From Paraburkholderia fungorum (lineage in GTDB: Bacteria > Pseudomonadota > Gammaproteobacteria > Burkholderiales > Burkholderiaceae): 64,000 nucleotides of DNA. Below the pieces are notes generated by a model. It ran no database searches, had not been told where the DNA came from, and saw only the letters and a list, made by a program, of their open reading frames with translations. Positions 1 to 64,000 of this stretch are shown here, piece by piece (within the stretch, counting starts at the first letter, position 1; each line of letters begins with the position of its first letter). The stretch is from positions 434,001 through 498,000 of the forward strand of contig NZ_FNKP01000004.1 in assembly GCF_900099835.1 (NCBI RefSeq), read 5' to 3'. Made by a program: the position numbers and the translations under genes.

Positions 1-826
1 ACGGCGAGCGTTCTGACGTCTCTATCGAGCATCAGTCCGCAATTGGAAAAGCGCGACTTGCCATTCGATAACGGCATCTCTTTGTCATTCTTGACGCCGA
101 TCTACAACAAAACGAATATCGGCGCCGCTCGCCGCTTGACCTTCCGGCGCTTGCGACGGCATCCCGTAAAGGCTCGCCGTTCACGGCCTCCAATACTCCG
201 TGCCCCTGCCGCACCTTCGGACCTATGCTCACCGCTCCAAACCGAAGTTGCCCCCGCAGCGTAGTCTATACGTCGACCATCAATGCGGTGAAACACGCAG
301 CGCGACGGGGCTGGAGTATTCAGGCTGGCTCAGCGGGCGTCATCGTCTAGCGCGGACAGAAGTTGACTGAACGCCTGCCGCGTGCCGGCACGGTGATCCG
401 CGTACCGGTACGGGGTCGCCATCACGCCCTCAAGCTACCTGCAAGGAAAGGCCGGGATTCGGGTGTGATCGATTAGTGCAGTGTTTATGCGGTGTAGAGG
501 TGGTGTGGCGCGTGAGCGCTGGCTTGCCACCCGGGGCGGCTTGCCGCGCCGGCGTGCGAAAGGCGCCACCGGCGACGGCGGCAACGCCGCTCCCTCAGCA
601 GGAACCACCGCTACCCCTGCGACAAATATCTGCAGGTGCAAATTTGTGCACTATTAAGATAGCGGTAGATACAAGGGGAATGGACAGTGGTGATTTGAAC
701 ATCTCTAAAATCATCGCCTCGTGTGTCGTCGTTACATTGAAATTCTATCGCGCAACCTTGATTTGCCAAAAACAGACATTATTTAGTGGGCGCTGGGCCT
801 TCTGATTTTTTATCCACCCGCTATGA
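1..826. other. Gene-poor left edge
   Basis: No convincing coding region was found here. The open frames are short, overlap on both strands and have no recognisable domain or ribosome-binding site. The stretch may be decayed accessory DNA next to the operon that follows. The last 200 bases are AT-richer and may carry the promoter of the small zinc-ribbon gene at 842, but I could not settle on a -35/-10 pair. Confidence 0.4.
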
Positions 827-841
827 TTGAAAGGGATCGCT

Positions 842-1081
842 ATGGCCTTCTACGCTGATAAAAAAAACGTCAAAGAAAGCGACAAACCTGAGAGATACAA
901 TAAATTGCGAAAACCTGGCGAAGCCCCGGGCGGTCCGGGTATTTACCGATGCCAAAGCTGCGGCTATGAAGATGTAATCAACCGCGAGTGCGGTGTGCTG
1001 CCGCCATGCTCGAATTGCGCCACGAATGGCAAAAATCGCAACGAGCATTGGAAATGGCTGGTCCGCGCAGAAAACGCGTAA
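842..1081 (+). CDS. Small zinc-ribbon protein
   Basis: This encodes a small soluble protein of 79 residues. The ATG at 842 is chosen over an upstream TTG at 827 because AAAGGGA lies at a good distance before it. The N-terminal third is lysine-rich and polar. It is followed by a zinc-ribbon-like centre with cysteines spaced as CxxC (CQSC) and, after a 14-residue gap, another CxxC (CSNC), with an additional Cys between them. The C-terminus has a short aromatic patch (HWKW). Such ribbons bind one zinc ion and often contact nucleic acid or protein. Similar small proteins occur as single genes in Burkholderiaceae, but I know of no assigned role. It is monocistronic with its own hairpin terminator, so it is probably not part of the downstream operon. 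Confidence 0.75.
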   Translation: MAFYADKKNVKESDKPERYNKLRKPGEAPGGPGIYRCQSCGYEDVINRECGVLPPCSNCATNGKNRNEHWKWLVRAENA

Positions 1082-1087
1082 ATCTTT

Positions 1088-1112
1088 AGCCGCCGCTAGG
1101 CGGCTTCTTTCG
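1088..1112 (+). terminator. Rho-independent terminator of the zinc-ribbon gene
   Basis: A seven-base-pair GC-rich stem (AGCCGCC / GGCGGCT) with a four-base loop is followed by a T-rich tail (TCTTTC). It starts six bases after the stop codon of the zinc-ribbon gene, the usual position for an intrinsic terminator. Confidence 0.75.
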
Positions 1113-1804
1113 TCCATATGCATTTGGGTCACATTCCGGCGCGGCTGGCAGAACAAATGGACCACAGTCCGCACCGTGGCGCAATGATTCTTGACGCCTG
1201 TTGAGACGTTAGTCACCGTTTTTACAAGTTGGCTGTTATCGCCAACGCCATTTGTTCGCTTGCGACTACCGCAATCCCCCAGTTAGCTGAGTGTTCGGTA
1301 AGGGCTCTATGCACGCTTTTCTGATGCACTCGACACCGTGTACCTGTCAAAGGCGTGCGCCGTCAACCTACCTCGTGGAGACTACGTATAGATGCAGTTA
1401 TTGCACTGATTTTGAGGACGCGATGTCTCGTTTATCGACTAATATTTCGACAACCGCCTGATGCTACTCCGTGGCTGCTGCGTTGGCATGAAATATAGGA
1501 CTCAATTTAGGCAGCGTCTCATTCGCGAACGCGGCCACAACACTTGCACTTCAAATCCGCACGGTTCAGTCGGCACCTGTGGTGCACTCGAACATTTGCT
1601 TGCAACGACCGGCAGTTTCCGTTGGAAAGCGCCCGAACCGAACGCCCGGCCTACTATCACCCGTGATAACTTTACTCTCCGGCACGAACACACGATGTCA
1701 GCGCTCGAACAGCCAGAGCGATTCGTCATCGAATATTCAACTCCCGGCGAATGAATCACCCGCAGGGATAATTTAGAGCCGGCTCGAACTTTGATTGAGT
1801 CTTC
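1113..1804. other. Intergenic leader of the four-gene operon
   Basis: About 700 bases hold no recognisable gene. One open frame on each strand near 1460-1840 has no domain, no good start and irregular codon use. The promoter of the AAA+/radical SAM/helicase operon must lie here or just inside the first reading frame, but I see no clear sigma-70 boxes or regulator palindrome. Confidence 0.35.
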
Positions 1805-1909
1805 GTGCTGATTTACTCCAATGGAAATCAGCAATCTCATTCAAAACGCATATCTACGAGTGCCGCTTATGGTAGCGTCTTGCTTTCTGATCAAGCGACT
1901 TCCGCAGCC

Positions 1910-3733
1910 ATGTCCGTTTATGTAAAACCCCGCTGGTTACGGGATTTATTGCGATTTCTCCCTTTAAAAAGTCAGTTTGTTCTCTCCGGGAACGTTCGCG
2001 ACTTGCAAGCGTGCGAAATCGCACCGGACGTGGTGACAGCGCAGCCGCTTGTGAGTATGTTGAGCCTAAACCTGCGCTCGGAGGGCTATCAGCAGGTGGT
2101 TGTATGGAACCCTGTAGCTGGCTTTACCGTCCCTGACAGCCATGTCCCGCCCACCGAGTCAGCAGAAGACACCCTGCGGCGCCTAGGTCTCACGGCTGTC
2201 GAAGGCGCCGCGCCCGGTGGCTTGGATGCATTGACGGCTTGTCTGGAGCGGATCGCCACACTATCCGGCGAACCTGTCGCGCTTGTGGTGGATTTCGCCT
2301 CGCGACTGGCTGTTCGAACAGAATCGCTGACTGCCGCCGAGCACAACCTTTTCACGCGCGCCCTTGTGCACGCGCACACCATCGCCCCCCGCCCTGCTGG
2401 CCAGCACCGGCGACCGTTTTTCAACACAGTTGTTTGGGTGGTCGACAAGGAGGGAGACCTCCCCGACTGGATGCTCATCGATAATCCGCGCATCCGTCAC
2501 ATCCCGGTTTCGAAACCCGACAGCATCGCTAGAAGCGCCCTGTCTTCTGCGCTCTTGCGCGGAGTCCCGGCTGCGCCGCAAGCGTCACCCGAGACGCTCT
2601 CGGAAGCCAACAAGGCTTTCGTAGATGGCTGCGAGGGCCTTCTCCTCGCGGATATGAACGCCATTGCGACACTCGCACGCGTCGAAGGTGTCACCGTGGA
2701 CAAAATCGCCGACGCGGTCCGGCGATATAAGGTCGGCGTAACGGAAGACCCCTGGCGGCAGATTGACCGCGACAAGATTCGCAACGCGGAGGCAACTGTC
2801 CGCCAGCGCGTCAAAGGCCAGTCGCATGCCGTCACGCACATGCTGGATCTCGTCAAGCGCGCAATGACCGGAGTGGGCTCGCAGCGCAAGGGCAACCGCC
2901 CGCGCGGAGTTGCCTTCCTCGCGGGCCCCACTGGCGTCGGCAAAACCGAACTGGCAAAAACGATTACGAGCGTGCTGTTTGGTGACGAAAGCGCGTACAT
3001 CCGCTTTGATATGTCGGAATTCAGCGCCGAACACGCTGACCAACGCCTCATCGGCGCGCCGCCGGGTTACGTCGGCTACGACGTCGGCGGCGAACTCACC
3101 AACGCCATCCGCGAGCGGCCCTTCAGTGTCGTGCTGTTCGACGAAATCGAGAAAGCGCATCCACGCATTCTCGACAAATTCCTCCAGATTCTGGACGACG
3201 GCGTGCTGACATCAGGGCGCGGCGATCGCGTTTATTTCTCCGAAGCGCTGATCATCTTTACGTCCAACCTTGGCATCTATCGTCAGGATGAGTTCGGCGC
3301 GCGGGTGCCGAACGTGCTGCCCGGCGAGGACTTCGATGAGGTTCAGGAGAAGGTGCTCGGTGAAATCCAGCGGCACTTCAAACTCGTGCTGAACCGCCCC
3401 GAAATACTGAACCGCATCGGCGAGAACGTCATCGTCTTCGATTTCATCCGCGAAGACATTGCGCACGAAATCTTCGAGCAGATGGTATGCGCCGTCCTCG
3501 ACGACATTCACAACCAGGAGGCGGCGGTCGAAATGGTAAGCGAATCGCTGGACGCCCTGCGACGGCAATGCCTAGCCGATTTGTCCAACGGCGGGCGCGG
3601 AATCCGAAACCAGATTGAATCTCGACTCATCAATCCGTTGGCGCGCGGTCTTTTCGACCACGATGCGAAGCCGGGCGACCGCTTCGCTATCACCGGTATT
3701 GATACCGGCGCATTCCATCTGGAAAAGCTGTAA
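1910..3733 (+). CDS. Clp/ClpB-like AAA+ ATPase (first gene of the operon)
   Basis: This 607-residue protein has a Clp/Hsp100 D2-type AAA+ module in its C-terminal half. Visible motifs are Walker A GPTGVGKT (about residue 339), the substrate-threading pore loop GYVGYD (about 386), Walker B VVLFDE (about 407), sensor 1 TSN (about 450) and an arginine-finger segment RPEILNRI. The N-terminal 300 residues look like a second, degenerate NTPase-like domain with hydrophobic strands (FVLSGN, ALVVDF) but no P-loop. Family knowledge points to ATP-driven unfolding or remodelling of a protein partner. No ClpP-docking loop or protease gene is seen. The frame is open back to a GTG at 1805. The ATG at 1910 precedes the first conserved-looking stretch, but neither start has a strong Shine-Dalgarno sequence. 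The radical SAM gene follows after 3 bases, so the two are translationally linked. Confidence 0.85.
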   Translation: MSVYVKPRWLRDLLRFLPLKSQFVLSGNVRDLQACEIAPDVVTAQPLVSMLSLNLRSEGYQQVVVWNPVAGFTVPDSHVPPTESAEDTLRRLGLTAVEGAAPGGLDALTACLERIATLSGEPVALVVDFASRLAVRTESLTAAEHNLFTRALVHAHTIAPRPAGQHRRPFFNTVVWVVDKEGDLPDWMLIDNPRIRHIPVSKPDSIARSALSSALLRGVPAAPQASPETLSEANKAFVDGCEGLLLADMNAIATLARVEGVTVDKIADAVRRYKVGVTEDPWRQIDRDKIRNAEATVRQRVKGQSHAVTHMLDLVKRAMTGVGSQRKGNRPRGVAFLAGPTGVGKTELAKTITSVLFGDESAYIRFDMSEFSAEHADQRLIGAPPGYVGYDVGGELTNAIRERPFSVVLFDEIEKAHPRILDKFLQILDDGVLTSGRGDRVYFSEALIIFTSNLGIYRQDEFGARVPNVLPGEDFDEVQEKVLGEIQRHFKLVLNRPEILNRIGENVIVFDFIREDIAHEIFEQMVCAVLDDIHNQEAAVEMVSESLDALRRQCLADLSNGGRGIRNQIESRLINPLARGLFDHDAKPGDRFAITGIDTGAFHLEKL

Positions 3734-3736
3734 TTC

Positions 3737-4381
3737 ATGGACATCCGGCTTTCTCGACTGCATTTCCCTGTCACGACCCTTGGGCCAGGGAAGCGCATCG
3801 GGATCTGGTTCCAGGGTTGCAGTATTCGCTGCCCGGGCTGTATCTCTGCGGACACCTGGTCGAGCTCAGGCGGCGAGACTACCGTCCAGGCGGTAATGGA
3901 GCAGCTTGAGAGCTGGCTGCCCCACGCCGAGGGCGTCACCATTTCCGGCGGCGAGCCGTTCGAGCAACCGGATGCGCTATCTGCCCTGCTTTCGGCACTG
4001 AAAAGTCGATGGCGGGGCGACGTTCTCGTATATAGCGGGCACCCGTTCGAAGCGCTAACGGACACGCTTGCTGGAATTGAGGGATTAGTCGATGCACTTA
4101 TCACCGATCCGTTTGAGATACAGACACCGCACACGCGGCCACTGCGCGGAAGTGACAACCAGCGCCTTCACCTCCTGACAGACGTTGGACGAGCTCGATT
4201 TGGCGTCTACGAGCGGCGGCTTGTTGAAAGCGACAAGTCAATGGACGTCATGTTTGACGGGGACGGAAGTGTCTGGTTCGCAGGGATACCGAACCGGAAT
4301 GACTTTCAGCGTTTGAGAGACCTATTGATTGATCAGGGCCACGACGTCCAGATCAGCGCCGACAAGGCGAAAATCAGATAA
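3737..4381 (+). CDS. Small radical SAM protein (4Fe-4S single-cluster, NrdG/QueE-like)
   Basis: This 214-residue protein carries the radical SAM cluster motif CxxxCxxC (C28, C32, C35) and the SAM-binding motif GGEP (71-74). The GxGxRxxIWxQGC lead-in is typical of anaerobic-RNR-activase-like (NrdG) proteins. The family generates a 5'-deoxyadenosyl radical from S-adenosylmethionine. The substrate is unknown. No class III ribonucleotide reductase or queuosine gene is adjacent, so neither classical role is supported. It starts 3 bases after the AAA+ gene and ends 8 bases before the giant helicase gene, so it is firmly in the operon. It could modify a nucleotide, a partner protein or an invading nucleic acid; all three are inference. 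The central part (YSGHPFE) resembles activase folds, while the C-terminal 80 residues are not recognisable. Confidence 0.85.
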   Translation: MDIRLSRLHFPVTTLGPGKRIGIWFQGCSIRCPGCISADTWSSSGGETTVQAVMEQLESWLPHAEGVTISGGEPFEQPDALSALLSALKSRWRGDVLVYSGHPFEALTDTLAGIEGLVDALITDPFEIQTPHTRPLRGSDNQRLHLLTDVGRARFGVYERRLVESDKSMDVMFDGDGSVWFAGIPNRNDFQRLRDLLIDQGHDVQISADKAKIR

Positions 4382-4398
4382 GACAGGAAATGTCAGCA

Positions 4399-7300
4399 AT
4401 GATGCGTTTTTGCCCGAAGTGCAAGACCGAGCGGCCCCCTCAGGAGCTCTATTGCGAAGGCACCTTCGCCGATGCCAAGTGCGACTGGGACTTGTCCAGC
4501 CTGCCCTTTCGCCAAAGCGGCTGGAGACCGCAGGAAGTCTTGACCGCCGAGTCGGCTACCAGCATGAACGAAGCGGCAGCCGGGCACGCGCAGCCGCCAC
4601 ATAGTCAGGTCCTGTGCACAAACGGCCACCCGATGAACGACGGGGATCTGATGTGTCTGGAGTGCGGCGCAGATCCGGCGGCCCAGTCGACGGGCAGTGA
4701 GGCCGAGGTATCGGAAGGTACTTCGACCCCGCATACCGTGGAGCCGACACCGCCAGCCACTGAGACGCAAATCGAAGGCTGGCGTTTGATGCGTCAGATT
4801 TCCAGCACGGACGGCGTTCGCGAACGTTACATCGCCCAACATTGCGATACCAATCGCCAGGCGGTCCTGACGCTCTACCGCCAAGGCGCGGAGCCCGACC
4901 CATCTGTCTACGACGTGGTCAAACGCCTGCCCCGCGAGCACGTGCCGGAAATCATTGCCACGGGCCGCTGGGATGGACGCGCGTACGAAGTCGCCGAAGA
5001 ACTCAGTGGCGGAACACTTGCCGACGTTGGCATCGCCGTGCGCGACCTGGCGACAATTCGCCATGTGGTCGACGAACTTGGGCAGGCTCTGCACTCGTTT
5101 TCGGAGGCCGGCCTGCGCCATCGCGACCTGCGGCCCGGCACCCTGCTCGTTCGCAGCCGCGAACCACTCGACCTTGTGATCAGCGGCTTCGGCTCCGCCC
5201 GTCTTTCCGAGTTTGACCTCGACATCGTCTCGCCGCTGGAGACAACGCGATACATGGCTCCGGAAGCCATCGCTGGAGGCGTTGCAGCTGCTTCCGATTG
5301 GTGGAGTCTCGGCATGATTCTGCTCGAGCAGTTGACTGAAGGTCGCTGCTTCGAAGGCATCAACCCGCACGCGTTTCTGATTCATGTCCTGTCCAACGGC
5401 GTCAGCCTGCCGGACGACATCGACCCGTCACTGCATCTCCTGCTACGTGGCCTGTTGGCGCGCGATCGTCACCAGCGCTGGCAATGGGCGCAAGTCAAAG
5501 CGTGGCTCAACGGAGAACAGGTTGATGCCCCTGCAGCGGCGACGTCGGAATCCGACACGCCCGAAGGTGCGAGCATTGCCCTCGGCGCGAAGCAATACCA
5601 TAAGCCGACTGTCTTCGCGCTCGCCGCCGCCGAACGGGAGAATTGGGAAGAAGCCCGAGAGCATCTGAGCCGTGGTGCACTCGTCACATGGGCCGAACAG
5701 GCCGGTGTTACTGTCAAAGCGCTCGCTGGGCTCCGCCAAGCGGCACGACTGGAAGAATCGGACGAAGACTGCCGCCTCATGATTGCGCTGAAGCTGCTCA
5801 ATCCCGAGATGCCGCTGATCATCCGGGGCGAAATCGTCACGCCGGGTTGGTTGTTGCAGAACCCGCTCGAAGGCTACGACCTGATTACCGGCTCGGTACC
5901 GACCTTCCTCGACCGGCTGGAGACGGAAACGTGGCTGTCCCGTCTGCGTGCGCGTGCAGAGGAAGTCCGGCAGCGCGCCCACAATCACAGCATCGAGCTC
6001 GACGAAGACACAGCCCGTGTCAGCATGCTATCGACGTCCCGCGCACGCCTTGCAGCACAGTGGGAGGAAAAGCGCCTGCTCTTCCCGGACTCGACTCACC
6101 CGGGACTGCTTTCGCTGGCAGAACGGCGTGTTATCAGCGAAGAAGACCTCATCGTTCTTTTGAGCGCCGCCATCAGCCAGTTCCGTTCGGTCGAAGAGAT
6201 TCTCGACCAGGCGTCGAATCTCGCGCAGAGTGAACAGATTCTTGCCTTTGATCGCGAAGCAGCGCGAGCCGAGTTGGCCCTGTCGCGTATCGAGCTCTTC
6301 CGCAAAATCGACGAGCGCATCGAAGGCTTCTCACGCACAGGCAATCAGACCATCGACGACTGGGCCGAGCAGTTCCGGCTAGAGCGCCGATTGGCACTGC
6401 ACGAGGCCATCGTCCTGCTGTCGGTGCCGGCAGAGCAATGGCTTGAGCCTCAGAAACAGCAGTATGTTTCCCAGATTCTCGACTTCTTCGAGAAGAAGGT
6501 GGCAACGGCCGTCATGCGCGGCCCGCTTGTGCGCATGACGATCGGCAAGACTACCGGTCGCGTTGACGTCCATGAGCTACATGGCGAACGCCATTCGAGC
6601 ACGGCGCTCGTCGAACACCTGGTACAGCGCAACGTGCAAGCGGTGTCCATCGACCCGGCAATCTTCGGCGCCAACGTCACACTCGAAGGCCGGCTCAACG
6701 CGCTTTACCGCCAGACGTCGCTCTACAAACGAGACACGGGTATCGATGGCCTCTATCTCGGCTTCCCGTTTCTCGTCTACAAGGACACCCGTAGCAACAC
6801 AAAACCGCGCATTACACCGGTGTTGCTGTGGCCTGTCAAACTGCTAATGGAGCTTGGGACGCGCGGTCAGGTAGCGCTCGCCTTCGACGGCGAGCGGGAA
6901 GAAGTCCGCCTGAACCCTGCCCTCGAAGGACTGCTGGGGCGCGACGCAATCAAGGCCTGGCGCGCAGTAGCAGATGATGTACTGGGCCGCTCCGCGCTCA
7001 AGGCCGCTGATGTCATGGACGCTTTCGGCATGCTCGCCAACGTGGAGCGTCGGCAGGTCAGCTCCCTGCCTTCGCCGGGTGTGGAGGTACCTGTGGGTGA
7101 GATGCGTCTCGCCTGCTCGGGTGTGCTGTTCCACGTCACGTTCATTGGCCAGGCGATTGGCGAGGATTTGCGCCAGCTAAAGGTGTTGTCGCCATCGGGG
7201 ACCGCGCTTGAGTCTATGCTCCGCCTGAAAGACAAATCGGCCTACGAGCAATCCGAAGTGGCAGGCACGGAACTCGAACGCTTCCTGACCGTCGCGAGCG

Positions 7301-10300
7301 ACCCCTCTCAGGAATCCGCTGTTTTGCAGGCACGACAAGGACCCGGCCTGTTGGTCGAAGGGCCGCCGGGAACCGGCAAGTCACAGACCATTGTCAACAT
7401 GGTCTCGGATGCGATCGGGCGGGGAAAAAGCCTGCTGATCGTCTGCCAGAAGCATGCGGCGCTGGAAGTCGTGCATAAGCGTCTTGTCGCCGAAGGACTG
7501 GGCGACCGTATCGTCATGGTCAACGACGTCAACAAGGACCGCGAACCGACGATCCGCGCGGTGCGCGAGCAACTCGACGCAATTTTCCGTGGCTCGAATT
7601 TCGACAACGGCTGGGTACGTCAACGCGAGCGCATGGCGGCCCGGATTGAGACGCTGGAGGGCGAACTGGACCGCCAGCACGAGGCCATCCATCGGGTTGA
7701 CGAATCGACAGGGCTGAGCTATCGCGCGCTTCTGGGCGAACTGATCAAGCTAGAGGCCGGCGAACCGCCTGCCAGCGTGCCTCAGTTGCGCACAAAGCTC
7801 TCCGCACTCGACATCTCAGCGCTCACCACGCTTGAAGAGCAATGTGCGCCGCTCGCCCGCTACTGGCTCCCTGCAAAATTCGAGGGCAGCGCATTTGCGC
7901 AACTGAAGTCGTTCGCGACCGATCGGGCGACAATCGAAGAATTCACCGCTATCTTCGCCGCGTTCTGTGAAGCGGAGCGCCTGCGCATCGAAACGCTAGC
8001 AGCGCATCCGGCTCGTTTTGACGTCGATGACCCCGCGCCGTATCGCGCGTGGCTCGATGCGAATGCCAGTCGCCTCGTCGCCCTCGACGAGACACAACGC
8101 AAACGCCTGGCTAAATGGCTGCCGCTTTTCCGTCCGGCGGACGATGCTAACGCGGAGGGTCATCGTCATTACACCGGCCTGAAAGAGCTGCATCGCGCGC
8201 TTCTGGCAGTTGACGGGACAGCCTTCGATAGCCAGCTTTCGCCGGCTCTCGCCCGTGTGCAGGAAGCCGAACTGCGTGAAATCGAGTCGCGCGCCACACT
8301 GGCCACGAAAGCACCGACCTTTTTCAGTCGTCTGAACGCTGCCACCTATATTCGTCGCGGCAAGCTGATGAAGTTCGCGGCTGGTTGCGGCGCACCGGCC
8401 ACTGACGAAACACTGGTCAAGCTGCTAGCTGCAGCTCGCCTTGAACTCAACTGGCGACCGCAACGCCTTGCGCTGGACACCATCAGCCGCGCCCTGAACC
8501 TAAAGACGGTTGATCCGACGTGCGGCCCCACCCTGGCCGATGAATGTTTAATACGCCTTCGCCAGCTCGAAGAGGTTCGGGAGCTGGCGCAGCACCTCGC
8601 TATCGCACCGCGCGGTGATGAGTTCGACTCGGCGGTGCTCACTGGCGACCGCGCACCGGTCGAGCAACTGCTCGACGGCTTTGAAACGGCGTTCGTGCGC
8701 CACAATGCGCGTCAGCACAGTCTGCGAGCACTCCAGCTACTTGATGAGTGGATTTCTGGCGAACTCGCCGATGCCTGCCGCCGCGCCATCGCGGAGAACA
8801 TCAGCTACCAGGCACCGCTCAATCGCATCCACGATGCGTTGCCGACGCTGGCTGCCTACCAGCAGTTCAGGACACGCTCGAAGCACGTCACGCCTGAAGC
8901 ACTCGATGTCTTTGCCGTGATGCGTACTCATGAGGCGACGCTCGCTCGTGTTCCGCCTGAGGATCTCGACTGGGAAGTTCGCCGGATGATCAACCGTGAA
9001 GCGCGCCTCGGCTGGAAGCGACGAATGGAGCAGGAAACGCCGGAACTGTTGCTCGATCAGACGGAAACATCGGCGAAGATTGGTGCGCTTGCAGCCGCCG
9101 ACGAAGGAATGCGCCGGCTCAATCGCGAAGTCCTTCGCAACGGCATTGAACGCAACCGGCTCGGAGCGCAGAGAGACTGGGACGACGTGACGCGCCTGAC
9201 TGGCCGGCGCTCAAGGCGCTTGCGGGAATTCATCGAGATGGGCGCCGGGCTCGGTCTGATGGCTTTACGCCCGGTGTGGCTAATGAATCCCGATGTCGCG
9301 AGCCGCGTGCTGCCGCTAAAATCCAACCTGTTCGACTCCGTCGTCTACGACGAGGCATCGCAGATGCCCGTCGAATACGCAATCCCGACGCTGTTCCGGG
9401 GCACTCTTTCCGTTGTCAGCGGCGACGAAAAGCAGATGCCTCCCACGGCGTTTTTCTCCGGAAGAACGGACAGCGATGAGGCAGATGTCTACGACGGCGA
9501 TCAGCCCGACGAGGACGCAACCGAAGAAGAGCGCGAACTCTTTGAGGACACGTGGAATCGCCGCGAGATCAAGGACTGCCCTGACCTTCTACAACTGGCG
9601 CGCACGGCGTTGCCGGCCTCGACGCTACAGATCCACTATCGCTCTGCTTATCGCGAGCTTATCGGCTACTCGAATTCCGCCTTCTACGAGAACAATCTCA
9701 GCGTGCCTGTCCGCCACCCGGATGCGACCGTCCGCGAGGTCAAGCCGATTGAACTCATTCAGGTCAATGGGCTTTATGAGCAGCAAACGAACTCAGACGA
9801 AGCAGATCGCGTGGTCGATTACCTTGCCGAAGTCTGGCAACAGCCGTTTGAAGAGCGCCCGTCCATCGGCGTAGTGACATTCAACCGCAAACAGGCCGAC
9901 CTCATCGAGGAGCGTCTTGAACTGCGCGCCGAGACCGATGAGGAGTTCCGCACCGCCTACCGCGAGGAAAGCGACCGTGTCGATAGCGGCGAGGACATGT
10001 CCGTCTTCGTTAAAAACGTCGAGAACGTTCAAGGTGACGAGCGCGATGTCATTGTCTTCTCGACGACGTTCGGCCGGAATGGACAAGGCGCTTTCCGTCG
10101 AGCCTTTGGCGTACTGGGGCAGAAAGGCGGCGAGCGCCGTCTGAACGTGGCCGTGACTCGGGCACGCAAGAAGGTGGTCCTCGTGACTTCAATGCCGATT
10201 CGCGACATCTCCGACATGCTGAACACCCAGCGTAAGCCGGCCATCCCGCGTGACTATCTGCAAGGCTATATGGAATATGCGCGCGCCATGTCGAATGGCG

Positions 10301-10710
10301 AACTGCAGACCGGGCGTGCGCTCCTCGGACGCATGACGAGCGAGCGGGCGCACACCAAAATCCAGCAGGACGGCGCACCCGACGGGTTCGCAGGCGATGT
10401 GCTGGCGTTTCTCCGAAGTCTTGGCCTCTCCCCTGTGCCTGCGCAGGAAGGTGACGCCTTCGGACTGGACTTTGCCATTGCGAATCCGGAAACCGGGCTG
10501 TACGCAATCGGCATCGAATGCGATGCGCCACGCCACCCACTACTGCGCCATGCCCGGGCACGGGAAATCTGGCGCCCATCGGTTCTGAGCCGCGCAATTC
10601 CCACGCTTCACCGCGTGTCGTCGCAATCCTGGTATCACGACCCGAAAGGCGAGCGAGCCCGCCTCAAGGAGGCCGTGGAATCTGCGCTGGCCATGGAGGT
10701 CACAGCATGA
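4399..10710 (+). CDS. Giant zinc-ribbon / pseudokinase / SF1 helicase / Vsr-like nuclease protein
   Basis: The protein has about 2103 residues. An N-terminal zinc ribbon uses C5, C8, C19 and C28; a second uses C73, H77, C86 and C89. Residues 124-380 resemble a Ser/Thr kinase: HRDLRPGT is present (H241), as is an APE-like MAPEAI. However, DFG is replaced by SGFG (262-265), the catalytic-loop Asn by Thr, and no VAIK lysine is evident. A long alpha-helical region follows. The SF1 (COG1112/DUF4011-type) helicase has Walker A GPPGTGKS (988-995), Walker B DEAS (1651-1654) and C-terminal motifs including QGDERDVIVFS and NVAVTRARKK. The last 110 residues resemble the Vsr-like REase domain found on such helicases, with LDFAI (D2024) and IECD (2039-2042). 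An AGGA at 4385 favours ATG 4399 over 4390 or 4402. The stop overlaps the next start (ATGA). Likely role: nucleic-acid sensing, unwinding and cleavage in a conflict system. Confidence 0.88.
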   Translation: MMRFCPKCKTERPPQELYCEGTFADAKCDWDLSSLPFRQSGWRPQEVLTAESATSMNEAAAGHAQPPHSQVLCTNGHPMNDGDLMCLECGADPAAQSTGSEAEVSEGTSTPHTVEPTPPATETQIEGWRLMRQISSTDGVRERYIAQHCDTNRQAVLTLYRQGAEPDPSVYDVVKRLPREHVPEIIATGRWDGRAYEVAEELSGGTLADVGIAVRDLATIRHVVDELGQALHSFSEAGLRHRDLRPGTLLVRSREPLDLVISGFGSARLSEFDLDIVSPLETTRYMAPEAIAGGVAAASDWWSLGMILLEQLTEGRCFEGINPHAFLIHVLSNGVSLPDDIDPSLHLLLRGLLARDRHQRWQWAQVKAWLNGEQVDAPAAATSESDTPEGASIALGAKQYHKPTVFALAAAERENWEEAREHLSRGALVTWAEQAGVTVKALAGLRQAARLEESDEDCRLMIALKLLNPEMPLIIRGEIVTPGWLLQNPLEGYDLITGSVPTFLDRLETETWLSRLRARAEEVRQRAHNHSIELDEDTARVSMLSTSRARLAAQWEEKRLLFPDSTHPGLLSLAERRVISEEDLIVLLSAAISQFRSVEEILDQASNLAQSEQILAFDREAARAELALSRIELFRKIDERIEGFSRTGNQTIDDWAEQFRLERRLALHEAIVLLSVPAEQWLEPQKQQYVSQILDFFEKKVATAVMRGPLVRMTIGKTTGRVDVHELHGERHSSTALVEHLVQRNVQAVSIDPAIFGANVTLEGRLNALYRQTSLYKRDTGIDGLYLGFPFLVYKDTRSNTKPRITPVLLWPVKLLMELGTRGQVALAFDGEREEVRLNPALEGLLGRDAIKAWRAVADDVLGRSALKAADVMDAFGMLANVERRQVSSLPSPGVEVPVGEMRLACSGVLFHVTFIGQAIGEDLRQLKVLSPSGTALESMLRLKDKSAYEQSEVAGTELERFLTVASDPSQESAVLQARQGPGLLVEGPPGTGKSQTIVNMVSDAIGRGKSLLIVCQKHAALEVVHKRLVAEGLGDRIVMVNDVNKDREPTIRAVREQLDAIFRGSNFDNGWVRQRERMAARIETLEGELDRQHEAIHRVDESTGLSYRALLGELIKLEAGEPPASVPQLRTKLSALDISALTTLEEQCAPLARYWLPAKFEGSAFAQLKSFATDRATIEEFTAIFAAFCEAERLRIETLAAHPARFDVDDPAPYRAWLDANASRLVALDETQRKRLAKWLPLFRPADDANAEGHRHYTGLKELHRALLAVDGTAFDSQLSPALARVQEAELREIESRATLATKAPTFFSRLNAATYIRRGKLMKFAAGCGAPATDETLVKLLAAARLELNWRPQRLALDTISRALNLKTVDPTCGPTLADECLIRLRQLEEVRELAQHLAIAPRGDEFDSAVLTGDRAPVEQLLDGFETAFVRHNARQHSLRALQLLDEWISGELADACRRAIAENISYQAPLNRIHDALPTLAAYQQFRTRSKHVTPEALDVFAVMRTHEATLARVPPEDLDWEVRRMINREARLGWKRRMEQETPELLLDQTETSAKIGALAAADEGMRRLNREVLRNGIERNRLGAQRDWDDVTRLTGRRSRRLREFIEMGAGLGLMALRPVWLMNPDVASRVLPLKSNLFDSVVYDEASQMPVEYAIPTLFRGTLSVVSGDEKQMPPTAFFSGRTDSDEADVYDGDQPDEDATEEERELFEDTWNRREIKDCPDLLQLARTALPASTLQIHYRSAYRELIGYSNSAFYENNLSVPVRHPDATVREVKPIELIQVNGLYEQQTNSDEADRVVDYLAEVWQQPFEERPSIGVVTFNRKQADLIEERLELRAETDEEFRTAYREESDRVDSGEDMSVFVKNVENVQGDERDVIVFSTTFGRNGQGAFRRAFGVLGQKGGERRLNVAVTRARKKVVLVTSMPIRDISDMLNTQRKPAIPRDYLQGYMEYARAMSNGELQTGRALLGRMTSERAHTKIQQDGAPDGFAGDVLAFLRSLGLSPVPAQEGDAFGLDFAIANPETGLYAIGIECDAPRHPLLRHARAREIWRPSVLSRAIPTLHRVSSQSWYHDPKGERARLKEAVESALAMEVTA

Positions 10711-12053
10711 GCGGCCCGAAAGTCGTGCGAATCGTGACTCGCGAGGAAATTCTCGCGATATGCGAAGGCCATCTGCAACGCCTTGATCAAGCGATTTCGG
10801 CGTGGACCACAGTCGGCAAGCGCATCGGAGAGCTTACGCAATCGGAAATCGATGCGACGCATGCGCGTCGGAAAGCGCTCGCGGCACTCATTGCTACCGA
10901 AGCCTTTCTCGACCTGCAAAAGCGTGTACCTGAGGAAATCGGGTTCCTTCACGCCGACATTGAGCGTCGGCGAATGCTCGCGGTCGACAAGGCTGAGCAA
11001 GCTCAGAAGCGTCGACGGCAAGGTCGGGCCAGTGCGAGTACGCTCCTTCACTCGCTGAAGGCAAAAAATGTGGACGTCCCAGCAGACCTGGAGTCGCAAC
11101 TGAAGCAAATCGCAAACGGCGGCGAGTTTGCCAATGCAGACGCCCTCCTCGCGCGCGCATTTGCCCTCATCCCAACCGAAGGATCTCGTGAAGTAAGCGA
11201 AGCACAGCGGCAACTCGCAAGCCGCTTGCAAGGCGACCAAAAGGTACAAAGCGTTGAGAGCTGGAAAGCCGCGCAGACAGTCGTCCCGCCTCAGCTGGCT
11301 CGGGTCGACAGGCAGATCGCGGAAGCTCACGTATTCATCGCGGCCGAGGAAACTACAGCATTCACGTCACGTCTGGGCGTCATCGAGGGCGAACCCGTCG
11401 AGGCCCGACGCAATCTCCTGCTGGATAGCTTGATTCTGGACCTCTCCGATGCAGTCTCGCGCTCACGAAAACGCCTCACGGTGCTTGAGGAAATTCAAGA
11501 ACTGGCTGCGGAGCTCCGCACGCACGATAGCGATGAAGCCAAGGCGATCCTCGCGAGAGTCCAGCGCTGTGACGACCTCGAGTCTATCGAAGCGGCCTCA
11601 GCGCTTCTAGAAGACTGCAAGAATGCCATCATCGCTGAACAACAACGCGAAGCCGCCCACGCGCGTCGGGCCGCCATTCTTCAAGGCCTGTCGCGGCTGG
11701 GCTACGAAGTCCACGAAGGCATGTCAACCGCGTGGGCCAACGAGGGGCGCATTGTCGTCAAGAAGCCCTCGCTGCCGGGCTACGGAGTCGAAGTCGGTGG
11801 ACAGGCGCAAGCAAGCCGGCTACAGGTCCGCGCAGTTGCACTAACTGCGAACCGCGATGCGACTCGCGACAAGGATGTCGAAACTATCTGGTGTGGTGAC
11901 TTCGGCAAACTTCAGGCGCTCCTCGCTGAGCATGGCGACAATCTGCTGATTGAGCGCGCCATCGGCGTTGGACAGGTGCCGCTGAAGATAGTGGACGATA
12001 GCGCGCATGAACAGGCCGACTTAAATCAGCGAAATACACGTCAGGGCCTTTAG
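10707..12053 (+). CDS. Coiled-coil protein, last gene of the putative defence operon
   Basis: This is a 448-residue soluble protein with no recognised enzymatic domain. It opens with MSGPKVVRIVTREE followed by a helical segment. From about residue 20 to 370 it is rich in Ala, Glu, Arg and Leu with heptad-like spacing (for example AVDKAEQAQKRRRQGR), which suggests long coiled coils. The last 110 residues look globular and beta-rich (GYEVHEG, VVKKPSLPGYGVEVGG), ending in a variable tail. The ATG overlaps the giant gene's stop codon by four bases, so translation is coupled. An elongated partner of this kind could be a structural, sensor or bridging subunit for the helicase or the AAA+ protein. 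This is inferred from context alone. Confidence 0.75.
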   Translation: MSGPKVVRIVTREEILAICEGHLQRLDQAISAWTTVGKRIGELTQSEIDATHARRKALAALIATEAFLDLQKRVPEEIGFLHADIERRRMLAVDKAEQAQKRRRQGRASASTLLHSLKAKNVDVPADLESQLKQIANGGEFANADALLARAFALIPTEGSREVSEAQRQLASRLQGDQKVQSVESWKAAQTVVPPQLARVDRQIAEAHVFIAAEETTAFTSRLGVIEGEPVEARRNLLLDSLILDLSDAVSRSRKRLTVLEEIQELAAELRTHDSDEAKAILARVQRCDDLESIEAASALLEDCKNAIIAEQQREAAHARRAAILQGLSRLGYEVHEGMSTAWANEGRIVVKKPSLPGYGVEVGGQAQASRLQVRAVALTANRDATRDKDVETIWCGDFGKLQALLAEHGDNLLIERAIGVGQVPLKIVDDSAHEQADLNQRNTRQGL

Positions 12054-12561
12054 GAGCCGATGTGACGGCCCGAACGACCATTCGCACAGTTGGCAGCCGC
12101 TCACGATAGCTATTGAGCGCATCCAGAACCCAACTGGCGGATTGTCGCCTAGATGCGCTTTCCGAATTTCAGGTACAGGTTAACCGCCCGAATGCGGTCG
12201 TCGTATGGATACATGGACTACCCTCCAAAGTAGTCCAAGATTTGGTCCGCACCCCCATTGCGCCGCTCCGGCTGGCTGCTGAGATAAAGAACTCGCATTT
12301 TCGCCAATCACCGTCTATGGCAGCCCATCGGTCCGGATACAGACTCATTCAAGAACAGTCTCCTCGAAAAGATTACGTCTCCGGCGCCGATGCGAGGCCC
12401 GGGCGTATATGTCTCACTGAGGCGCCTTCAGTCACTCTTAGCATGTTTGCATGAAAGCATATGAAAATTCGACACTAGCCGACGGACTACACTGGCTCTA
12501 GAATTCCAGCGAAATTAAGCATACGTCTGAGCATTTTTTCGCAGTTGTCTGGAGTGATGTC
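12054..12561. other. Intergenic region after the operon
   Basis: About 500 bases with no supported gene. Short frames here show no domains. The last 120 bases before the SsuA-like gene are AT-rich and probably hold its promoter. No terminator hairpin was clear directly after the coiled-coil gene. Confidence 0.35.
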
Positions 12562-13560
12562 ATGGAAGGGAAACGCCGAAGGTTCTTGATTCAAACAGCT
12601 GGCGCAGCAACAGGGATTGCAACTGCGTTGCTCGCATCGCGAAAAACGGAAGCCGCACCCTCCGACACTATTAAGCCGAATTCGGTATTGAATGTTGGCG
12701 TCGGCAGTGTGTTGGGGCCGGACGTGCAGATGCGAGTCTCCGGCTTCGAACGTGACCTCCCGTACAGCCTGAAGTGGGCAAACTTCGAAGCATCTCCGCC
12801 TGCGATGGAAGCACTCGCTAATGGACATCTTGATATCGTTCTGGGTGGCGACACTCCGTTGCTCTCTTTAGCAACCTCACCCGGCCGGATGGTTGCCGTA
12901 CAGGCACGTGCTCAAGCACTCTTCGCCGCTCTACTCGTGCCAGCGGGCTCATCCATTCACAGCGTAACGGAACTCAAGGGAAAACGCGTTGCTGTCTATC
13001 ACGGTGCCGGTTTCCAAGGCAGCCTGATCCGGATTCTTAGAGAGGCCGGTCTCCGCTGGAGTGACATACAACCTATTTATCTCGCGCCTGGCGACGCAAT
13101 GGCTGCCTTCACGACAGGTAAGGTTGACGCCTGGGGCATATGGGACCCCAACGCTGCTATTGCGCAAACGCAGTTTGGGGCCAGCATTCTCTCGGTTCCA
13201 AAACCGTCAGGTTATGGATTCCAGTACGCAAACGCCAACAGCATTGCAGACCCGAACAAAAGGGCAATGATCCTAGATTATCTGACCCGCAGTCAGCGGG
13301 CAGCTGACTGGATTCGCACTCACCCGGCGCAGTGGGCTCAGGAAGTGATAAGCAGCTCACATATGCCGAAGAATGCAGCGTTGCTCTCGGCAGGACGAAC
13401 CGGCGGAAAGTACACACCGATCGACTCAACGCTTGTCGAAGACATGCAGCGTGAGGCTAATGACTTTGCGGAACTCGGAGTTCTGCCACATCGCGTCGAT
13501 GTGCGGAACGCCTTCGACACCCGCTTCGATCCGGCACTGGAGAAGGTGTTTCACGGTTGA
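12562..13560 (+). CDS. SsuA/TauA-like periplasmic binding protein (aliphatic sulfonate type)
   Basis: This 332-residue protein begins with a Tat-like signal: RRRFL near the N-terminus, a hydrophobic Ala-rich segment, then a likely cleavage around residue 30 (TEAAP). The mature part reads as an NMT1/SsuA-type type II binding protein, with LKGKRVAVYHGAGFQGSL and a repeated DAWGIWDP-like hinge signature. Such proteins bind alkanesulfonates, taurine or sulfate esters for an ABC importer. GGAG sits 8 bases before the ATG. No permease or ATPase gene is nearby, so it must share a distant transporter. With the flavin monooxygenase and sulfurtransferase downstream it fits organosulfur scavenging. Ligand identity cannot be read from the sequence. 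Confidence 0.8.
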   Translation: MEGKRRRFLIQTAGAATGIATALLASRKTEAAPSDTIKPNSVLNVGVGSVLGPDVQMRVSGFERDLPYSLKWANFEASPPAMEALANGHLDIVLGGDTPLLSLATSPGRMVAVQARAQALFAALLVPAGSSIHSVTELKGKRVAVYHGAGFQGSLIRILREAGLRWSDIQPIYLAPGDAMAAFTTGKVDAWGIWDPNAAIAQTQFGASILSVPKPSGYGFQYANANSIADPNKRAMILDYLTRSQRAADWIRTHPAQWAQEVISSSHMPKNAALLSAGRTGGKYTPIDSTLVEDMQREANDFAELGVLPHRVDVRNAFDTRFDPALEKVFHG

Positions 13561-13574
13561 GACAGAGGACTTTT

Positions 13575-13600
13575 TCTCCGAGCTCGAGGAGACTCCTTTT
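13575..13600 (+). terminator. Possible terminator after the SsuA-like gene
   Basis: A short inverted repeat (TCTCC / GGAGA) around a GAGCTC core is followed by CTCCTTTT, about 15 bases after the stop codon. The stem is only five pairs, so this is a weak candidate. Confidence 0.4.
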
Positions 13601-13837
13601 ATATGCGGACTCAAGGCGGGAGGACACATACGCTTGCAACTATGAGGCTGGAAAGAAGCTACCAGCGTGACAACGCTTCATTGCACTCACGAACGCGCGG
13701 CCCAACTTGATGCACTTGCAGCCTAATCGACGAGGAAAAAGCTGGGTTGGGCCCATAGACTTCCGTCTTTGGTTCAATCTTGAGCAGCGCTCGCGCGGCC
13801 GTGACATCTTTCCTGAGGTGAGACCCCCAAGATGCTA

Positions 13838-14401
13838 CTAGCACCCAGGCGGATCAAAATGATTGATGAGTTTTCCTAGCAGAGAGATCAAAGCCTTTCG
13901 CTCAGTGCTATCCAACGGGGCCAATAGGTGCGTCGCCGATGATCTGGCTAGCTCGTCCGAGCGTGTGAAGGCGGCCAGGCCCTTGGTCGTGAGTGTAATT
14001 AGCGCTTTCCTTCGATCGTCGCCGTCCCTTCGTTTCTCAATGAACCCTCGTTCGCTTAGGATTTTTACTATGAGCGCCGTAGTGGACCGGTCAAGCGACG
14101 TGTACTTTGAAATGCTTGCCTGATCCGCACTGCCAAGCTGATTTAACACGAACATTACCGCATTCTGACTCGGCGTGACGTCCATCTCCTTGCACGTGTT
14201 GATGAAGATTTCGGACGCTACCTGATGTGCCCGGCGGATCATGAATCCTGGTCGCCAGTAAAGATCGTCGAAAATCGCACCGTCAGTCCGGTCGTTGTCT
14301 ACATCAGACGACGGTGCCCCGTTATGCGTCGACTCCTCAATACTCAGGGCGGTCTTCCTAGACGCGTTTTTTGGCTTGCTCGCCAGCATTCTTTCTCTCA
14401 T
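13838..14401 (-). CDS. MarR-family transcriptional regulator
   Basis: The protein has 187 residues. After a polar N-terminal extension of about 45 residues comes a MarR winged-helix core: a first helix (GFMIRRAHQVASEIF), the recognition region ASISKYTSLDRSTTALIV and the wing RRDGDDRRKALITLT, whose DxRxxxLxLT pattern is diagnostic of the family. These are dimeric repressors, often relieved by phenolic or oxidised ligands. It is transcribed away from the porin gene and the probable organosulfur genes, so it likely controls itself and that porin. A perfect 12-bp palindrome lies 47 bases upstream. A second ATG at residue 5 (14389) is also possible. Confidence 0.9.
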   Translation of the reverse strand: MRERMLASKPKNASRKTALSIEESTHNGAPSSDVDNDRTDGAIFDDLYWRPGFMIRRAHQVASEIFINTCKEMDVTPSQNAVMFVLNQLGSADQASISKYTSLDRSTTALIVKILSERGFIEKRRDGDDRRKALITLTTKGLAAFTRSDELARSSATHLLAPLDSTERKALISLLGKLINHFDPPGC

Positions 14402-14710
14402 ATTCCACCTACGAGGTAGCTTTTCTAAATAAGTTGTTTCGAATTCGACAGACGTCTGTGCAATTATAGATCATCTAGGTTTTTAAAGATCATGCACCAT
14501 GCTGGCGATCGTAGGCTGAAATAAATTTCGATACAACTTCTTTCTCCGCTCTGTGATTAGTTATCCATATCAAAGTGATGTGCGGACCGATACATGGCAT
14601 CTGTCTTCGTCATCGATATGCGCGCACGTTTAGGCGATCAACGCATCAACATCCAACAGTCCATCGGAATGATGGGTAGGTTGACAATTTTAAAATTCGA
14701 GCTTGAAAAT
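14402..14710. promoter_or_regulatory. Divergent marR/porin control region with palindromes
   Basis: This AT-rich region separates the MarR gene from the divergent porin gene. It contains TCGAATTCGA (14439-14448) directly abutting ACAGACGTCTGT (14448-14459); both are perfect palindromes. About 20-45 bases further on there are two copies of AGATCAT. MarR proteins bind palindromes of this size between divergent genes, so ACAGACGTCTGT is the best operator candidate. Promoter boxes were not confidently assigned. Confidence 0.5.
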
Positions 14711-15865
14711 ATGTCAAAAACAACAGCAACTACAATGTCTTCTAAAAGTGTGACGGGGATTTTCTGGCGCGTCTTCTTCCCGGCATCTATCTTCGCCTTT
14801 GTATGCGCTCCGGTTCACGCACAAAGCAGCGTCACACTGTACGGAATCGTTGCAGAGGGAATAGGCTATATAACCAACCAGGGCGGAAAATCGGTAGTCG
14901 GTATGTACAATGGACTGCTGCAAAATTCTCGCTTTGGCATTCGAGGAAAAGAAGACTTGGGTGGCGGTAACTCCGCTATCTTCCTTCTAGAAAATGGATT
15001 TTCTGTCACCACAGGTGCATTAAGCAGTGGAAAACTGTTCGGACGTCAAGCGTGGGTTGGATTGTCCAACGATAAATTTGGAAAGATCACACTCGGCCGG
15101 CAATACGATGAGATGTCTCAGCAGTTGTGGTGGTCTGAAGCGTCCACGCAATTCGCAACGGCTATTGCAACACACATAGGTGATCTCGACAATATTTTTA
15201 ATACCACAAGACTCGACAACAGCATCAGATATGCATCGAGAGACTATGACGGATTCACCTTCGCCGGGCAGTATGCATTCTCCAACTCCACCGCCTTTTC
15301 CGACAACAGCGGCTATAGTCTCGGTGCAAATTATGTCAGAGGATCCCTGACAGCAGGGGTGGCAATGGTACAACTCCTGCACCCCGCATCTTCCAATACT
15401 GGCGGCGCTGTCGGTGATACTTACGGCTTCACTTCACCATTTACCCAAAGCCTCAGCGGTTCAAGCGTCGACAGCCAACGAAACGTCGCCGCCGCAGTAA
15501 CCTACGATTTTGGCTGGGCGACGACAGGCCTCAGCTATTCCAATGTACTTTTTAATTATCAAAATTCAACCGGCCTGCGACTGCAAAATGTTGAATTCAT
15601 GGCATACAGGCATCTGACACGCACATTGCTCGTCGGGGTCGGCTATGACTATACGTTCGGATCGTATTCAACGGGACAGGCAATTCACTATAACCAGATC
15701 AACTTGGGCGCTATCTATTCATTGAGTAAGCGCACCGATCTTTTTCTCGCTGCAATTTACCAACGAGCAGGTGGTGCCGCAAAGCACGCGCAGCTTTACA
15801 GCCTGTCACCGTCGTCTTCTCGAAGTATCGCTGAAGTTGCCACCGGCATACGTGTCAAATTCTGA
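14711..15865 (+). CDS. Outer-membrane porin (Gram-negative porin, Porin_4/OmpC type)
   Basis: This is a trimeric 16-strand general porin, 384 residues from the ATG at 14711. The open frame extends 39 codons upstream, but the signal peptide begins only after this ATG: a basic start, a hydrophobic stretch ending FVCAPVHA, then mature QSSVTLYG, the hallmark start of Burkholderiales porins. Internal features include SRFGIRGKEDLGGG (strand 2-3 hairpin), GRQAWVGLSNDKFGKITLGRQYD and the loop-3 region, ending in a C-terminal aromatic (VKF), the usual assembly signal. It is AT-richer than neighbouring genes. Placed before a flavin monooxygenase and next to MarR, it probably admits the organosulfur substrate. 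Confidence 0.9.
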   Translation: MSKTTATTMSSKSVTGIFWRVFFPASIFAFVCAPVHAQSSVTLYGIVAEGIGYITNQGGKSVVGMYNGLLQNSRFGIRGKEDLGGGNSAIFLLENGFSVTTGALSSGKLFGRQAWVGLSNDKFGKITLGRQYDEMSQQLWWSEASTQFATAIATHIGDLDNIFNTTRLDNSIRYASRDYDGFTFAGQYAFSNSTAFSDNSGYSLGANYVRGSLTAGVAMVQLLHPASSNTGGAVGDTYGFTSPFTQSLSGSSVDSQRNVAAAVTYDFGWATTGLSYSNVLFNYQNSTGLRLQNVEFMAYRHLTRTLLVGVGYDYTFGSYSTGQAIHYNQINLGAIYSLSKRTDLFLAAIYQRAGGAAKHAQLYSLSPSSSRSIAEVATGIRVKF

Positions 15866-15919
15866 CGTTATCGAGAAATACCGTCATAGACGCACACATA
15901 CATAAACTGAGCCAATGCT

Positions 15920-17245
15920 ATGAGTCAAGCCCGACAGATTCGCCTCGCCACGCTGTTCAACGCAAATGGATTTCACATAGCCGGATGGAGGCATCCGGAC
16001 ACGCAATCCGAATCTGCCTGGGATATCGACCACTATGCTTCCATCATTAAGACAGCGGAACGCGGGCTGTTCGACCTGGCATTCCTGACGGATAGTGTTG
16101 GGATGCTTTACGATGGAGACCTTGAAGTCGCGTCCAGGTTTGCCCCGATCAATTTCCTTGAACCACTAACTTTGTTAAGTGCACTCGCGCCCCAAACAAC
16201 CCATATTGGACTGGTCGCAACCGCCTCGACTTCTTACAATCATCCTTATCATGTTGCGCGAAAATTCGCATCGATCGACCATTTGAGTAAAGGACGTGCG
16301 GGCTGGAATCTCGTGACATCTGCCACAAACGCTGAAGCCCGGAACTTTGGTCGGGATTCTCATCTGGAGCACGCCGATCGCTATGTAATCGCGAAAGAGT
16401 TTTTCGATGTTGTCGTTGGCTTGTGGAACAGTTGGACTGACGACGCGGTGCTTGCTGATAAGGACGCCGGTGTCTATTTTGATCCCAATAAACTTAAGTT
16501 ACTGAATCACCGAGGCGACCATTTCTCTGTGAAAGGACCGTTGAACGTATTCCGGTCTGCGCAAGGCCATCCGGTCCTGGTCCAGGCGGGGTCGTCCGAA
16601 GCCGGGATAGCGCTTGGTGCGGAGACTGCTGAGGTCATCTTTACCGCACAACATGAGCTGGACGGGGCGGTTCAGTTTTACTCCGACGTAAAGTCACGTG
16701 CTGTTCAACATGGCCGTGCCGCCGAAGACCTGCTTATCCTTCCTGGAATCGTGCCGTTTATCGGAAGATCGCGCGAAGAGGCGCAGGAAACTTTCGAGAA
16801 AATACAGGGGCTGATCCATCCGGTGGTAGGCGTAAGACTGCTGTCTGAACTGCTAGGTATTGATCTATCGACTTACCCAGTCGATGGACCATTGCCTCCT
16901 CTACCGGAAAGCAACGGTCACAAAGCGCGTCAAGCGTTGTTAATTGAAACCGCGCGTCGAGAAAACCTCTCGATCCGCGCTCTATATGAGCGTGCCGCCG
17001 GAGCTCGTGGGCATCGAATATTGATTGGGACGCCAATCGACATTGCAGACGATCTGGAGCATTGGTTCACCAGCGCTGCCGCGGACGGGTTTGCTGTAAT
17101 TCCGCCAATACTCCCCTCCAGCCTCGAAAGCTTCGTGACCCTGGTCGTTCCCGAGTTGCAGCGAAGAGGACTGTACCGGCAACGCTATCAGTACACCACC
17201 TTGCGGGAGAATCTTGGCCTACCAACGAAGACGCAACACTCATAG
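15920..17245 (+). CDS. LLM-class FMN-dependent monooxygenase (NtaA/SnaA/DszA family)
   Basis: This 441-residue, soluble, bacterial-luciferase-like TIM barrel belongs to the long NtaA/SnaA/DszA/SfnG-type branch, judged from the opening (IRLATLFNANGFHIAGWRHP), the substrate-facing segment THIGLVATASTSYNHPYHVARK and the motif GRAGWNLVTS. These enzymes use FMNH2 from a separate reductase to oxidise sulfones, sulfonates, dibenzothiophene sulfone, nitrilotriacetate or similar substrates. No flavin reductase gene is nearby. Its place between an SsuA-like binding protein and a sulfurtransferase favours C-S bond cleavage. The length agrees with the family (about 440-460). Confidence 0.88.
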   Translation: MSQARQIRLATLFNANGFHIAGWRHPDTQSESAWDIDHYASIIKTAERGLFDLAFLTDSVGMLYDGDLEVASRFAPINFLEPLTLLSALAPQTTHIGLVATASTSYNHPYHVARKFASIDHLSKGRAGWNLVTSATNAEARNFGRDSHLEHADRYVIAKEFFDVVVGLWNSWTDDAVLADKDAGVYFDPNKLKLLNHRGDHFSVKGPLNVFRSAQGHPVLVQAGSSEAGIALGAETAEVIFTAQHELDGAVQFYSDVKSRAVQHGRAAEDLLILPGIVPFIGRSREEAQETFEKIQGLIHPVVGVRLLSELLGIDLSTYPVDGPLPPLPESNGHKARQALLIETARRENLSIRALYERAAGARGHRILIGTPIDIADDLEHWFTSAAADGFAVIPPILPSSLESFVTLVVPELQRRGLYRQRYQYTTLRENLGLPTKTQHS

Positions 17246-17344
17246 CCTACAAGTCAGCTAAGTTAAATCTTCCAATACGTCGTATGCGGGCGGGAGCACT
17301 AGGATATCGCGCGCTGCAAAATCAATTCGCACATAGGGCTCATC

Positions 17345-18145
17345 ATGATCAACCACATCAGGTCAAAAGACGGTACATCAATCGGCTATTCGCGCACCGG
17401 CGCAGGACCCGCGCTTGTATTGGTACATGGCACGACGGTCGATCGCCATCGTTGGCGGCCCGTTCTCGCTGCATTCGAGCGACACTTCACCGTGTTTGCA
17501 CTCGACCGACGCGGACGCGGCGATAGTGGTGACAGTGCGGAATACGCTATCGAGAAGGAATTTGACGACGTCGCCGCGTTAGTCGACGCAACTGGCGAAA
17601 GCGCTGTATCAGTGGTTGCTCATTCATTCGGTGCGGTTGCCGCACTGGAGGCGGCGACCCGAACTTCGAGTGTCGACAAACTCGTCCTCTACGAGCCGCC
17701 GTTTCGCCTCGGCGAGCCCGATCCGGAGACGGAACGGATCGTCGAAACATTACGAGCACACATCGATGACCAAAATAACGAGGCGGCATTGGCGACGTTT
17801 TTTAGCCAGGTGCTTCGCCTGCCTGAAGCGGAGATCAGTCGCTTACGCGTTCTACCAAACTGGTCCTCGCGGGTCGAAATTGCGGCCACAATCGCTCGAG
17901 AAATGGGCGCGCTACAAACCTATCGACCCTCAGCGACAGCGCTCGAAAAGGTAGCCGTTCCCGTGCTGCTGTTGCTGGGTAGTGCCAGCCCACCGAAGTA
18001 CATTGAGGCCTCCGATTATTTGCTCTCAATTCTAAAGACCAGCTCGCGCGTCGTATTGGAGGGCCAAGGCCACGGCGCTATTGATGCCGACAGCGCGCTC
18101 TTTGGACGAGAGGTGCTCTCGTTCCTGCTCGCTGACAAACGCTAG
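17345..18145 (+). CDS. Alpha/beta-fold hydrolase
   Basis: This 266-residue soluble hydrolase has the oxyanion segment LVHGTTVDRHRW, the strand-turn DRRGRGDSGD and the nucleophile elbow AHSFGA (Ser as nucleophile, with Ala replacing the first Gly of GxSxG). The C-terminal GQGHGAID supplies the catalytic His. The acid is probably the Asp/Glu after VPVLLLLG. It resembles small esterases and C-C hydrolases in catabolic clusters. AGGG lies 7-8 bases before the ATG. It starts about 100 bases after the monooxygenase gene on the same strand and probably acts on its product or hydrolyses an ester substrate. The actual substrate is not deducible. Confidence 0.88.
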   Translation: MINHIRSKDGTSIGYSRTGAGPALVLVHGTTVDRHRWRPVLAAFERHFTVFALDRRGRGDSGDSAEYAIEKEFDDVAALVDATGESAVSVVAHSFGAVAALEAATRTSSVDKLVLYEPPFRLGEPDPETERIVETLRAHIDDQNNEAALATFFSQVLRLPEAEISRLRVLPNWSSRVEIAATIAREMGALQTYRPSATALEKVAVPVLLLLGSASPPKYIEASDYLLSILKTSSRVVLEGQGHGAIDADSALFGREVLSFLLADKR

Positions 18146-18188
18146 AGCGCGCGCACTTAATCTCCACTCAATTGAAAGGAAAGCTCGT

Positions 18189-19046
18189 ATGTCACCGGTG
18201 GTTACTGGCAAATGGCTGCAGGCGCAGCTCGGCAGCCCCGATCTTGTCGTACTCGACGCGACTTGGTTTCTTAATCCGCAACAGCTAAGCGCCCGGCGAC
18301 GGTTTACGGAAGCGCATATCCCGGGAGCACAATTTTTCGACATTGATCATGTCTGCGACGCCGGCTCACCGTTGCCACACATGGCGCCCGGTTCGGCACA
18401 GTTCGAACTATTTGCGCGCGAGCTGGGCATTAGCAATGATAGCCGCGTAGTGTTCTACGATCAGCAAGGTCTGTTTTCCGCAGCGCGCGGATGGTGGCTT
18501 TTCAAACTTTTCGGGCACGAGAACGTATATCTGCTCGATGGCGGCCTGCCTAAGTGGCGAGACGCCGGTTGCCCCCTCGAAGATGGCGCATCTCCGAAAT
18601 TTCAAGCTACCGGCGATGTCGAATACCGAGCCAGGATCAACCCACAGCGCGTGCGTAAGATCGACGATATGCTCGACAACTTGGTGACGCGTAGCGAGCA
18701 AGTACTCGACGCACGTTCGCTAGACCGCTTCTCCGGAAAAGTGCCTGAGCCGAGAGCTGGAGTCGCTTCAGGTCATATTCCAGGCAGTGTGAGCTTGCCT
18801 TATACCGACGTTCTCAACGATGACGGCACGTTCAGGCTCGTCGGTGAAATTCGACGCTTGCTGGCAGCACGTGGAGTAGACTCGTCATCCAAGGTCGTCA
18901 CGAGTTGCGGTACCGGTGTCACTGCGGCCGTCATCGCCCTCGCAGTGGAAGTGGCGGGCTATGCGCCAGTTGGACTGTACGACGGCTCATGGACCGAGTG
19001 GGGCAGCCGGTCCGACACACCGAAAGTTGCTTTAGAGCAATCATGA
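18189..19046 (+). CDS. sseA: 3-mercaptopyruvate sulfurtransferase-like (two-domain rhodanese)
   Basis: The protein has 285 residues and two rhodanese domains. The first is inactive, beginning VVTGKWLQAQLGSPDLVVLDATW. The second carries the active-site loop CGTGVTA with the catalytic C240. The CG(S/T)GVTA loop is typical of mercaptopyruvate sulfurtransferases, whereas thiosulfate sulfurtransferases have a more basic loop. These enzymes move sulfane sulfur from 3-mercaptopyruvate to thiols or cyanide. The start at 18189 follows GAAAGGA. The frame is open about 108 bases further upstream into the preceding hydrolase gene. At the end of a monooxygenase-hydrolase run, it probably handles sulfur released from the organosulfur substrate. 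Confidence 0.88.
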   Translation: MSPVVTGKWLQAQLGSPDLVVLDATWFLNPQQLSARRRFTEAHIPGAQFFDIDHVCDAGSPLPHMAPGSAQFELFARELGISNDSRVVFYDQQGLFSAARGWWLFKLFGHENVYLLDGGLPKWRDAGCPLEDGASPKFQATGDVEYRARINPQRVRKIDDMLDNLVTRSEQVLDARSLDRFSGKVPEPRAGVASGHIPGSVSLPYTDVLNDDGTFRLVGEIRRLLAARGVDSSSKVVTSCGTGVTAAVIALAVEVAGYAPVGLYDGSWTEWGSRSDTPKVALEQS

Positions 19047-19646
19047 ATGCTCGATCCGTACAGAATCTGCATGGCAGAGCACGGGGAGCAGATCGTTCAT
19101 ATGCGTGTCGCGGGCCGACAGCGGACTGGACCATTCGGAGCACCAGCTAGCCCGTAACGATCTCCACGGACAAAACTTGCGATACCCGGCAATCGTCCGT
19201 GCTGAGGTCCGTTCTACCGCTCCTCGCCCCCCTCTCCCGTGGGGGCAGGTGCTGATCACTCCGACCGGCATGTTCAAATGGCTCATTGCCGCGCAATACC
19301 TGCGCGACAATCCCACGGCACACCTGAAGCGCTGCGGGCGCGCAGTCTCGCCCCCGGGGGCATTCGTTACCCGTCCAACACGCGCTGGCGCTCCGTGCCC
19401 GTACGTCGGCCGGTCGCCAAATGCTCGATTATCGCGCGCGCCTGTCATATGCGGCGGCGCCCGCTGACGTTTCGCTTCTACCGGCCGAGCATGCAGACCT
19501 CCGGCGCGTCATCTGGCACCCTTTGCAAGTCCTGGCGCTTTCGCGCTGACGAAGACCTAGCTCACTGATAGCTGAAGGTCCCCGAAAACGGAGATCGACA
19601 CCACGGGATCGCGACCTCGCAGGGCATTTCCTTCGGCCACTTCCCA
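19047..19646. other. Intergenic region with no supported gene
   Basis: The region is GC-rich, and open frames exist in several phases, but none has a domain, a ribosome-binding site or a consistent start. Parts read like decayed coding sequence broken by frameshifts. I could not identify a parent gene. Confidence 0.35.
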
Positions 19647-20102
19647 CTAGTCAAAATGCTGGAAGAGTTCAAAGGAAATAAGTCGGTGCTTAATCCTCCA
19701 GCCACTCTCGGTACGAGTGAACGTATCGTCAAATCGCCCCAGAATCTGCTTACCCCGTGCCGGACGGCCGGCCGGGCCGATTTCATCTTCTTCGGATCCC
19801 GCCCAAAGCAAGACACTCGTTACAGCGAACGCTTCATCATCGAGGATCTCACTGAAAAGTGAGTCCGTAATCAGGTGCCGGGTGATCCGATCCGCTGAGG
19901 GTTCGGAGTAGAAATCGACAATAGCAGGATGACCCTCAACAAGTGAACCAGATGGATTTTGCAGCGTTGCATCTTCAGCGAAGACGTCCGTAAGCCGTGC
20001 CGCCTCATTATGGTCAACAAACCATGCAGCACGCAAAAGTAAATTTCGGCACTCTGCTTCGCAGGAGAGTCGCGACATCATTTCCTTGTTGGACTGATTC
20101 AT
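19647..20102 (-). CDS. SnoaL/NTF2-like protein (small aromatic dioxygenase beta-subunit-like fold)
   Basis: This 151-residue protein has the cone-shaped NTF2-like fold: a helix-rich start (SCEAECRNLLLRAAWFVDH), the conserved FAEDATLQNP turn and the C-terminal strands GRFDDTFTRTESGWRIKHR. Such proteins serve as polyketide cyclases, ketosteroid isomerases, dehydratases or binding proteins. The spacing resembles the group annotated 'nuclear transport factor 2 family' near aromatic degradation genes. The start at 20102 follows AAGGGGAAG; the frame is open 19 codons further upstream. It has no same-strand neighbour close by, so no pathway can be assigned. Confidence 0.82.
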   Translation of the reverse strand: MNQSNKEMMSRLSCEAECRNLLLRAAWFVDHNEAARLTDVFAEDATLQNPSGSLVEGHPAIVDFYSEPSADRITRHLITDSLFSEILDDEAFAVTSVLLWAGSEEDEIGPAGRPARGKQILGRFDDTFTRTESGWRIKHRLISFELFQHFD

Positions 20103-20434
20103 TGATGCTTCCCCTTGGCGCTTCGGTGATCTCATTGGACAACTGTTAAAGAATTGCATGCAGTAACGCAGAAATTACGATACCCCCTCTCAAAGTTATC
20201 ACTAACGTAGTGCTCTTAATTGCTTGACGCACACCCGATGGGCTTTTTCATTTCATTAAAATCCCTTGCTTCAGATTAAAGAACCGAGTTACGGACGGTT
20301 GGGACGACTACGAGCGACGAAAATCACTCGCCAGAATTCGGCAACTCAAAAAGCCCGTGAATTCGCGTACGGATCTAGAAATTCAGACCATGCGATCAAA
20401 CCACACGCGTGTACCTGACACTGCTGTCATCCGT

Positions 20435-21841
20435 CTATCCAACGGACTGCATGGGACTGACGCCAAGCCGCGTCAAACTGACGATGCAAGCTCCGCCTGC
20501 AAGTACCGCCCCACAAATCAGCGCGACCGCGACCCCGTGAACATGCATCCTATCGAGAACCAATGCAACGATCGCCGTTCCCAATGCTTGACCTGACAGC
20601 CGGGCGGTACCCAGCATCCCACTAGCCGCACCACTCCGGCTTTTCGGCGCAGCACCAATCATCGCGCGATTGTTCGGCGACTGGAACAGGCCGAACCCCG
20701 CACCACAAATCATCATGCTCCAAACAATATCGTGCGGATGTGGTGACACCGACAATGTCGCAATGCAAACAAGCCCAACAGCCATGGTCGCGAGTCCCAA
20801 ACCACCGAGCAAGCTCGGCGAAATGCGATCGGATAGACGCCCTGCCAGCGGCGAAACAATCGCACTGACCAGAGGCCATGGGGTCATCAAGAGACCGATC
20901 GCCCCAGGAGAGTAGCCGAGTGTGCCATGGAGATAGAACGGTAACGCGGTCGAGGCCATCATCTGCGCCGCGAACGCGCCTGCCGATGCCCCCAACGACA
21001 ACGAAAACAAGCGAATACGCAGCAGATCGAAAGGGAACTGGGGCCGCTTCTTTGATGCCTCGCGTCGTACAAGCAACACGCCCGCAATGGCGCAAACGAC
21101 CACCTGCCCGGCAATGCCAGGCCACCGCATGCCATGCCCGAGGCTCTCAACGCTTGTGATCATCGCGCCAATCATCACCGCTCCCAGGAGAGCACCGTAC
21201 ACATCGAACGCCCGATGGTTGCGATCGTTATCTGGCAGGTTGCGGCGTGCAAGCAGCCCCGCCACGATTCCAAGAGGCACATTGATAAGGAACAGCCACG
21301 GCCACGACCCGACCGACAGGATTGCACCTGCAACCGTTGGACCGATCGTGACCGCCGTGCTGGCAACCAGCGCGTTAATCCCAATGGCGCTACCCAACCG
21401 GTCACGCGGCATGATGTAGCGTAGTAGCGCGGTGTTGACGCTCATTACTCCTGCAGCACCGACGCCCTGAACAACGCGACACAACGTCAGTGCGAGCATC
21501 GAATGAGACAGCGCGCAAGCAAGCGATGACAGCGTGAAGAGCACGAGACCCGATCGATAAACCGTCCGATAGCCGTGCTTTTCACCAAGCGCCGCGAATG
21601 GCAAAAGGCAGACGGCCAGTGCTAGCTGATAGCCATTGATCACCCAGATAGAGGTCGACGCACCCGAATGCAGATCGACGGCAATCATTGGTAACGCGAC
21701 GTTTGCCACCGAGCTGTCCAGTAAAGCGAGCGCCATGCTGATTGAAATCGTCGCTTGCGCGAGAAGCCGTTGGGCCGCCGGCAGACCATCGGTCGCTGTT
21801 GCTTCATTGCGCCCTTCAAGCGCGGGCAATTCCGATTTCAA
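20435..21841 (-). CDS. MFS transporter, DHA2 (EmrB/QacA-like) drug:H+ antiporter family
   Basis: This integral inner-membrane transporter has about 468 residues and many hydrophobic helices. TM1 contains ALLDSSVANVALP, the DHA2/DHA1 motif D1 at the end of TM1. TM2-3 carry ALGEKHGYRTVYRSG (motif A) and TM4-5 carry RVVQGVGAAGVMSV and AIGINALVASTAVTIGPTVAGAIL (antiporter motif C). These features indicate drug or metabolite export. The frame is open to 22003, but a TTG at 21841 is preceded by GGAG at a good distance, so I chose that start; an ATG at 21910 is the alternative. It is single, without an adjacent regulator. Confidence 0.85.
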   Translation of the reverse strand: MKSELPALEGRNEATATDGLPAAQRLLAQATISISMALALLDSSVANVALPMIAVDLHSGASTSIWVINGYQLALAVCLLPFAALGEKHGYRTVYRSGLVLFTLSSLACALSHSMLALTLCRVVQGVGAAGVMSVNTALLRYIMPRDRLGSAIGINALVASTAVTIGPTVAGAILSVGSWPWLFLINVPLGIVAGLLARRNLPDNDRNHRAFDVYGALLGAVMIGAMITSVESLGHGMRWPGIAGQVVVCAIAGVLLVRREASKKRPQFPFDLLRIRLFSLSLGASAGAFAAQMMASTALPFYLHGTLGYSPGAIGLLMTPWPLVSAIVSPLAGRLSDRISPSLLGGLGLATMAVGLVCIATLSVSPHPHDIVWSMMICGAGFGLFQSPNNRAMIGAAPKSRSGAASGMLGTARLSGQALGTAIVALVLDRMHVHGVAVALICGAVLAGGACIVSLTRLGVSPMQSVG

Positions 21842-22341
21842 CCCCGTCTCCCTTCGATCAAATAGCTCAACCGCACAAGCAGTCCCGCCTCGTTCGTCCC
21901 CACCTTCCATCAGCAGGACCAACACTAGTATCAATCTCGATTGATTGCTGCGGCACGGCCCAGGCACGCCTGGCTTGTGACCGCTCAGCCGCGCCGCATC
22001 CATACCTCACTCTCAATTCATTTATTGTGAGGCGCAGCGATCGCGCCCGCGTTGCGGGAACCACAATTCAGGTGTGCGTTGCACGACGACGTGCCGCCCT
22101 GAAACGATCGAATCGCCACACTTTCAGTGCGCCCGCCCTATCAAGAAGACGTTTGCACATCCCAATTCACCCAAGAACGCTTCTCTTCGACCAACATGCA
22201 AAAAACGCAAATCGGAATTGCAAACATTGCGCACCCGGCAGCCCAACTCAGCATTAGACTTTGTCAACTCAGTGCAAACCCTAGTCGATCGAATGACCGA
22301 CGACCGGTGCCCTAACCTCCAAACCATTTCACGGATCAGCC
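21842..22341. other. Divergent intergenic region
   Basis: About 500 bases lie between the divergent MFS and DUF4148 genes. I see no gene. The half nearer the DUF4148 gene is AT-richer and presumably holds its promoter, but no -35/-10 pair or operator stood out. Confidence 0.35.
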
Positions 22342-22611
22342 ATGTCTTTCAAAATCGCTCCGTACGTCATCGCGATCGCACTCGTCCTACCGGGCCTGTC
22401 ATTTGCATCGCCAGCGGACCAAGGTGTAACGCGTTCGCAAGTCCGCGCAGAACTGTCTCAGCTCGAACAGGCCGGCTTCCAGCCTGGCGGAGCCAATATC
22501 GAATATCCGCGCGAACTGCGTCACGCCGAACGCGTACTTCGGGAATCGCGTACTGCGACGACAACTGACAACCCAGCCACACTCGTTACTGCTGATAATC
22601 AAGGTCTGTGA
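22342..22611 (+). CDS. DUF4148-like small secreted protein
   Basis: This 89-residue protein has a Sec signal peptide (hydrophobic core AIALVLPGL, cleavage after SFA). A helical stretch TRSQVRAELSQLEQAGFQPG and the IEYPRELRHAERVL motif follow, matching the DUF4148 pattern of (T/S)RxxVxxEL...LExAGYxP...YPxxLQxAE. The role is unknown; members are abundant, short, periplasmic and often induced by stress. It faces another DUF4148 gene tail to tail across 55 bases. Confidence 0.82.
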   Translation: MSFKIAPYVIAIALVLPGLSFASPADQGVTRSQVRAELSQLEQAGFQPGGANIEYPRELRHAERVLRESRTATTTDNPATLVTADNQGL

Positions 22612-22666
22612 AGTTAGCTGAATTAAGCGGACATTCTCTCGTCCACTGCATTCCGCGATAACTAGG

Positions 22667-22963
22667 CTATTGGACGGGAACATAGTCCACGTTTGTTGCT
22701 GTGCCACTTAGCAGTTCGCCTGAGCGCACCGGATTTGCGGTCCCTCCGTCAATCGCTATCCGCGCTTGCGCAGCCTGCATGTCTGCCGGGTAATACGGGT
22801 CTACTGCCACTGCTGGATTGAAACCAGCCCGCTCGAAACGTGCCAGATCAGCTTTGATGTCCGCGCGAGTTCGGGCATGGTCGCTATCTGACGATTGAGC
22901 AATCGACGCCATTGATGTGAATAAAACTGCAACTGCACCGACTATCGTGACCATCGATTTCAT
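22667..22963 (-). CDS. DUF4148-like small secreted protein
   Basis: The protein has 98 residues. A signal peptide (VTIVGAVAVLFTSMASIAQ) precedes the family core TRADIKADLARFERAGFNP and YYPADMQAAQARI. A very good GGAGGTG ribosome-binding site precedes the ATG. It is convergent with the DUF4148 gene ending at 22611 and is clearly a diverged paralogue. No function is known. Confidence 0.85.
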   Translation of the reverse strand: MKSMVTIVGAVAVLFTSMASIAQSSDSDHARTRADIKADLARFERAGFNPAVAVDPYYPADMQAAQARIAIDGGTANPVRSGELLSGTATNVDYVPVQ

Positions 22964-23192
22964 GATTCACCTCCGGAAGTGAGACGGGTCGGATCGTTAC
23001 GTCCGACAGTACAGTCTACTCACTCCAATGGAGGGACACAGGGACTGGAAATGATCGATCAACAGCAGCCAAATCGTAGACAGAAGCGCGGCCTATGCCG
23101 CGCAAACGTCCCGAAGATAACCGAGGGCCTGTTGAAACTGGCTTCCGCGCAACCGCTAGACGGCTGCACGTGAGGCAGCCCAAACTGGCAAA

Positions 23193-24392
23193 TCAGAAGC
23201 GGTGAAGAATACCTACGCCAGCGGCGAACACATTGGTACCTGTCCCCGGTGTGCCGTTGAAACCGTCGCCAATCGTCGGCGTCGCACGGATCACCGTGCC
23301 CGTCGCACTCAGTGTTTCACCGCTTGCATGCGTCCACGCAGCTAGCGCATAGAGTCCCGTCGCCTTCGACAATGAGTAATACAGTTGCGTGGTTACCTGA
23401 TGGTAATTCGCGCCGTCTGTACCGTTGGCTTGCGACGCATGCACGAAGGCGTAGCCGGTTGCGAAGGACCACGCAGGTCCGAACATCCAGTGACCCACAA
23501 GGCCCGCGGAATTGAACACGGCCTCAGTGGAGAAATGTGAGTTGATGCTCGGAATGTACTGCGTATTAGACAGAGAACCCGACAGATCAAACGACGGCGT
23601 AATTTGCCAGCCGGCTGTGACGGCAATGCGCTGCTGTGCCTGCGCATACTGATAGCCGTTGGTCAGCGCAGAAATCGACGGTTCCGCCCCGTTGTTGCTC
23701 AAGGTCGTGTATTGACCCCATGCACCGCCACCCGACGCAGAGTTATTGATCCGGAGAAAGCCGACAGCCAAGCCTCCGGGACCAGCGTTGTACTGAGCCG
23801 CAAGGCTATAGGTTGAACCGCTGTTGATGCTGCCCGGCTGACCACCCAACGCGTACGAGCCTGCAACGGTAAAGCCGTGTACAGTTGGCGACGTATACGA
23901 GATCTGATTGTTCACGTAGTTCAGATCGAGCATGTCGATGTCGCCAGGGTGCGCACCGAAGAAGCCGGTCAACCATTGCGTCGGACTCCATCGCGACAAC
24001 AGGATCACATATTGCGAAAAACCGCGACCCACGATCAACGAGCCGTAGTCCGGATTCGTCAGCCCCATGTTCGCCTGACGTTTGAATGCGAGGCCCGCTG
24101 TGGTCATTGCACCGTTCGACGCGTTGAAACCCTGCTCGAGCCGGAACACAGCCTTGGTCCCACCGCCAAGGTCCTCGATGCCCTTTAAGCCCCACACTGT
24201 CGCACCGCGCACACCATTGACCATCGTCACGGCAGAATGGCCACCGGACGTTTGACCCAATGATCCAGAACTACTTTGATATGCGATACCCGCGTCGACG
24301 AGACCATAGAGCGTTACGCTGCTCTGCGCGTTTGCGATGCACGGGGTGATAGCGGCCGCAGCGGCCGCGGCGAATGCCGAAAACCTTCTCAT
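23193..24392 (-). CDS. Outer-membrane porin (Gram-negative porin, OmpC type)
   Basis: The protein has 399 residues. The signal peptide is an Ala-rich stretch ending PCIANA before mature QSSVTLYGLVDAGIAYQSS. It has the usual hairpin GLKGIEDLGGGTKAVFRLEQGF, a mid-barrel GRGFSQYVILLSRWSP segment (loop 3 area) and ends in HRF, the C-terminal aromatic needed for outer-membrane insertion. AGGAGA lies 4 bases before the ATG. It is a paralogue of the porin at 14711. It lies 294 bases upstream of an amino-acid-type binding protein transcribed in the same direction. No local regulator is obvious. Confidence 0.9.
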   Translation of the reverse strand: MRRFSAFAAAAAAAITPCIANAQSSVTLYGLVDAGIAYQSSSGSLGQTSGGHSAVTMVNGVRGATVWGLKGIEDLGGGTKAVFRLEQGFNASNGAMTTAGLAFKRQANMGLTNPDYGSLIVGRGFSQYVILLSRWSPTQWLTGFFGAHPGDIDMLDLNYVNNQISYTSPTVHGFTVAGSYALGGQPGSINSGSTYSLAAQYNAGPGGLAVGFLRINNSASGGGAWGQYTTLSNNGAEPSISALTNGYQYAQAQQRIAVTAGWQITPSFDLSGSLSNTQYIPSINSHFSTEAVFNSAGLVGHWMFGPAWSFATGYAFVHASQANGTDGANYHQVTTQLYYSLSKATGLYALAAWTHASGETLSATGTVIRATPTIGDGFNGTPGTGTNVFAAGVGILHRF

Positions 24393-24686
24393 GCTGTCTC
24401 CTGATGGATATTAGAATTTTTTAAGGTCGGCATTGTATGCTGACCTTTCGAATAGGGATACTTAATAACTTTCTTTTTGTTATCTCTCAGATTCGATATT
24501 GCGTTTTCGGTGTCCGATGCATCCCTCTTCAATGCACGCTATCTTTTACCGAAGCATGCCATAGGCAAACCATTAGCAGGATGCAATAAATGCACAGCAG
24601 ATTTCGAGTGACATCAATTCAGCGCAAGTTCGAATTCGACTGTCCACATCACAAACCAGATTCGCAGAACAACCAGGCCGAAACAT

Positions 24687-25436
24687 TTAAAGTGGGTTCG
24701 GCGGAGCGACCTTGCCGCTGTCGACCCTGTGCTCCACGAGTGCGCGACTGACGAAACCGGACGCCTTCATCACTTCGACAAACGCTGCAACGTAACGTGC
24801 AGCTTCTGGCCGTCCCTTCGGAGTCGCCATAGCCTGACGGATTTCCATGAAGTTACCTTCAAGCATCCGCAATCCGCCGATCCGCTTCGCGTCCAGTTCA
24901 CTACGTGCTTTCACGCCGGCAACCACATCGAGATTCTGTTCGATCAGCATATCGGCGATTTTCGTGGGATCGTCGCCTCGCACCAACTCAGCGTGAAGAA
25001 TCTCGCGCTTGAGAAAGAGGTCGTACGCGCTATCACGGCTGACCGCGATCCGGTGACCCGTCCGATCGACGTCTTCGTTGGTGCGGATGAGCGACTCAAC
25101 GCGTACCAGATAAACGCCTTCGATCAGTAGATACGGTCCCGAGTAGTCCATCTCTTTGGCCCGCTCGGGATCGATACCGCTGAACGCAACGTCCCATACC
25201 CCCTCTTTCGCAGCGTCCACGACACTGCGAGCCGACGAGAACTCCACCAGTTCCACAGGCACTCCGAGGTGAAATGCGAGCTCTCGGGCAAGATCGACAG
25301 ATACGCCACTCAGCTCTCCTGTTTCGGCATTTCTACAGGCGAGTGCGGGATTACCATAGTTGATCGCGGCACGCAGAGCACCCTTTGGTGCAAGTTGTGT
25401 GATTACATCACCGGATGGTTTAGGAAGACTTGTCAT
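24687..25436 (-). CDS. SBP_bac_3-type (amino-acid) solute-binding-like protein without obvious signal
   Basis: The product has about 249 residues from ATG 25436. It carries the type II binding-protein fold for polar amino acids: LRAAINYGNPALACRNAETG, then GVSVDLARELAFHLGVP and the DVAFSGIDPERAKEMDYSGPYL signature. Classical members are periplasmic, yet no hydrophobic leader is visible from this start or from the longer frame back to 25559. It may therefore be cytoplasmic, or use an atypical start. No ABC permease or ATPase genes accompany it. It is divergent from the LysR gene at 25750, which suggests shared control, and it may report on or bind the substrate of the decarboxylase/dehydrogenase pair downstream of that regulator. 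Confidence 0.75.
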   Translation of the reverse strand: MTSLPKPSGDVITQLAPKGALRAAINYGNPALACRNAETGELSGVSVDLARELAFHLGVPVELVEFSSARSVVDAAKEGVWDVAFSGIDPERAKEMDYSGPYLLIEGVYLVRVESLIRTNEDVDRTGHRIAVSRDSAYDLFLKREILHAELVRGDDPTKIADMLIEQNLDVVAGVKARSELDAKRIGGLRMLEGNFMEIRQAMATPKGRPEAARYVAAFVEVMKASGFVSRALVEHRVDSGKVAPPNPL

Positions 25437-25749
25437 GAAAGCTCGAGGCAACTGGTTAGCTGGATTTCCAAATAGTTTGGAAACGAAGGTCGGCGGTCTG
25501 TCCGCATAAACCTCCCGACTCATGCAGAAAGTATCGCGCGCAGTTTCTAACCAGATCAATCAGCCAGGTGCAAACCAGCTTTGTGCATGACGCTGACTCG
25601 CTCACCGCAGGTTCGCTGCGAACGCTCGTTCGCGCTTAACCGCATATCTGTCGCGGTCCCAGAACGCTATACTGCTCTTCCCCCCTACTACAACGAGACG
25701 GCTACGTTCCCCCAAGGGAGTCCGAGCGTGCCCCCGTTCCGGTCATACA

Positions 25750-26691
25750 ATGCATTCAGAAGATCTCTTGATGTTTCTTGGTGTTGCTGAGAACGGCAAT
25801 CTGTCGCGTGCCGCGGCGGAAATAGGGTTATCGCAGTCTGCGTTGAGCCGACGCATCTCCACACTCGAATCGGAACTGAACACGCGGCTATTCCACCGCA
25901 GCGGACGAGGCTTGATGCTGACCGAGAGCGGCAATCGGCTGATAGCCTACGCACGCACTATCAAGAAGACGCTCGACGAGGCGAATGCAGACCTGCATGC
26001 TCCTGCACACCAAGGCCCGTCGAGCATCATTCTTGCCGCTCCGCCGACCATTGCCAAGATCCTGTTCGGCTCGATAGGCAAGTCCCTTCAGGAGCGCTAC
26101 CCCGGCATCAGGATGCGCGTCAAGGAAGGTCTGGCCAGTCACATCCACGACTGGATCACCAGCGGCGAAGTCGACGCGGCAATCGCCTATCTCCCGGAGA
26201 ATCGCGCGTTTCTGGGTGGCGTCGACGTGATCCTGCGCGAGCGCTTGAGCTTCATTGCGCCGATGCAATTCGGCCCGCTTCCGGCGGCGTTCCCGCTCGA
26301 ACGCCTAGCCGATGTGCCATTGATCGTGCCGTCTCCTTCGCATGGCATCCGCACGCGAGTCGAGGCATTCGTGGCCCAACATTCGAAATCGCTAAAAATT
26401 GCGATGGAATGCGATTCGTCTGTCTACATCACACGCCAACTGGTTGTGGAAAACTGCGGCTGTACGATTTTGCCGGTCGCGGCGGTCTACGAAGAATTGC
26501 AGGCCGGGAAACTTCAGGCAACCCGTCTTGAACCGGACATCGTTCGTGACGTCGCCATCATTTCGGGGAAAAACCGACCACCGATTCCCGCGCAATGGGA
26601 TGTCTTGCGTGCGATCCGGCAAATCATGATCGAACTCGTCGAAGGTGGCATGTGGCCTGACGCCGAAGTTGCCGAGGGCAGCTCAGCGTAG
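25750..26691 (+). CDS. LysR-family transcriptional regulator
   Basis: The protein has 313 residues. The N-terminal winged helix reads FLGVAENGNLSRAAAEIGLSQSALSRRISTLE, a canonical LysR DNA-binding helix pair. An effector-binding domain of the PBP2 fold runs from about residue 92 to 295 (PSSIILAAPPTIAKILFG, DAAIAYLPEN). It is divergent from the binding-protein gene ending at 24687 and lies 277 bases upstream of the ThDP enzyme on the same strand, so it probably activates one or both in response to a pathway metabolite. The ribosome-binding site is weak. Confidence 0.9.
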   Translation: MHSEDLLMFLGVAENGNLSRAAAEIGLSQSALSRRISTLESELNTRLFHRSGRGLMLTESGNRLIAYARTIKKTLDEANADLHAPAHQGPSSIILAAPPTIAKILFGSIGKSLQERYPGIRMRVKEGLASHIHDWITSGEVDAAIAYLPENRAFLGGVDVILRERLSFIAPMQFGPLPAAFPLERLADVPLIVPSPSHGIRTRVEAFVAQHSKSLKIAMECDSSVYITRQLVVENCGCTILPVAAVYEELQAGKLQATRLEPDIVRDVAIISGKNRPPIPAQWDVLRAIRQIMIELVEGGMWPDAEVAEGSSA

Positions 26692-26968
26692 AGTCGCTGC
26701 GCCTCGGCAGCCACCAGCCCCAGATAACACTCTCAACATCGACGAATCGGACGCAATCATCAGCGTCCCTCGTCGGTTGTTTCCCTCTCCTATTCGCCTT
26801 CTACCTCGGCTCCCCGCCTCGCAAAGCTGCTTTGCAAGTTTCGCAACGAGTTCGCCGAAGTTTGCCCCGCATAATGAATGCATGCTCGATGCCGCGCTGT
26901 GCGCATCGTGGGCAACATCGAAATGAGACGGCAACGCGCAGTGCCGCCACACAAGGAGCTTGAAGTAC

Positions 26969-28630
26969 ATGTCTGAAACTGTTGAGCGGCGCAACGGCGG
27001 CCGCATTCTTGTCGACGCCCTCAAGATCAATCACGTCGATACCGTCTACTGTGTTCCTGGCGAGAGCTATCTGCCAGTGCTCGATGCACTGCACGACGCC
27101 CCCGGGATTCGCACGATCACAACCCGCCATGAAGGCGGCGCATCCAACATGGCCGATGCGTACGGCAAGCTGACTGGCCGCCCAGGCATCTGTTTCGTCA
27201 CGCGCGGCCCCGGTGCGACACATGCAAGCAATGGCGTCCACACTGCCAGCGAAGATTCGACGCCGATGATCCTGTTTGTCGGTCAGGTCGACCGTCAGAT
27301 GATCGGACGCGGCGCATTCCAGGAAGTCGACTATCGGCAGATGTTCGGCGGAATCGCGAAGTGGGTAACCGAGATCGACAGCATCCAGCGTATCCCTGAG
27401 ATCGTCGCAAAAGCGTTCAGTATTGCGATGTCGGGCCGTAAAGGCCCAGTCGTCGTCGCGCTACCCGAGGATGTGCTGTTTGGCGCTGCTGAAGTTCAGG
27501 ACGCGGCCGCTACCCGCGTCGCGCACGCTGCGCCGCAGCCTCAGGCACTCGAAGCTCTGAAGACGCGTCTCGCAGCAGCGTCACGACCGCTTGTGATCGT
27601 CGGCGGTACGGGCTGGGATACGCAGGCCACTGCCGCGCTCCAGCGTTTCGTTGTTCAGAACCGGCTGCCGGTCGCGGCTTCGTTTCGTCGTCAGGATCTG
27701 TTCGACAATCGGAACGCTCACTATGTCGGCATGCTGGGGCTCGGCATTTCGCCCAAGCTCGCCGAGCGGGTTAAGCAGGCCGACCTGCTCATCGTGATCG
27801 GTTCGCGACTCGCTGAAACCACGTCGTCCGGCTATACGCTGATCGAGAGTCCGACGCCCCGTCAAACGCTAGTTCATGTTCACCCTGATCCGCAGGAACT
27901 CGGCCGTGTCTTTCAGGCGGATCTGCCGATCGCGTCGGATCTGAGCGCATTCGCGCTGTCGCTCGATGCGCTGGAACCCGTGTCCGCCCCGACTTGGCAG
28001 GCATGGACCGAAAGCGCTCGCGCCGACTACGTCGCGCATTCGACACCGCCCGCAACATCCAACGAAATCGCTGGCGTCGACCTCGCCCAGGTTATCGCTC
28101 ATCTCGACGAAGTATTGCCAGACGATGCCGTTCTTTCGAATGGCGCGGGTAACTACACCGTGTGGCTGCATCGCTTCTATCGCTATCGACGCGAAGCCAC
28201 TGAACTCGCGCCGACTAACGGCGCGATGGGCTACGGCTTACCCGCTGCAATCGCCGCGAAGATTCAGAACCCCGAGCGCAGCGTTGTCTGCCTGGCGGGC
28301 GACGGCTGTTTCATGATGTACGCACAAGAACTTGCAACCGCCGTTCAATACGGTGCGGCAATGATCGTGATTGTCGTGAACAACGGCATGCTCGGCACGA
28401 TCCGGATGCATCAAGAACGCGAGTACCCCGATCGCATTTCGGGGACCACGCTGACGAATCCCGACTTTGTCGCTCTGGGCCTGGCGTTTGGCGCGTTTGC
28501 ATCACGCGTCGAGAGAACTGAAGATTTCCCCGCGGCATTTGCCGCGGCCCAGGCGTCGGGCCGGCCGGCACTGATCGAGTTGCGCACCGACCCGCGTCAG
28601 ATAACTCCCAACCTGCGACTGACCAAGTGA
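26969..28630 (+). CDS. ThDP-dependent enzyme, acetolactate-synthase-like (2-oxoacid decarboxylase candidate)
   Basis: This 553-residue soluble enzyme has three domains. The N-terminal PYR domain contains TRHEGGASNMADAYGKLTG with the catalytic Glu. A central Rossmann-like domain (LVIVGGTGWDTQA) follows, and the C-terminal PP domain has GDGCFMMYAQELATA...VVNN, the ThDP/Mg-binding GDG...NN motif. The AHAS-like branch includes acetolactate synthase, benzoylformate decarboxylase-like enzymes and 5-guanidino-2-oxopentanoate decarboxylase. No small regulatory subunit (ilvN) is present, so valine biosynthesis is unlikely. The stop overlaps the aldehyde dehydrogenase start (GTGA), which points to decarboxylation of a 2-oxoacid to an aldehyde that the next enzyme oxidises. 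AAGGAG supports ATG 26969 over a TTG at 26960. Confidence 0.88.
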   Translation: MSETVERRNGGRILVDALKINHVDTVYCVPGESYLPVLDALHDAPGIRTITTRHEGGASNMADAYGKLTGRPGICFVTRGPGATHASNGVHTASEDSTPMILFVGQVDRQMIGRGAFQEVDYRQMFGGIAKWVTEIDSIQRIPEIVAKAFSIAMSGRKGPVVVALPEDVLFGAAEVQDAAATRVAHAAPQPQALEALKTRLAAASRPLVIVGGTGWDTQATAALQRFVVQNRLPVAASFRRQDLFDNRNAHYVGMLGLGISPKLAERVKQADLLIVIGSRLAETTSSGYTLIESPTPRQTLVHVHPDPQELGRVFQADLPIASDLSAFALSLDALEPVSAPTWQAWTESARADYVAHSTPPATSNEIAGVDLAQVIAHLDEVLPDDAVLSNGAGNYTVWLHRFYRYRREATELAPTNGAMGYGLPAAIAAKIQNPERSVVCLAGDGCFMMYAQELATAVQYGAAMIVIVVNNGMLGTIRMHQEREYPDRISGTTLTNPDFVALGLAFGAFASRVERTEDFPAAFAAAQASGRPALIELRTDPRQITPNLRLTK

Positions 28631-30219
28631 GCATGCCGATGGATATTCAAGGAAGCATGATCATTGGATGCGAGACGGTCACGGGTCAGGGCGGCTTCAT
28701 GCATGCCTATGCTGCCTCAACCGGTGAGCCGATAAGCCCTATGTTCGGCTGTGCAACGCAGGAAGACGTGGAGCAAGCGTGCACGCTCGCGGCGCAAGCG
28801 TTTGACTCTTACCGGCGCCTCTCCGATGAACGTCGCGCCCAATTTCTCGACGCGATTGCGTGGGAAATTGCGAGTCTAGGTTCGGTCCTGTCCGAGCGGG
28901 CGCACGCGGAAACCGCGTTGCCGCTCGCCCGACTCGAAGGCGAACGGATGCGCACGGTCAACCAGTTGCGCCTTTTTGCGACGGTCATTCGCGACGGCCG
29001 CTGGCACGGGGCGGTAATCGATAACGCTCAGCCCGAGCGAACGCCACTGCCGCGCTCCGACTTGAGACTGCAGCATATCGGCATCGGTCCTGTTGTGGTT
29101 TTCGGGGCAAGCAATTTTCCGCTAGCGTTTTCTGTTGCAGGCGGCGATACCGCGTCAGCACTCGCCGCGGGATGTCCGGTTGTCGTGAAAGCTCATCCGG
29201 CACATCTTGGAACATCCGAACTGGTCGCCCGTGCAATCGCGAAGGCGGCACAGGATACAGGCATGCCCGCCGGCGTCTTTTCGATGGTCATCGGTGAAGG
29301 CACATGGATTGGCGAGTCACTCGCGAAGCACCCGGCGATTCGGGCGATCGGCTTTACCGGCTCGCGCCAGGGCGGTCTCGCCTTGACGCGCATTGCACAA
29401 GACCGCCCGACGCCGATTCCCGTCTATGCCGAGATGAGCAGCATCAATCCGGTCGTCGTGTTTCCCGCCGCACTCGCAGCGCGTGGAGAGATAATCGCCC
29501 GAGACTACATTGATTCGCTCACGTTCGGCGCTGGGCAGTTCTGTACCAATCCGGGCCTTGTGCTGGCAATCGCCGGCGATGCGCTCGACGCCTTCTGCGC
29601 AAACGCGGCCGAAGCGATTGCAGCGAAACCGGCAGCCACGATGCTCACTCCCGGTATCCATGCCGCTTTCCGTCGTGGCATCGGGCAGCTCGTCGCGGCG
29701 ACCGGCGTCGCGCAGGTTGCGAGCGGCCAACCTGCAAACGGCCCGTACGATGCGGTCCCGATCCTGCTGCGCACGACTGCCGACGACTTTCTCGCCAACG
29801 CGGTACTCGAACAGGATGTCTTTGGACCGGGCTCACTGATCGTCGCCTGCCGCGATCTCGCTCAACTCGAAGCTGTGCTGAGCCACATCGAGGGACAGTT
29901 GACGGCCACCGTTCAACTTGACGATGACGATCATGCACATGTGCGCGAGGTGCTCCCACTGCTCGAACGCAAGGCAGGACGCATCCTCTTTAACGGCTTT
30001 CCGACTGGTGTCGAAGTGTCATACGCGATGGTGCACGGCGGTCCCTTTCCGGCGACGTCGGACGGGCGGAGCACATCGGTGGGCGCCAGCGCAATCGGGC
30101 GCTTCCTGCGTCCGATCTGCTATCAGGACGCGCCCGATTCGCTTCTGCCGACGGCACTTCGTGCCGACAATCCGCGCGGGATCTGGCGCCTCGTTGATGG
30201 TGAATTGACGCGGGAATGA
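28627..30219 (+). CDS. Aldehyde dehydrogenase (NADP+), 2-oxoglutarate-semialdehyde dehydrogenase-like
   Basis: The protein has 530 residues from a GTG overlapping the previous stop; ATGs at 28633 and 28639 are alternatives. The fold is ALDH class: cofactor segment GPVVVFGASNFPLAFSVAGGD, GFTGSRQGG, the general base in YAEMSSINPVVV (E269) and the nucleophile in GAGQFCTNPG (C306). The FGASNFPLAFS and AEMSSINP signatures are those of the NADP+-dependent 2,5-dioxovalerate (alpha-ketoglutarate semialdehyde) group. It probably oxidises the aldehyde made by the preceding ThDP enzyme. The substrate is not fixed by sequence. Confidence 0.9.
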   Translation: MSMPMDIQGSMIIGCETVTGQGGFMHAYAASTGEPISPMFGCATQEDVEQACTLAAQAFDSYRRLSDERRAQFLDAIAWEIASLGSVLSERAHAETALPLARLEGERMRTVNQLRLFATVIRDGRWHGAVIDNAQPERTPLPRSDLRLQHIGIGPVVVFGASNFPLAFSVAGGDTASALAAGCPVVVKAHPAHLGTSELVARAIAKAAQDTGMPAGVFSMVIGEGTWIGESLAKHPAIRAIGFTGSRQGGLALTRIAQDRPTPIPVYAEMSSINPVVVFPAALAARGEIIARDYIDSLTFGAGQFCTNPGLVLAIAGDALDAFCANAAEAIAAKPAATMLTPGIHAAFRRGIGQLVAATGVAQVASGQPANGPYDAVPILLRTTADDFLANAVLEQDVFGPGSLIVACRDLAQLEAVLSHIEGQLTATVQLDDDDHAHVREVLPLLERKAGRILFNGFPTGVEVSYAMVHGGPFPATSDGRSTSVGASAIGRFLRPICYQDAPDSLLPTALRADNPRGIWRLVDGELTRE

Positions 30220-30391
30220 AACGGCGTTTGCTGCTCGGCGACGGACAACTGGCGACCGGTTCGTCCGTCGTTGCACTACTCCAAGCTTGACTCATTGGGC
30301 GGGTTCACGTCGGGCGATATCCTGTTGACCACAAGGGAGGCCGACATCCCACAACGCCGGCCATGCTCTCAACGCGTCAATCGCCGACCGC

Positions 30392-30688
30392 TTACTGACT
30401 GGCCGCCTGCCCCGCTGCGGCCTTCCTCTGCGCCTTCTGCAGGTCTTGCGGATAGTTAAGATCGGAGCGCGCAGCGGGGTTATAGCCGTTCTGCTCCAGT
30501 TTCTTGAGTTCCGCGTTCTTGCGAGCCCGCGCCTCCTTGCGAGCCGCCTTGCGCTGTGCCTTGGTCGGCTTCGATGTGGCTTGGGCCGCATCGGAAGCCG
30601 GCTGTGCACAAGCCAGATGCACAAGAGAGGTCAGCGAAACCGCAAGCGCGGCTTTGACTATAAAAGAGCTGACTGATCTGATCATCAT
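30392..30688 (-). CDS. DUF4148-like small secreted protein
   Basis: The protein has 98 residues. A signal peptide ends at about LACA. The mature part is strongly basic and coiled (KAQRKAARKEARARK) before the family core ELKKLEQNGYNPAARSDLNYP and LQKAQRKA. GAGG precedes the start. It is the third DUF4148-like gene in this window and the most lysine/arginine-rich. Function is unknown. Confidence 0.85.
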   Translation of the reverse strand: MMIRSVSSFIVKAALAVSLTSLVHLACAQPASDAAQATSKPTKAQRKAARKEARARKNAELKKLEQNGYNPAARSDLNYPQDLQKAQRKAAAGQAASQ

Positions 30689-30845
30689 TTTTCGCCTCTA
30701 ATTGAAAGGTTGTGACTCTTCAAGTTGAATCTGCCTGCATATGCGAATCGAGGAGGCGCCACAAAGCGCTGCCTCGATTCGACGTAGACAATTCCTGAGA
30801 TTTTGTGAGAGATCCGCGCGAGAATCGTGCGAACCCGAGCAAGCG

Positions 30846-32030
30846 TCAGACCGGACGGCCTGTGATCGCGTCGCCGAGCGGAATACCGGCGAACTCTTTG
30901 GGCAGGTCAACCACGAAGGTCAAATACGGGCGCTGTGTGCGATCGGTGCCACCGAACAGCGCAGTGCGTTCCGTTTGCGGCGAAGGCACGTAGAGCTTCC
31001 GGTCGGCGCTAATAAACGAAGCATCTGCACTGAACAGTTGCGGATGCGAAGCGAGCACAGCCTCCTGGCCCGAAGGAGAACGCAAGATCACCCGCTGGCC
31101 GTGAATGTCCGACAGATAAAGGTTACCAAGCGTATCCATCGCCGAGCCACCGACGAGCCGCGTGTCGAACCACGTTTCAACATGCGTAGCGAGAACGTCA
31201 TCGGTGATGCTTTCGTCCCACAGGTACTGGGTCCGGATACGACGGAACGGACCAGTCGGGGATGCCCACGCCAGCCACTCGCCGTCTGGGCTGATCTCGA
31301 TCAGATCCGCCTTCGGCGTCACATGATGCGATCCGGGCCGCGGCGGCTCCGGAGACGCGAGCATTTGCGGGTAGCCCGAGAGTCGGCGCAGCGTCTTGCC
31401 CGTGCGCTGATCATGAACGATGACTGCCCCAAGCCCGGAATCGGTGTTGTAGATCAGCGGACCATACACGCGCAGATCGTTGAGCTTGGAGCCCGGCGGC
31501 AGAATCTTGTCGTCGTAGCGGATGATCTTGAGCACCTTGCCGCTATGCGCGTCCAGTTGCACGAGCTTCTGCGCGCCCGGCAATGCCACCTCCGTTCGCA
31601 ATGCTCCTTGATCGACGGCCCAGACGGTGTCGTCTTCGAAGATATGCACCGAATTGACGTAGACGAATGCATTCGATCCGTCTGCGCCCGGCTGCCAGTT
31701 GTTCCAGTCGCCACCAGGAAACGGCCACGCCGTGCCGTCCGCCGCCATGCGTGCGACCGACGGCGTGACTTCGTGACCGGGCCAGCGCGGCAAGCCAAGA
31801 AACACCGTGTTATTGCGGGTAAGTGCGACACCGTTGGCCATCCAAGGCGAATGGATAACGGGCTTCATCGGCAACTGCTCCGCCGGCAGGAAGCGCGCGG
31901 CGTCAGCCGCGAGCGTAGCCGACGCGGCGCTATCTTCAGCCGCCAGTGCATATCCGGTCTTTCCGACGGTTGCTGCTGCCGCACCGACCGCAGCGGCCCC
32001 CCGCAAAAAATTGCGACGAGTTAAGGGCAT
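30846..32030 (-). CDS. Tat-exported beta-propeller protein, MRJP/yellow or SMP-30-like
   Basis: The protein has 394 residues. A Tat signal (RRNFLRG followed by an Ala-rich hydrophobic core) sends it to the periplasm. The body reads as a six-bladed propeller of the major-royal-jelly/yellow type: WMANGVALTRNNTVFLGLPRW, FVYVNSVHIFEDDTVWAVDQG, KLVQLDAHSGKVLKIIRYD, GGSAMDTLGNLYLSDIHG. Bacterial relatives are usually annotated as gluconolaconase/SMP-30-like proteins and may act as lactonases or binding proteins; no catalytic residue set could be confirmed here. AGGAGG precedes the start. It lies 77 bases after the LeuD-like gene on the same strand, so it is probably the last gene of that catabolic run and may hydrolyse a lactone upstream of it. 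Confidence 0.82.
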   Translation of the reverse strand: MPLTRRNFLRGAAAVGAAAATVGKTGYALAAEDSAASATLAADAARFLPAEQLPMKPVIHSPWMANGVALTRNNTVFLGLPRWPGHEVTPSVARMAADGTAWPFPGGDWNNWQPGADGSNAFVYVNSVHIFEDDTVWAVDQGALRTEVALPGAQKLVQLDAHSGKVLKIIRYDDKILPPGSKLNDLRVYGPLIYNTDSGLGAVIVHDQRTGKTLRRLSGYPQMLASPEPPRPGSHHVTPKADLIEISPDGEWLAWASPTGPFRRIRTQYLWDESITDDVLATHVETWFDTRLVGGSAMDTLGNLYLSDIHGQRVILRSPSGQEAVLASHPQLFSADASFISADRKLYVPSPQTERTALFGGTDRTQRPYLTFVVDLPKEFAGIPLGDAITGRPV

Positions 32031-32107
32031 TATTGTCTTCCTCCTGTCATTGATATTAAGCGCGGCTTTGTATAAGACAGCCGCTGTTAGATGTCATGCC
32101 GAATACT

Positions 32108-32746
32108 TCATCTCGCGTCGCTTGCTTTTCCCGGTTCATAGACCCATGGCCGGAGTTGCTGGTCGCGTGACCAGAACGCTTCGAGTTCTGCACGCATGCC
32201 AAGCGTGAAATCGATCTCGTCGAGTCCGTGCAGCAACATCGTTCGCTGCTGCTCCGGCGCCGTAAATGCATACGCCTGGCCCGCGTTGTCGGTGACCGTC
32301 AACGCTTCCAGATCAACCGTGAGCCGCGCGCCATCGCCGGCGTGATCGGCATCGTCCGCGAGATGGGCAACAACCTCCTTCGGCAGTACCACCGGCACGA
32401 TTCCGTTGCGAAAGCAGTTGTTGAACAGAATCCCGCCGAAGCTCGGCGCTATCACCGCGCGGATGCCAAACGCACGCAATGCCTTGGCCGCCGCCTCGCG
32501 CGATGATCCACAGCCGAAGTTCTCACCGACGACAAGGATTTCCGCCTTATCCCACGGTGAACGGTTCAGCACGAACTCCGGATTCAGCTCTTCTCCCGTC
32601 AGGTAGCGCATGTTCCGAAACAGCGCCTCGGCATGTTTTTCCTTCGGCGTGTTCGCCGCGAAAAGACCCGGTGCGATCTGATCGGTGTCGATGTTGTTGC
32701 GCTGGATCGCCGCAGCCACAGCTGTCGTTCGAACGAATGGTTCCAT
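32108..32746 (-). CDS. leuD: 3-isopropylmalate dehydratase small subunit-like (LeuD family)
   Basis: The protein has 212 residues. It has the swivelling aconitase domain 4 fold: QRNNIDTDQIAPG, ILVVGENFGCGSSREAA with the substrate-binding SSRE signature, and FNNCFRNGIVPV. It forms the isomerase with the LeuC-like subunit encoded 3 bases upstream. The family hydrates and dehydrates 2- and 3-hydroxy diacids. In this setting (MFS importer, decarboxylase-like gene, periplasmic propeller and no leuA or leuB) the substrate may be a catabolic diacid such as a citramalate- or tartrate-like compound rather than isopropylmalate. That is inference from neighbours. Confidence 0.9.
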   Translation of the reverse strand: MEPFVRTTAVAAAIQRNNIDTDQIAPGLFAANTPKEKHAEALFRNMRYLTGEELNPEFVLNRSPWDKAEILVVGENFGCGSSREAAAKALRAFGIRAVIAPSFGGILFNNCFRNGIVPVVLPKEVVAHLADDADHAGDGARLTVDLEALTVTDNAGQAYAFTAPEQQRTMLLHGLDEIDFTLGMRAELEAFWSRDQQLRPWVYEPGKASDAR

Positions 32747-32749
32747 CTG

Positions 32750-34189
32750 TCAGACCCCTACGGTTTCAAAGTCCCGGACATTGGCAATACGGCCAGCGAG
32801 TGCGCTCGCGGCGACGGTGGCCGGACTGGCGAGATGCGTTCGGGTTTGCAGACCGCCCCGATTCTCGAAGTTTCTATTCGCGGAACTGATCGTCCTTGCG
32901 CCTTGAGCACTCGGCATCCCGGTGCAGCCAAAGCAGCCCGATTCGTTCCACACAAAGCCCGCGTCGATAAAGATCTTGTCGATTCCCTCTGCTTCTGCTG
33001 CCGCCCGGACCGAACTGGAGCCCGGCACGCACACAGCCTGAATGCCGGCAGCGACCTTGTGGCCCTTCAACACCTTCGCGGCTTCGCGAAGATCGGACAG
33101 CCGCGCATTCGTGCAGGTGCCGATATAAGCAACGTCGATCGGCAGACCGACTACCGGTTCACCCGGCGTCAACTGCATGTAGGCAAGCGCACGCTCCATC
33201 GCCGCACGGCGCATCGGATCGGCCTCTTGCGCCGGGTCCGGCACATCTTCGCCGAGGCTCACTGTGTGCTGCGGACTCAGCCCCCACGTGACCTGCGGTT
33301 TCAGATCCGTCACGTCCAGATGGATTTCAGTGTCGAACACCGCGTCATCGTCGCTGCGCAGCGTGCGCCAGTGCCGCACCGCTTCATCCCACTTGGCGCC
33401 CTTCGGCGCGTACTGGCGGTCTTTCAGGTACGCGAAGGTCTTCTCATCAGGTGGCACGGAGGCCATCTTCGCGGAAAACTCGATCGCCATATTGCACAGC
33501 GTGAGGCGCCCTTCGATCGGCATGTCGCGGATCGTGCTGCCGGCGAACTCGACCGCGTAGCCCACACCCGCCTGCGCGCCGATCTGGCGGATCAGGTGCA
33601 GGGCAATATCCTTTGCTGTGGTGTTCGGACCGGGCACGCCGTCGATCGTCACGCGCATCATCTTCGGGCGAGTTTGCAGAATGGTTTGCGTGGCCGCGAC
33701 ATGTTGCGCCTCCGACGCGCCGATGCCCCACGCGACCGCGCCGATTCCGCCAATCGTCGACGTATGGCTGTCACCGCACACGATCATCAGACCCGGCAAC
33801 GCGATACCCGCCTCGGTTGCCATCACGTGCGTAATGCCCTGGTTGCGGCTGCCGACGTCGGCGAAGTTCACACCGAACTTGTTCGACAGATTGCGCAGAA
33901 TCGCCATGCGCTCGACGCCCGCGCCCTTGTTCGAACCGGTGCCGCCAGTCGACACCGGGCGCTCGTCGTTGGGTCCGCGCCCCGGAAACGTCGCGATGAA
34001 ATGGTCGACCGTCGAAAACACCATCTCCGGCTTGATGGGTACCCGGCCGGACTTGTCGAGTTGAAATAGCGCTTCGCTGCCGCTCATGTCGTGCAGCACG
34101 AGCCGGTCGATCGCCAGCAGACATTCACGCTCGCTGAATGAGTGAATGATGTGTTCGTTCCAGACCTTCTCGAAGAATGTCGAGCCCAT
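32750..34189 (-). CDS. leuC: 3-isopropylmalate dehydratase large subunit-like (LeuC/aconitase family)
   Basis: The protein has 479 residues. The 4Fe-4S cysteines are visible in GTCTNARLSDL and SGCFGCTGM; the usual LeuC sequence at the latter is CxxCLGM, so CTGM is a small departure. Other family marks are VIVCGDSHTSTIGGIGAVAWGIGASE-type text, here split across residues 130-160, and the NRNFENRGG motif. It is the catalytic partner of the LeuD-like subunit 3 bases downstream. GAGAGGAA supports the ATG at 34189; the frame is open to 34330. It is the first of two subunits in a cluster lacking other leucine genes, so a catabolic hydro-lyase role is likely. Confidence 0.9.
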   Translation of the reverse strand: MGSTFFEKVWNEHIIHSFSERECLLAIDRLVLHDMSGSEALFQLDKSGRVPIKPEMVFSTVDHFIATFPGRGPNDERPVSTGGTGSNKGAGVERMAILRNLSNKFGVNFADVGSRNQGITHVMATEAGIALPGLMIVCGDSHTSTIGGIGAVAWGIGASEAQHVAATQTILQTRPKMMRVTIDGVPGPNTTAKDIALHLIRQIGAQAGVGYAVEFAGSTIRDMPIEGRLTLCNMAIEFSAKMASVPPDEKTFAYLKDRQYAPKGAKWDEAVRHWRTLRSDDDAVFDTEIHLDVTDLKPQVTWGLSPQHTVSLGEDVPDPAQEADPMRRAAMERALAYMQLTPGEPVVGLPIDVAYIGTCTNARLSDLREAAKVLKGHKVAAGIQAVCVPGSSSVRAAAEAEGIDKIFIDAGFVWNESGCFGCTGMPSAQGARTISSANRNFENRGGLQTRTHLASPATVAASALAGRIANVRDFETVGV

Positions 34190-34278
34190 GATTGGTTCCT
34201 CTCGTGAATCGCGCGGCGCTTCAGAAGCCTGCCGCCGTGTTGTTTCTGCCATCCGGCGTTGCGTGCGGTAGCGCTCGC

Positions 34279-35199
34279 TCAGACAGAAGTTGTGGCTTGG
34301 TCGGCGTCGCCCGAAAGCGTCTGCGGCCATGCGGCGAACAAATCGTCGTATTCGAAGAGCTTGGTGGTCATCTGCTGTTCGTACGCGTAACGCAACATCA
34401 GATCGATCGAGCGACGATTGGCCTTGTCGCCGTACGGTGTAAAGCGCTTGCCGTCCTGCACATCGCGCAGCGCCAGTTCGCGTGCCTCCGTGAAGCAGCG
34501 GGCGAGTTCATCGACCACCCACGGCGACTGTTCGATCAGCGCGGTCCGCACCGACAACACATGATTGACCCCATGCACGCCTTCGCGTTGCGCCCATGCC
34601 TGAGCGACGGTCGCCGCGTCCTCGATGACGGCTCGCAGATCTGTCGCGCCCTTGACAACATGCGGTGACGCGACGATGGCGTCGACTTCTTTACGCCTCA
34701 GAAGAACGAGAAGGTCTTTCTCGTCTACACGTTGAACATTTGCTGGATCGACGAAGCTCGCCACGTGCGAATCCTCGGTGGTCACCCAGGTTAGTTCGGC
34801 GGGCGCTACGTCGTATTCGTGTTGCAGCACACCGCGAATCCAGACGCCTGTGGTCTGCGCATAGGCGCGAATTGCAATACGCTTGCCACGCAGCGATGCT
34901 GGACCGTGGATGTCAGAGTCCTTCAGACAGACCAGCGCGGCGTGCGGCAGTCCGCCGCCAGCGATCACGATTGGCATCGCGGTCAACGGCGCGCCTGCAT
35001 CGGCAAGCAGAAGTTGCGTCGCAACAGGCATTTCGGCGATGTCGTAGGCGAGATCGCGCGCCATGCGTCGGAAAGTTTCGGTATAAGGCGTTGCGCCGCA
35101 CGGCTCGATCTTGAGTCGGCCGCTGTGGACGCGGCCATCCAGCAACGGTTCGGTCAGCGGTACCGCGCGTAGGCCGGCCCGCAGGTTCAGGAGAGTCAT
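34279..35199 (-). CDS. 4,5-dihydroxyphthalate decarboxylase-like / NMT1-fold protein
   Basis: The protein has 306 residues and no signal peptide. It has the type II periplasmic-binding-protein fold used as an enzyme by the Pht5-like decarboxylase group, with the diagnostic AYDIAEMPVATQLL-like segment, ASLRGKRIAIRAYAQTTGVWIRGVL and TTEDSHVASFVDPANV. Cytosolic location fits a decarboxylase rather than a transport protein. It starts 5 bases after the MFS gene ends and is followed, after 89 bases, by the LeuC-like gene, which suggests uptake, decarboxylation and hydration of a di- or tricarboxylic acid. It could also be a non-catalytic binding protein. The family match is recalled rather than searched. 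Confidence 0.72.
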   Translation of the reverse strand: MTLLNLRAGLRAVPLTEPLLDGRVHSGRLKIEPCGATPYTETFRRMARDLAYDIAEMPVATQLLLADAGAPLTAMPIVIAGGGLPHAALVCLKDSDIHGPASLRGKRIAIRAYAQTTGVWIRGVLQHEYDVAPAELTWVTTEDSHVASFVDPANVQRVDEKDLLVLLRRKEVDAIVASPHVVKGATDLRAVIEDAATVAQAWAQREGVHGVNHVLSVRTALIEQSPWVVDELARCFTEARELALRDVQDGKRFTPYGDKANRRSIDLMLRYAYEQQMTTKLFEYDDLFAAWPQTLSGDADQATTSV

Positions 35200-35204
35200 T
35201 TTGT

Positions 35205-36581
35205 TCAGATTTCCACGGAGGAAGTTTTCGAAACGGTGCCCGGCGCATTGGACTCGCGGCCTGAAGGTGCCGATGGCGCGGCCGCCGGATCTTTAAGATC
35301 CGTTGCCAGATCCACGCCGCGCGTTTCCGGAGCGAGCAGGACGCCAATGGCGGCGAATGCGTACAGCGATATGGCAACTGTGATCATTGCCGTACCAAAC
35401 GCCGAGCGCCCTGCCAGATAGCCCACCACCGCCGGCGCGACGGCGGCCGTCGCCCGCACAAATGCATTGTTCAGACCGATTGCGCGACCACGGATGCGGG
35501 TGCCGAAAAGCTCGCCGAGCATCGGCTGAACCCCTGTCGCCAGCCCACCTTGCAGCAGCCCCACCAGCAGACCTACGCCCAGCGTCAGCGCCAGAGAGCC
35601 GCTGACCGACAGGTACACAGGCACTGCGGCAGCCTGCATCGCCAGGAAGAGAAGGAACACCGGTCGCCGGCCATAACGGTCACTCACCGGCCCATAGAGC
35701 CAAGGGCCGACGAACGAGCCGGCGATATTGAGCGCAAGGTAGCCGCCAGTGTGCGTGACGTCCAGGTGGAAAGCGCTTTGCAGATAGGTCGGGAGCCAGA
35801 AAATCATCACTTGGGCGGCGCCGTAGACGCCCACCGAAATCATCGCGGTGACGAGCGTGTTCCGTGCATTACTGCCCCGAAACAGATCAAGCATTGAAGT
35901 ACGATCCTGCTCGACCGGCGTTGCTTTCTTCGCAGCGAGAAATAGCGATGACTCACCGACGAAGCGTTGCAGCAGGATCACGTAGAGCGCCGGGATAATC
36001 CCCAGACCGAACAACACTCTCCACGCGTATTGCGCCGGCACGACAGCATGCACGGCCAACATGCTGCAGACCGCAATCGCATAACCCATTGCATAGCCGC
36101 TTTGAGTACCGGAGACGGCGCGGGCGCGGTAACGCGAGCGGATCATCTCGTTGACGAGCGTAGAACTCGCTGTCAGCTCAGCGGCATAGCCTATGCCCTG
36201 AATCGCGCGCATGACCGCGAGATAGGTGAAGCTGTGCGCAAATGCTGCGAGAGCGGTCGATACCGCGCTGATCGCGATCGCTATCTGCAATACACGCAGG
36301 CGCCCGAAGCGGTCTGCCGCCGCGCCGGCAAGCAGCGTGGAGAATGCGGCAACCACCGTGGTCAGACTGCCAAGCAGGCCGGCCTGCCCACGGCTTAACG
36401 CGAAAACGCCGATCAGCGTCGGCAGCATCAACGCGTAGACCTGGGAGTCCATCGCGTCGAGCACGCGACCACCGAAGCAGGCTGCCCAGGTGACACGTTC
36501 GCGCCTGTTCAATGAAAATAACCAGAAGCCCTGACGTTCGCCGTCAGGGTCATGTGTGTGCGCGTTGTCGTGCAAGGACAC
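35205..36581 (-). CDS. MFS transporter, sugar/acid:H+ symporter (AAHS/SP-like)
   Basis: The protein has about 458 residues from a GTG at 36581 preceded by GGAG; the frame is open to 36695. It has twelve predicted helices. Motif A between TM2 and TM3 (GAAADRFGRLRVL) and its repeat between TM8 and TM9 (GPVSDRYGRRPVF) are clear. The N-terminal ALDAMDxQ-type start (GRVLDAMDSQVYALMLPTLI) matches the aromatic-acid/metabolite H+ symporters. It is the first gene of the - strand cluster 30846-36581 and probably imports that pathway's acid substrate. Confidence 0.87.
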   Translation of the reverse strand: MSLHDNAHTHDPDGERQGFWLFSLNRRERVTWAACFGGRVLDAMDSQVYALMLPTLIGVFALSRGQAGLLGSLTTVVAAFSTLLAGAAADRFGRLRVLQIAIAISAVSTALAAFAHSFTYLAVMRAIQGIGYAAELTASSTLVNEMIRSRYRARAVSGTQSGYAMGYAIAVCSMLAVHAVVPAQYAWRVLFGLGIIPALYVILLQRFVGESSLFLAAKKATPVEQDRTSMLDLFRGSNARNTLVTAMISVGVYGAAQVMIFWLPTYLQSAFHLDVTHTGGYLALNIAGSFVGPWLYGPVSDRYGRRPVFLLFLAMQAAAVPVYLSVSGSLALTLGVGLLVGLLQGGLATGVQPMLGELFGTRIRGRAIGLNNAFVRATAAVAPAVVGYLAGRSAFGTAMITVAISLYAFAAIGVLLAPETRGVDLATDLKDPAAAPSAPSGRESNAPGTVSKTSSVEI

Positions 36582-37109
36582 GGTGTCGTCTCCGCCATCG
36601 GTTAGGTTGCCGGGATCGTTATTGCAGCCCCCGCTCAGTGAACCGATCTTGCCACATGCCTCTATGTGACGGATGCACACCAGTTTTCGCACCATTGCAA
36701 GACAGGATCACTGCATCACGGCACATGACGTTCGGACGGAAATGGCCGGTCACCAGGCGATGCGAAGCCGATTGTTGCAATCATCTCCGTTTAATGGCAC
36801 CTAGGGGCTTCTGGGTTCCTGCCATAAGATTGTTGATCTGTTGCCTCAGTTACTCGCGATGTGCCATTGCGGACGTACGTAGGGAGTTGCGCGATCGGTT
36901 CTGCCCCCAATTTCTTTAGGCGAACGATCTGCGAGAAGAGGCTTTGGCACCTCGCTCAAGAAAAGGTTGACCATATTTCAAGGCGGAGGGCGACCGAGAG
37001 AGTCTGGAAGGTCGATTTTTGCCGCTAATGGCACGATTGCCGATAGGGACAATCAACTCAAGTGCATCGAGCTTGGCTGGTCGAACAACAGAGGCGCAAG
37101 AAACCCATC
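36582..37109. other. Intergenic region upstream of the MFS-led cluster
   Basis: No gene is supported here. The 200 bases next to the MFS start should hold its promoter. The rest looks like unconstrained DNA bordering the decayed transposase. No terminal inverted repeat of the IS element was recognised. Confidence 0.35.
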
Positions 37110-37928
37110 CGGGCATCTGCTTCCAGTCCTCATCACCTCCATCATCCTGGCAACTCCGAGTATATTCATGACCCTCTCAAGGCCGTAGGCCTATACCTGG
37201 AGACTCATCTCGGTGCTCCCCCCCCGACGGCCAGGGTCATACAGTGCGCGGCACCCATCCAATGCTCGAGCGTGCCTAAGACGTGGTCAACAACGCCCCT
37301 TCGAATCGTCATCGCATCAGGTTTCCTGTCGAGGCGACGTCGCATGGATTCAAGTAAATTTTTGTGCTCCCATGGCCTGATGCGTGGATAGTCGCTGCGA
37401 AAACATCGCTCGTCGAGATGGCTACGCGGGCATGCATTGGATGAGTACACGTCCAGATTCATTCCATTTTTAATAGTTTTGAATCAAAGAATCGCGCATT
37501 CGCCGGCGAGGCATTGATACTCATCGTTGGAAACATAGATAAGTCCCGCCTGGTAGTAGCTAGCCCCGTTCTTCATTGACACCGAGGTGAGTGGTTTGGG
37601 GACATACGTCTTGATTCCGCTAGTGAGCACCCTTGGATATCCGGACCGCTGAAGTAGCCGCGATCAGCCAGCACTTTCGGCTTTGGCTTGCTCATCGCGT
37701 CTTTCGCCGATAGAGCCGTTTTGCCAAGTTGACCATGATCGCCTCCGATATTAATCACCTCGTGATCGACGATCAGATGATGTTTTGTATGAACTGCTAG
37801 CTGGACGTTGTAGTCGACGGTGCCGGCTGTTTTGCCGCCTGTCATGGATCGCGATCCGAGTCGGTGAGCGACAGTTGTTTATCCGATCCTTCCTTTAGTC
37901 GCGCCCTGATCTGGTCGAGCTCACTCAT
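37110..37928 (-). pseudogene. Decayed IS1182-family transposase
   Basis: Fragments of one DDE transposase can be read in order on the - strand in different frames: KQLSLTDSDRDP (about 37870), then VDYNVQLAVHTKHHLIVDHEV, written here as VDYNVQLAVHTKHH, and LADRGYFSG (37580-37845). Next come GIKTYVPKPLTS and GEYQC-like cysteine-containing text (37480-37610), RRLDRKPDAMTIRR and LEHWMGAAHCMTL (37230-37400), and finally STEMSLQV, a stop, and ERVMNILG (about 37130-37200). The breaks include a frame change near 37850, another near 37615, and one at a run of eight G/C near 37220, plus an in-frame stop. The element is inactive and marks an old insertion between two catabolic blocks. Confidence 0.85.
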
Positions 37929-38025
37929 TCGTAATCACCTAGATTGTCCGCCGTTCGAAGCAAGTTCGGCCAGCTTAGGCCCGACTGCGAGCCGCAGTTT
38001 GCCCTTTTGCATATCGGTCGCCATC

Positions 38026-38871
38026 TCAGACCCGAGTAAAAAAGGCGGCCAGAACATCAATCTCCGTTTGATCGCCGCGCTCGTCGGCTGCCAACCGCTC
38101 AAATAGCGCACTCGCACCAGCAAATATCTCATGCTCGGGCCGATCACCCATCAGCGATTCCACTTCATCTACCTCGGCGACCCAGCGGTGGCTCTTTCTA
38201 AACATGTCGGGCACCATACGTTGCAGCCATGCGAACAGATGTGGTTGAGTGGCCTGCAACTCGGAGTTCAGCGCATCCATCGAACCGGTGCGCTGCGCCG
38301 CGAGGATGAGCGCCGACCCGAGCGCGACCAAACCCTTGGTGAGGCCGCCGTAGCACATCTTCAACGACGAAGCAGCGCCCACCGGTGCATCGAGCACCCG
38401 GATTTCCAGACCGTATTCGCCGAGTACCTGGAGACTCGGAGCAAGCGGTCCGCTGGCAAAAATCTTCGGGCCGCCCGTCGCGCCAGGTTTGGCCGGAAAG
38501 CCGATGATGCTTGCATCGACGAAACTTCCGCCATTCTCTTCGATGTTCTTAGCAATTCCGAGTGCTGTGTCGGGGCTAATTGCGTTGCAATCGACATAGA
38601 GGGGACGGCGCGGCGCCCGGATCAGCGCCGGCGCGATACGCCGTGCGAATCCGGCTGCGTGCGCGGGTGGCAAGACAGACAGCAGGAAATCCGCATCGAG
38701 TAGCTGATCGTCGTCCTTTGCGCTGGTCATACCCGCAAGCTCGGCACGTCGACGGTTCGCTTCACTGCGCCCTTCGAGCATCGTCAGAACTTTGACACCG
38801 CGTGCGGTGAGTTGCGCGGCCAAAGCGGCCCCCATCTCACCCGCGGATGGGATTGCAACGATCGGTTTCAT
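38026..38871 (-). CDS. NAD(P)-dependent dehydrogenase, 6PGDH-like fold with DUF1932 C-terminus
   Basis: The protein has 281 residues. The N-terminal NAD(P)-binding domain opens MKPIVAIPSAGEMGAALAAQL, with GxxGxMG replaced by PSAGEMG. It continues with DADFLLSVLPPAHAAGFA and PLYVDCNAISPDTA, the substrate-binding segment of the 3-hydroxyisobutyrate-dehydrogenase superfamily. The C-terminal helical domain (APVGAASSLKMCYGGLTKGLVAL) matches the DUF1932 type, with the conserved Lys of the family in the SLKMCYGG stretch. A strong GGAG/AGGG site precedes the ATG at 38871; the frame extends upstream only as a shadow. It may oxidise a beta-hydroxyacid. The operon probably continues from the gene upstream (38966-39739). 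Confidence 0.88.
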   Translation of the reverse strand: MKPIVAIPSAGEMGAALAAQLTARGVKVLTMLEGRSEANRRRAELAGMTSAKDDDQLLDADFLLSVLPPAHAAGFARRIAPALIRAPRRPLYVDCNAISPDTALGIAKNIEENGGSFVDASIIGFPAKPGATGGPKIFASGPLAPSLQVLGEYGLEIRVLDAPVGAASSLKMCYGGLTKGLVALGSALILAAQRTGSMDALNSELQATQPHLFAWLQRMVPDMFRKSHRWVAEVDEVESLMGDRPEHEIFAGASALFERLAADERGDQTEIDVLAAFFTRV

Positions 38872-38965
38872 ACCCTTCTCTCCGCTACAGGTTGACCGTA
38901 CCACGACTAGAGCCTCGCCGCTGACCACCAAAAGACTCGACCGTTGCCGGTGCCCGCCAGTGAGG

Positions 38966-39739
38966 CTATGGCAGCGCTCGCGCGAGGCGAAATCCGATAT
39001 TGTCGTCACGGTGATCGGCACCGTCGCCGCCGCGATAGGAGAAACGCGCGCGAGACGCTGCGCGATTCCAGCCGCCACCGCGTGTAACCCGGTCGTCGCA
39101 ATCACCGGTGATCCAGGCGCTGCCATCCTTGGGCGCACCTTCATAACTGCTGTGATAACAGTCTTGCGTCCATTCCCATACATTGCCCGTCATGTCGTAC
39201 AGATTCCAGGCGTTCGGACGCTTCCCGCCAACGTCGTGGGTCGTGTCATCGCTGTTATCCGAGTACCACGCCAGTCCCGCGATATCGCCGGTGCCGCAAT
39301 AAACGTCCTGCTGCTCGCCGGCCCGACACGCGTATTCCCATTGCGACTCGCTGGGCAGGCCGATTCTGGTTCCGCTCTGTTTGGCCAGTTTCTGCGCGGC
39401 GGCCTCTGCGTCGACCCAAGAAACTCTTTCGACCGGTCGCTTCGGGCCTTTGAATTCGCTCGGATCGGAGCCCATCAGTTTCTGATATTGCGCCTGGGTC
39501 ACCTCGTACTTGCCCAGATAGAATCCCTTTACGCACACTTGATGCACGGGCTGTTCCTTGTCCGCCCCATTCGTCGCGCCCTGATTGAAACAACCACCCG
39601 GCACCCAGACGAACTCCATGCCCGTGGTGGGCTCCGTCCACGCTGTGCCCGGGGCCGGATCGGCTTGCGCTGTCACCGAGACAAATACCGTAATCAGCAG
39701 CGCCATTACCCGACTACCCAGGTGTTTCTCGAAACGCAT
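38966..39739 (-). CDS. Secreted SUMF1/FGE-fold protein lacking the catalytic cysteines
   Basis: The protein has 257 residues. A signal peptide (SRVMALLITVFVSVTAQA) precedes a complete formylglycine-generating-enzyme-like domain: TGMEFVWVPGGCF, FYLGKYEVTQAQYQKLMG, VERVSWVDAEAAAQKL, GLPSESQWEYACRAG, NAWNLYDMTGNVWEWTQD and VTRGGGWN...NIGFRLAR. True FGEs use a Cys pair near the C-terminus, within the stretch here reading RARFSYRGGDGADHRDD, and no Cys is present in that stretch. It is therefore unlikely to make formylglycine. It may be a structural or ligand-binding periplasmic relative. AGGAAGAG precedes ATG 39739. It is flanked by a SnoaL-like gene and the DUF1932 dehydrogenase in the same direction. 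Confidence 0.87.
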   Translation of the reverse strand: MRFEKHLGSRVMALLITVFVSVTAQADPAPGTAWTEPTTGMEFVWVPGGCFNQGATNGADKEQPVHQVCVKGFYLGKYEVTQAQYQKLMGSDPSEFKGPKRPVERVSWVDAEAAAQKLAKQSGTRIGLPSESQWEYACRAGEQQDVYCGTGDIAGLAWYSDNSDDTTHDVGGKRPNAWNLYDMTGNVWEWTQDCYHSSYEGAPKDGSAWITGDCDDRVTRGGGWNRAASRARFSYRGGDGADHRDDNIGFRLARALP

Positions 39740-39823
39740 GATCTCTTCCTGTATGTTTGAATTCTGATTCTTTGTACGCTGACTGCCGACAGCGGGAGGG
39801 GCACTGTCGCGCATCCTGGACGC

Positions 39824-40306
39824 CTAGTTCCCGCTTTTTGGCGGAATACTCGGTTCGATCAGACGAAAATGCCAGCCATCTGCACTCTTGACGAAGACGG
39901 CCACCAGATTGCCGGTTTCCGTATGCAGTTCACCACTCGGATCTTTTGATTGAATGGTTATGTGGGCGACTCCATAGCCCCCATTCCCCTGAACATGCAC
40001 CTCCTGCATCTCGATGTGATGCTTGACGGCACCATTGGCGAAGCGGTTCCTGTAGTACTCAACCAGCGCGTCATGGCCATGGATGATATTTCCCGCTGGC
40101 GAAACCAGCACGCCGTCCGGCGCATATAACGCCGCCATTGCATTCGGATCTTGAATGGCATAGTTGGCGTCGTACTGTGCACCGAGCCTCGTCGCCGCGT
40201 CGAGCAACTCCGATTGTCGAGGCGTCGCTGCATATGCAACGGGGAGTACTGTCAGAAGGGAAGCGCTCAGCAGCACACTCGCAAAATTGTCTTTCCAGCT
40301 CGTCAT
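39824..40306 (-). CDS. Secreted SnoaL/NTF2-like protein
   Basis: The protein has 160 residues. A signal peptide (SVLLSASLLTVLPVAYA) is followed by an NTF2-like cone fold: LGAQYDANYAIQDPNAMAALYAPDGVLVSP, GHDALVEYYRNRF, and terminal strands NLVAVFVKSADGWHFRLIEP. This is the DUF4440/SnoaL-type family. The start at 40306 follows GAGGT and gives an intact leader; the frame extends upstream into the SDR gene. Secretion of this fold is seen in several catabolic clusters, but no reaction can be assigned. Confidence 0.84.
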   Translation of the reverse strand: MTSWKDNFASVLLSASLLTVLPVAYAATPRQSELLDAATRLGAQYDANYAIQDPNAMAALYAPDGVLVSPAGNIIHGHDALVEYYRNRFANGAVKHHIEMQEVHVQGNGGYGVAHITIQSKDPSGELHTETGNLVAVFVKSADGWHFRLIEPSIPPKSGN

Positions 40307-40346
40307 GGATCTTTTACCTCTTCGACAAAATGGCGGAACAGGGGGA

Positions 40347-41126
40347 CTACATGACCGGCGACATATTTCCATCGACATTGATCGAAGTACCGGTCACATA
40401 GCTCGCAAGATCCGACGCAAGAAAGCACGCCACGTTGGCAAATTCTTCGGCTGTGCCGACTCGTCCCAGCGGTACGCCTTTCGCCATGTCGGCGAGAAAA
40501 TCATCATAGGAGCCGTTGCCCGTCTGCGCATGTTTGCGTGCCCACTGATCGCTGTCGATCAGTCCCACGTGCAGCGCATTGACGAGGATGTTGTGAGGTG
40601 CGCCCTCTCCTGCCAGAACTTTCGTCAAGGCCATGCCAGCGGCACGAGACACGGACGTGGGTGCGGATGCGGCTTTCGGTGCCTTCGCGCCGATATTGAG
40701 CACGTTGATCACGCGGCCCCAGCGGCGCTCGATCAGTTGCGGCCATACGAGCCGGGTCAATCGGATCGCAGCGAATAGCTTCAGGTCCAGATCGGCCTGC
40801 CATGTCTCGTCCGAAATCGACGCGAACGGGCCCGTCTGCGCGATCCCCGCGTTATTGACCACGATATCGATCTTGCCGAACACGTTCATCACATCCGAAT
40901 ACGCGGAGGCGATTGCGTCGGCTTTTGTCACGTCGCAAGGGACAATATGCACCCGTCCCGTGGCCGTGCCGGACACGAAAGTTCGTGCCTGTTCGAGCGC
41001 CTCGGGTCGGCGGGCAAGGAGCGCAACATCGGCACCGCTTTGAGCCATCCGCGCGGCTATTGCCCGACCGATGCCTTTGCTCCCGCCAGTAATGACTGCC
41101 ACACGCCCTTTCATATCTATTTGCAT
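40347..41126 (-). CDS. Short-chain dehydrogenase/reductase-like protein (no canonical YxxxK)
   Basis: The protein has 259 residues. The Rossmann start VAVITGGSKGIGRAIA, the NNAG motif (VNNAGIAQTG) and the C-terminal LASDLASYVTGTSINVDGN are standard for classical SDRs. The catalytic segment, however, reads APTSVSRAAG where active members have YSASKAA: Tyr becomes Thr and Lys becomes Arg. The preceding Ser region (INVLNIG) is also altered. A similar TSVSRAAG subgroup occurs among SDRs as I recall, so this may be a subfamily with a different mechanism. It is in the same-strand run with the SnoaL, SUMF1-like and DUF1932 genes, 44 bases after the MFS gene ends. Confidence 0.85.
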   Translation of the reverse strand: MQIDMKGRVAVITGGSKGIGRAIAARMAQSGADVALLARRPEALEQARTFVSGTATGRVHIVPCDVTKADAIASAYSDVMNVFGKIDIVVNNAGIAQTGPFASISDETWQADLDLKLFAAIRLTRLVWPQLIERRWGRVINVLNIGAKAPKAASAPTSVSRAAGMALTKVLAGEGAPHNILVNALHVGLIDSDQWARKHAQTGNGSYDDFLADMAKGVPLGRVGTAEEFANVACFLASDLASYVTGTSINVDGNMSPVM

Positions 41127-41170
41127 GTTCCTGGTTCCTTAAAAAATTCAATGAATGGATTCGAGTCGAC

Positions 41171-42412
41171 TCAAAGGCCGGATTCCAGTTCCTTGTTACG
41201 AGTCTCCGGCGTCAGCAGCGCACCGATAAACACGAGCGAATAGGAACCGACCGCCCAGACGCCGATGGACGGCGCAAGGCCCCACGCGGCACTCGTCAAT
41301 CCGACGGCTGCGGGAATCAGCGACCCAACTCCTCGCCCAAAGTTATATGAAAATCCCCCCGCACTCGCACGGATATGTGCAGGAAATAGTTCAGAGAAAC
41401 AGGCACCCATTCCAGACACAATGCCGGACTGGAACATACCCAGTAAGTAGCCCAGCAATAACATCAGCGGTCCATTGATTGGCGTCATCGTGTAGAGAAG
41501 CACGGCTGTCACCGCGCAAAGTGCCGAGATGACGAATGTCTTTTTGCGGCCCAGTGCGTCGCTCATATAAGCCGCCCCCATATACCCGCAAAAAGAACCG
41601 AAAATATTCGCGGCGATATAGATCGTGGTAGTACCCACGCTCATTCCATGGTTCTGCTTCAGAAACGTTACCAGCCACGTGAGCATGGTGTAATTGCCGC
41701 CGAGTGCACCGGCAGCAAGCAGTGATGCAGTCGCGGTCCTGCGAACGATCTTCCTGGAGAAGATCTGACCGAATGTCTGTCTCACGCTTATCGTCTCGCG
41801 TGCTTTCGCTGCCGCAACGAAGGCGGGCGATTCAGGGACGTTTCGCCGAAGCCATAACACCGATAACGCCGGCAGCACACCGATGAGAAACAGCACTCGC
41901 CATGCCCATGCGGGTGTGAGCAAAGTGAAACTCACGAAATAAAAAAGTGCAGCGACGCCATAACCCACGGGCCACCCTCCCTGCACACTGCCAACAGCGC
42001 GCCCGCGAGACTCCTTGTTAGCGACTTCACCGATCAGAATCGCACCGGCGGCCCATTCTCCGCCGAAGCCCAGACCTTGCAGACTGCGCGTGATCAACAA
42101 TTGATGGAAGTTATGCGTGAAAGCGGAGAGGCCGGTAAAGGTTGCGAACCACAAGATCGTGATTTGCAGCACGCGCATTCGTCCAAAGCGATCTGCGAGC
42201 ACGCCCGCCACGATGCCGCCTATGGCCGAACTGACGAGAACAGAGGTACTGATGATCCCTGCCTGAGGCTTCGTCATTCCCCACAGCGTGACAAGCGCAG
42301 GAATGACGAACGCAAATATCTGCACGTCCATGCCATCGAGCGCCCATCCGCCCCAGCATGCCCAGAACGTGAGCTTCTGGACCCTGGTCATGCGTCGGTA
42401 CCATGATGTCAT
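41171..42412 (-). CDS. MFS transporter, aromatic/metabolite:H+ symporter-like
   Basis: The protein has 413 residues and twelve helices. The N-terminal segment LTFWACWGGWALDGMDVQIFAFVIPALV is the WxLDxxD start of acid:H+ symporters. Motif A occurs as GVLADRFGRMRVLQ, and the second-half repeat as GAAYMSDALGRKKTF. RSLQGLGFGGEWAAGAILIGE (TM4-5) matches the MhpT/ShiA/PcaK-like branch. It leads the - strand block 38026-42412, so it probably imports the substrate for the SDR and DUF1932 enzymes. It resembles the transporter at 35205 in type but not closely in sequence. Confidence 0.88.
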   Translation of the reverse strand: MTSWYRRMTRVQKLTFWACWGGWALDGMDVQIFAFVIPALVTLWGMTKPQAGIISTSVLVSSAIGGIVAGVLADRFGRMRVLQITILWFATFTGLSAFTHNFHQLLITRSLQGLGFGGEWAAGAILIGEVANKESRGRAVGSVQGGWPVGYGVAALFYFVSFTLLTPAWAWRVLFLIGVLPALSVLWLRRNVPESPAFVAAAKARETISVRQTFGQIFSRKIVRRTATASLLAAGALGGNYTMLTWLVTFLKQNHGMSVGTTTIYIAANIFGSFCGYMGAAYMSDALGRKKTFVISALCAVTAVLLYTMTPINGPLMLLLGYLLGMFQSGIVSGMGACFSELFPAHIRASAGGFSYNFGRGVGSLIPAAVGLTSAAWGLAPSIGVWAVGSYSLVFIGALLTPETRNKELESGL

Positions 42413-42816
42413 AGGCGCTCATTGGAGTAAGGCTCGAACAGGGTAGCCGATATCGCCAGGCAGCAAGCCGACGCGAAAATGGCATGACTGCCATATTGAA
42501 CGTGCGAGACGGAACATACAGCTGATGCAGGCCACCACAGACGCCACTTCGCGTGCCACCAACCACGCGTCGCGCCCAACTAAGTATCAGGCCTAGTTAG
42601 TGTGAAACCGGACGGTTGCATTTGTGTTAACAAATCACGCACACAATGTTTTTAGCCCATATGCACTAAGCCAGACAAACAGTGCAAGTCTGAGACCGGA
42701 AACAATCGCCCTCAATATCGGCCAGACAAAATCAATCGAAGCGATACACACACCATGCCCAACAATGAAAGCATCACGCGTTGCAGCTTTATGGGCGTCC
42801 CACCGCTTTCGAAACT
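42413..42816. other. Intergenic region upstream of the MFS gene
   Basis: No gene is supported. It should hold the promoter of the - strand block. A short perfect palindrome TGTTAACA (42625-42632) and a loose inverted repeat around ACTAA...TTAGT (about 42580-42602) are the only structures seen, and neither can be tied to a regulator. Confidence 0.35.
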
Positions 42817-43284
42817 CTACTTCTGCGTCAGCGCGCCCGTCGCTTCATCAATAACGTTCGCGTCAAATTGCTGCCTCGCTCGGGTAATCGTCGCGAAGTG
42901 GGTTTCTGCCCAGCCGACCAGTCTGTCAAGCGGCTCGAGCACTGATCGTCCGAGTTGCGATAACCGGTATTCGACGCTAGGTGGCTTGGTGGGAAAAACG
43001 TGTCTCGTAACCAAACCGTCGCGTTCGAGCGAGCGTAACGTTTGTGTGAGCATGCGTTTTGAAATGTCCGGCACCGCGCGAATGATCTCGTTGAATCTGC
43101 GCGGGCCGCCGGCGAGAGACATCAGAATCAGCGTGCTCCATTTGTCGCCGATGAAATCCAGGACATTGCGCACGGGGCAACGGTTGGCATCAAACCCCAT
43201 CTCCTGCCACGCGCGAAAGCGGGTAGCCGCAGTGTCGAGCGGTACGGCGGTCTCTGTCAGGTTACTTTCCTGTAACTTAGGCAC
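42817..43284 (-). CDS. HxlR-family transcriptional regulator
   Basis: The protein has 155 residues. The winged-helix core matches Hxl[33 protein letters not shown] (the Cys and the GDKWS..I motif are diagnostic), then [21 protein letters not shown] as recognition helix and [15 protein letters not shown] as wing. QorR and YodB relatives sense quinones, diamide or aldehydes through the conserved N-terminal Cys. The GTG at 43284 follows AAAAGGAGG at 9 bases. It is divergent from a quinone reductase gene 77 bases away, which it most likely represses. Confidence 0.9.
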
Positions 43285-43361
43285 GAAAAACTGCCTCCTT
43301 TTGCGTTTGCGATTAGGTCTCTATGATATACCTACCCTCAGTTAAAGACCAAAGGAATTCA
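43285..43361. promoter_or_regulatory. HxlR/quinone-reductase divergent promoter
   Basis: This 77-base gap contains a -10-like TATGAT (43322-43327) oriented toward the quinone reductase gene, a short TTTGCG repeat before it, and strong ribosome-binding sites on both sides. GTTAC...GTAAC, an inverted repeat with a six-base spacer, lies just inside the HxlR reading frame (about 43259-43274) and is a possible operator. Confidence 0.45.
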
Positions 43362-44234
43362 ATGCCTACCCAAGCCAGCATTCTCATCACGGGCGCCGCA
43401 GGCCAACTCGGCCGCCTCACCATCGAAGCATTGCTCAAGCGCGTTCCGGCCGCGCAGATCTATGCGCTGGTGCGCAGCGACAAGGCCGCCGCCGACCTGA
43501 GCACATTGGGAGTCAATGTGCGCATTGGCGATTATCGGGACGCGGCATCGCTTGATACTGCGTTCCATGGGATCGATCGTGTATTGCTGATTTCATCGAA
43601 CGATCTTGGCAACCGGAGCGCGCAGCACGCCAATGTCATCGATGCAGCACGCCGTCAGAAAGTCGGACTGATCGCCTATACGAGCCTGCTACACGCCGAT
43701 GTTTCGAAACTCGGTATCGCTGGCGAGCATCGCGAAACCGAAGCTGCGCTGGGCGAATCGGGAGTGCCGTACGTCCTGCTGCGCAATGGCTGGTACACCG
43801 AGAACTACGCGGCGAGTATCCCTGCAGCGCTTGCACACAATGCCTTGGCGGGTAGTGCAGGCGAAGGGCGTATCTCGTCCGCCGCGCGCGCGGACTATGC
43901 CGAAGCCGCGGCCATCGTCCTTTCGGCGGATCAGATCGACTCCGGACGTATTTATGAACTGGCAGGCGACGATTCGTACACGCTAAGCGAATTCGCGCAG
44001 GAAATCGCCACGCAGACGAAGAAAGAGATCGGATACGCAAACCTTCCTGAGTCCGAATTCAAGGCGATGTTGTCAGGTGCTGGTCTTCCCCCGGCGCTCG
44101 CCGAGCTGCTGGCCGATTCTGACGCATGTGCCGCCGAAGGCGCGCTATTTGATGACAGTCGCGCATTGAGCAAACTGCTCGACCGCCCGACTACGTCGTG
44201 GAAAGCGACTATTACCGCCGCGCTGGCAGACTGA
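43362..44234 (+). CDS. qorB: NAD(P)H:quinone reductase, NmrA-like atypical SDR (QorB/QOR2 type)
   Basis: The protein has 290 residues. It has the N-terminal dinucleotide motif ILITGAAGQLGRLT, then YALVRSDKAAADL and VNVRIGDYRDAASLDTAFHGIDRVLLISS, followed by LLRNGWYTENYA, the QOR2 signature. This family reduces quinones with NAD(P)H in two one-electron steps or protects against quinone stress. AAAGGA precedes ATG 43362. It is divergent from an HxlR-family gene, the same arrangement as QorR/qor2 in Corynebacterium and ytfG neighbours, which supports a quinone-responsive pair. Confidence 0.9.
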   Translation: MPTQASILITGAAGQLGRLTIEALLKRVPAAQIYALVRSDKAAADLSTLGVNVRIGDYRDAASLDTAFHGIDRVLLISSNDLGNRSAQHANVIDAARRQKVGLIAYTSLLHADVSKLGIAGEHRETEAALGESGVPYVLLRNGWYTENYAASIPAALAHNALAGSAGEGRISSAARADYAEAAAIVLSADQIDSGRIYELAGDDSYTLSEFAQEIATQTKKEIGYANLPESEFKAMLSGAGLPPALAELLADSDACAAEGALFDDSRALSKLLDRPTTSWKATITAALAD

Positions 44235-44360
44235 TAGTCGATTTGCAGCAGGCGGCATTCAGCACAGGAGTGTTTGCAGTCCGGGCATTCAGGATGCTCA
44301 GGTTCCTCTGTTAAAAGCGATGATGATCCCGATCCGCCTTATGCATGTGAATCGAGGTTT

Positions 44361-44639
44361 ATGTGTAGCCCCATACCTGTCACCCTGACAAGAGATACGG
44401 GCTCACACAAAGAGGTGAGCGCCGCGGATCGCAAAGTCGCGGCGCTCATTCAGGAGGCGGTCGTTCAGGCGTTTTCTGACGATATGTTTCTCGGCGGTGA
44501 ATGCGATCACGCGATGCCCGTCGTCAATAGAAACAGTGTGGCTACATTGCAGGGCATTGAGCGATTCGGTCTATTTGTCCACGTTGCAGTGATAACTCAC
44601 GCGCGCCTCCAGCCTCACCCATTGCGCACACAGCCGTGA
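44361..44639 (+). CDS. Hypothetical small protein
   Basis: The product is 92 residues from ATG 44361 (frame open to 44274). Codon use from about 44410 to 44600 looks like real coding sequence, and a helical, acidic/Ala stretch AADRKVAALIQEAVVQAFSDD is visible. I recognise no family. There is no strong ribosome-binding site. It is convergent with the LacI gene, 7 bases from its end. It may be a small regulator-size protein or chance; confidence is low. Confidence 0.4.
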   Translation: MCSPIPVTLTRDTGSHKEVSAADRKVAALIQEAVVQAFSDDMFLGGECDHAMPVVNRNSVATLQGIERFGLFVHVAVITHARLQPHPLRTQP

Positions 44640-44646
44640 TTCAGCT

Positions 44647-45648
44647 TTAATTCCGCGGCGGTCCTGCAGAACGACGCACCACGAGAGAGACTGGAAGTAC
44701 TTTGCGGATTACCTTGCGAACCGTTGAGAACGCCAGCAATTGAAGTGCAGCAACCGCTTCCCGCGCCTGCTGGTCGACATCCTGCCGGACAGTGGTCAGC
44801 GCCAGCATTTCGCTGGTCGCGTCGGGAATATCGTCGAAGCCGATCACGGAGACATCCTCCGGCACGCGCAGACCGCGTCCTTTGAGTCGGTCTATCGCGC
44901 CAAGCGCAATTGCATCGTTCGACGCAAAAATTGCAGTCGGAAATTCACCCTGCTCCGCGAGCGTGTCAACGCCACGTCGGCCCGACGCCACATCGTGTGT
45001 GCCCATCACGACGTTGGCCGCGAGGCCTGCATGGCGCATCGCCGCGCGATACGCGGCGGTGCGCTCGCGAGCAGAGATTTCGACCGTGCCCGCCAGATGC
45101 GCAATGCGGCGATGTCCCAGCGCGATCAGATGGCCGATCGCCTGCTCAACGCCGCTTTTATCGTCGATGTCGATCGTCGAGACGTTCGAGTGATTCACGC
45201 GCTTGCCGAGATAGACGCACGGCAACTGCTCGGCGAGCGCGGCGAGCGCTTCCTTGTTGCGCGGCTTCGAAATCAGGATCACACCCGCCACGCGCAGCCG
45301 CAGCAAACGGTCACCTTCGCGCAATGTCGCGGGATCGTCTTGCGCGCGCAGCGATACGACCGAGTCGAGACCGACGCGCTGCAGCTCTGCATCGATGGCC
45401 TGCGCCAGCTGGATGTGAAACGGGTTGGTCGGCTCGCCGATGATGATCCCCACGGTATCCGGTTGCGCGGATACGAGCGCGCGGGCAGCGATGTTCGGCT
45501 GATAGCCAAGCGTCTTCGCCACTTGCGCCACGTGCTCGCGGGTTTCCGGCTTCACGCCCGGATCGCCTCGCAACGCGCGCGAAACCTGGGCGCGTGACAT
45601 GCCTGCGGCCAGCGCCACATCTTCCAACGTTGTGTATTTCCGCGTCAC
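44647..45648 (-). CDS. LacI-family transcriptional regulator
   Basis: The protein has 333 residues. The N-terminal LacI helix-turn-helix reads [22 protein letters not shown], with the hinge helix [12 protein letters not shown], followed by a periplasmic-binding-protein-like effector domain ([41 protein letters not shown]). The start at 45648 is GTG with GAGAGG before it; the open frame extends to 45723 without support. It is divergent from the dehydrogenase operon and faces a perfect palindrome in that promoter, so it is probably the local repressor, released by a sugar or sugar acid. Confidence 0.92.
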
Positions 45649-45866
45649 GTGTCCTCTCCTCCAGCGCACCTCACCAACGAGGGCCGCACATTTTACCGCT
45701 TCGATGCCGCGCAAATGCCTCAAAAGTACCTGGCGTCACATTGACTGCACATATTTTAAGTATTTGCTAAACTGCCGCCGAATCGCAGACCTCATTCGTC
45801 AAGCACCAAATTGTCGCATTTAGCACCTCAAGTATGTGCAGACATACTTTTTTATTGCAATTTAAT

Positions 45867-45878
45867 GAGAGCGCTCTC
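45867..45878. promoter_or_regulatory. LacI-type operator palindrome
   Basis: GAGAGCGCTCTC is a perfect 12-bp palindrome with a central CG step, as found in LacI/GntR/GalR operators. It lies 22 bases before the dehydrogenase operon start codon and in the gap with the divergent lacI-like gene. Repression by the regulator at 44647 is the simplest reading. Confidence 0.75.
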
Positions 45879-45899
45879 TTTAAACACAAAGGCTGATCC

Positions 45900-46628
45900 A
45901 TGATCAATCGACGCACCGTGCTCAAGGCTGGACTGGCGCTGATCAGCACCGCCACCGCTGCCGCGATCTACCGTCCGGCGGGCGCCGCGCAGCGCATTCT
46001 GTTCGGCGGTTCCCGATGGCTGGCGAAGGAAACGCCGCCGCCAGTCCCTGTCGATCCAACCCAGCGCGTTTTTTTCACCGACGCCGAAGCCGCGCAAATC
46101 AAGGCCATTTTCGATCGACTGATTCCCGCCGATGAACTCAGCGTCAGCGCGTCCGAAGCGGGTTGTGTTGCGTTTATCGATCATCAGTTGGCGGGCTCAT
46201 ACGGGGACGGTGCATGGAAATACCAGGCGGGTCCCTACGCGAAAGGCACCGGCTCACAGGGCGATCAGTCGCCACTGACGCCCGCGCAGTTGTATCGCAA
46301 AGGGCTCGCGGAAATCGACGCACATTGCCGTCAGACCCTTGGCCATCCATTTGAGGCGCTCACCGCCGACCAGCAGGACCATGTGCTTGAACAGATGGAC
46401 GCCGGCAAGTTGCCGATGAACACCATCGACTCCGGCACCTTCTTCAAGCAACTGCTTGCAAACGTGCAGGAGGGCTTCTTCGCGGACCCGATCTATGGCG
46501 GTAACAAGGACATGGCGGGATGGAAGATGATCGGCTTCCCTGGCGCGCGATACGACTATCGCGACTACGTGGAGATGAAAGGCAAACCGATGAATATCGA
46601 GCCGGTCAGCCTCGCCGGTCGCATCTGA
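45900..46628 (+). CDS. Gluconate 2-dehydrogenase subunit 3-like (Tat-exported small subunit)
   Basis: The protein has 242 residues. A Tat signal (NRRTVLKAG, then an Ala-rich segment) leads a subunit-3 domain: FTDAEAAQIKAIFDRLIPADE, then GCVAFIDHQLAGSYGDGAWKY, GTFFKQLLANVQEGFF and MIGFPGARYDYRDYV. In three-subunit gluconate, glucose, sorbitol and fructose dehydrogenases this small subunit carries the Tat signal and helps fold and co-export the FAD subunit, which lacks its own leader, as here. It is first in the operon; the FAD subunit gene follows after 60 bases. Confidence 0.9.
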   Translation: MINRRTVLKAGLALISTATAAAIYRPAGAAQRILFGGSRWLAKETPPPVPVDPTQRVFFTDAEAAQIKAIFDRLIPADELSVSASEAGCVAFIDHQLAGSYGDGAWKYQAGPYAKGTGSQGDQSPLTPAQLYRKGLAEIDAHCRQTLGHPFEALTADQQDHVLEQMDAGKLPMNTIDSGTFFKQLLANVQEGFFADPIYGGNKDMAGWKMIGFPGARYDYRDYVEMKGKPMNIEPVSLAGRI

Positions 46629-46688
46629 CTCACAGCACCCGCCACACCCCAACGCTACGAATAACGCACCCACAAGAAGGCAGATGAC

Positions 46689-48461
46689 ATGAACTATTCA
46701 CGACCCAAGGCCGACGCGGTGATCGTCGGTCTCGGCTGGGCAGGTTCGCTGATGGCAGAAGAACTGACACGTGCGGGACTCCATGTCGTCGCCGTAGAGC
46801 GCGGAGCCTGGGAGCAGACCAACAGGAATTTCTCGCCCAATATTGCTGCCGACGAATTGCGCTACGGCGTGCGCCGCGAAGTCCTGAAGCCGCCGCGCGT
46901 CGAAACGCTCACCTTCCGGAACAACCCGAATCAGACCGCACTGCCGGGCCGTGACTGGAATATCTGGCAGATGGGTTACAGCGTCGGCGGCGCCGGTAAG
47001 CACTGGGCCGCCAACGCGTGGCGCTTCAATCCGTCCGACTTCGAAATGGCAACGCGATGGCGCGAGCGCTATCACAACATGCCTCTGGATGAAGGCCTCA
47101 TTGTTCAGGATTGGGGCGTGAGCTATGCCGAGCTCGAACCGCACTACGATCGCTGGGAAAAGATCGCGGGCATTTCGGGCAAGGCTGGCGTGATCGACGG
47201 TAAAACTCAGGCGGGCGGCAATCCATTCGAGGGATCGCGCACGAATGAATATCCTACGCCGCCGCTCGTTCGCTCGCACTGGAACGACATGTTCCATCAG
47301 GTCTCCGAACGCATGGGCTATCACCCGTTTCCGATCCCGGCTGGCACCATCGGCGCGGCCTATACGAACCCGCTTGGTATCAATCTCGCGCCTTGTACGT
47401 ATTGCGGCTTCTGCGGCTTTTACGGATGCGGCAATTTCTCGAAGTCGTCGCCGAACATCTGCACGGTTCCCACACTGATGACGCGCACGAACTTCACGCT
47501 GCTGACCGAATGCACCGTACTCAAAGCGGAAAAGGCGCCGGACGGCAAGACCGTGACGGGCGTGACGTTTCTCGATTCCGACGGCAATACTGGATTTCAG
47601 CCAGCCGATATCGTCGTGTTCTCAGCCTATCAGCTGGACAACGTGCGGCTGCTACTGCTCTCGGGCATCGGCACGCCTTACGATCCGGCCACGCGTAGTG
47701 GCACGCTCGGCCGTGCGTATAACTATCAGACGATGTCATATGGGTTTCTGTATTTCGAGAACCAGCACATGAATCCGTTCATCTCGACGGGGGCGCTGTC
47801 CACGCAGATCGATGATTTCAATGGCGACAATTTCGATCACACCAACCTCGGCTTTCTCGGAGGCGCGGGTATCCAGGCGCTATCGGATCAGGGCACGCCG
47901 ATTGGAATGACAGACCGCGTGCCTCCCGGCACAAAGCTCTGGGGCTCGGAATGGAAACGCGCGTTCAAGCAGAGCTATCAAAACTACGCGAAGATCCAGG
48001 GTCAGGGAACCTCGTATTCGCATCACGATTCGTATCTGTCGCTCGATCCGACCTACAAGGACGGCAATGGTCAGGCGTTGCTGCGCATGACCTTCGACTA
48101 CAACGAAAACGACCGCAAGATGGCGCGCTTCGTGCGTGATCGCATCGCCGATATCTGTCGCGCAAGCGGCGCCAAAACATGGGAAGCGGTAGCGTTTCCC
48201 GATCAGCCCAACTCGCCATTTCGCGCGTACGACAGCTCACATACCATCGGTGGCGCCGTCATAGGGCTTGATCCGGCAACCTCCGTGCTTAACCGTTATC
48301 AGCAGCACTGGGACGTGCACAACCTGTTCGTGCTGGGCGCGTCGTCCTTTCCGAACAACGGCGGCTATAACCCGACCGGCACGCTCTCGGCGCTGACGCT
48401 CTGGACCGCAAAGGCCATCGTCAACGATTATCTGCGCCAGCCTGGCTCACTCACACGCTAA
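46689..48461 (+). CDS. GMC-family FAD dehydrogenase, catalytic subunit (gluconate/glucose dehydrogenase type)
   Basis: The protein has 590 residues. The FAD-binding Rossmann motif is VIVGLGWAGSLMAEEL. A cysteine cluster CTYCGFCGFYGC (about residues 236-247) corresponds to the 3Fe-4S site of FAD-dependent glucose/fructose dehydrogenases, passing electrons to the cytochrome subunit. The C-terminal SFPNNGGYNPTGTLSAL carries the conserved His/Asn-region active site of the GMC fold. It has no signal peptide, consistent with Tat co-export with the preceding subunit. Substrate candidates are D-gluconate, 2-ketogluconate, sorbitol or glucose; the sequence does not decide. AAGGCAG precedes the ATG. 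Confidence 0.92.
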   Translation: MNYSRPKADAVIVGLGWAGSLMAEELTRAGLHVVAVERGAWEQTNRNFSPNIAADELRYGVRREVLKPPRVETLTFRNNPNQTALPGRDWNIWQMGYSVGGAGKHWAANAWRFNPSDFEMATRWRERYHNMPLDEGLIVQDWGVSYAELEPHYDRWEKIAGISGKAGVIDGKTQAGGNPFEGSRTNEYPTPPLVRSHWNDMFHQVSERMGYHPFPIPAGTIGAAYTNPLGINLAPCTYCGFCGFYGCGNFSKSSPNICTVPTLMTRTNFTLLTECTVLKAEKAPDGKTVTGVTFLDSDGNTGFQPADIVVFSAYQLDNVRLLLLSGIGTPYDPATRSGTLGRAYNYQTMSYGFLYFENQHMNPFISTGALSTQIDDFNGDNFDHTNLGFLGGAGIQALSDQGTPIGMTDRVPPGTKLWGSEWKRAFKQSYQNYAKIQGQGTSYSHHDSYLSLDPTYKDGNGQALLRMTFDYNENDRKMARFVRDRIADICRASGAKTWEAVAFPDQPNSPFRAYDSSHTIGGAVIGLDPATSVLNRYQQHWDVHNLFVLGASSFPNNGGYNPTGTLSALTLWTAKAIVNDYLRQPGSLTR

Positions 48462-48471
48462 CGGAGAAGCC

Positions 48472-49767
48472 ATGGCCATCAACTTCAAACGCATCGCCAC
48501 GACGATTTTCGGGCTCGCAGGGATTGCCGCCGTGATTTATGGCGTGGGCGTCACCTGGGACCTGCATCGCACCTATACATCGACCGCGCAGGACAGCGAC
48601 GCTCCTGACGACGCGCAACTCGCGCGCGGCCGCTACGTCGCCTACTCCGCCGATTGCGCGGCATGCCATACCGCGCCCGGCGCAGCGCCGTTCGCGGGCG
48701 GCTATCCGCTCGCGACCCCGTTCGGCAAGATTCTCTCGTCCAACATCACGTCAGACAAGGACACAGGCATCGGCAGCTGGACGCTCGCGCAATTCGACCG
48801 CGCGGTACGTCACGGCCAGGGCTCGCATGGCTATCTGTATCCGGCGATGCCCTACACCAGCTATGCCCGCATGACCGATGCCGACGTGCGCGATCTCTGG
48901 GCTTATGTGCATTCGCTTGCGCCGGTGAACCATCGCGTCGTCGAAGATCAATTGCCGTTCCCCTACAGCCAACGCTGGTTGCTGGGCGGCTGGAATCTGC
49001 TGTTCTTCCGCGCGCAACCTTTCAGGGACGATTCGACGAAAAGCGTCGAGTACAACCGCGGCGCGTATCTGGTCGAAGGCGCGGGACACTGCGCGGCGTG
49101 TCACACGGCGAAGAATTTTCTCGGCGGCGATTCGGCCGCATTCCTGCAAGGCGGCTCGCTCGCCGGCTGGTATGCGCCGGATCTAACGGCAAACCCACAT
49201 GTCGGCGTGGGTGCGTGGAGCGTCGACGATATTGCAACGTACCTGGCGACGGGGTCGAACGAGAAGGCGGTGTCGTCGGGCCCGATGACCGAAGCGATCG
49301 AGAACTCGACGCAACATCTGACGTCGGCCGATCTGCACGCCATTGGCGTCTATCTGAAAGCTCAGCGCTCGAGTAGTGATGCGCCTGCGCAACCCGTCGC
49401 GGCAACCGACGCGGCGATGGTGCTCGGCAAACGCGTGTATGAAAGCCAATGCATTGCATGTCACGTGTCAAACGGCAGTGGTATCCGCCGCATGATTCCG
49501 GCCTTCGTGAACAGTCCGACCCTCCTCTCGAACAATCCGGCGACGCTTCTGCATATCGTGCTGATGGGCGAGGACGGACCGCAGACCCACGCGAATCCGA
49601 CCGGCGCGGGCATGCCGCGATTCGACTGGAAGCTCTCGGACGACGAAGTGGCCGCCGTGCTCACCTATACGCGCAATTCATGGGGCAATGCCGCACCGGC
49701 CGTGTCCGCCGGCACCGTCGCGCAGGCACGCAAACAACTCGTTTCACAGAACTGGATCGGGCATTGA
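48472..49767 (+). CDS. Triheme cytochrome c subunit of the dehydrogenase complex
   Basis: The protein has 431 residues. An N-terminal membrane/signal segment (TIFGLAGIAAVIYGVGV) anchors it to the outer face of the inner membrane. Three CxxCH heme-binding sites are seen: CAACH (two copies) and CIACH, each with a downstream Met expected as axial ligand. This is the electron-accepting subunit of gluconate/sorbitol/fructose dehydrogenases, delivering electrons to ubiquinone. GGAG is 5 bases before the ATG, and the gene starts 10 bases after the FAD subunit. The next gene begins at its stop codon. Confidence 0.93.
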   Translation: MAINFKRIATTIFGLAGIAAVIYGVGVTWDLHRTYTSTAQDSDAPDDAQLARGRYVAYSADCAACHTAPGAAPFAGGYPLATPFGKILSSNITSDKDTGIGSWTLAQFDRAVRHGQGSHGYLYPAMPYTSYARMTDADVRDLWAYVHSLAPVNHRVVEDQLPFPYSQRWLLGGWNLLFFRAQPFRDDSTKSVEYNRGAYLVEGAGHCAACHTAKNFLGGDSAAFLQGGSLAGWYAPDLTANPHVGVGAWSVDDIATYLATGSNEKAVSSGPMTEAIENSTQHLTSADLHAIGVYLKAQRSSSDAPAQPVAATDAAMVLGKRVYESQCIACHVSNGSGIRRMIPAFVNSPTLLSNNPATLLHIVLMGEDGPQTHANPTGAGMPRFDWKLSDDEVAAVLTYTRNSWGNAAPAVSAGTVAQARKQLVSQNWIGH

Positions 49768-51114
49768 ATGGCGAGCACCTCGATCTCCTTCACCGCGCGC
49801 CGTCTGACGCGTCACGCGATTCTGACGGCGGGTACGTGCGGCTCCCTCATCTCGATGACATCCGCTCTCGCCGGTCCGCTCGACTACCTTGCGACAAGTC
49901 CGTACCTGCTGGGCTCATGGAACGGGCAACGCGAACGTCTCGCCGATGCTGGCGTGACGTTCGAATTCACCTATACGAACGAAGCGGCGCACAACCTCTC
50001 GGGCGGCACGGATCGTCTGACGCGGGCCGCGCAGCAGTTGGCGGCGGGCGTCTCTGTCGATCTCGACAAACTGTGGGGTGTGCGTCACACGACCTTCAAC
50101 TTCGAACTGACCGATCGCTTCGGCCGCAGTCTTGACGCCGACGCGAATCTCGGCACGAGCCAGCAGACCCAGGAAATCTATGGACGGGGACAAACGGTCT
50201 GGCTGACGAAGATGACGCTCGACCGCACGTTCATCGACGGGCGGCTGCTCGTGTCGATAGGACGCGACAGCGAGGGACAGTCGTTCGACGTATCGGACTG
50301 CAATTTCCAGAACCTCGCGCTGTGCGGTCCGCAGGCGTCGAATCTGTACGGCGACTACGCAATGAGCTGGCCGGGCAGCGTGTGGATGGGCCGCGTGAAG
50401 TACGACACGACTGCGTCGACGTATGTGCAGGCGGGCGTCTACCAGCAGAGTCCGACGTACTACGAAGCCAGTTGGGAACGACGTAACGCGTGGTTGCCCA
50501 CTGGTGCCGGCGGCACCGACGGCGCGGTGCTGCCCGTCGAATTCGGCTTTACACCGACCCTGAATGGGCTCAAGGGCACTTACAAGCTCGGCTTCATGTA
50601 TAACACTGGCGGCCAGCCCGATCTCGTGCGCGACGTCAATGGCAATCTGCGCGCCCTCACCGGCTTGCCTGCCGGGCAGTCCAGCAGCAGCTACAACGCG
50701 TACATTGCGGTCGCTCAACAACTCACGGGAAAGGACGGCGGCGAAGGTCTCACGGTCAACCTGCGCGGCGTGTGGGGCGATCGCGCGACGTCAGCGCTCG
50801 ACCGGCAGATGTCGTTGGGTTTCGAGTATAAGGAGCCTTTCCATCGCGCGGGGGACCGGATAGGCGTGGGTATGGCCGCCACCCATTCGAGCAGTCGCGC
50901 GGCGGACTATCAGGCGACATACAACGCGCTGCATCCCGCCGACGCATCGGCTGTGGGACGTGGTTACGAAACGACTTATGAGCTGTTTTACAGCTGGCGA
51001 GTCGTACCGACGGTCAGTCTGCAACCGGACCTGCAATATATCGTGCATCCGGGCGGCACATCGCAGAACGCCAACGCGTTTGTCGTCGGGCTCAAATCGA
51101 CGGTTTATTTTTAA
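49768..51114 (+). CDS. Carbohydrate-selective porin, OprB family
   Basis: The protein has 448 residues. A long leader ends MTSALA before the mature part GPLDYLATSPYLLGSWNGQRERLADAGVTFEF, the OprB start. Mid-barrel text includes VRHTTFNFELTDRFGRSLD and LLVSIGRDSEGQSFDVSDCNFQNLALCG (two Cys). The C-terminus ends VYF, an outer-membrane assembly signal. OprB porins admit glucose and other sugars. Its ATG directly follows the cytochrome stop codon (TGA-ATG), so it is co-translated, and it fits as the entry door for the dehydrogenase's sugar or sugar acid. Confidence 0.92.
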   Translation: MASTSISFTARRLTRHAILTAGTCGSLISMTSALAGPLDYLATSPYLLGSWNGQRERLADAGVTFEFTYTNEAAHNLSGGTDRLTRAAQQLAAGVSVDLDKLWGVRHTTFNFELTDRFGRSLDADANLGTSQQTQEIYGRGQTVWLTKMTLDRTFIDGRLLVSIGRDSEGQSFDVSDCNFQNLALCGPQASNLYGDYAMSWPGSVWMGRVKYDTTASTYVQAGVYQQSPTYYEASWERRNAWLPTGAGGTDGAVLPVEFGFTPTLNGLKGTYKLGFMYNTGGQPDLVRDVNGNLRALTGLPAGQSSSSYNAYIAVAQQLTGKDGGEGLTVNLRGVWGDRATSALDRQMSLGFEYKEPFHRAGDRIGVGMAATHSSSRAADYQATYNALHPADASAVGRGYETTYELFYSWRVVPTVSLQPDLQYIVHPGGTSQNANAFVVGLKSTVYF

Positions 51115-51128
51115 GGGCATTGAAGTTT

Positions 51129-52406
51129 ATGAGCGGCGTAGGAACAGATTCGGCTTCAGACGCCGACACGCAAATTCGAGCATCGAAGGTGACCGAAGCC
51201 GGCCAGTCAGACCTCACGCTTCCGACACCTGCAGCCGCGCCGCCGCACGGCCTCGGGCTGAGCGAATTCGCGCTGGCGCTCGGCGGTTTTGCAATCGGCA
51301 CCGCGGAATTCGCGGCGATGGGGTTGCTTCCCGACGTCGCCAGCGATCTGCATGTGAGCGTGCCGCAGGCCGGCCACATGATCAGCGCGTACGCGCTCGG
51401 CGTGGTGGTTGGCGCTCCGTTGATCACTGTCGTGTTCGCACGCGTGCCACGGCGGGCACTGTTGATCGTGCTGATGCTGCTGTATGCGATAGGAAACGGC
51501 GCCACCTCCCTGTCGCACAATTACACGCTGACGATTCTCAGCCGCTTCATCGCGGGATTGCCCCATGGCGCTTATTTCGGGCTCGCTGCCCTTGCCGCAG
51601 CGTCGCTCGTGCCGCCCAATAAACGCGGCGTGGCGATTGCAAAGGTGATGCTCGGCCTTAGCGTGGCCAACGTGATCGGCGTCCCGGCTGCGACCTGGCT
51701 CGGTCAGTTACTCGGCTGGCAGTCCTGTTTCGCAGCAGTTGCCGTGATCGCAGCGATCACGGCCGGGTTGATCGCATATGCGCTTCCGGCTCTGCCGAAG
51801 CCCGCGCATGCGAGCCCTCTTTCCGAACTCGGGGCATTGCGACGTCCACAGGTGCTGCTTACCTTGCTCGCATCGGCCGTCGGCTTCGGGGGTGTGTTCT
51901 CGGCCTACACCTATGCGGCGTCGACACTGACGCACGTCACCGGACTCGCGCCGCACGAGGTGCCCTGGGTGCTCGCGGTGATCGGTGTCGGCATGGTTTT
52001 GGGCAACATCGTGTGCGGATGGCTCGCCGACCGCTGGCTCAAGCAGACAATGATTGGCATGTACGCGTTTTCCGCGCTGATCCTGATCGGCTACGTGTTC
52101 GCCGCTCCGTATCTGTGGGCCATCGTGCCGATGCTGTTCGGTGTCGGTATCGGCTCCGCGCTCACGCCCGCATTCCAGTCGCGTCTGATGGACGTCGCGC
52201 AGGACGCGCAGGCGCTCGCAGCCGCCCTCAATCACAGTGCGTTCAACGTCGCGAACGCAGCAGGTGCGTGGCTTGGTGGTCTGGTCATTGCAGCCGGATG
52301 GGGCTGGCAATCGACCGGCGGCGTGGGCGCGCTCCTCGCGATCTCGGGAATCGGGGTGTTGGCGGTGTCCTTCGTGCTAGAAAAGCGCAAGACCGCCAAT
52401 GCGTAG
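51129..52406 (+). CDS. MFS transporter, DHA1-like (AraJ/sugar efflux type)
   Basis: The protein has about 425 residues from ATG 51129; a TTG at 51120 with AAGGG close by is an alternative. A polar 40-residue N-terminus is followed by twelve helices. Motifs: GTAEFAAMGLLPDVASDL in TM1 (AraJ/PbuE-like), the motif A region with ARVPRRALLI, and PHGAYFGLAALAAASLVPPNKRGVAIAKVM, typical of arabinose/purine efflux DHA1 members. It ends the dehydrogenase operon, 14 bases after the porin. It may export an oxidised sugar acid or import the substrate; direction is not readable. Confidence 0.87.
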   Translation: MSGVGTDSASDADTQIRASKVTEAGQSDLTLPTPAAAPPHGLGLSEFALALGGFAIGTAEFAAMGLLPDVASDLHVSVPQAGHMISAYALGVVVGAPLITVVFARVPRRALLIVLMLLYAIGNGATSLSHNYTLTILSRFIAGLPHGAYFGLAALAAASLVPPNKRGVAIAKVMLGLSVANVIGVPAATWLGQLLGWQSCFAAVAVIAAITAGLIAYALPALPKPAHASPLSELGALRRPQVLLTLLASAVGFGGVFSAYTYAASTLTHVTGLAPHEVPWVLAVIGVGMVLGNIVCGWLADRWLKQTMIGMYAFSALILIGYVFAAPYLWAIVPMLFGVGIGSALTPAFQSRLMDVAQDAQALAAALNHSAFNVANAAGAWLGGLVIAAGWGWQSTGGVGALLAISGIGVLAVSFVLEKRKTANA

Positions 52407-52494
52407 TTGCCTCGAACGCGACGGCGCAGGCGCTTCTCTGACAGAACTCCATGAGGTATCCACCAAACGTCGCCGAAGCGCACAGGCCCGTGAG

Positions 52495-55400
52495 CTACGA
52501 ATGGAGGCCGTTCACGAACGGAGGCGATTTAACCACGACTCCGTCCCCGTCCTCGATGAAATCGCTTGGATTCGCGATCACTTTGTCCGAAGCCTTGATA
52601 CCGCTTGTGACCTCAAGCGATTCACCTAGGTCCCGTGCAATGACGATACGCTGCAACCGGACTTTTCCGTCGTGGCCGACAACCGCCAAACGCGGGCCAT
52701 TGGCCCGAAATAGCAATGCACTACTCGGCACCAATAGCGGTGCTCGTGTAGCGGTTGCTAGCGAAACCTCGACGTAAGCACCAGGACGCAACACGTTACC
52801 GGGATTGCTCAAACTCACTTCCAGCTGTAGCGAGCGCGTGGGCACATCGATCGCGCCGGACACATGCGAGACGAATCCGTGAAATTGCTGCCCCCCCAAC
52901 TCCGGTTGAGTCACGGTAACCTCCTCGCCCTCCCTCACATTTTGCACATACGCTTGAGGAAGCTGGACATAAACCCTCAGCAGCTCCGGCTGCGCCATCC
53001 CAAACAATGCCTGCCTGCCGCTCCCAGCTTCGACAAGATCGCCAACGTCCACATTGCGCTGAGTGACCACACCTGAAAAAGGTGCCTCGACACGTTTGAA
53101 CGATTCCAGCTGCTGCAAGCGTCGCACGTTGGCATCGGCAGCCGCCAGGTTAGCGACGTTCTGATCAAAGCTGTTTTTGCGCTCGTCCAGTGCCTGCTGC
53201 GACACGTCATCGTGCTGGCGCAACTTCTGCCAGCGCTCGAACGAACTTCTGGCAAGCGAAAGACTCGACGTCAATTGGGAACGTTGAGCGACAGCCTGGT
53301 TGAGTTCCTGATCTACTTCAGGCGTATCGAGGTCCGCCAGTAACTGACCCGGCTTCACACGTTCGCCGATATCGACATACCGGTGCAACACATAGCCCGT
53401 TGCGCGCGCAAAGATAGGTGACTCGACCGCACCCCGAATAGTACCTGGCAAATTAATGCTTATATTGTCCGTCGATGTGGACGGCACAATGACGCTGACA
53501 TATTGAAGCGAGTTCCGGGCAGTGATATTCGCGACGTTCCTGGAATCGTGGATATTCTCTGATACCGCTCGCACCGCAGCTCCGGCAAGTACGAATATCA
53601 CTACAACAACACCAATCTTCAGACGCCTCACTACGAGCCTTTGAGGCGGCAGACTGTCGTCCACGTGCTGAGCGTCGATTGCATTCACCGATGTCGCGGA
53701 TGAGTGCCCGTTGGGCTCAAGTGTTTCGCCATCAGGCCCTATCTGCCGGCGAGGATCACCACTCAGTTCATTGGAGAGCCCAGTTCTGTGCTTCCGCCTA
53801 AGACGACTATGGATTCCCGCGAACATCACTGGCACGAACAGCAATGTGGACGCAGTCGCGAATAAAAGCCCTCCAATAACCGCTCGACCAAGCGGGGCGT
53901 TCTGTTCCGCCCCCTCTCCAAAGCCAAGCGCCATCGGTATCATTCCGATGATCATCGCGGCGGCGGTCATGAGCACAGGCCGCACTCGCGTTGCGCCGGC
54001 ATCGAGCGCAGCACGCAGCGGAGTCGCTCCCGACATGAGACGCTCGCGAGCGAAGGCCACCACCAGAATACTGTTGGCCGTCGCCACTCCTACAGTCATG
54101 ATTGCCCCCGTCAGCGCGGGAACACTTAGATGAGTTCTGGTTGCGAAAAGCATCCAGATGATTCCAGCGATCGCCGCTGGCAAACCGCTGATGATAATGA
54201 GCGGATCGATCCACGACTGGAAATTGATCACCATCAGCAGATACACCAACACCACAGCCACCGCGACGCCCACTCCCAGTCCTACAAACGAAGACCGCAT
54301 CGTCTCGACCTGACCGCGTACAACCAGATCTGTGCCTCTGGGCAACGAAGCGCGAGCCTTGTCTACAAGACGATCTATTTCGGCTGCAACAGACCCGAGG
54401 TCACGGCCTTCGACACTGACATAAAGATCGATAGCAGGCCGAATATTGTAGTGCGTCACGATTGCCGGTTGAACACCCGGTTGCGGCACAGCGAGGTTGC
54501 CGAGCAGCTGCGGCGCCACATTTGCGTCCGGTGATACCGGCATCCGTAAGATGTCATCTATTGTTGCCAGATCGTACTGTGGCGTCTGCACCGACAGCGG
54601 GTACTCAACCCCGTTTTGCGGATTGACCCAAAACGACGGCGACGTCTGAGAACTTCCTGAAAGTGAGATCAACAAATTGCGTGCGACAGTGTTGGCCGTC
54701 AGCCCTACTTGCTGGAGCCTTGTACGATCCATGTTCATTAGAAATGCTGGCTCGTTGTTCCGCTGTTGTATATGCGCGTCGACGGTTCCTGGGATCCTCC
54801 GTATGTCCTTCATGAGGTGACTCGCAATGCTCATATCGGATACCAGGTTCGACCCGACCACCTGAACATCGATGGCTGCCGGCTGACCGAAATTCAATAT
54901 TTGCGTGACCATATCGGCCGGCTGAAAGAAAAATTCGACACCGGGAAACCGCTCTGGCAGAACTGTCCGCAATCGAGCAACGTAGCTTCGCGTGGAGAGA
55001 TGACCGGGTTTAAGCGCGATCTGAATTTCACCATCAAGACTGCCTATGGTTCCCGCATTGCTATAAGAAAGATTGATGCCGCTGTACGGTAGGCCAAGGT
55101 TATCGAGAATGGTGTCAAGCTCCGATTGCGGAATCACCTCTCTCACGACTTTTTCGACCTTATCTGCCAGTCTCGCAGTCTCTTCGATTCGAAACCCGCT
55201 AGGGGCCCGCATGTGCAGACGAATGCCGTCCCCATCAACTGATGGAAAAAAATCACGACCCAAAACCAGTATCAGCGCGGTTGAGGCAATGCAAAAGCCG
55301 AGAAACGCCGCCGCAAATATCCGACGCCTTGCGAGCAGAATTCCAAGAATAACTACATAATTTCTTCTAACACTTTCGAAACCTGCATTGAATCGCTGGT

Positions 55401-56925
55401 GAACCTTCGCGAATACGGACTCGTCCAATTTCTCCTGCACGGGCCTCACATGTCTCATCAACAAAAACGCAAGGGTTGGAACAAGCGTCCGTGATAGCAG
55501 ATATGAGGCGATCATCGCAAAGGCAACGGCCTCCGCGAGTGGCACGAAAAGATAGCGGGCAACGCCGCCCAGAAAAAACATGGGCACAAACACAATACAG
55601 ATACATAGTGTCGAAACCAGCGCGGGCGTGGCAATCTCGCCTGCCCCCTCCAGGATTGCTGTCTCGAGACTTGAACCCAGATGCAGATGCCGCTCGATAT
55701 TTTCGATCGTCACCGTCGCGTCGTCGACAAGAATACCGACGGCCAACGCGAGGCCACCTAGCGTCATAATGTTGATCGTCTCGCCTAATGCGTGCAGCAC
55801 AATCAACGACGAAAAAATCGACAGTGGAATGGAAACAGCAATTATCAACGTACTGCGCCAGTTCCCCAGAAAAAGCAGGATCATGACAGCGGTGAGTCCC
55901 GCAGCAATTAGAGCCTCCCGAATAACGCCGTTAATGGAAGCACTAACAAATACCGACTGATCGAATAGTGGTGTGATCTTGAAGTCCTGAGGCAGCGCTT
56001 CACTGACATGCGGAAGCAATGCCTTAAGACTCTTCACAACTTCGAGCGTGGATGCATCCCCGCTCTTCAGGAGGGTAACCAATACACCCCGAACACCATC
56101 CTGACGCACGATGTTTGTTTGAGGAGAGAACCCGTCACGCACATGCGCAACTTCCCGCAAGTAAGTCGTCGCACCATTCAGCGTGCGGACCGGTATGTTG
56201 TTTAACGCTTCAATCGTGGCTGGTGACCCGTTCATCCCGAATGTGTATTCGGTCTGTCCAATTTTCGCAGTGCCAGTTGGCAAAATCAGGTTTTGCGCGG
56301 TGACAGCGTTGACGATGTCAGTCGGTGTCAGCCCCTTTTCCAGCAGAGCTCTCGAATCGAGATCGACTGATGCCACGCGCGTCTTGCCACCGTATGGAAC
56401 CGGAACCTGAGCTCCGGGGATAGTTACCAGTTGCGGACGCAAAAAGTTGAGCGCAACGTCCGCTACGGCCTGTTCCGTCATACTTCGACTCGACAGCCCT
56501 AACTGAATTGCCGGGATGCTTGAGGCGGAATACGTGATAATCAACGGTGGCGTGGCGCCCGGAGGCATTTGCCGTAACTCGAATTGCTCCAAAGCAGCGG
56601 TCTGCGCTATCGCCGTCTCTACACTTGCTCGCGGCTGCAAAAACAGTTTGATAACGGAAATGCCGGGGAGCGATTCTGATTCGATATGCTGGATGTTGCT
56701 CACTGTCGTAGTAAGACCCCGCTCGTTCACAGCGGTAATCCGGGTCGCAACATCTGAGGCCGACAACCCGCTGTAACTCCAGATAATGCTGATCACAGGG
56801 ATATCGATCGACGGAAAGACGTCCGTCGGCATGGTCAACAGAACAAAGGGCGTCGCCAATAAAATGCCTATCGCCATTACGATAAACGTGTGCGGCCGGG
56901 TGAGTGCAAGTTTGACGATCCACAT
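52495..56925 (-). CDS. Fused RND efflux permease and periplasmic adaptor (single polypeptide)
   Basis: The protein has 1476 residues. Residues 1-1040 form a complete RND/HAE1-type permease: a first helix after MWIVKLALTRPHTFIV, the periplasmic docking/pore part, TM4 with the proton-relay Asp pair in GGLALAVGILVDDATVTIEN, and a second half ending LFVPVMFAG. A polar linker (about 1040-1095) leads into a membrane-fusion adaptor: an anchor helix (KIGVVVVIFVLAGAAV), lipoyl-like halves (ARATGYVLHRYVDIG and APFSGVVTQRNVDVGDLVEAG), a coiled-coil hairpin between them, and beta-barrel/membrane-proximal domains. The topology is consistent, since both the permease C-terminus and the adaptor N-terminus are cytoplasmic. 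Normally these are separate genes. No outer-membrane factor gene lies nearby. HAE1 pumps expel hydrophobic or amphiphilic drugs and solvents. Confidence 0.93.
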   Translation of the reverse strand: MWIVKLALTRPHTFIVMAIGILLATPFVLLTMPTDVFPSIDIPVISIIWSYSGLSASDVATRITAVNERGLTTTVSNIQHIESESLPGISVIKLFLQPRASVETAIAQTAALEQFELRQMPPGATPPLIITYSASSIPAIQLGLSSRSMTEQAVADVALNFLRPQLVTIPGAQVPVPYGGKTRVASVDLDSRALLEKGLTPTDIVNAVTAQNLILPTGTAKIGQTEYTFGMNGSPATIEALNNIPVRTLNGATTYLREVAHVRDGFSPQTNIVRQDGVRGVLVTLLKSGDASTLEVVKSLKALLPHVSEALPQDFKITPLFDQSVFVSASINGVIREALIAAGLTAVMILLFLGNWRSTLIIAVSIPLSIFSSLIVLHALGETINIMTLGGLALAVGILVDDATVTIENIERHLHLGSSLETAILEGAGEIATPALVSTLCICIVFVPMFFLGGVARYLFVPLAEAVAFAMIASYLLSRTLVPTLAFLLMRHVRPVQEKLDESVFAKVHQRFNAGFESVRRNYVVILGILLARRRIFAAAFLGFCIASTALILVLGRDFFPSVDGDGIRLHMRAPSGFRIEETARLADKVEKVVREVIPQSELDTILDNLGLPYSGINLSYSNAGTIGSLDGEIQIALKPGHLSTRSYVARLRTVLPERFPGVEFFFQPADMVTQILNFGQPAAIDVQVVGSNLVSDMSIASHLMKDIRRIPGTVDAHIQQRNNEPAFLMNMDRTRLQQVGLTANTVARNLLISLSGSSQTSPSFWVNPQNGVEYPLSVQTPQYDLATIDDILRMPVSPDANVAPQLLGNLAVPQPGVQPAIVTHYNIRPAIDLYVSVEGRDLGSVAAEIDRLVDKARASLPRGTDLVVRGQVETMRSSFVGLGVGVAVAVVLVYLLMVINFQSWIDPLIIISGLPAAIAGIIWMLFATRTHLSVPALTGAIMTVGVATANSILVVAFARERLMSGATPLRAALDAGATRVRPVLMTAAAMIIGMIPMALGFGEGAEQNAPLGRAVIGGLLFATASTLLFVPVMFAGIHSRLRRKHRTGLSNELSGDPRRQIGPDGETLEPNGHSSATSVNAIDAQHVDDSLPPQRLVVRRLKIGVVVVIFVLAGAAVRAVSENIHDSRNVANITARNSLQYVSVIVPSTSTDNISINLPGTIRGAVESPIFARATGYVLHRYVDIGERVKPGQLLADLDTPEVDQELNQAVAQRSQLTSSLSLARSSFERWQKLRQHDDVSQQALDERKNSFDQNVANLAAADANVRRLQQLESFKRVEAPFSGVVTQRNVDVGDLVEAGSGRQALFGMAQPELLRVYVQLPQAYVQNVREGEEVTVTQPELGGQQFHGFVSHVSGAIDVPTRSLQLEVSLSNPGNVLRPGAYVEVSLATATRAPLLVPSSALLFRANGPRLAVVGHDGKVRLQRIVIARDLGESLEVTSGIKASDKVIANPSDFIEDGDGVVVKSPPFVNGLHS

Positions 56926-57328
56926 TGCAGGTCAGGCGCCAAGCCTATTAGCGCAGCTATTAGTAGAGCCAGCGATATTAGAGGGTACGTCAGGCGCCAC
57001 AATGTCAGATGACGGGCAATGCTGACAGTCAGTTGTGACGGACTATATCGAAGTGAGCAGCCCGTCATCCGTCTTTACCACGAGGTCATATCGTCTGCGC
57101 TCTTTTAGACGACGTGTCGGAACATTCTTGAGGTATGAGTAAAGTTATGGGATGTTGAGTTACGCCGACTTTCGGATCTTGCAAGTTGCGTCACGGTAAC
57201 TTCAATCAGTTTCGATGAAACATGCCGGAAGCGCTGTAACGGAGCGCACAGGCACCTTCACAATCAAGGCAACAGGTATCTGTGCGTGTTTGATCTGCAG
57301 GCTACGTAGTTACTGAAGTGAGCTGCGT
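56926..57328. other. Intergenic region upstream of the RND fusion gene
   Basis: No gene is supported in these 400 bases. They presumably hold the pump promoter. No clear regulator box was recognised. Confidence 0.35.
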
Positions 57329-57610
57329 CTAGCTCCCTTTGTAGACCGTCGAATATAACGTCTGAAGCTCGCCGCTACGCTCAGCCCTGGATAATTCCCT
57401 TTCAACCTGGGCGCGAGTGAGTTCTGCGCGGCCCCCGGCAGCGCTCTGGCCATTCGCTTCCATGCCGAGACCACTGTCGCTTACTGCATTCGAATCCTGC
57501 CTCGTCGCATTCGAACTCGCGTCAGTCTTTTCGTTAGTCTCCTGCGCGAACGCAGACGTGGCACAGGCCATGCAAGTGACGGCTATTGCAACATAGGCTG
57601 ATCGAATCAT
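57329..57610 (-). CDS. DUF4148-like small secreted protein
   Basis: The protein has 93 residues. The signal peptide ends at SAFA. A low-complexity Asn/Asp/Ser region follows, then a short DUF4148-like core RAELTRAQVERELSRAERSGEL and a C-terminal tail STVYKGS. An excellent AAGGAG precedes the ATG by 6 bases. It lies between the RND gene and the two-component genes on the same strand, so it may share their control. It is the fourth member of the family in this window and the most divergent. Confidence 0.82.
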   Translation of the reverse strand: MIRSAYVAIAVTCMACATSAFAQETNEKTDASSNATRQDSNAVSDSGLGMEANGQSAAGGRAELTRAQVERELSRAERSGELQTLYSTVYKGS

Positions 57611-57745
57611 GACCGACTCCTTCGTAGATTAAGAGTGCAAGTGGATTCCGGTCTGTCATGCAACGCATAACTTATCCCCAGACTCCGACTTCAGTCTACG
57701 TGTTAGCCATGGCCAAACGCTGGCGCAACATGGGCAAACCTGTCA

Positions 57746-57777
57746 GACAGATGGCGCTTACGCTAAGCGCATCTGTC
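57746..57777. terminator. Strong hairpin between the sensor kinase and DUF4148 genes
   Basis: A 14-bp stem with a single bulged G (GACAGATG, CGCTTA / TAAGCG, CATCTGTC) and a three-base loop lies 23-54 bases past the kinase stop codon. There is no long T run, so it may be a terminator or attenuator for - strand transcription or an mRNA stability element. Confidence 0.55.
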
Positions 57778-57799
57778 ATCCCTGTTACCCTTTCTACGG

Positions 57800-59233
57800 C
57801 TAGATTTCCATTCGTAAATCCTCAGCGTAATTGCTGGACTCAGTCGAACGGATTCCATGGTAAGCAGACTGGCTTCCAGGAAGCGAAATGGAAAAGCTAT
57901 TCAAACCATTCGCGCTTCTCGCCATGACTGTACCGCCATGCATTGCTGCAACAGCCTTGACTATAGCCAAACCCAGTCCATGATTTCGATTACTGTTTGT
58001 CCGTGCTTCTTCAACCCGATAGAAGCGTTCGAACAGGCGACCAATCTTCCCTTCCGGTATTGCCGATCCGACATTCGAAACCGTCAGATTGGCGGTTTCA
58101 TTAAGATCGACAATGTCTATTTTCAATTCGGTTCCCGCAGGCGCATGCTCAATAGCATTTTGCAGTAAATTAGAAAGCGCGCGGTGAAACAGAGATACGT
58201 CTAACTCGACATGTGCGTCTCCCTCTACCAGCACGCTCAATGCGGCATCTTCTATCAGCGTCTCAAAGAATTCCACCAGGTTCATGCACTCGTCTCGCAA
58301 CGATACCGAACGGAGCTCTTTGACGTGTTCGCCGCGATCAGCCTTCGCCAGAAAAAGCATATCGTTCACAATCCTCTTGAGTCGCGCGAATTCTTCGAGG
58401 TTTGACTGCAGAGTAAAGCGAAGTTCGTCAACCGATCGGTTTCGGGCAAGCGCCACCTCGGTTTCTCCAATAACGATACCGATGGGCGTCCGCAACTCAT
58501 GAGCAACGTCCGCGTTGAACGACGCGAGACGCGCAAATGCTTCGTCCAGGCGGGCAAGTGCAGCATTGAAAGCGACCGCGAGATTATGCAGTTCGCGAGG
58601 TAGACTTTCGACACCAAGTCGGTGACTCAGGTTATCAGGACGCAGCCCCTCTACTTCATCCGAAAGCCGCTGCAGAGGACGCAAACCGATCCGTGAAAGC
58701 GTAAAGCCTAGCAGCACGACGACACAACTGGCCACAATGAAAAGAATCGACATCGACAGGAATAATGCATGCACCGTTCGCGCACTATTGGCACTATCTA
58801 TCGCTACGGTCAGTTGAAGCTCAGGTCTCTGGCCATCGGCTTTCACGCTGATCGTTGTGACAAGCATCGGGTAGGGACGCCCGATTACGTAGATCAATTT
58901 GTAGCCATTTTCAAATCGCTGACTGACATCGCCCTGAATCGAAGGGCCATAGGCGAATCTCGGGTCGCTTGAGGCGATATGTATTAAAGTGCTTCTGTCG
59001 GGCAAGCTAATGTCTGCGAGGCGATCGCGGACAACAGGCCATTTTTCCAGTGTAGTGACGTGCTGCACGATTGATTGAGCGATTGCGGCACGCGTTTCGA
59101 GTGATTCCCATAGATTGTCTCGGGACTGCGTCCGCATCACGAAATACAGTCCTCCAGCTACAACTGTAAAGACACCCACTGCAGCCGCTGCGAACAGAAG
59201 TGTCAATCGGACAGTGATTGATGGGCACTTCAT
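57800..59233 (-). CDS. Sensor histidine kinase, heavy-metal type (CusS/IrlS-like)
   Basis: The protein has 477 residues. TM1 is at about 8-32, a periplasmic sensor domain of about 125 residues follows, and TM2 is at about 155-178, then a HAMP linker (LRPLQRLSDEVEGLRPDNLSHRL). The H-box is DVAHELRTPIG (His at about 248). The N box is LSNLLQNAIEHAPAGTE, and the G boxes are HGLGLAIVKAVAAMHGG. The HAMP-region text LSHRL and the RTPIG H-box are typical of the CusS/CopS group. Its ATG overlaps the response regulator stop (ATGA), so the pair is co-translated. The neighbouring pump suggests control of efflux, but the pump is HAE1-like rather than the metal-type CzcA. Confidence 0.92.
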   Translation of the reverse strand: MKCPSITVRLTLLFAAAAVGVFTVVAGGLYFVMRTQSRDNLWESLETRAAIAQSIVQHVTTLEKWPVVRDRLADISLPDRSTLIHIASSDPRFAYGPSIQGDVSQRFENGYKLIYVIGRPYPMLVTTISVKADGQRPELQLTVAIDSANSARTVHALFLSMSILFIVASCVVVLLGFTLSRIGLRPLQRLSDEVEGLRPDNLSHRLGVESLPRELHNLAVAFNAALARLDEAFARLASFNADVAHELRTPIGIVIGETEVALARNRSVDELRFTLQSNLEEFARLKRIVNDMLFLAKADRGEHVKELRSVSLRDECMNLVEFFETLIEDAALSVLVEGDAHVELDVSLFHRALSNLLQNAIEHAPAGTELKIDIVDLNETANLTVSNVGSAIPEGKIGRLFERFYRVEEARTNSNRNHGLGLAIVKAVAAMHGGTVMARSANGLNSFSISLPGSQSAYHGIRSTESSNYAEDLRMEI

Positions 59234-59913
59234 ACGTCGGTCCGCATTCGTTCTTCCAGTAAGTAGCCCATCCCCCGGATGTTATGCAACATTTTGCTGC
59301 GGAAGGGAGCATCGAGCTTTGCGCGCAACCGCTTCACCACCGATTCCACCACGTTGCCATTAGTTTCGAGATTGAGGTCCCACACATACTCCGTGATGGC
59401 AGTTTTAGAAACAATTTCACCCGCGCGTCGCGCCAATAGGCTCAGGAGCAAGAATTCTTTTGACGTCAAATCGAGGCGAAGACCGTCACGCCAGGCCTGC
59501 CGTTTAACAAAATCAACTACCAGATTACCCACGGTGACGGACATCGTCTCTTGAACCCGATTACGCCGTATCAGGGCAAGAAGGCGTTCCGTAAGTTCCA
59601 GGAAGGAAAACGGTTTAATTAAATAGTCGTCTGCGCCATCGCGAAAACCCTTAACTCGATCGTCCACCCTCTCGCGAGCGGTCAGCATGATCACCGGCGT
59701 CTGCTTTTCCTCCCGAATCGACCGCAAAACGGCGAATCCGTCCATGCCGGGCAACATCACGTCAAGAACGATGACGTCATAGTCAAAAGTGAGTGCCTTC
59801 TCGTGACCGTCATGCCCATCTGCCGCGCAATCTACCGTCCAGCCATGCTCTGCAAGGCCTTTGCGAAGATAGTTGAGAACCTTTATTTCATCGTCGATCA
59901 CCAGTACTTTCAT
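59230..59913 (-). CDS. OmpR-family response regulator, heavy-metal type (CusR/IrlR-like)
   Basis: The protein has 227 residues. The receiver domain has acidic D7-D8, the phosphoacceptor D51 in VIVLDVMLPGMDG, T/S and K switch residues (MLTARE and LIKPF), and a winged-helix C-terminal domain with LDLTSKEFLLLSLLARRAGEIV and VVESVVKRLRAKLD. It is in the same reading direction as the kinase and overlaps it by four bases. A half-palindrome resembling a CusR box (CATGAACTTGTCATG) occurs 158 bases upstream. Confidence 0.92.
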   Translation of the reverse strand: MKVLVIDDEIKVLNYLRKGLAEHGWTVDCAADGHDGHEKALTFDYDVIVLDVMLPGMDGFAVLRSIREEKQTPVIMLTARERVDDRVKGFRDGADDYLIKPFSFLELTERLLALIRRNRVQETMSVTVGNLVVDFVKRQAWRDGLRLDLTSKEFLLLSLLARRAGEIVSKTAITEYVWDLNLETNGNVVESVVKRLRAKLDAPFRSKMLHNIRGMGYLLEERMRTDV

Positions 59914-60382
59914 TACATCGATCCGAATTGTGTGGCCGATTCATCGACGGACTTGCTGCCTGAAGTTCGCAACACGCGACATTCTCTCGGGCGACTCAGT
60001 GCCGGCATCGCGTTGCCGATGATATGGTTATGCTTGGAGAAAATGCTTGAGCCTACCCTGGAATACAGGGCATGAACTTGTCATGAAACTGGCAAACGTG
60101 ACATTTTTGGAAGCGAATCGCGCGCAACGATCCGTTGGCGCTTGGAGTAGATCACACTTTGCAATACGTCGATCAATTTCGTAATATCTTCCCTGCTCGC
60201 GACACAGGCTGTCGGCGACAGCTGGCAGCCACCTCTAGCCCAGCAGACTCAAGGCCGAACGAGATCGCTCGCCGGCTTCGTTTGATCCACCTGGTGTGTG
60301 ACGAAGTTATAACGTTCAAGAAGAGCTTAGCATCGAGACTTTTCTTTCCACAACCTGATGTCGACCATAGTGCCTACACAAT
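59914..60382. other. Divergent intergenic region between the response regulator and XRE genes
   Basis: No gene is seen in this 469-base gap. It must contain promoters for both sides. CATGAACTTGTCATG at 60071-60085 is a spaced inverted repeat with a TTGTCAT half-site like that of CusR/CopR-type boxes and is the only regulator-like structure noticed. Confidence 0.4.
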
Positions 60383-60949
60383 ATGCAATACGAAACCGAC
60401 GATTTATCCGTCGCTCTGGGCAGGAAAATCCGTGCCTTACGGCAACGTTTAAAACGTACCCTTGACGATACAGCCACTGCGGCCGGCATTTCAAAACCGT
60501 TTCTTTCGCAAGTTGAACGGGGCATGGCCAGTCCTTCCCTAACATCTCTTTCCGGCATTGCCCATTCACTTGGAGTGACTGTTCAATACTTCCTCGACAC
60601 GCCAAGCGAAGAACGTACGATATTCAGGAGCGGGAATCAAAAGTTTTTTTGCGTTACAAAGTCGTCAAATTTACTGGCCAAGATTACCAATTCAACTCAA
60701 GCCGGCAAGATGGAATCATTTTTGGTACGAATGCCGCCGAGACGCCCATGTTCTGAGGTAACTACGCACGCCGGCGAGGAATTCATTTACATTGTCGAGG
60801 GTGAATTATCATTGACACTAGAAGAAAGAAAGTTCGAATTGCGAGCGGGAGACTCCGCTCACTACGAGTCTACCTTGCCACATAGCTGGAAAAATATCGC
60901 GCCAACTGAAACGGTGATTGTTTGGGTCGGAACTCAAAAACTATTTTAG
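60383..60949 (+). CDS. XRE-family regulator with C-terminal cupin domain
   Basis: The protein has 188 residues. The N-terminal helix-turn-helix reads LGRKIRALRQRLKRTLDDTATAAGISKPFLSQVERG, SPSLTSLSGIAHSLGV. The C-terminal cupin barrel (HAGEEFIYIVEGELSLTLEERKFELRAGDSAHYES and LPHSWKN) carries the conserved His/Glu motifs of small-molecule-binding cupins. XRE-cupin regulators often control amino-acid, polyamine or sulfur metabolism, with the cupin binding the effector. It is alone, with an AT-rich composition and a weak ribosome-binding site. The divergent response regulator is 469 bases away, so targets cannot be inferred. Confidence 0.9.
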   Translation: MQYETDDLSVALGRKIRALRQRLKRTLDDTATAAGISKPFLSQVERGMASPSLTSLSGIAHSLGVTVQYFLDTPSEERTIFRSGNQKFFCVTKSSNLLAKITNSTQAGKMESFLVRMPPRRPCSEVTTHAGEEFIYIVEGELSLTLEERKFELRAGDSAHYESTLPHSWKNIAPTETVIVWVGTQKLF

Positions 60950-62017
60950 TCCGCACACTGAAACTCTTGCTTTCCGAGCTACACCTTTGTCTACGGCATT
61001 TCACTAGATTGAAGCCGACCGCAGATCAACGCCATGACCATTCGCGCCTATCATTGATAGCCAGCCCCTCCAACATGAACGGTTGGGAAACAACGCGGCG
61101 GCAGCCGGGCGTCTGACAATTGCCTTGACTCCGGTTGCACAGATACTCGCCCCTCTCGCCTCCCACCCTTCTAGGCTTCGGGACTCCCTCAATGTGTGAT
61201 GCCGTTCAGGCGGGCCGCCTTTCCGAAGCCGGTGCAAATATCCGCGAATGGATGGCGTGAAAGCCACAACTCTCCTACACCCGATACTGCGATATGTGTT
61301 CGTGGCAAGATGGTTGTGATTTTTTGTCAAACCACGTCTCGAGGCGTTCCTGCAGCGGCGTTTTCCAATAAATCGAACCTCTCGTTTCGCTTGGTGCAAT
61401 GGACATTGAAATCCGACCAATTAGCACGGTGAACCGATCCGTAGGGGAGATTCTGTTGAAGCCTCCGCTCCTTAAATTTTTGTTAGCTTATACAAAAAAT
61501 CAACTCATATCGTTCGCATTCACCAATCAATCTGAGGACGTCACTTGGAAGCTAACAGCAATCAGACATTCCCATTTTGGGTCTCTCGACGCTCCGGCGC
61601 ATCACCGAGATAGCGCTGCTCGTGAGCCAGTTCCCACTTCGCGAGCGGCCGGTTGCACTGGTGGCAATCGTCATGCCTCTCTTGTAGTTGCCCCGAGAGC
61701 AATCAAGAGGCCGACTTTCCCCGTATGGCATTGCGCAGATGAAACCTCATGAAGTCTTGAACGGTCGGCATCGAGATGCTGATCGCAGCAGCGCACCTGC
61801 CAGGTCTTGAGCAGCCCGAGCTTTTCACTGAGCGACTGATGGTGATACCTTCAGATTGCTAAAACGATGCGATTAGACCAGAAATATGACTGCTATCAGC
61901 GCTCGAATTGTCCTATATCCCAAGTCAGGGCCGACCACGAAAGCGGCGATCCCGATGCGTATGTTTGGCACGATCCGGTCAACAGCTCGGCCCCTCTATT
62001 GCGACTTGAAACGCACT
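60950..62017. other. About 1 kb of non-coding or decayed DNA
   Basis: No intact gene is supported. Many short frames on both strands lack domains and ribosome-binding sites. On the - strand a short frame at 61562-61702 contains CHQCNRPLAKWE, which looks like half of a zinc ribbon, preceded in the same phase by another short frame after a stop; it may be the remnant of a small zinc-binding protein. The rest is unrecognised and lower in GC than the flanks, which fits a decayed accessory insertion. Confidence 0.4.
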
Positions 62018-62287
62018 CTAAGGTTCTCCAAGATCCCCTGCCGTCAGCAAAATTCGAGCGCTTTCTACGGCTTGATTTTTCCGTTCTGCGGCATCCAGGA
62101 TTTGCCGACGTCCGCGCTCAAAAGCCGATACGAGCGCTGCGTCATCGGCCTCCCGTTGATTCAGGAGATGTCGCTCTAGTGCATCGCGAGTTACTGCGCA
62201 CGCGATATCTCGGCCTTGCACAATCAAAGTGAAGGTCAATAGTAGCCCTTCACCGAAAAATCCGGGCCTCCCTCTTATTGCGAGCAT
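62018..62287 (-). CDS. DUF1488-like small protein
   Basis: The protein has 89 residues. The core VQGRDIACAVTRDALERHL plus a helix ALVSAFERGRRQILDAAE matches the DUF1488 pattern (GxxVxCxIxxEAL followed by FxxxRxxI). GAGG precedes the ATG. It is a small soluble protein of unknown role, found widely in Burkholderiaceae. It lies 69 bases after the RidA gene on the same strand. Confidence 0.75.
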   Translation of the reverse strand: MLAIRGRPGFFGEGLLLTFTLIVQGRDIACAVTRDALERHLLNQREADDAALVSAFERGRRQILDAAERKNQAVESARILLTAGDLGEP

Positions 62288-62356
62288 GCCATCCTCATTC
62301 TTTCATCAAGACGTTGTGAGCGCATCAGCCGGAAGCGAAACACCGCTTCGGCGTTC

Positions 62357-62746
62357 TTAGGAGCCGAGGCCTGCGGGCGCGGAGGCATAAACGACGATTT
62401 CAATCTTCATTCCCGGCACCACCAACCCTTTTGCTATAACAGTCGAGCGATTCGGATAGGGTTCTTCGAAGAACTCGCGATAGACGGAATCGACTGTCCG
62501 TACTTCTTCGACGTCGATAAGGTAGATCAGCACCTGAGCGACATCTTTGAGCGACGCACCTGCGGCCTCCAACGTAAGCTTGAGGTTCTGGAACGTAAGA
62601 CGGGCCTGATTTTCGATTGGACCGATATCGATCGACCCGTCTGCTCGTATGGGACCGTGTGCCGTGTAAATTACGCCGGATGCGTGTGTCGCCCATGAAA
62701 ATGGCTGGCCGATTTCGGGCAAATGGGTTTTGATAATTTGGGTCAT
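62357..62746 (-). CDS. RidA/YjgF-family protein
   Basis: The protein has 129 residues. It has a chorismate-mutase-like trimeric fold: HLPEIGQPFSWATHASGVIYTAHGPI, LTFQNLKLTLEAAGASLKDVAQVLIYLID (typical RidA core) and NRSTVIAKGLVVPGMKIEIVVYA. The classical deaminase Arg (R105 in RidA) is in the region reading NRSTVI, so this member may deaminate enamines or act as a different YjgF subgroup such as 2-aminomuconate deaminase. It follows a dioxygenase gene by 123 bases on the same strand, which makes an aminomuconate-type role plausible but not proved. Confidence 0.88.
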   Translation of the reverse strand: MTQIIKTHLPEIGQPFSWATHASGVIYTAHGPIRADGSIDIGPIENQARLTFQNLKLTLEAAGASLKDVAQVLIYLIDVEEVRTVDSVYREFFEEPYPNRSTVIAKGLVVPGMKIEIVVYASAPAGLGS

Positions 62747-62869
62747 TTCTTTGCAGGTCGCTCAGGCAAAATAAAGGAATTAACGGAAAGCTTGCCGCAT
62801 CTGTTACAGAAACACATATCTACTGCTTCTCTGCTGTAAAATTGAAAGTACAGCTACAAAGAAAGTCCA

Positions 62870-63832
62870 TCATTTCTTCTGCTCCGTCATGAACTTGCCT
62901 TCCGGCGCCTTCGCATTTTTCTGCCGACGCGTATTGCCGTCGATGCCGCCGTCGATCGCCCATTCGGCGAACACCGTCGGACCCGGTTCGAAATCGCGCG
63001 GTTGCCAGTCGGGCGTGAGCTGGTCTTCATCGGCGTAATACTCGATCAAACCGCCAGCCGGATTCTGGAAGTACCAGAAGTACGCCGACGACACCGGATG
63101 ACGTCCCGGCCCGAGTTGCGTATCCCAGCCGCAGCGGCTGATGTGCATGCCGCCGCCAAACACTTCGTGGATATCGCGCACGGTGAACGCGACGTGATTG
63201 AGACCGCGCTTTCCGTTGGGCAATGCCAGCAGGAAAATGTCGTGATGGCCGCCGTGCGGCGCGCAGCGCATGAATGCGCCACGACCCGGATAGCGGTCCG
63301 ACATTTCGAAGCCGAGCAGTTCCTGGTAGAACTTTTCCTGTTCGGCGAGCTTGTTCGTGAAGAACACGACGTGTCCCACTTCGACCGGCTCCGCGCGTTC
63401 GTAGATCGGCGAAGGCTGATCGACACGCAACGTTTGACCCCACACGTTCGACGGCGAACCGTGCACGTCGAGCGCCCGCTTGCGGGTCACTTCGACGCGA
63501 ATCGCCATACCGTTCGGGTCGATGCAGCCGACCGCGTTGTCGGTTTCGAAATGGCCCGGCTGACCGGCGAAGCGGCCGCGCAGTTCGTCGAGTTCGGCTT
63601 TCGTCGCGACGCCCCAAGTCACTTCGCGCAGCGTCGGACCTTCTTCGAACGCGGGCGGCAGCGACGGATCGTTGGCCTCGACGGCGAGAATCGTGCAGCC
63701 GTTCAGCGTTTCGAAGCGCGCGTGGGTTTCGTCGTGCGCGGTTTCTTTCAAGCCCCAGTCCGCGAAAAAGCGGCGGCAGGTGGCGAGATCCGTCACGCCG
63801 TAAATAATCTGTTCAATGCCGAGAATCGTCAT
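62870..63832 (-). CDS. VOC-superfamily extradiol dioxygenase-like protein
   Basis: The protein has 320 residues and two VOC modules. The C-terminal module carries the expected 2-His-1-Glu metal site: H in EVGHVVFFTNK, H in LNHVAFTVRDI and E in GLIEYYADED. The fold and the site resemble catechol 2,3-dioxygenases that cleave aromatic diols with Fe(II), although the substrate loop is unusual (YPGRGAFMRCAPHGGHHDIF). AGAGG precedes the ATG. It is transcribed in the same direction as, and 18 bases after, the aldehyde dehydrogenase at the right edge, and a RidA gene follows; together they resemble a meta-cleavage module (ring fission, semialdehyde oxidation, deamination). Confidence 0.85.
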   Translation of the reverse strand: MTILGIEQIIYGVTDLATCRRFFADWGLKETAHDETHARFETLNGCTILAVEANDPSLPPAFEEGPTLREVTWGVATKAELDELRGRFAGQPGHFETDNAVGCIDPNGMAIRVEVTRKRALDVHGSPSNVWGQTLRVDQPSPIYERAEPVEVGHVVFFTNKLAEQEKFYQELLGFEMSDRYPGRGAFMRCAPHGGHHDIFLLALPNGKRGLNHVAFTVRDIHEVFGGGMHISRCGWDTQLGPGRHPVSSAYFWYFQNPAGGLIEYYADEDQLTPDWQPRDFEPGPTVFAEWAIDGGIDGNTRRQKNAKAPEGKFMTEQKK

Positions 63833-63850
63833 AACGTGCCTCTTGCGTAT

Positions 63851-64000
63851 TCAGTTCGCCCACGCCAGCGGCGCGTCGTTCAAGCCCCAGTAGAGGCTCT
63901 TTTGTTGCATGTATTCGCGGATGCCGAGCCGGCCTTTCTCGCGTCCCATGCCGCTCTCTTTCCAGCCGCTGAACGGCGTCGAGATCGAGAACAGCTTGTA
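63851..64000 (-). CDS. Aldehyde dehydrogenase, C-terminal part (runs off the window)
   Basis: Only the last 49 residues lie inside the window. They include PFSGWKESGMGREKGRLGI, the C-terminal interface segment of ALDH-class dehydrogenases (PFGGxKxSGxGRE...G). It ends LAWAN with a TGA 18 bases before the dioxygenase start. In meta-cleavage operons such genes encode hydroxymuconic- or aminomuconic-semialdehyde dehydrogenase. The identity of this one cannot be confirmed without the missing N-terminal part. Confidence 0.85.
   Translation of the reverse strand, partial: YKLFSISTPFSGWKESGMGREKGRLGIREYMQQKSLYWGLNDAPLAWAN

Follow-up and report, generated by a model that had tools for sequence, protein, structure and literature searches.

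What could bring a Clp-type unfoldase, a radical SAM protein, a helicase-nuclease and a coiled-coil protein together in a single bacterial operon? The question is raised by a locus of Paraburkholderia fungorum (contig NZ_FNKP01000004.1) that lies within the 64,000-nucleotide stretch of DNA analysed here, hereafter the window. An earlier, sequence-only reading had taken the four genes for a functional unit and a candidate undescribed defence system. Having followed up that proposal, we favour, with moderate confidence, the view that the operon encodes one nucleic-acid-directed conflict machine (anti-phage or anti-plasmid), in which the helicase-nuclease is under unfoldase and radical SAM control.

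A conserved four-gene cassette

Four co-directional, tightly packed open reading frames, g1-g2-g3-g4, occupy positions 1910-12053 of the window (+ strand), separated by 3 and 8 bases at two junctions and overlapping by 4 bases at the third. All four genes were found in the same order in each of the 18 loci retrieved through g4, in one of which (L019) g1 is cut by the contig end. This spacing, together with the constant order, upholds the view of the operon as a unit, and the expected recurrence of all four homologues as neighbours in other genera was borne out in the same 18/18 loci. A cassette spanning 1771-12098 (+ strand) aligns with a locus of Paraburkholderia caffeinitolerans (L006) at 90.4% DNA identity, but the flanks do not (blastn), so that its boundaries are sharp against this one near relative. 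Among close Burkholderia relatives, the flanks align as well (blastn), as in ordinary vertical descent.

Domain composition of the four proteins

The product of g1 (1910-3733, + strand; 607 aa) is a ClpB/ClpC-type AAA+ protein, as judged from profile matches, motifs and a predicted model. By Pfam (AAA_2, 154 bits) and motif inspection, its D2 ring (2900-3685, + strand) is intact, with GPTGVGKT, the GYVG pore loop (GYVGYDVGG) and DEIEKAHP, whereas the D1-like half is degenerate, with no visible Walker A. By these motifs, g1 is a double-ring Clp-type AAA+ protein with a putatively dead first ring. The predicted structure, a weak model (pLDDT 69.7), resembles ClpC, ClpB and ClpA chains over about 650 columns; the Clp N-domain has no Pfam match in g1. 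The gene had originally been read from GTG 1805; its presence and Clp-like domains stand, but ATG 1910 is more likely to be the start because relatives in public data are mostly 607-617 aa long and the annotated Rhizobium copy has 607 aa. Our own extraction of homologues favoured starts close to that of the query and therefore offers no independent proof. The D2 ring is common to ClpB, yet g1 scores 263.5 bits against TIGR03346 (cut-off, 1232 bits), and the ClpB disaggregase has two active rings, unlike g1. The score against ClpV of type VI secretion systems, 207 bits, is likewise under the TIGR03345 cut-off of 884.95 bits.

The second gene, g2 (3737-4381, + strand; 214 aa), encodes an NrdG/PFL-activase-like radical SAM protein according to profile matches. 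The three cysteines of its CxxxCxxC [4Fe-4S] motif (3818-3841, + strand) are present in 22/22 aligned sequences and the Glu of GGE in 21 of the 22; on these two features, we assign g2 to the radical SAM superfamily. The Pfam match to Fer4_12 (84.9 bits) is above its cut-off, and that to the general Radical_SAM model (26.2 bits) falls just short of 29.5. Both CxxxCxxC and GGE are common to NrdG and PFL-activating enzymes, and g2 might be an ordinary NrdG that serves a class III ribonucleotide reductase and is located here by chance. The 78.8-bit match to the NrdG model TIGR02491 would fit such an origin, but lies beneath the 126.1-bit cut-off, and g2 stays with the operon in 18/18 loci. Moreover, this possibility is very unlikely because NrdD is missing from the window's genome (0/1), in a search that was positive in 6 of 14 control genomes.

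The 2106-aa product of g3 (4390-10710, + strand) combines, by profile matches, zinc ribbons, a pseudokinase, a DUF4011/SF1 helicase and an MTES_1575 nuclease. Motif counts refer to 21 full-length type-A sequences, with the distant L035 and cut copies excluded. Two zinc-ribbon-like clusters, comprising Cys 8, 11, 22 and 31 (4411-4482, + strand) and Cys 76, 89 and 92 (4615-4665, + strand), are aligned in 21/21. In the following domain (4765-5499, + strand; Pkinase, 62 bits), the VAIK Lys is replaced by Tyr and DFG by GFG in 21/21, with HRD retained. An active Ser/Thr kinase was accordingly rejected, the VAIK Lys and the DFG Asp being absent throughout, and the fold is, by its motifs, predicted to be catalytically dead. 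Further Pfam matches correspond to DUF4011 (6673-6930, + strand; 43 bits), the SF1 helicase parts AAA_11 (7300-7680, + strand; 51 bits), with GPPGTGKSQT, and AAA_12 (9610-10191, + strand; 73 bits), and the REase_MTES_1575 nuclease (10387-10674, + strand; 61 bits), in which Asp 2027 and Glu 2043 are aligned in 21/21 and Asp 2045 in 20/21 sequences. Thus, the helicase and nuclease motifs are conserved, and the kinase is conserved in its dead state. Pfam matches and motifs confirm the domains first called for g1 (AAA+), g2 (radical SAM) and g3 (zinc ribbons, kinase fold, helicase and nuclease).

Finally, g4 (10707-12053, + strand; 448 aa) encodes a coiled-coil protein with a C-terminal alpha/beta domain, for which PADLOC, NCBIfam and Pfam searches returned no known family or Pfam domain and Foldseek no match at E<=0.001. 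The AF2 model has a pLDDT of 84.3. The N-terminal MSGPKVV (10707-10727, + strand), modelled with low confidence and presumably flexible, is present in 23/23 aligned sequences and, in an alignment of 59 rows, conserved at 90% or more.

Comparison with named defence systems

Among the PADLOC, Pfam and NCBIfam models there is none that names the four-gene operon, and the initial impression that it matches no named defence system holds: PADLOC and NCBIfam gave partial or below-cut-off matches only. Mokosh, of which type I carries a kinase domain, has an SF1 helicase in common with g3. In PADLOC, which shows no cut-off, MkoA scores 159 bits in 3 stretches of g3, the best joining residues 1646-1936, in the C-terminal helicase part, to 789-1077 of 1112; the helicase of the type-B operons described below reaches 320 bits. 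However, MkoB has no match in g1, g2 or g4 at E<=0.01 (PADLOC), and the operon differs in its pseudokinase and its additional AAA+, radical SAM and coiled-coil genes. The helicase-nuclease part of g3 resembles the PADLOC candidate PDC-S37 over about 1100 residues in the best of two stretches (482 bits; 290-1343; model of 1550 positions) and Hhe over about 470 residues (320.5 bits; NF042953 cut-off, 2000 bits), and about 1100 residues of g3 match the anti-phage protein ProA (502.2 bits; NF058533 cut-off, 1500 bits). Hhe and ProA are helicase-nucleases of the DUF4011 type. Unlike all three, g3 has a kinase and zinc-ribbon N-terminus and lies within a four-gene operon.

The remaining likenesses are confined to single proteins or to gene arrangement. 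Dodola DolB shares the Clp D2 ring with g1 (74 bits in PADLOC, which gives no cut-off), but its partner DolA has no match in g1, g2 or g4 at E<=0.01 (PADLOC). A type-B radical SAM relative matches viperin models at 28 bits; g2 itself has no PADLOC match at E<=0.01. In an account of vWA-MoxR-FtsH ternary systems, a radical SAM gene stands beside ATPase-based conflict genes (PMC7159879), as it does here, but no vWA domain was matched by Pfam in g1-g4 at E<=0.01. Nowhere in the literature searched, which leaves out bioRxiv preprints and most subscription journals, is the operon described as a system. To this extent it is undescribed; its genes, however, have been mentioned, in that one small hypothetical gene, one DUF4011 gene and one radical SAM gene appear as a hotspot border in one study (PMC10250203).

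Distribution and related operons

The distribution of the operon is patchy: counting the window's own genome, 17 of 299 genomes in its family carry the operon, as do 10 of 398 in the Pseudomonas family (the centre counted). Within the window's family, 10 regions were opened out of 16 other matches, and 10/10 contain all four genes in order, 3 of them repeating loci already in the set. Over 20 sequences, the pairwise distances computed for each of the four proteins are correlated with one another (r of 0.90-0.97); like the constant order in 18/18 loci, this goes beyond chance. The operon also occurs on conjugative plasmids, and a search with g1 led to 8 proteobacterial plasmid records, all of which carry g4 as well. 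Conversely, among 12 plasmid records, g4 without g1 was seen in 2 remnants with a cut g3, plus 2 fragments, and one further locus (L077) has g1, g2 and a broken g3 with no g4 match. Viral contigs yielded one operon remnant. Remnants adjoin transposases or an integrase-like ORF, the latter judged by eye.

Plasmids and other phyla harbour related operons that retain the AAA+, radical SAM and coiled-coil genes and differ in the others, which are exchanged for an SF1 helicase plus a PIN nuclease (the PIN domain is found in type-B operons) or for kinases, a phosphatase and FHA. All 4 plasmid loci opened combine the three genes with an SF1 helicase and PIN, one of them near BREX brxL and DarT. The coiled-coil proteins mostly begin with MSGxPK or MSGPK. 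Sequence links of the type-A coiled-coil to the other coiled-coil families are weak: the whole-length A-C probability is 6.7%, and A-B and A-D are not significant.

A hotspot border in Pseudomonas

The window's own neighbourhood is ordinary, with LysR, MFS, efflux OEP, KfrA, YhcG nuclease and IS66 upstream and NMT1-like and MarR downstream. Across loci, PADLOC families number 37 over 135 flanking ORFs and 10 over 116 control ORFs, which is no clear defence enrichment because one ORF can match many families. In several Pseudomonas genomes the neighbours look metabolic by eye, and in L039 Ku genes lie about 10 kb from the operon. In 4 genomes of the Pseudomonas family, the operon and ihfA/tRNA-Pro face each other on either side of a gene island. 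Among 10 ORFs chosen from the islands of 3 of these 4 genomes, 7 match PADLOC models (DndH and REase_II; SspH, MkoA and PDC-M27C; PDC-S36/TmtA and REase_II, by island). In 12 of 17 Pseudomonas-family genomes, ihfA is distant (5) or on a separate contig (7, which in draft assemblies is compatible with linkage), and 1 more is undecided.

This arrangement matches core defense hotspot 1 (cDHS1) of Pseudomonas aeruginosa and is the strongest defence link of the operon. As described in the part of the source available, the right border of cDHS1 consists of a small hypothetical gene, a DUF4011 gene and a radical SAM gene, with pheS/pheT-ihfA-merR-tRNA-Pro on the opposite side; the border genes are in every P. 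aeruginosa isolate and are treated as core flanks (PMC10250203). There, high-degree nodes were weighed as candidate immune systems and rejected for the cluster described; that portion does not name an AAA+ gene or suggest what the border genes do (PMC10250203). Our 4 genomes have ihfA, tRNA-Pro and all four genes, and a PheT-like ORF by eye, the comparison being one of descriptions. Proximity to defence genes is suggested at the cDHS1-type border of these genomes; flanks elsewhere are not clearly enriched in PADLOC matches.

Proposed function and rival explanations

Gene order, domains, motif states, recurrence, the genes common to other operon types and the hotspot-border position in 4 genomes are directly established; from these we infer a defence role, the component that is modified or remodelled and the DNA or RNA target. 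In our model, g3 would be the sensor-effector: its zinc ribbons and dead kinase fold would provide contacts, its SF1 helicase would run along nucleic acid that is foreign or aberrant, and its C-terminal endonuclease would cut that nucleic acid. The control module would consist of g1, with one active ring, g2 and the coiled-coil adaptor g4, which may hold the assembly together and whose exposed SGPK tail is a likely site of docking, threading or modification. Upon a trigger, g1 would pull on or disassemble the complex and free the nuclease, and a radical-based change made by g2 on g4 or g3 could set or mature the switch.

For the conflict reading we count the conserved four-gene order, plasmid carriage, patchiness, the sharp L006 edges, the conserved helicase and nuclease motifs, the g3 scores to defence or candidate-defence models (PDC-S37, ProA and Hhe), the recurrence of the AAA+, radical SAM and coiled-coil genes with SF1 helicase and PIN, and the ihfA/tRNA-Pro arrangement. 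Against it we count the unclear flank enrichment, the ordinary window neighbours, the aligned flanks in close Burkholderia, ihfA far away or on another contig in 12/17, the single viral-contig remnant, g4 without g1 on plasmids, L077 without a g4 match, the weak type-A coiled-coil links and the core-like border in P. aeruginosa (PMC10250203).

The main rival, which we consider unlikely, is genome maintenance or stress: the helicase-nuclease would process damaged DNA or stalled forks of the cell itself and be recycled by the Clp/radical SAM module. Metabolic-looking neighbours and the Ku genes of L039 suit such a role. So might the PAO1 genes PA2725-PA2728, which we take to be this operon, PA2727 and PA2728 presumably being its helicase-nuclease and coiled-coil genes. 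The latter two mutate within the host and are classed under replication/repair in one table (PMC4918941), and the presence of the border genes in every P. aeruginosa isolate points the same way (PMC10250203). Patchy presence, carriage on conjugative plasmids, sharp edges against L006, effector swapping among related operons and remnants beside transposases or the integrase-like ORF all argue against housekeeping of this kind. Patchiness also speaks against translation or RNA surveillance, in which RNA would be the substrate of a UPF1/IGHMBP2-like helicase and be cut by the nuclease (PIN in type B), and the Clp ring would clear proteins; IGHMBP2/SMUBP-2 matches of the AAA_11/AAA_12 helicase and the type-B PIN domain are compatible with it, but the type-A nuclease fits a restriction-endonuclease-type model (PF18741), and we regard this role as improbable. 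We give equally little credence to the idea that the operon in Pseudomonas is simply the edge of an integration hotspot, without any immune role itself: the treatment of the right border as core flanks and the rejected immune candidacy would agree with it (PMC10250203), but the operon keeps all four genes at sites outside that hotspot, and its domains are similar to ones found in conflict systems.

Beyond the conflict reading, a broader and distinctly more doubtful proposal is that the dead-ring Clp unfoldase, the NrdG-like radical SAM protein and the coiled-coil adaptor, usually with an MSGPK-type N-terminal tag, constitute a portable, cross-phylum switch placed on varied nucleases (DUF4011-REase, SF1 helicase plus PIN, or kinase/phosphatase/FHA relays), and that P. 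aeruginosa keeps it as a fixed set of immune genes that guards the cDHS1 island. If so, it would be, to our knowledge, the first case in which an immune or conflict machinery is regulated through radical chemistry performed on the proteins that compose it. Bacterial immunity would then gain a reusable regulatory module built on radical SAM chemistry and a Clp-type unfoldase, and the genes bordering a heavily used defence hotspot would themselves be a system. A testable question follows, namely, why some Pseudomonas retain these exact genes beside an island of turning-over phage-defence genes. On plasmids, the AAA+ gene and the B-type coiled-coil gene occur together in 10/10 records, 6 of them from one species.

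Operon structure and boundaries

The operon spans 1910–12053 and comprises four genes read in one direction from ORFs on the + strand, namely, those for a Clp-type AAA+ protein (g1, 1910–3733), a radical SAM protein (g2, 3737–4381), a helicase-nuclease (g3, 4390–10710), and a coiled-coil protein (g4, 10707–12053). The GTG at 1805, previously taken as the start of g1, is less likely than the ATG at 1910, given that public relatives mostly have 607–617 aa. The GC content is 0.58–0.62 in the operon genes versus 0.54 in the immediate flanks and 0.57–0.58 in the rest of the window. The blastn match to L006, a near relative, covers 1771–12098 and stops at both ends; thus, by comparison with this locus, the operon is a discrete cassette. 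Between some close Burkholderia loci, the flanks align too, not the operon alone. The window's own flanks are ordinary. The contig has 503,609 bases in a genome of 8.58 Mb. A KfrA-type plasmid gene, a YhcG (DUF1016) nuclease gene, and an IS66 transposase gene lie upstream (L034 6066–8969 and 2336–3916), and these suggest either a megaplasmid or a replicon with DNA of plasmid origin.

Conservation of the four-gene unit

Scanning 84,980 species genomes for g4, by a method that recovers close relatives only, yielded 18 loci, all 18 with g1–g4 in the same order (the contig of L019 ends within g1), in line with the sequence-only reading of the four genes as a unit. All four genes were also found in each of the 10 regions opened among 16 other matches in the window's family, taken as Burkholderiaceae, 3 of these regions being repeats of loci L037, L007, and L012. 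Among plasmids, g4 is present in 8 of the 8 proteobacterial records located via g1, and 4 of the 12 records with a g4 match lack g1 (2 remnants with g3 and g4, and 2 fragments). Pairwise distances of the four proteins correlate at 0.90–0.97 across 20 sequences.

Among the 299 genomes of the window's family, 17 have a member of the g4 family (its own genome counted; one a fragment only); the corresponding counts are 8 of 199 (one weak) for the genus of Pseudomonas fuscovaginae G686 and 10 of 398 for that genome's family. In the window's phylum, 7 of 398 genomes have relatives of g1 (E≤1e-90), 4 in window-like (type A) operons and 3 in other types. Broken or truncated copies of g3 were seen in L077 (12435–16465; located via g1, no g4 match), L073 (6174–11350), L036 (14681–19383), and L038 (943–3692), some of them adjoining IS elements or an integrase-like ORF.

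Predicted functions and relation to known systems

The g3 protein consists, in this order, of cysteine clusters, a kinase fold, DUF4011, an SF1 helicase, and an MTES_1575 nuclease (Pfam). Judging from its motifs, the kinase is dead in all 21 full-length type A sequences, a count that leaves out L035 (without the domain) and cut copies: in all 21, Tyr replaces the VAIK Lys, GFG stands in place of DFG, and HRD is retained, with the catalytic-loop Asn in only 2. The nuclease residues Asp2027 and Glu2043 are present in 21/21 and Asp2045 in 20/21; the end of g3 looks broken in L053.

The g1 protein is Clp-like (Pfam AAA_2, 154 bits) and scores 263.5 bits with the NCBIfam ClpB model, for which the cut-off is 1232; its predicted model, a weak one (pLDDT 69.7), aligns to ClpC, ClpB, and ClpA chains over ~650 columns. 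The second half carries GPTGVGKT, GYVGYDVGG, and DEIEKAHP, and the first half retains AAA-like features (FVLSGN, VVDFAS) with no Walker A seen on motif reading. Profile searches place g2, a short protein, with radical SAM enzymes of the NrdG/PFL-activase kind; all 22 aligned sequences have the three cluster cysteines, and 21 have the GGE Glu. Given that NrdD was not found in the window's genome, g2 is unlikely to function as NrdG here.

For g4, no match was obtained in Pfam, NCBIfam, or PADLOC; one public relative carries the Pfam label PF27157, which the Pfam copy used here did not return. In the predicted model (pLDDT 84.3), g4 is long and helical, carries an alpha/beta domain at its C-terminus, and has a flexible N-terminal tail; the fold search gave no significant match. 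Despite being the least conserved of the four proteins (mean identity 47%), g4 has constant first seven residues, MSGPKVV, which do not vary among the 23 proteins aligned (a set without L028, L030, L031, L033, and the fragment L040) and show conservation of at least 90% in a 59-row alignment.

From anatomy and association, which alone are observed, we infer how the four proteins might act. Given its helicase and nuclease motifs, cysteine clusters, and dead kinase, g3 would be the component that recognizes and cuts nucleic acid. The one intact Clp ring of g1, combined with the lack of a family-level match to protease or disaggregase types, suggests remodeling of a dedicated partner, and the conserved flexible tail of g4 is what a threading motor or modifying enzyme would need. 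We regard the operon as a putative helicase-nuclease conflict system with a control module, the latter apparently undescribed. Hhe, ProA, Dodola, ClpB, ClpV, and NrdG each fail a tested feature and the MkoB partner of Mokosh is absent from the operon, which supports the initial claim that no named system matches. The literature searched, with preprints and most subscription journals outside its coverage, holds no description of the four-gene set as a system.

A three-protein module shared with other operons

A Clostridial plasmid of Aristaeella lactis (L035), located via g1 (37% identity), carries a nine-gene stretch (5191–23053) encoding a DUF4011 helicase-nuclease, two kinases, FHA, phosphatase, and DUF6273 proteins, a coiled-coil protein, a radical SAM protein, and an AAA+ protein. 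The coiled-coil protein is the one found on searching this locus for a start with MSGPK; at E≤0.001, 776 relatives were obtained, and MSGPK is present in 30 of 30 aligned sequences (the query and 29 among the 120 matches listed). With the L035 AAA+ as query, a second plasmid layout (type B) emerged, namely, SF1 helicase, PIN protein, coiled-coil, AAA+, and radical SAM, seen in all 4 loci opened, from Moellerella (L042 8499–18452), Acinetobacter (plasmid pNDM1, near BREX; L043 8743–18462), Photobacterium (L044 8716–18423), and Polaromonas (L045 5867–15778). No named system fits this operon in L043, the sole locus scanned, where the helicase matches MkoA with 320 bits. The type B coiled-coil and AAA+ proteins occur together in all 10 plasmid records, of which 6 are from Moellerella.

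Coiled-coil proteins starting MSGSPK, MSGTPK, and MSATPK lie beside or near an AAA+ gene on a cyanobacterial plasmid and two other contigs; a radical SAM gene is ~9 kb off on the former and was not seen on the MSGTPK and MSATPK contigs, which are short. The cyanobacterial cluster (L041 6634–17998: radical SAM, MSGSPK coiled-coil, AAA+) lies near an anti-phage dCTP deaminase and a dGTPase, and several small GTPase-like proteins were noted by eye within it. In L074, coiled-coil (starting MSAEA), AAA+, and radical SAM genes precede phosphatase- and kinase-like matches; type B coiled-coils start with MS, without GPK.

In profile comparison of the coiled-coil families A–D, whole-length A versus C gave E 0.005 but a probability of only 6.7%. 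For the C-terminal domains, for which the cut pattern did not work on one of the four B sequences, P was 3.9e-6 for B–D (probability 87%), 3.6e-4 for C–D (37%), and 2.3e-3 for A–C (12%), with 0.16 for A–B, 0.21 for A–D, 0.10 for B–C, and 0.23–0.69 for reversed controls. Thus, the family link is good for a single pair, and where type A is concerned it is no more than suggestive.

Genomic neighborhood

No enrichment of defense genes in the flanks is claimed: at E≤1e-10, the PADLOC matches of 135 flanking ORFs fell into 37 families, HerA, DUF4297, MADS, DrmD, and IetA among them, versus 10 families, including ThsB, CARF, and transposition genes, for 116 control ORFs from hand-picked stretches of nine of these genomes, but this output counts families, not ORFs. 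When 10 flanking ORFs were scanned singly, 1 had matches (MADS-type, L052). Within some kilobases, one plasmid locus has BREX brxL and DarT, one an AbaSI-type nuclease and an antirestriction gene, and one an anti-phage dCTP deaminase.

In P. aeruginosa, PMC10250203 defines core defense hotspot 1 (cDHS1), whose right border, treated there as core flanks, holds a radical SAM gene, a DUF4011 gene, and a small hypothetical gene facing pheS/pheT, ihfA, merR, and tRNA-Pro. Among 17 Pseudomonas-family genomes in which ihfA was located, 4, presumably P. aeruginosa, have it 8–44 kb from g4 and facing g4; all 4 contain g1–g4 in order and tRNA-Pro beside ihfA, and 3 show a PheT-like ORF by eye. Of the remaining 13, 5 have ihfA far from g4 within one contig, 7 have it on a separate contig (which decides little in draft genomes), and 1 is undecided. 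Of 10 ORFs chosen from 3 of these 4 islands, 7 match PADLOC models: DndH (235 bits) and a weak REase_II in the first, SspH, MkoA, and PDC-M27C in the second, and PDC-S36/TmtA and a weak REase_II in the third. In L267, the island that separates the operon from tRNA-Pro (3105–17792) contains a Vsr-like ORF (by eye), an 1830-aa protein with a DndH match in its C-terminal part, and an ORF with a weak REase_II match.
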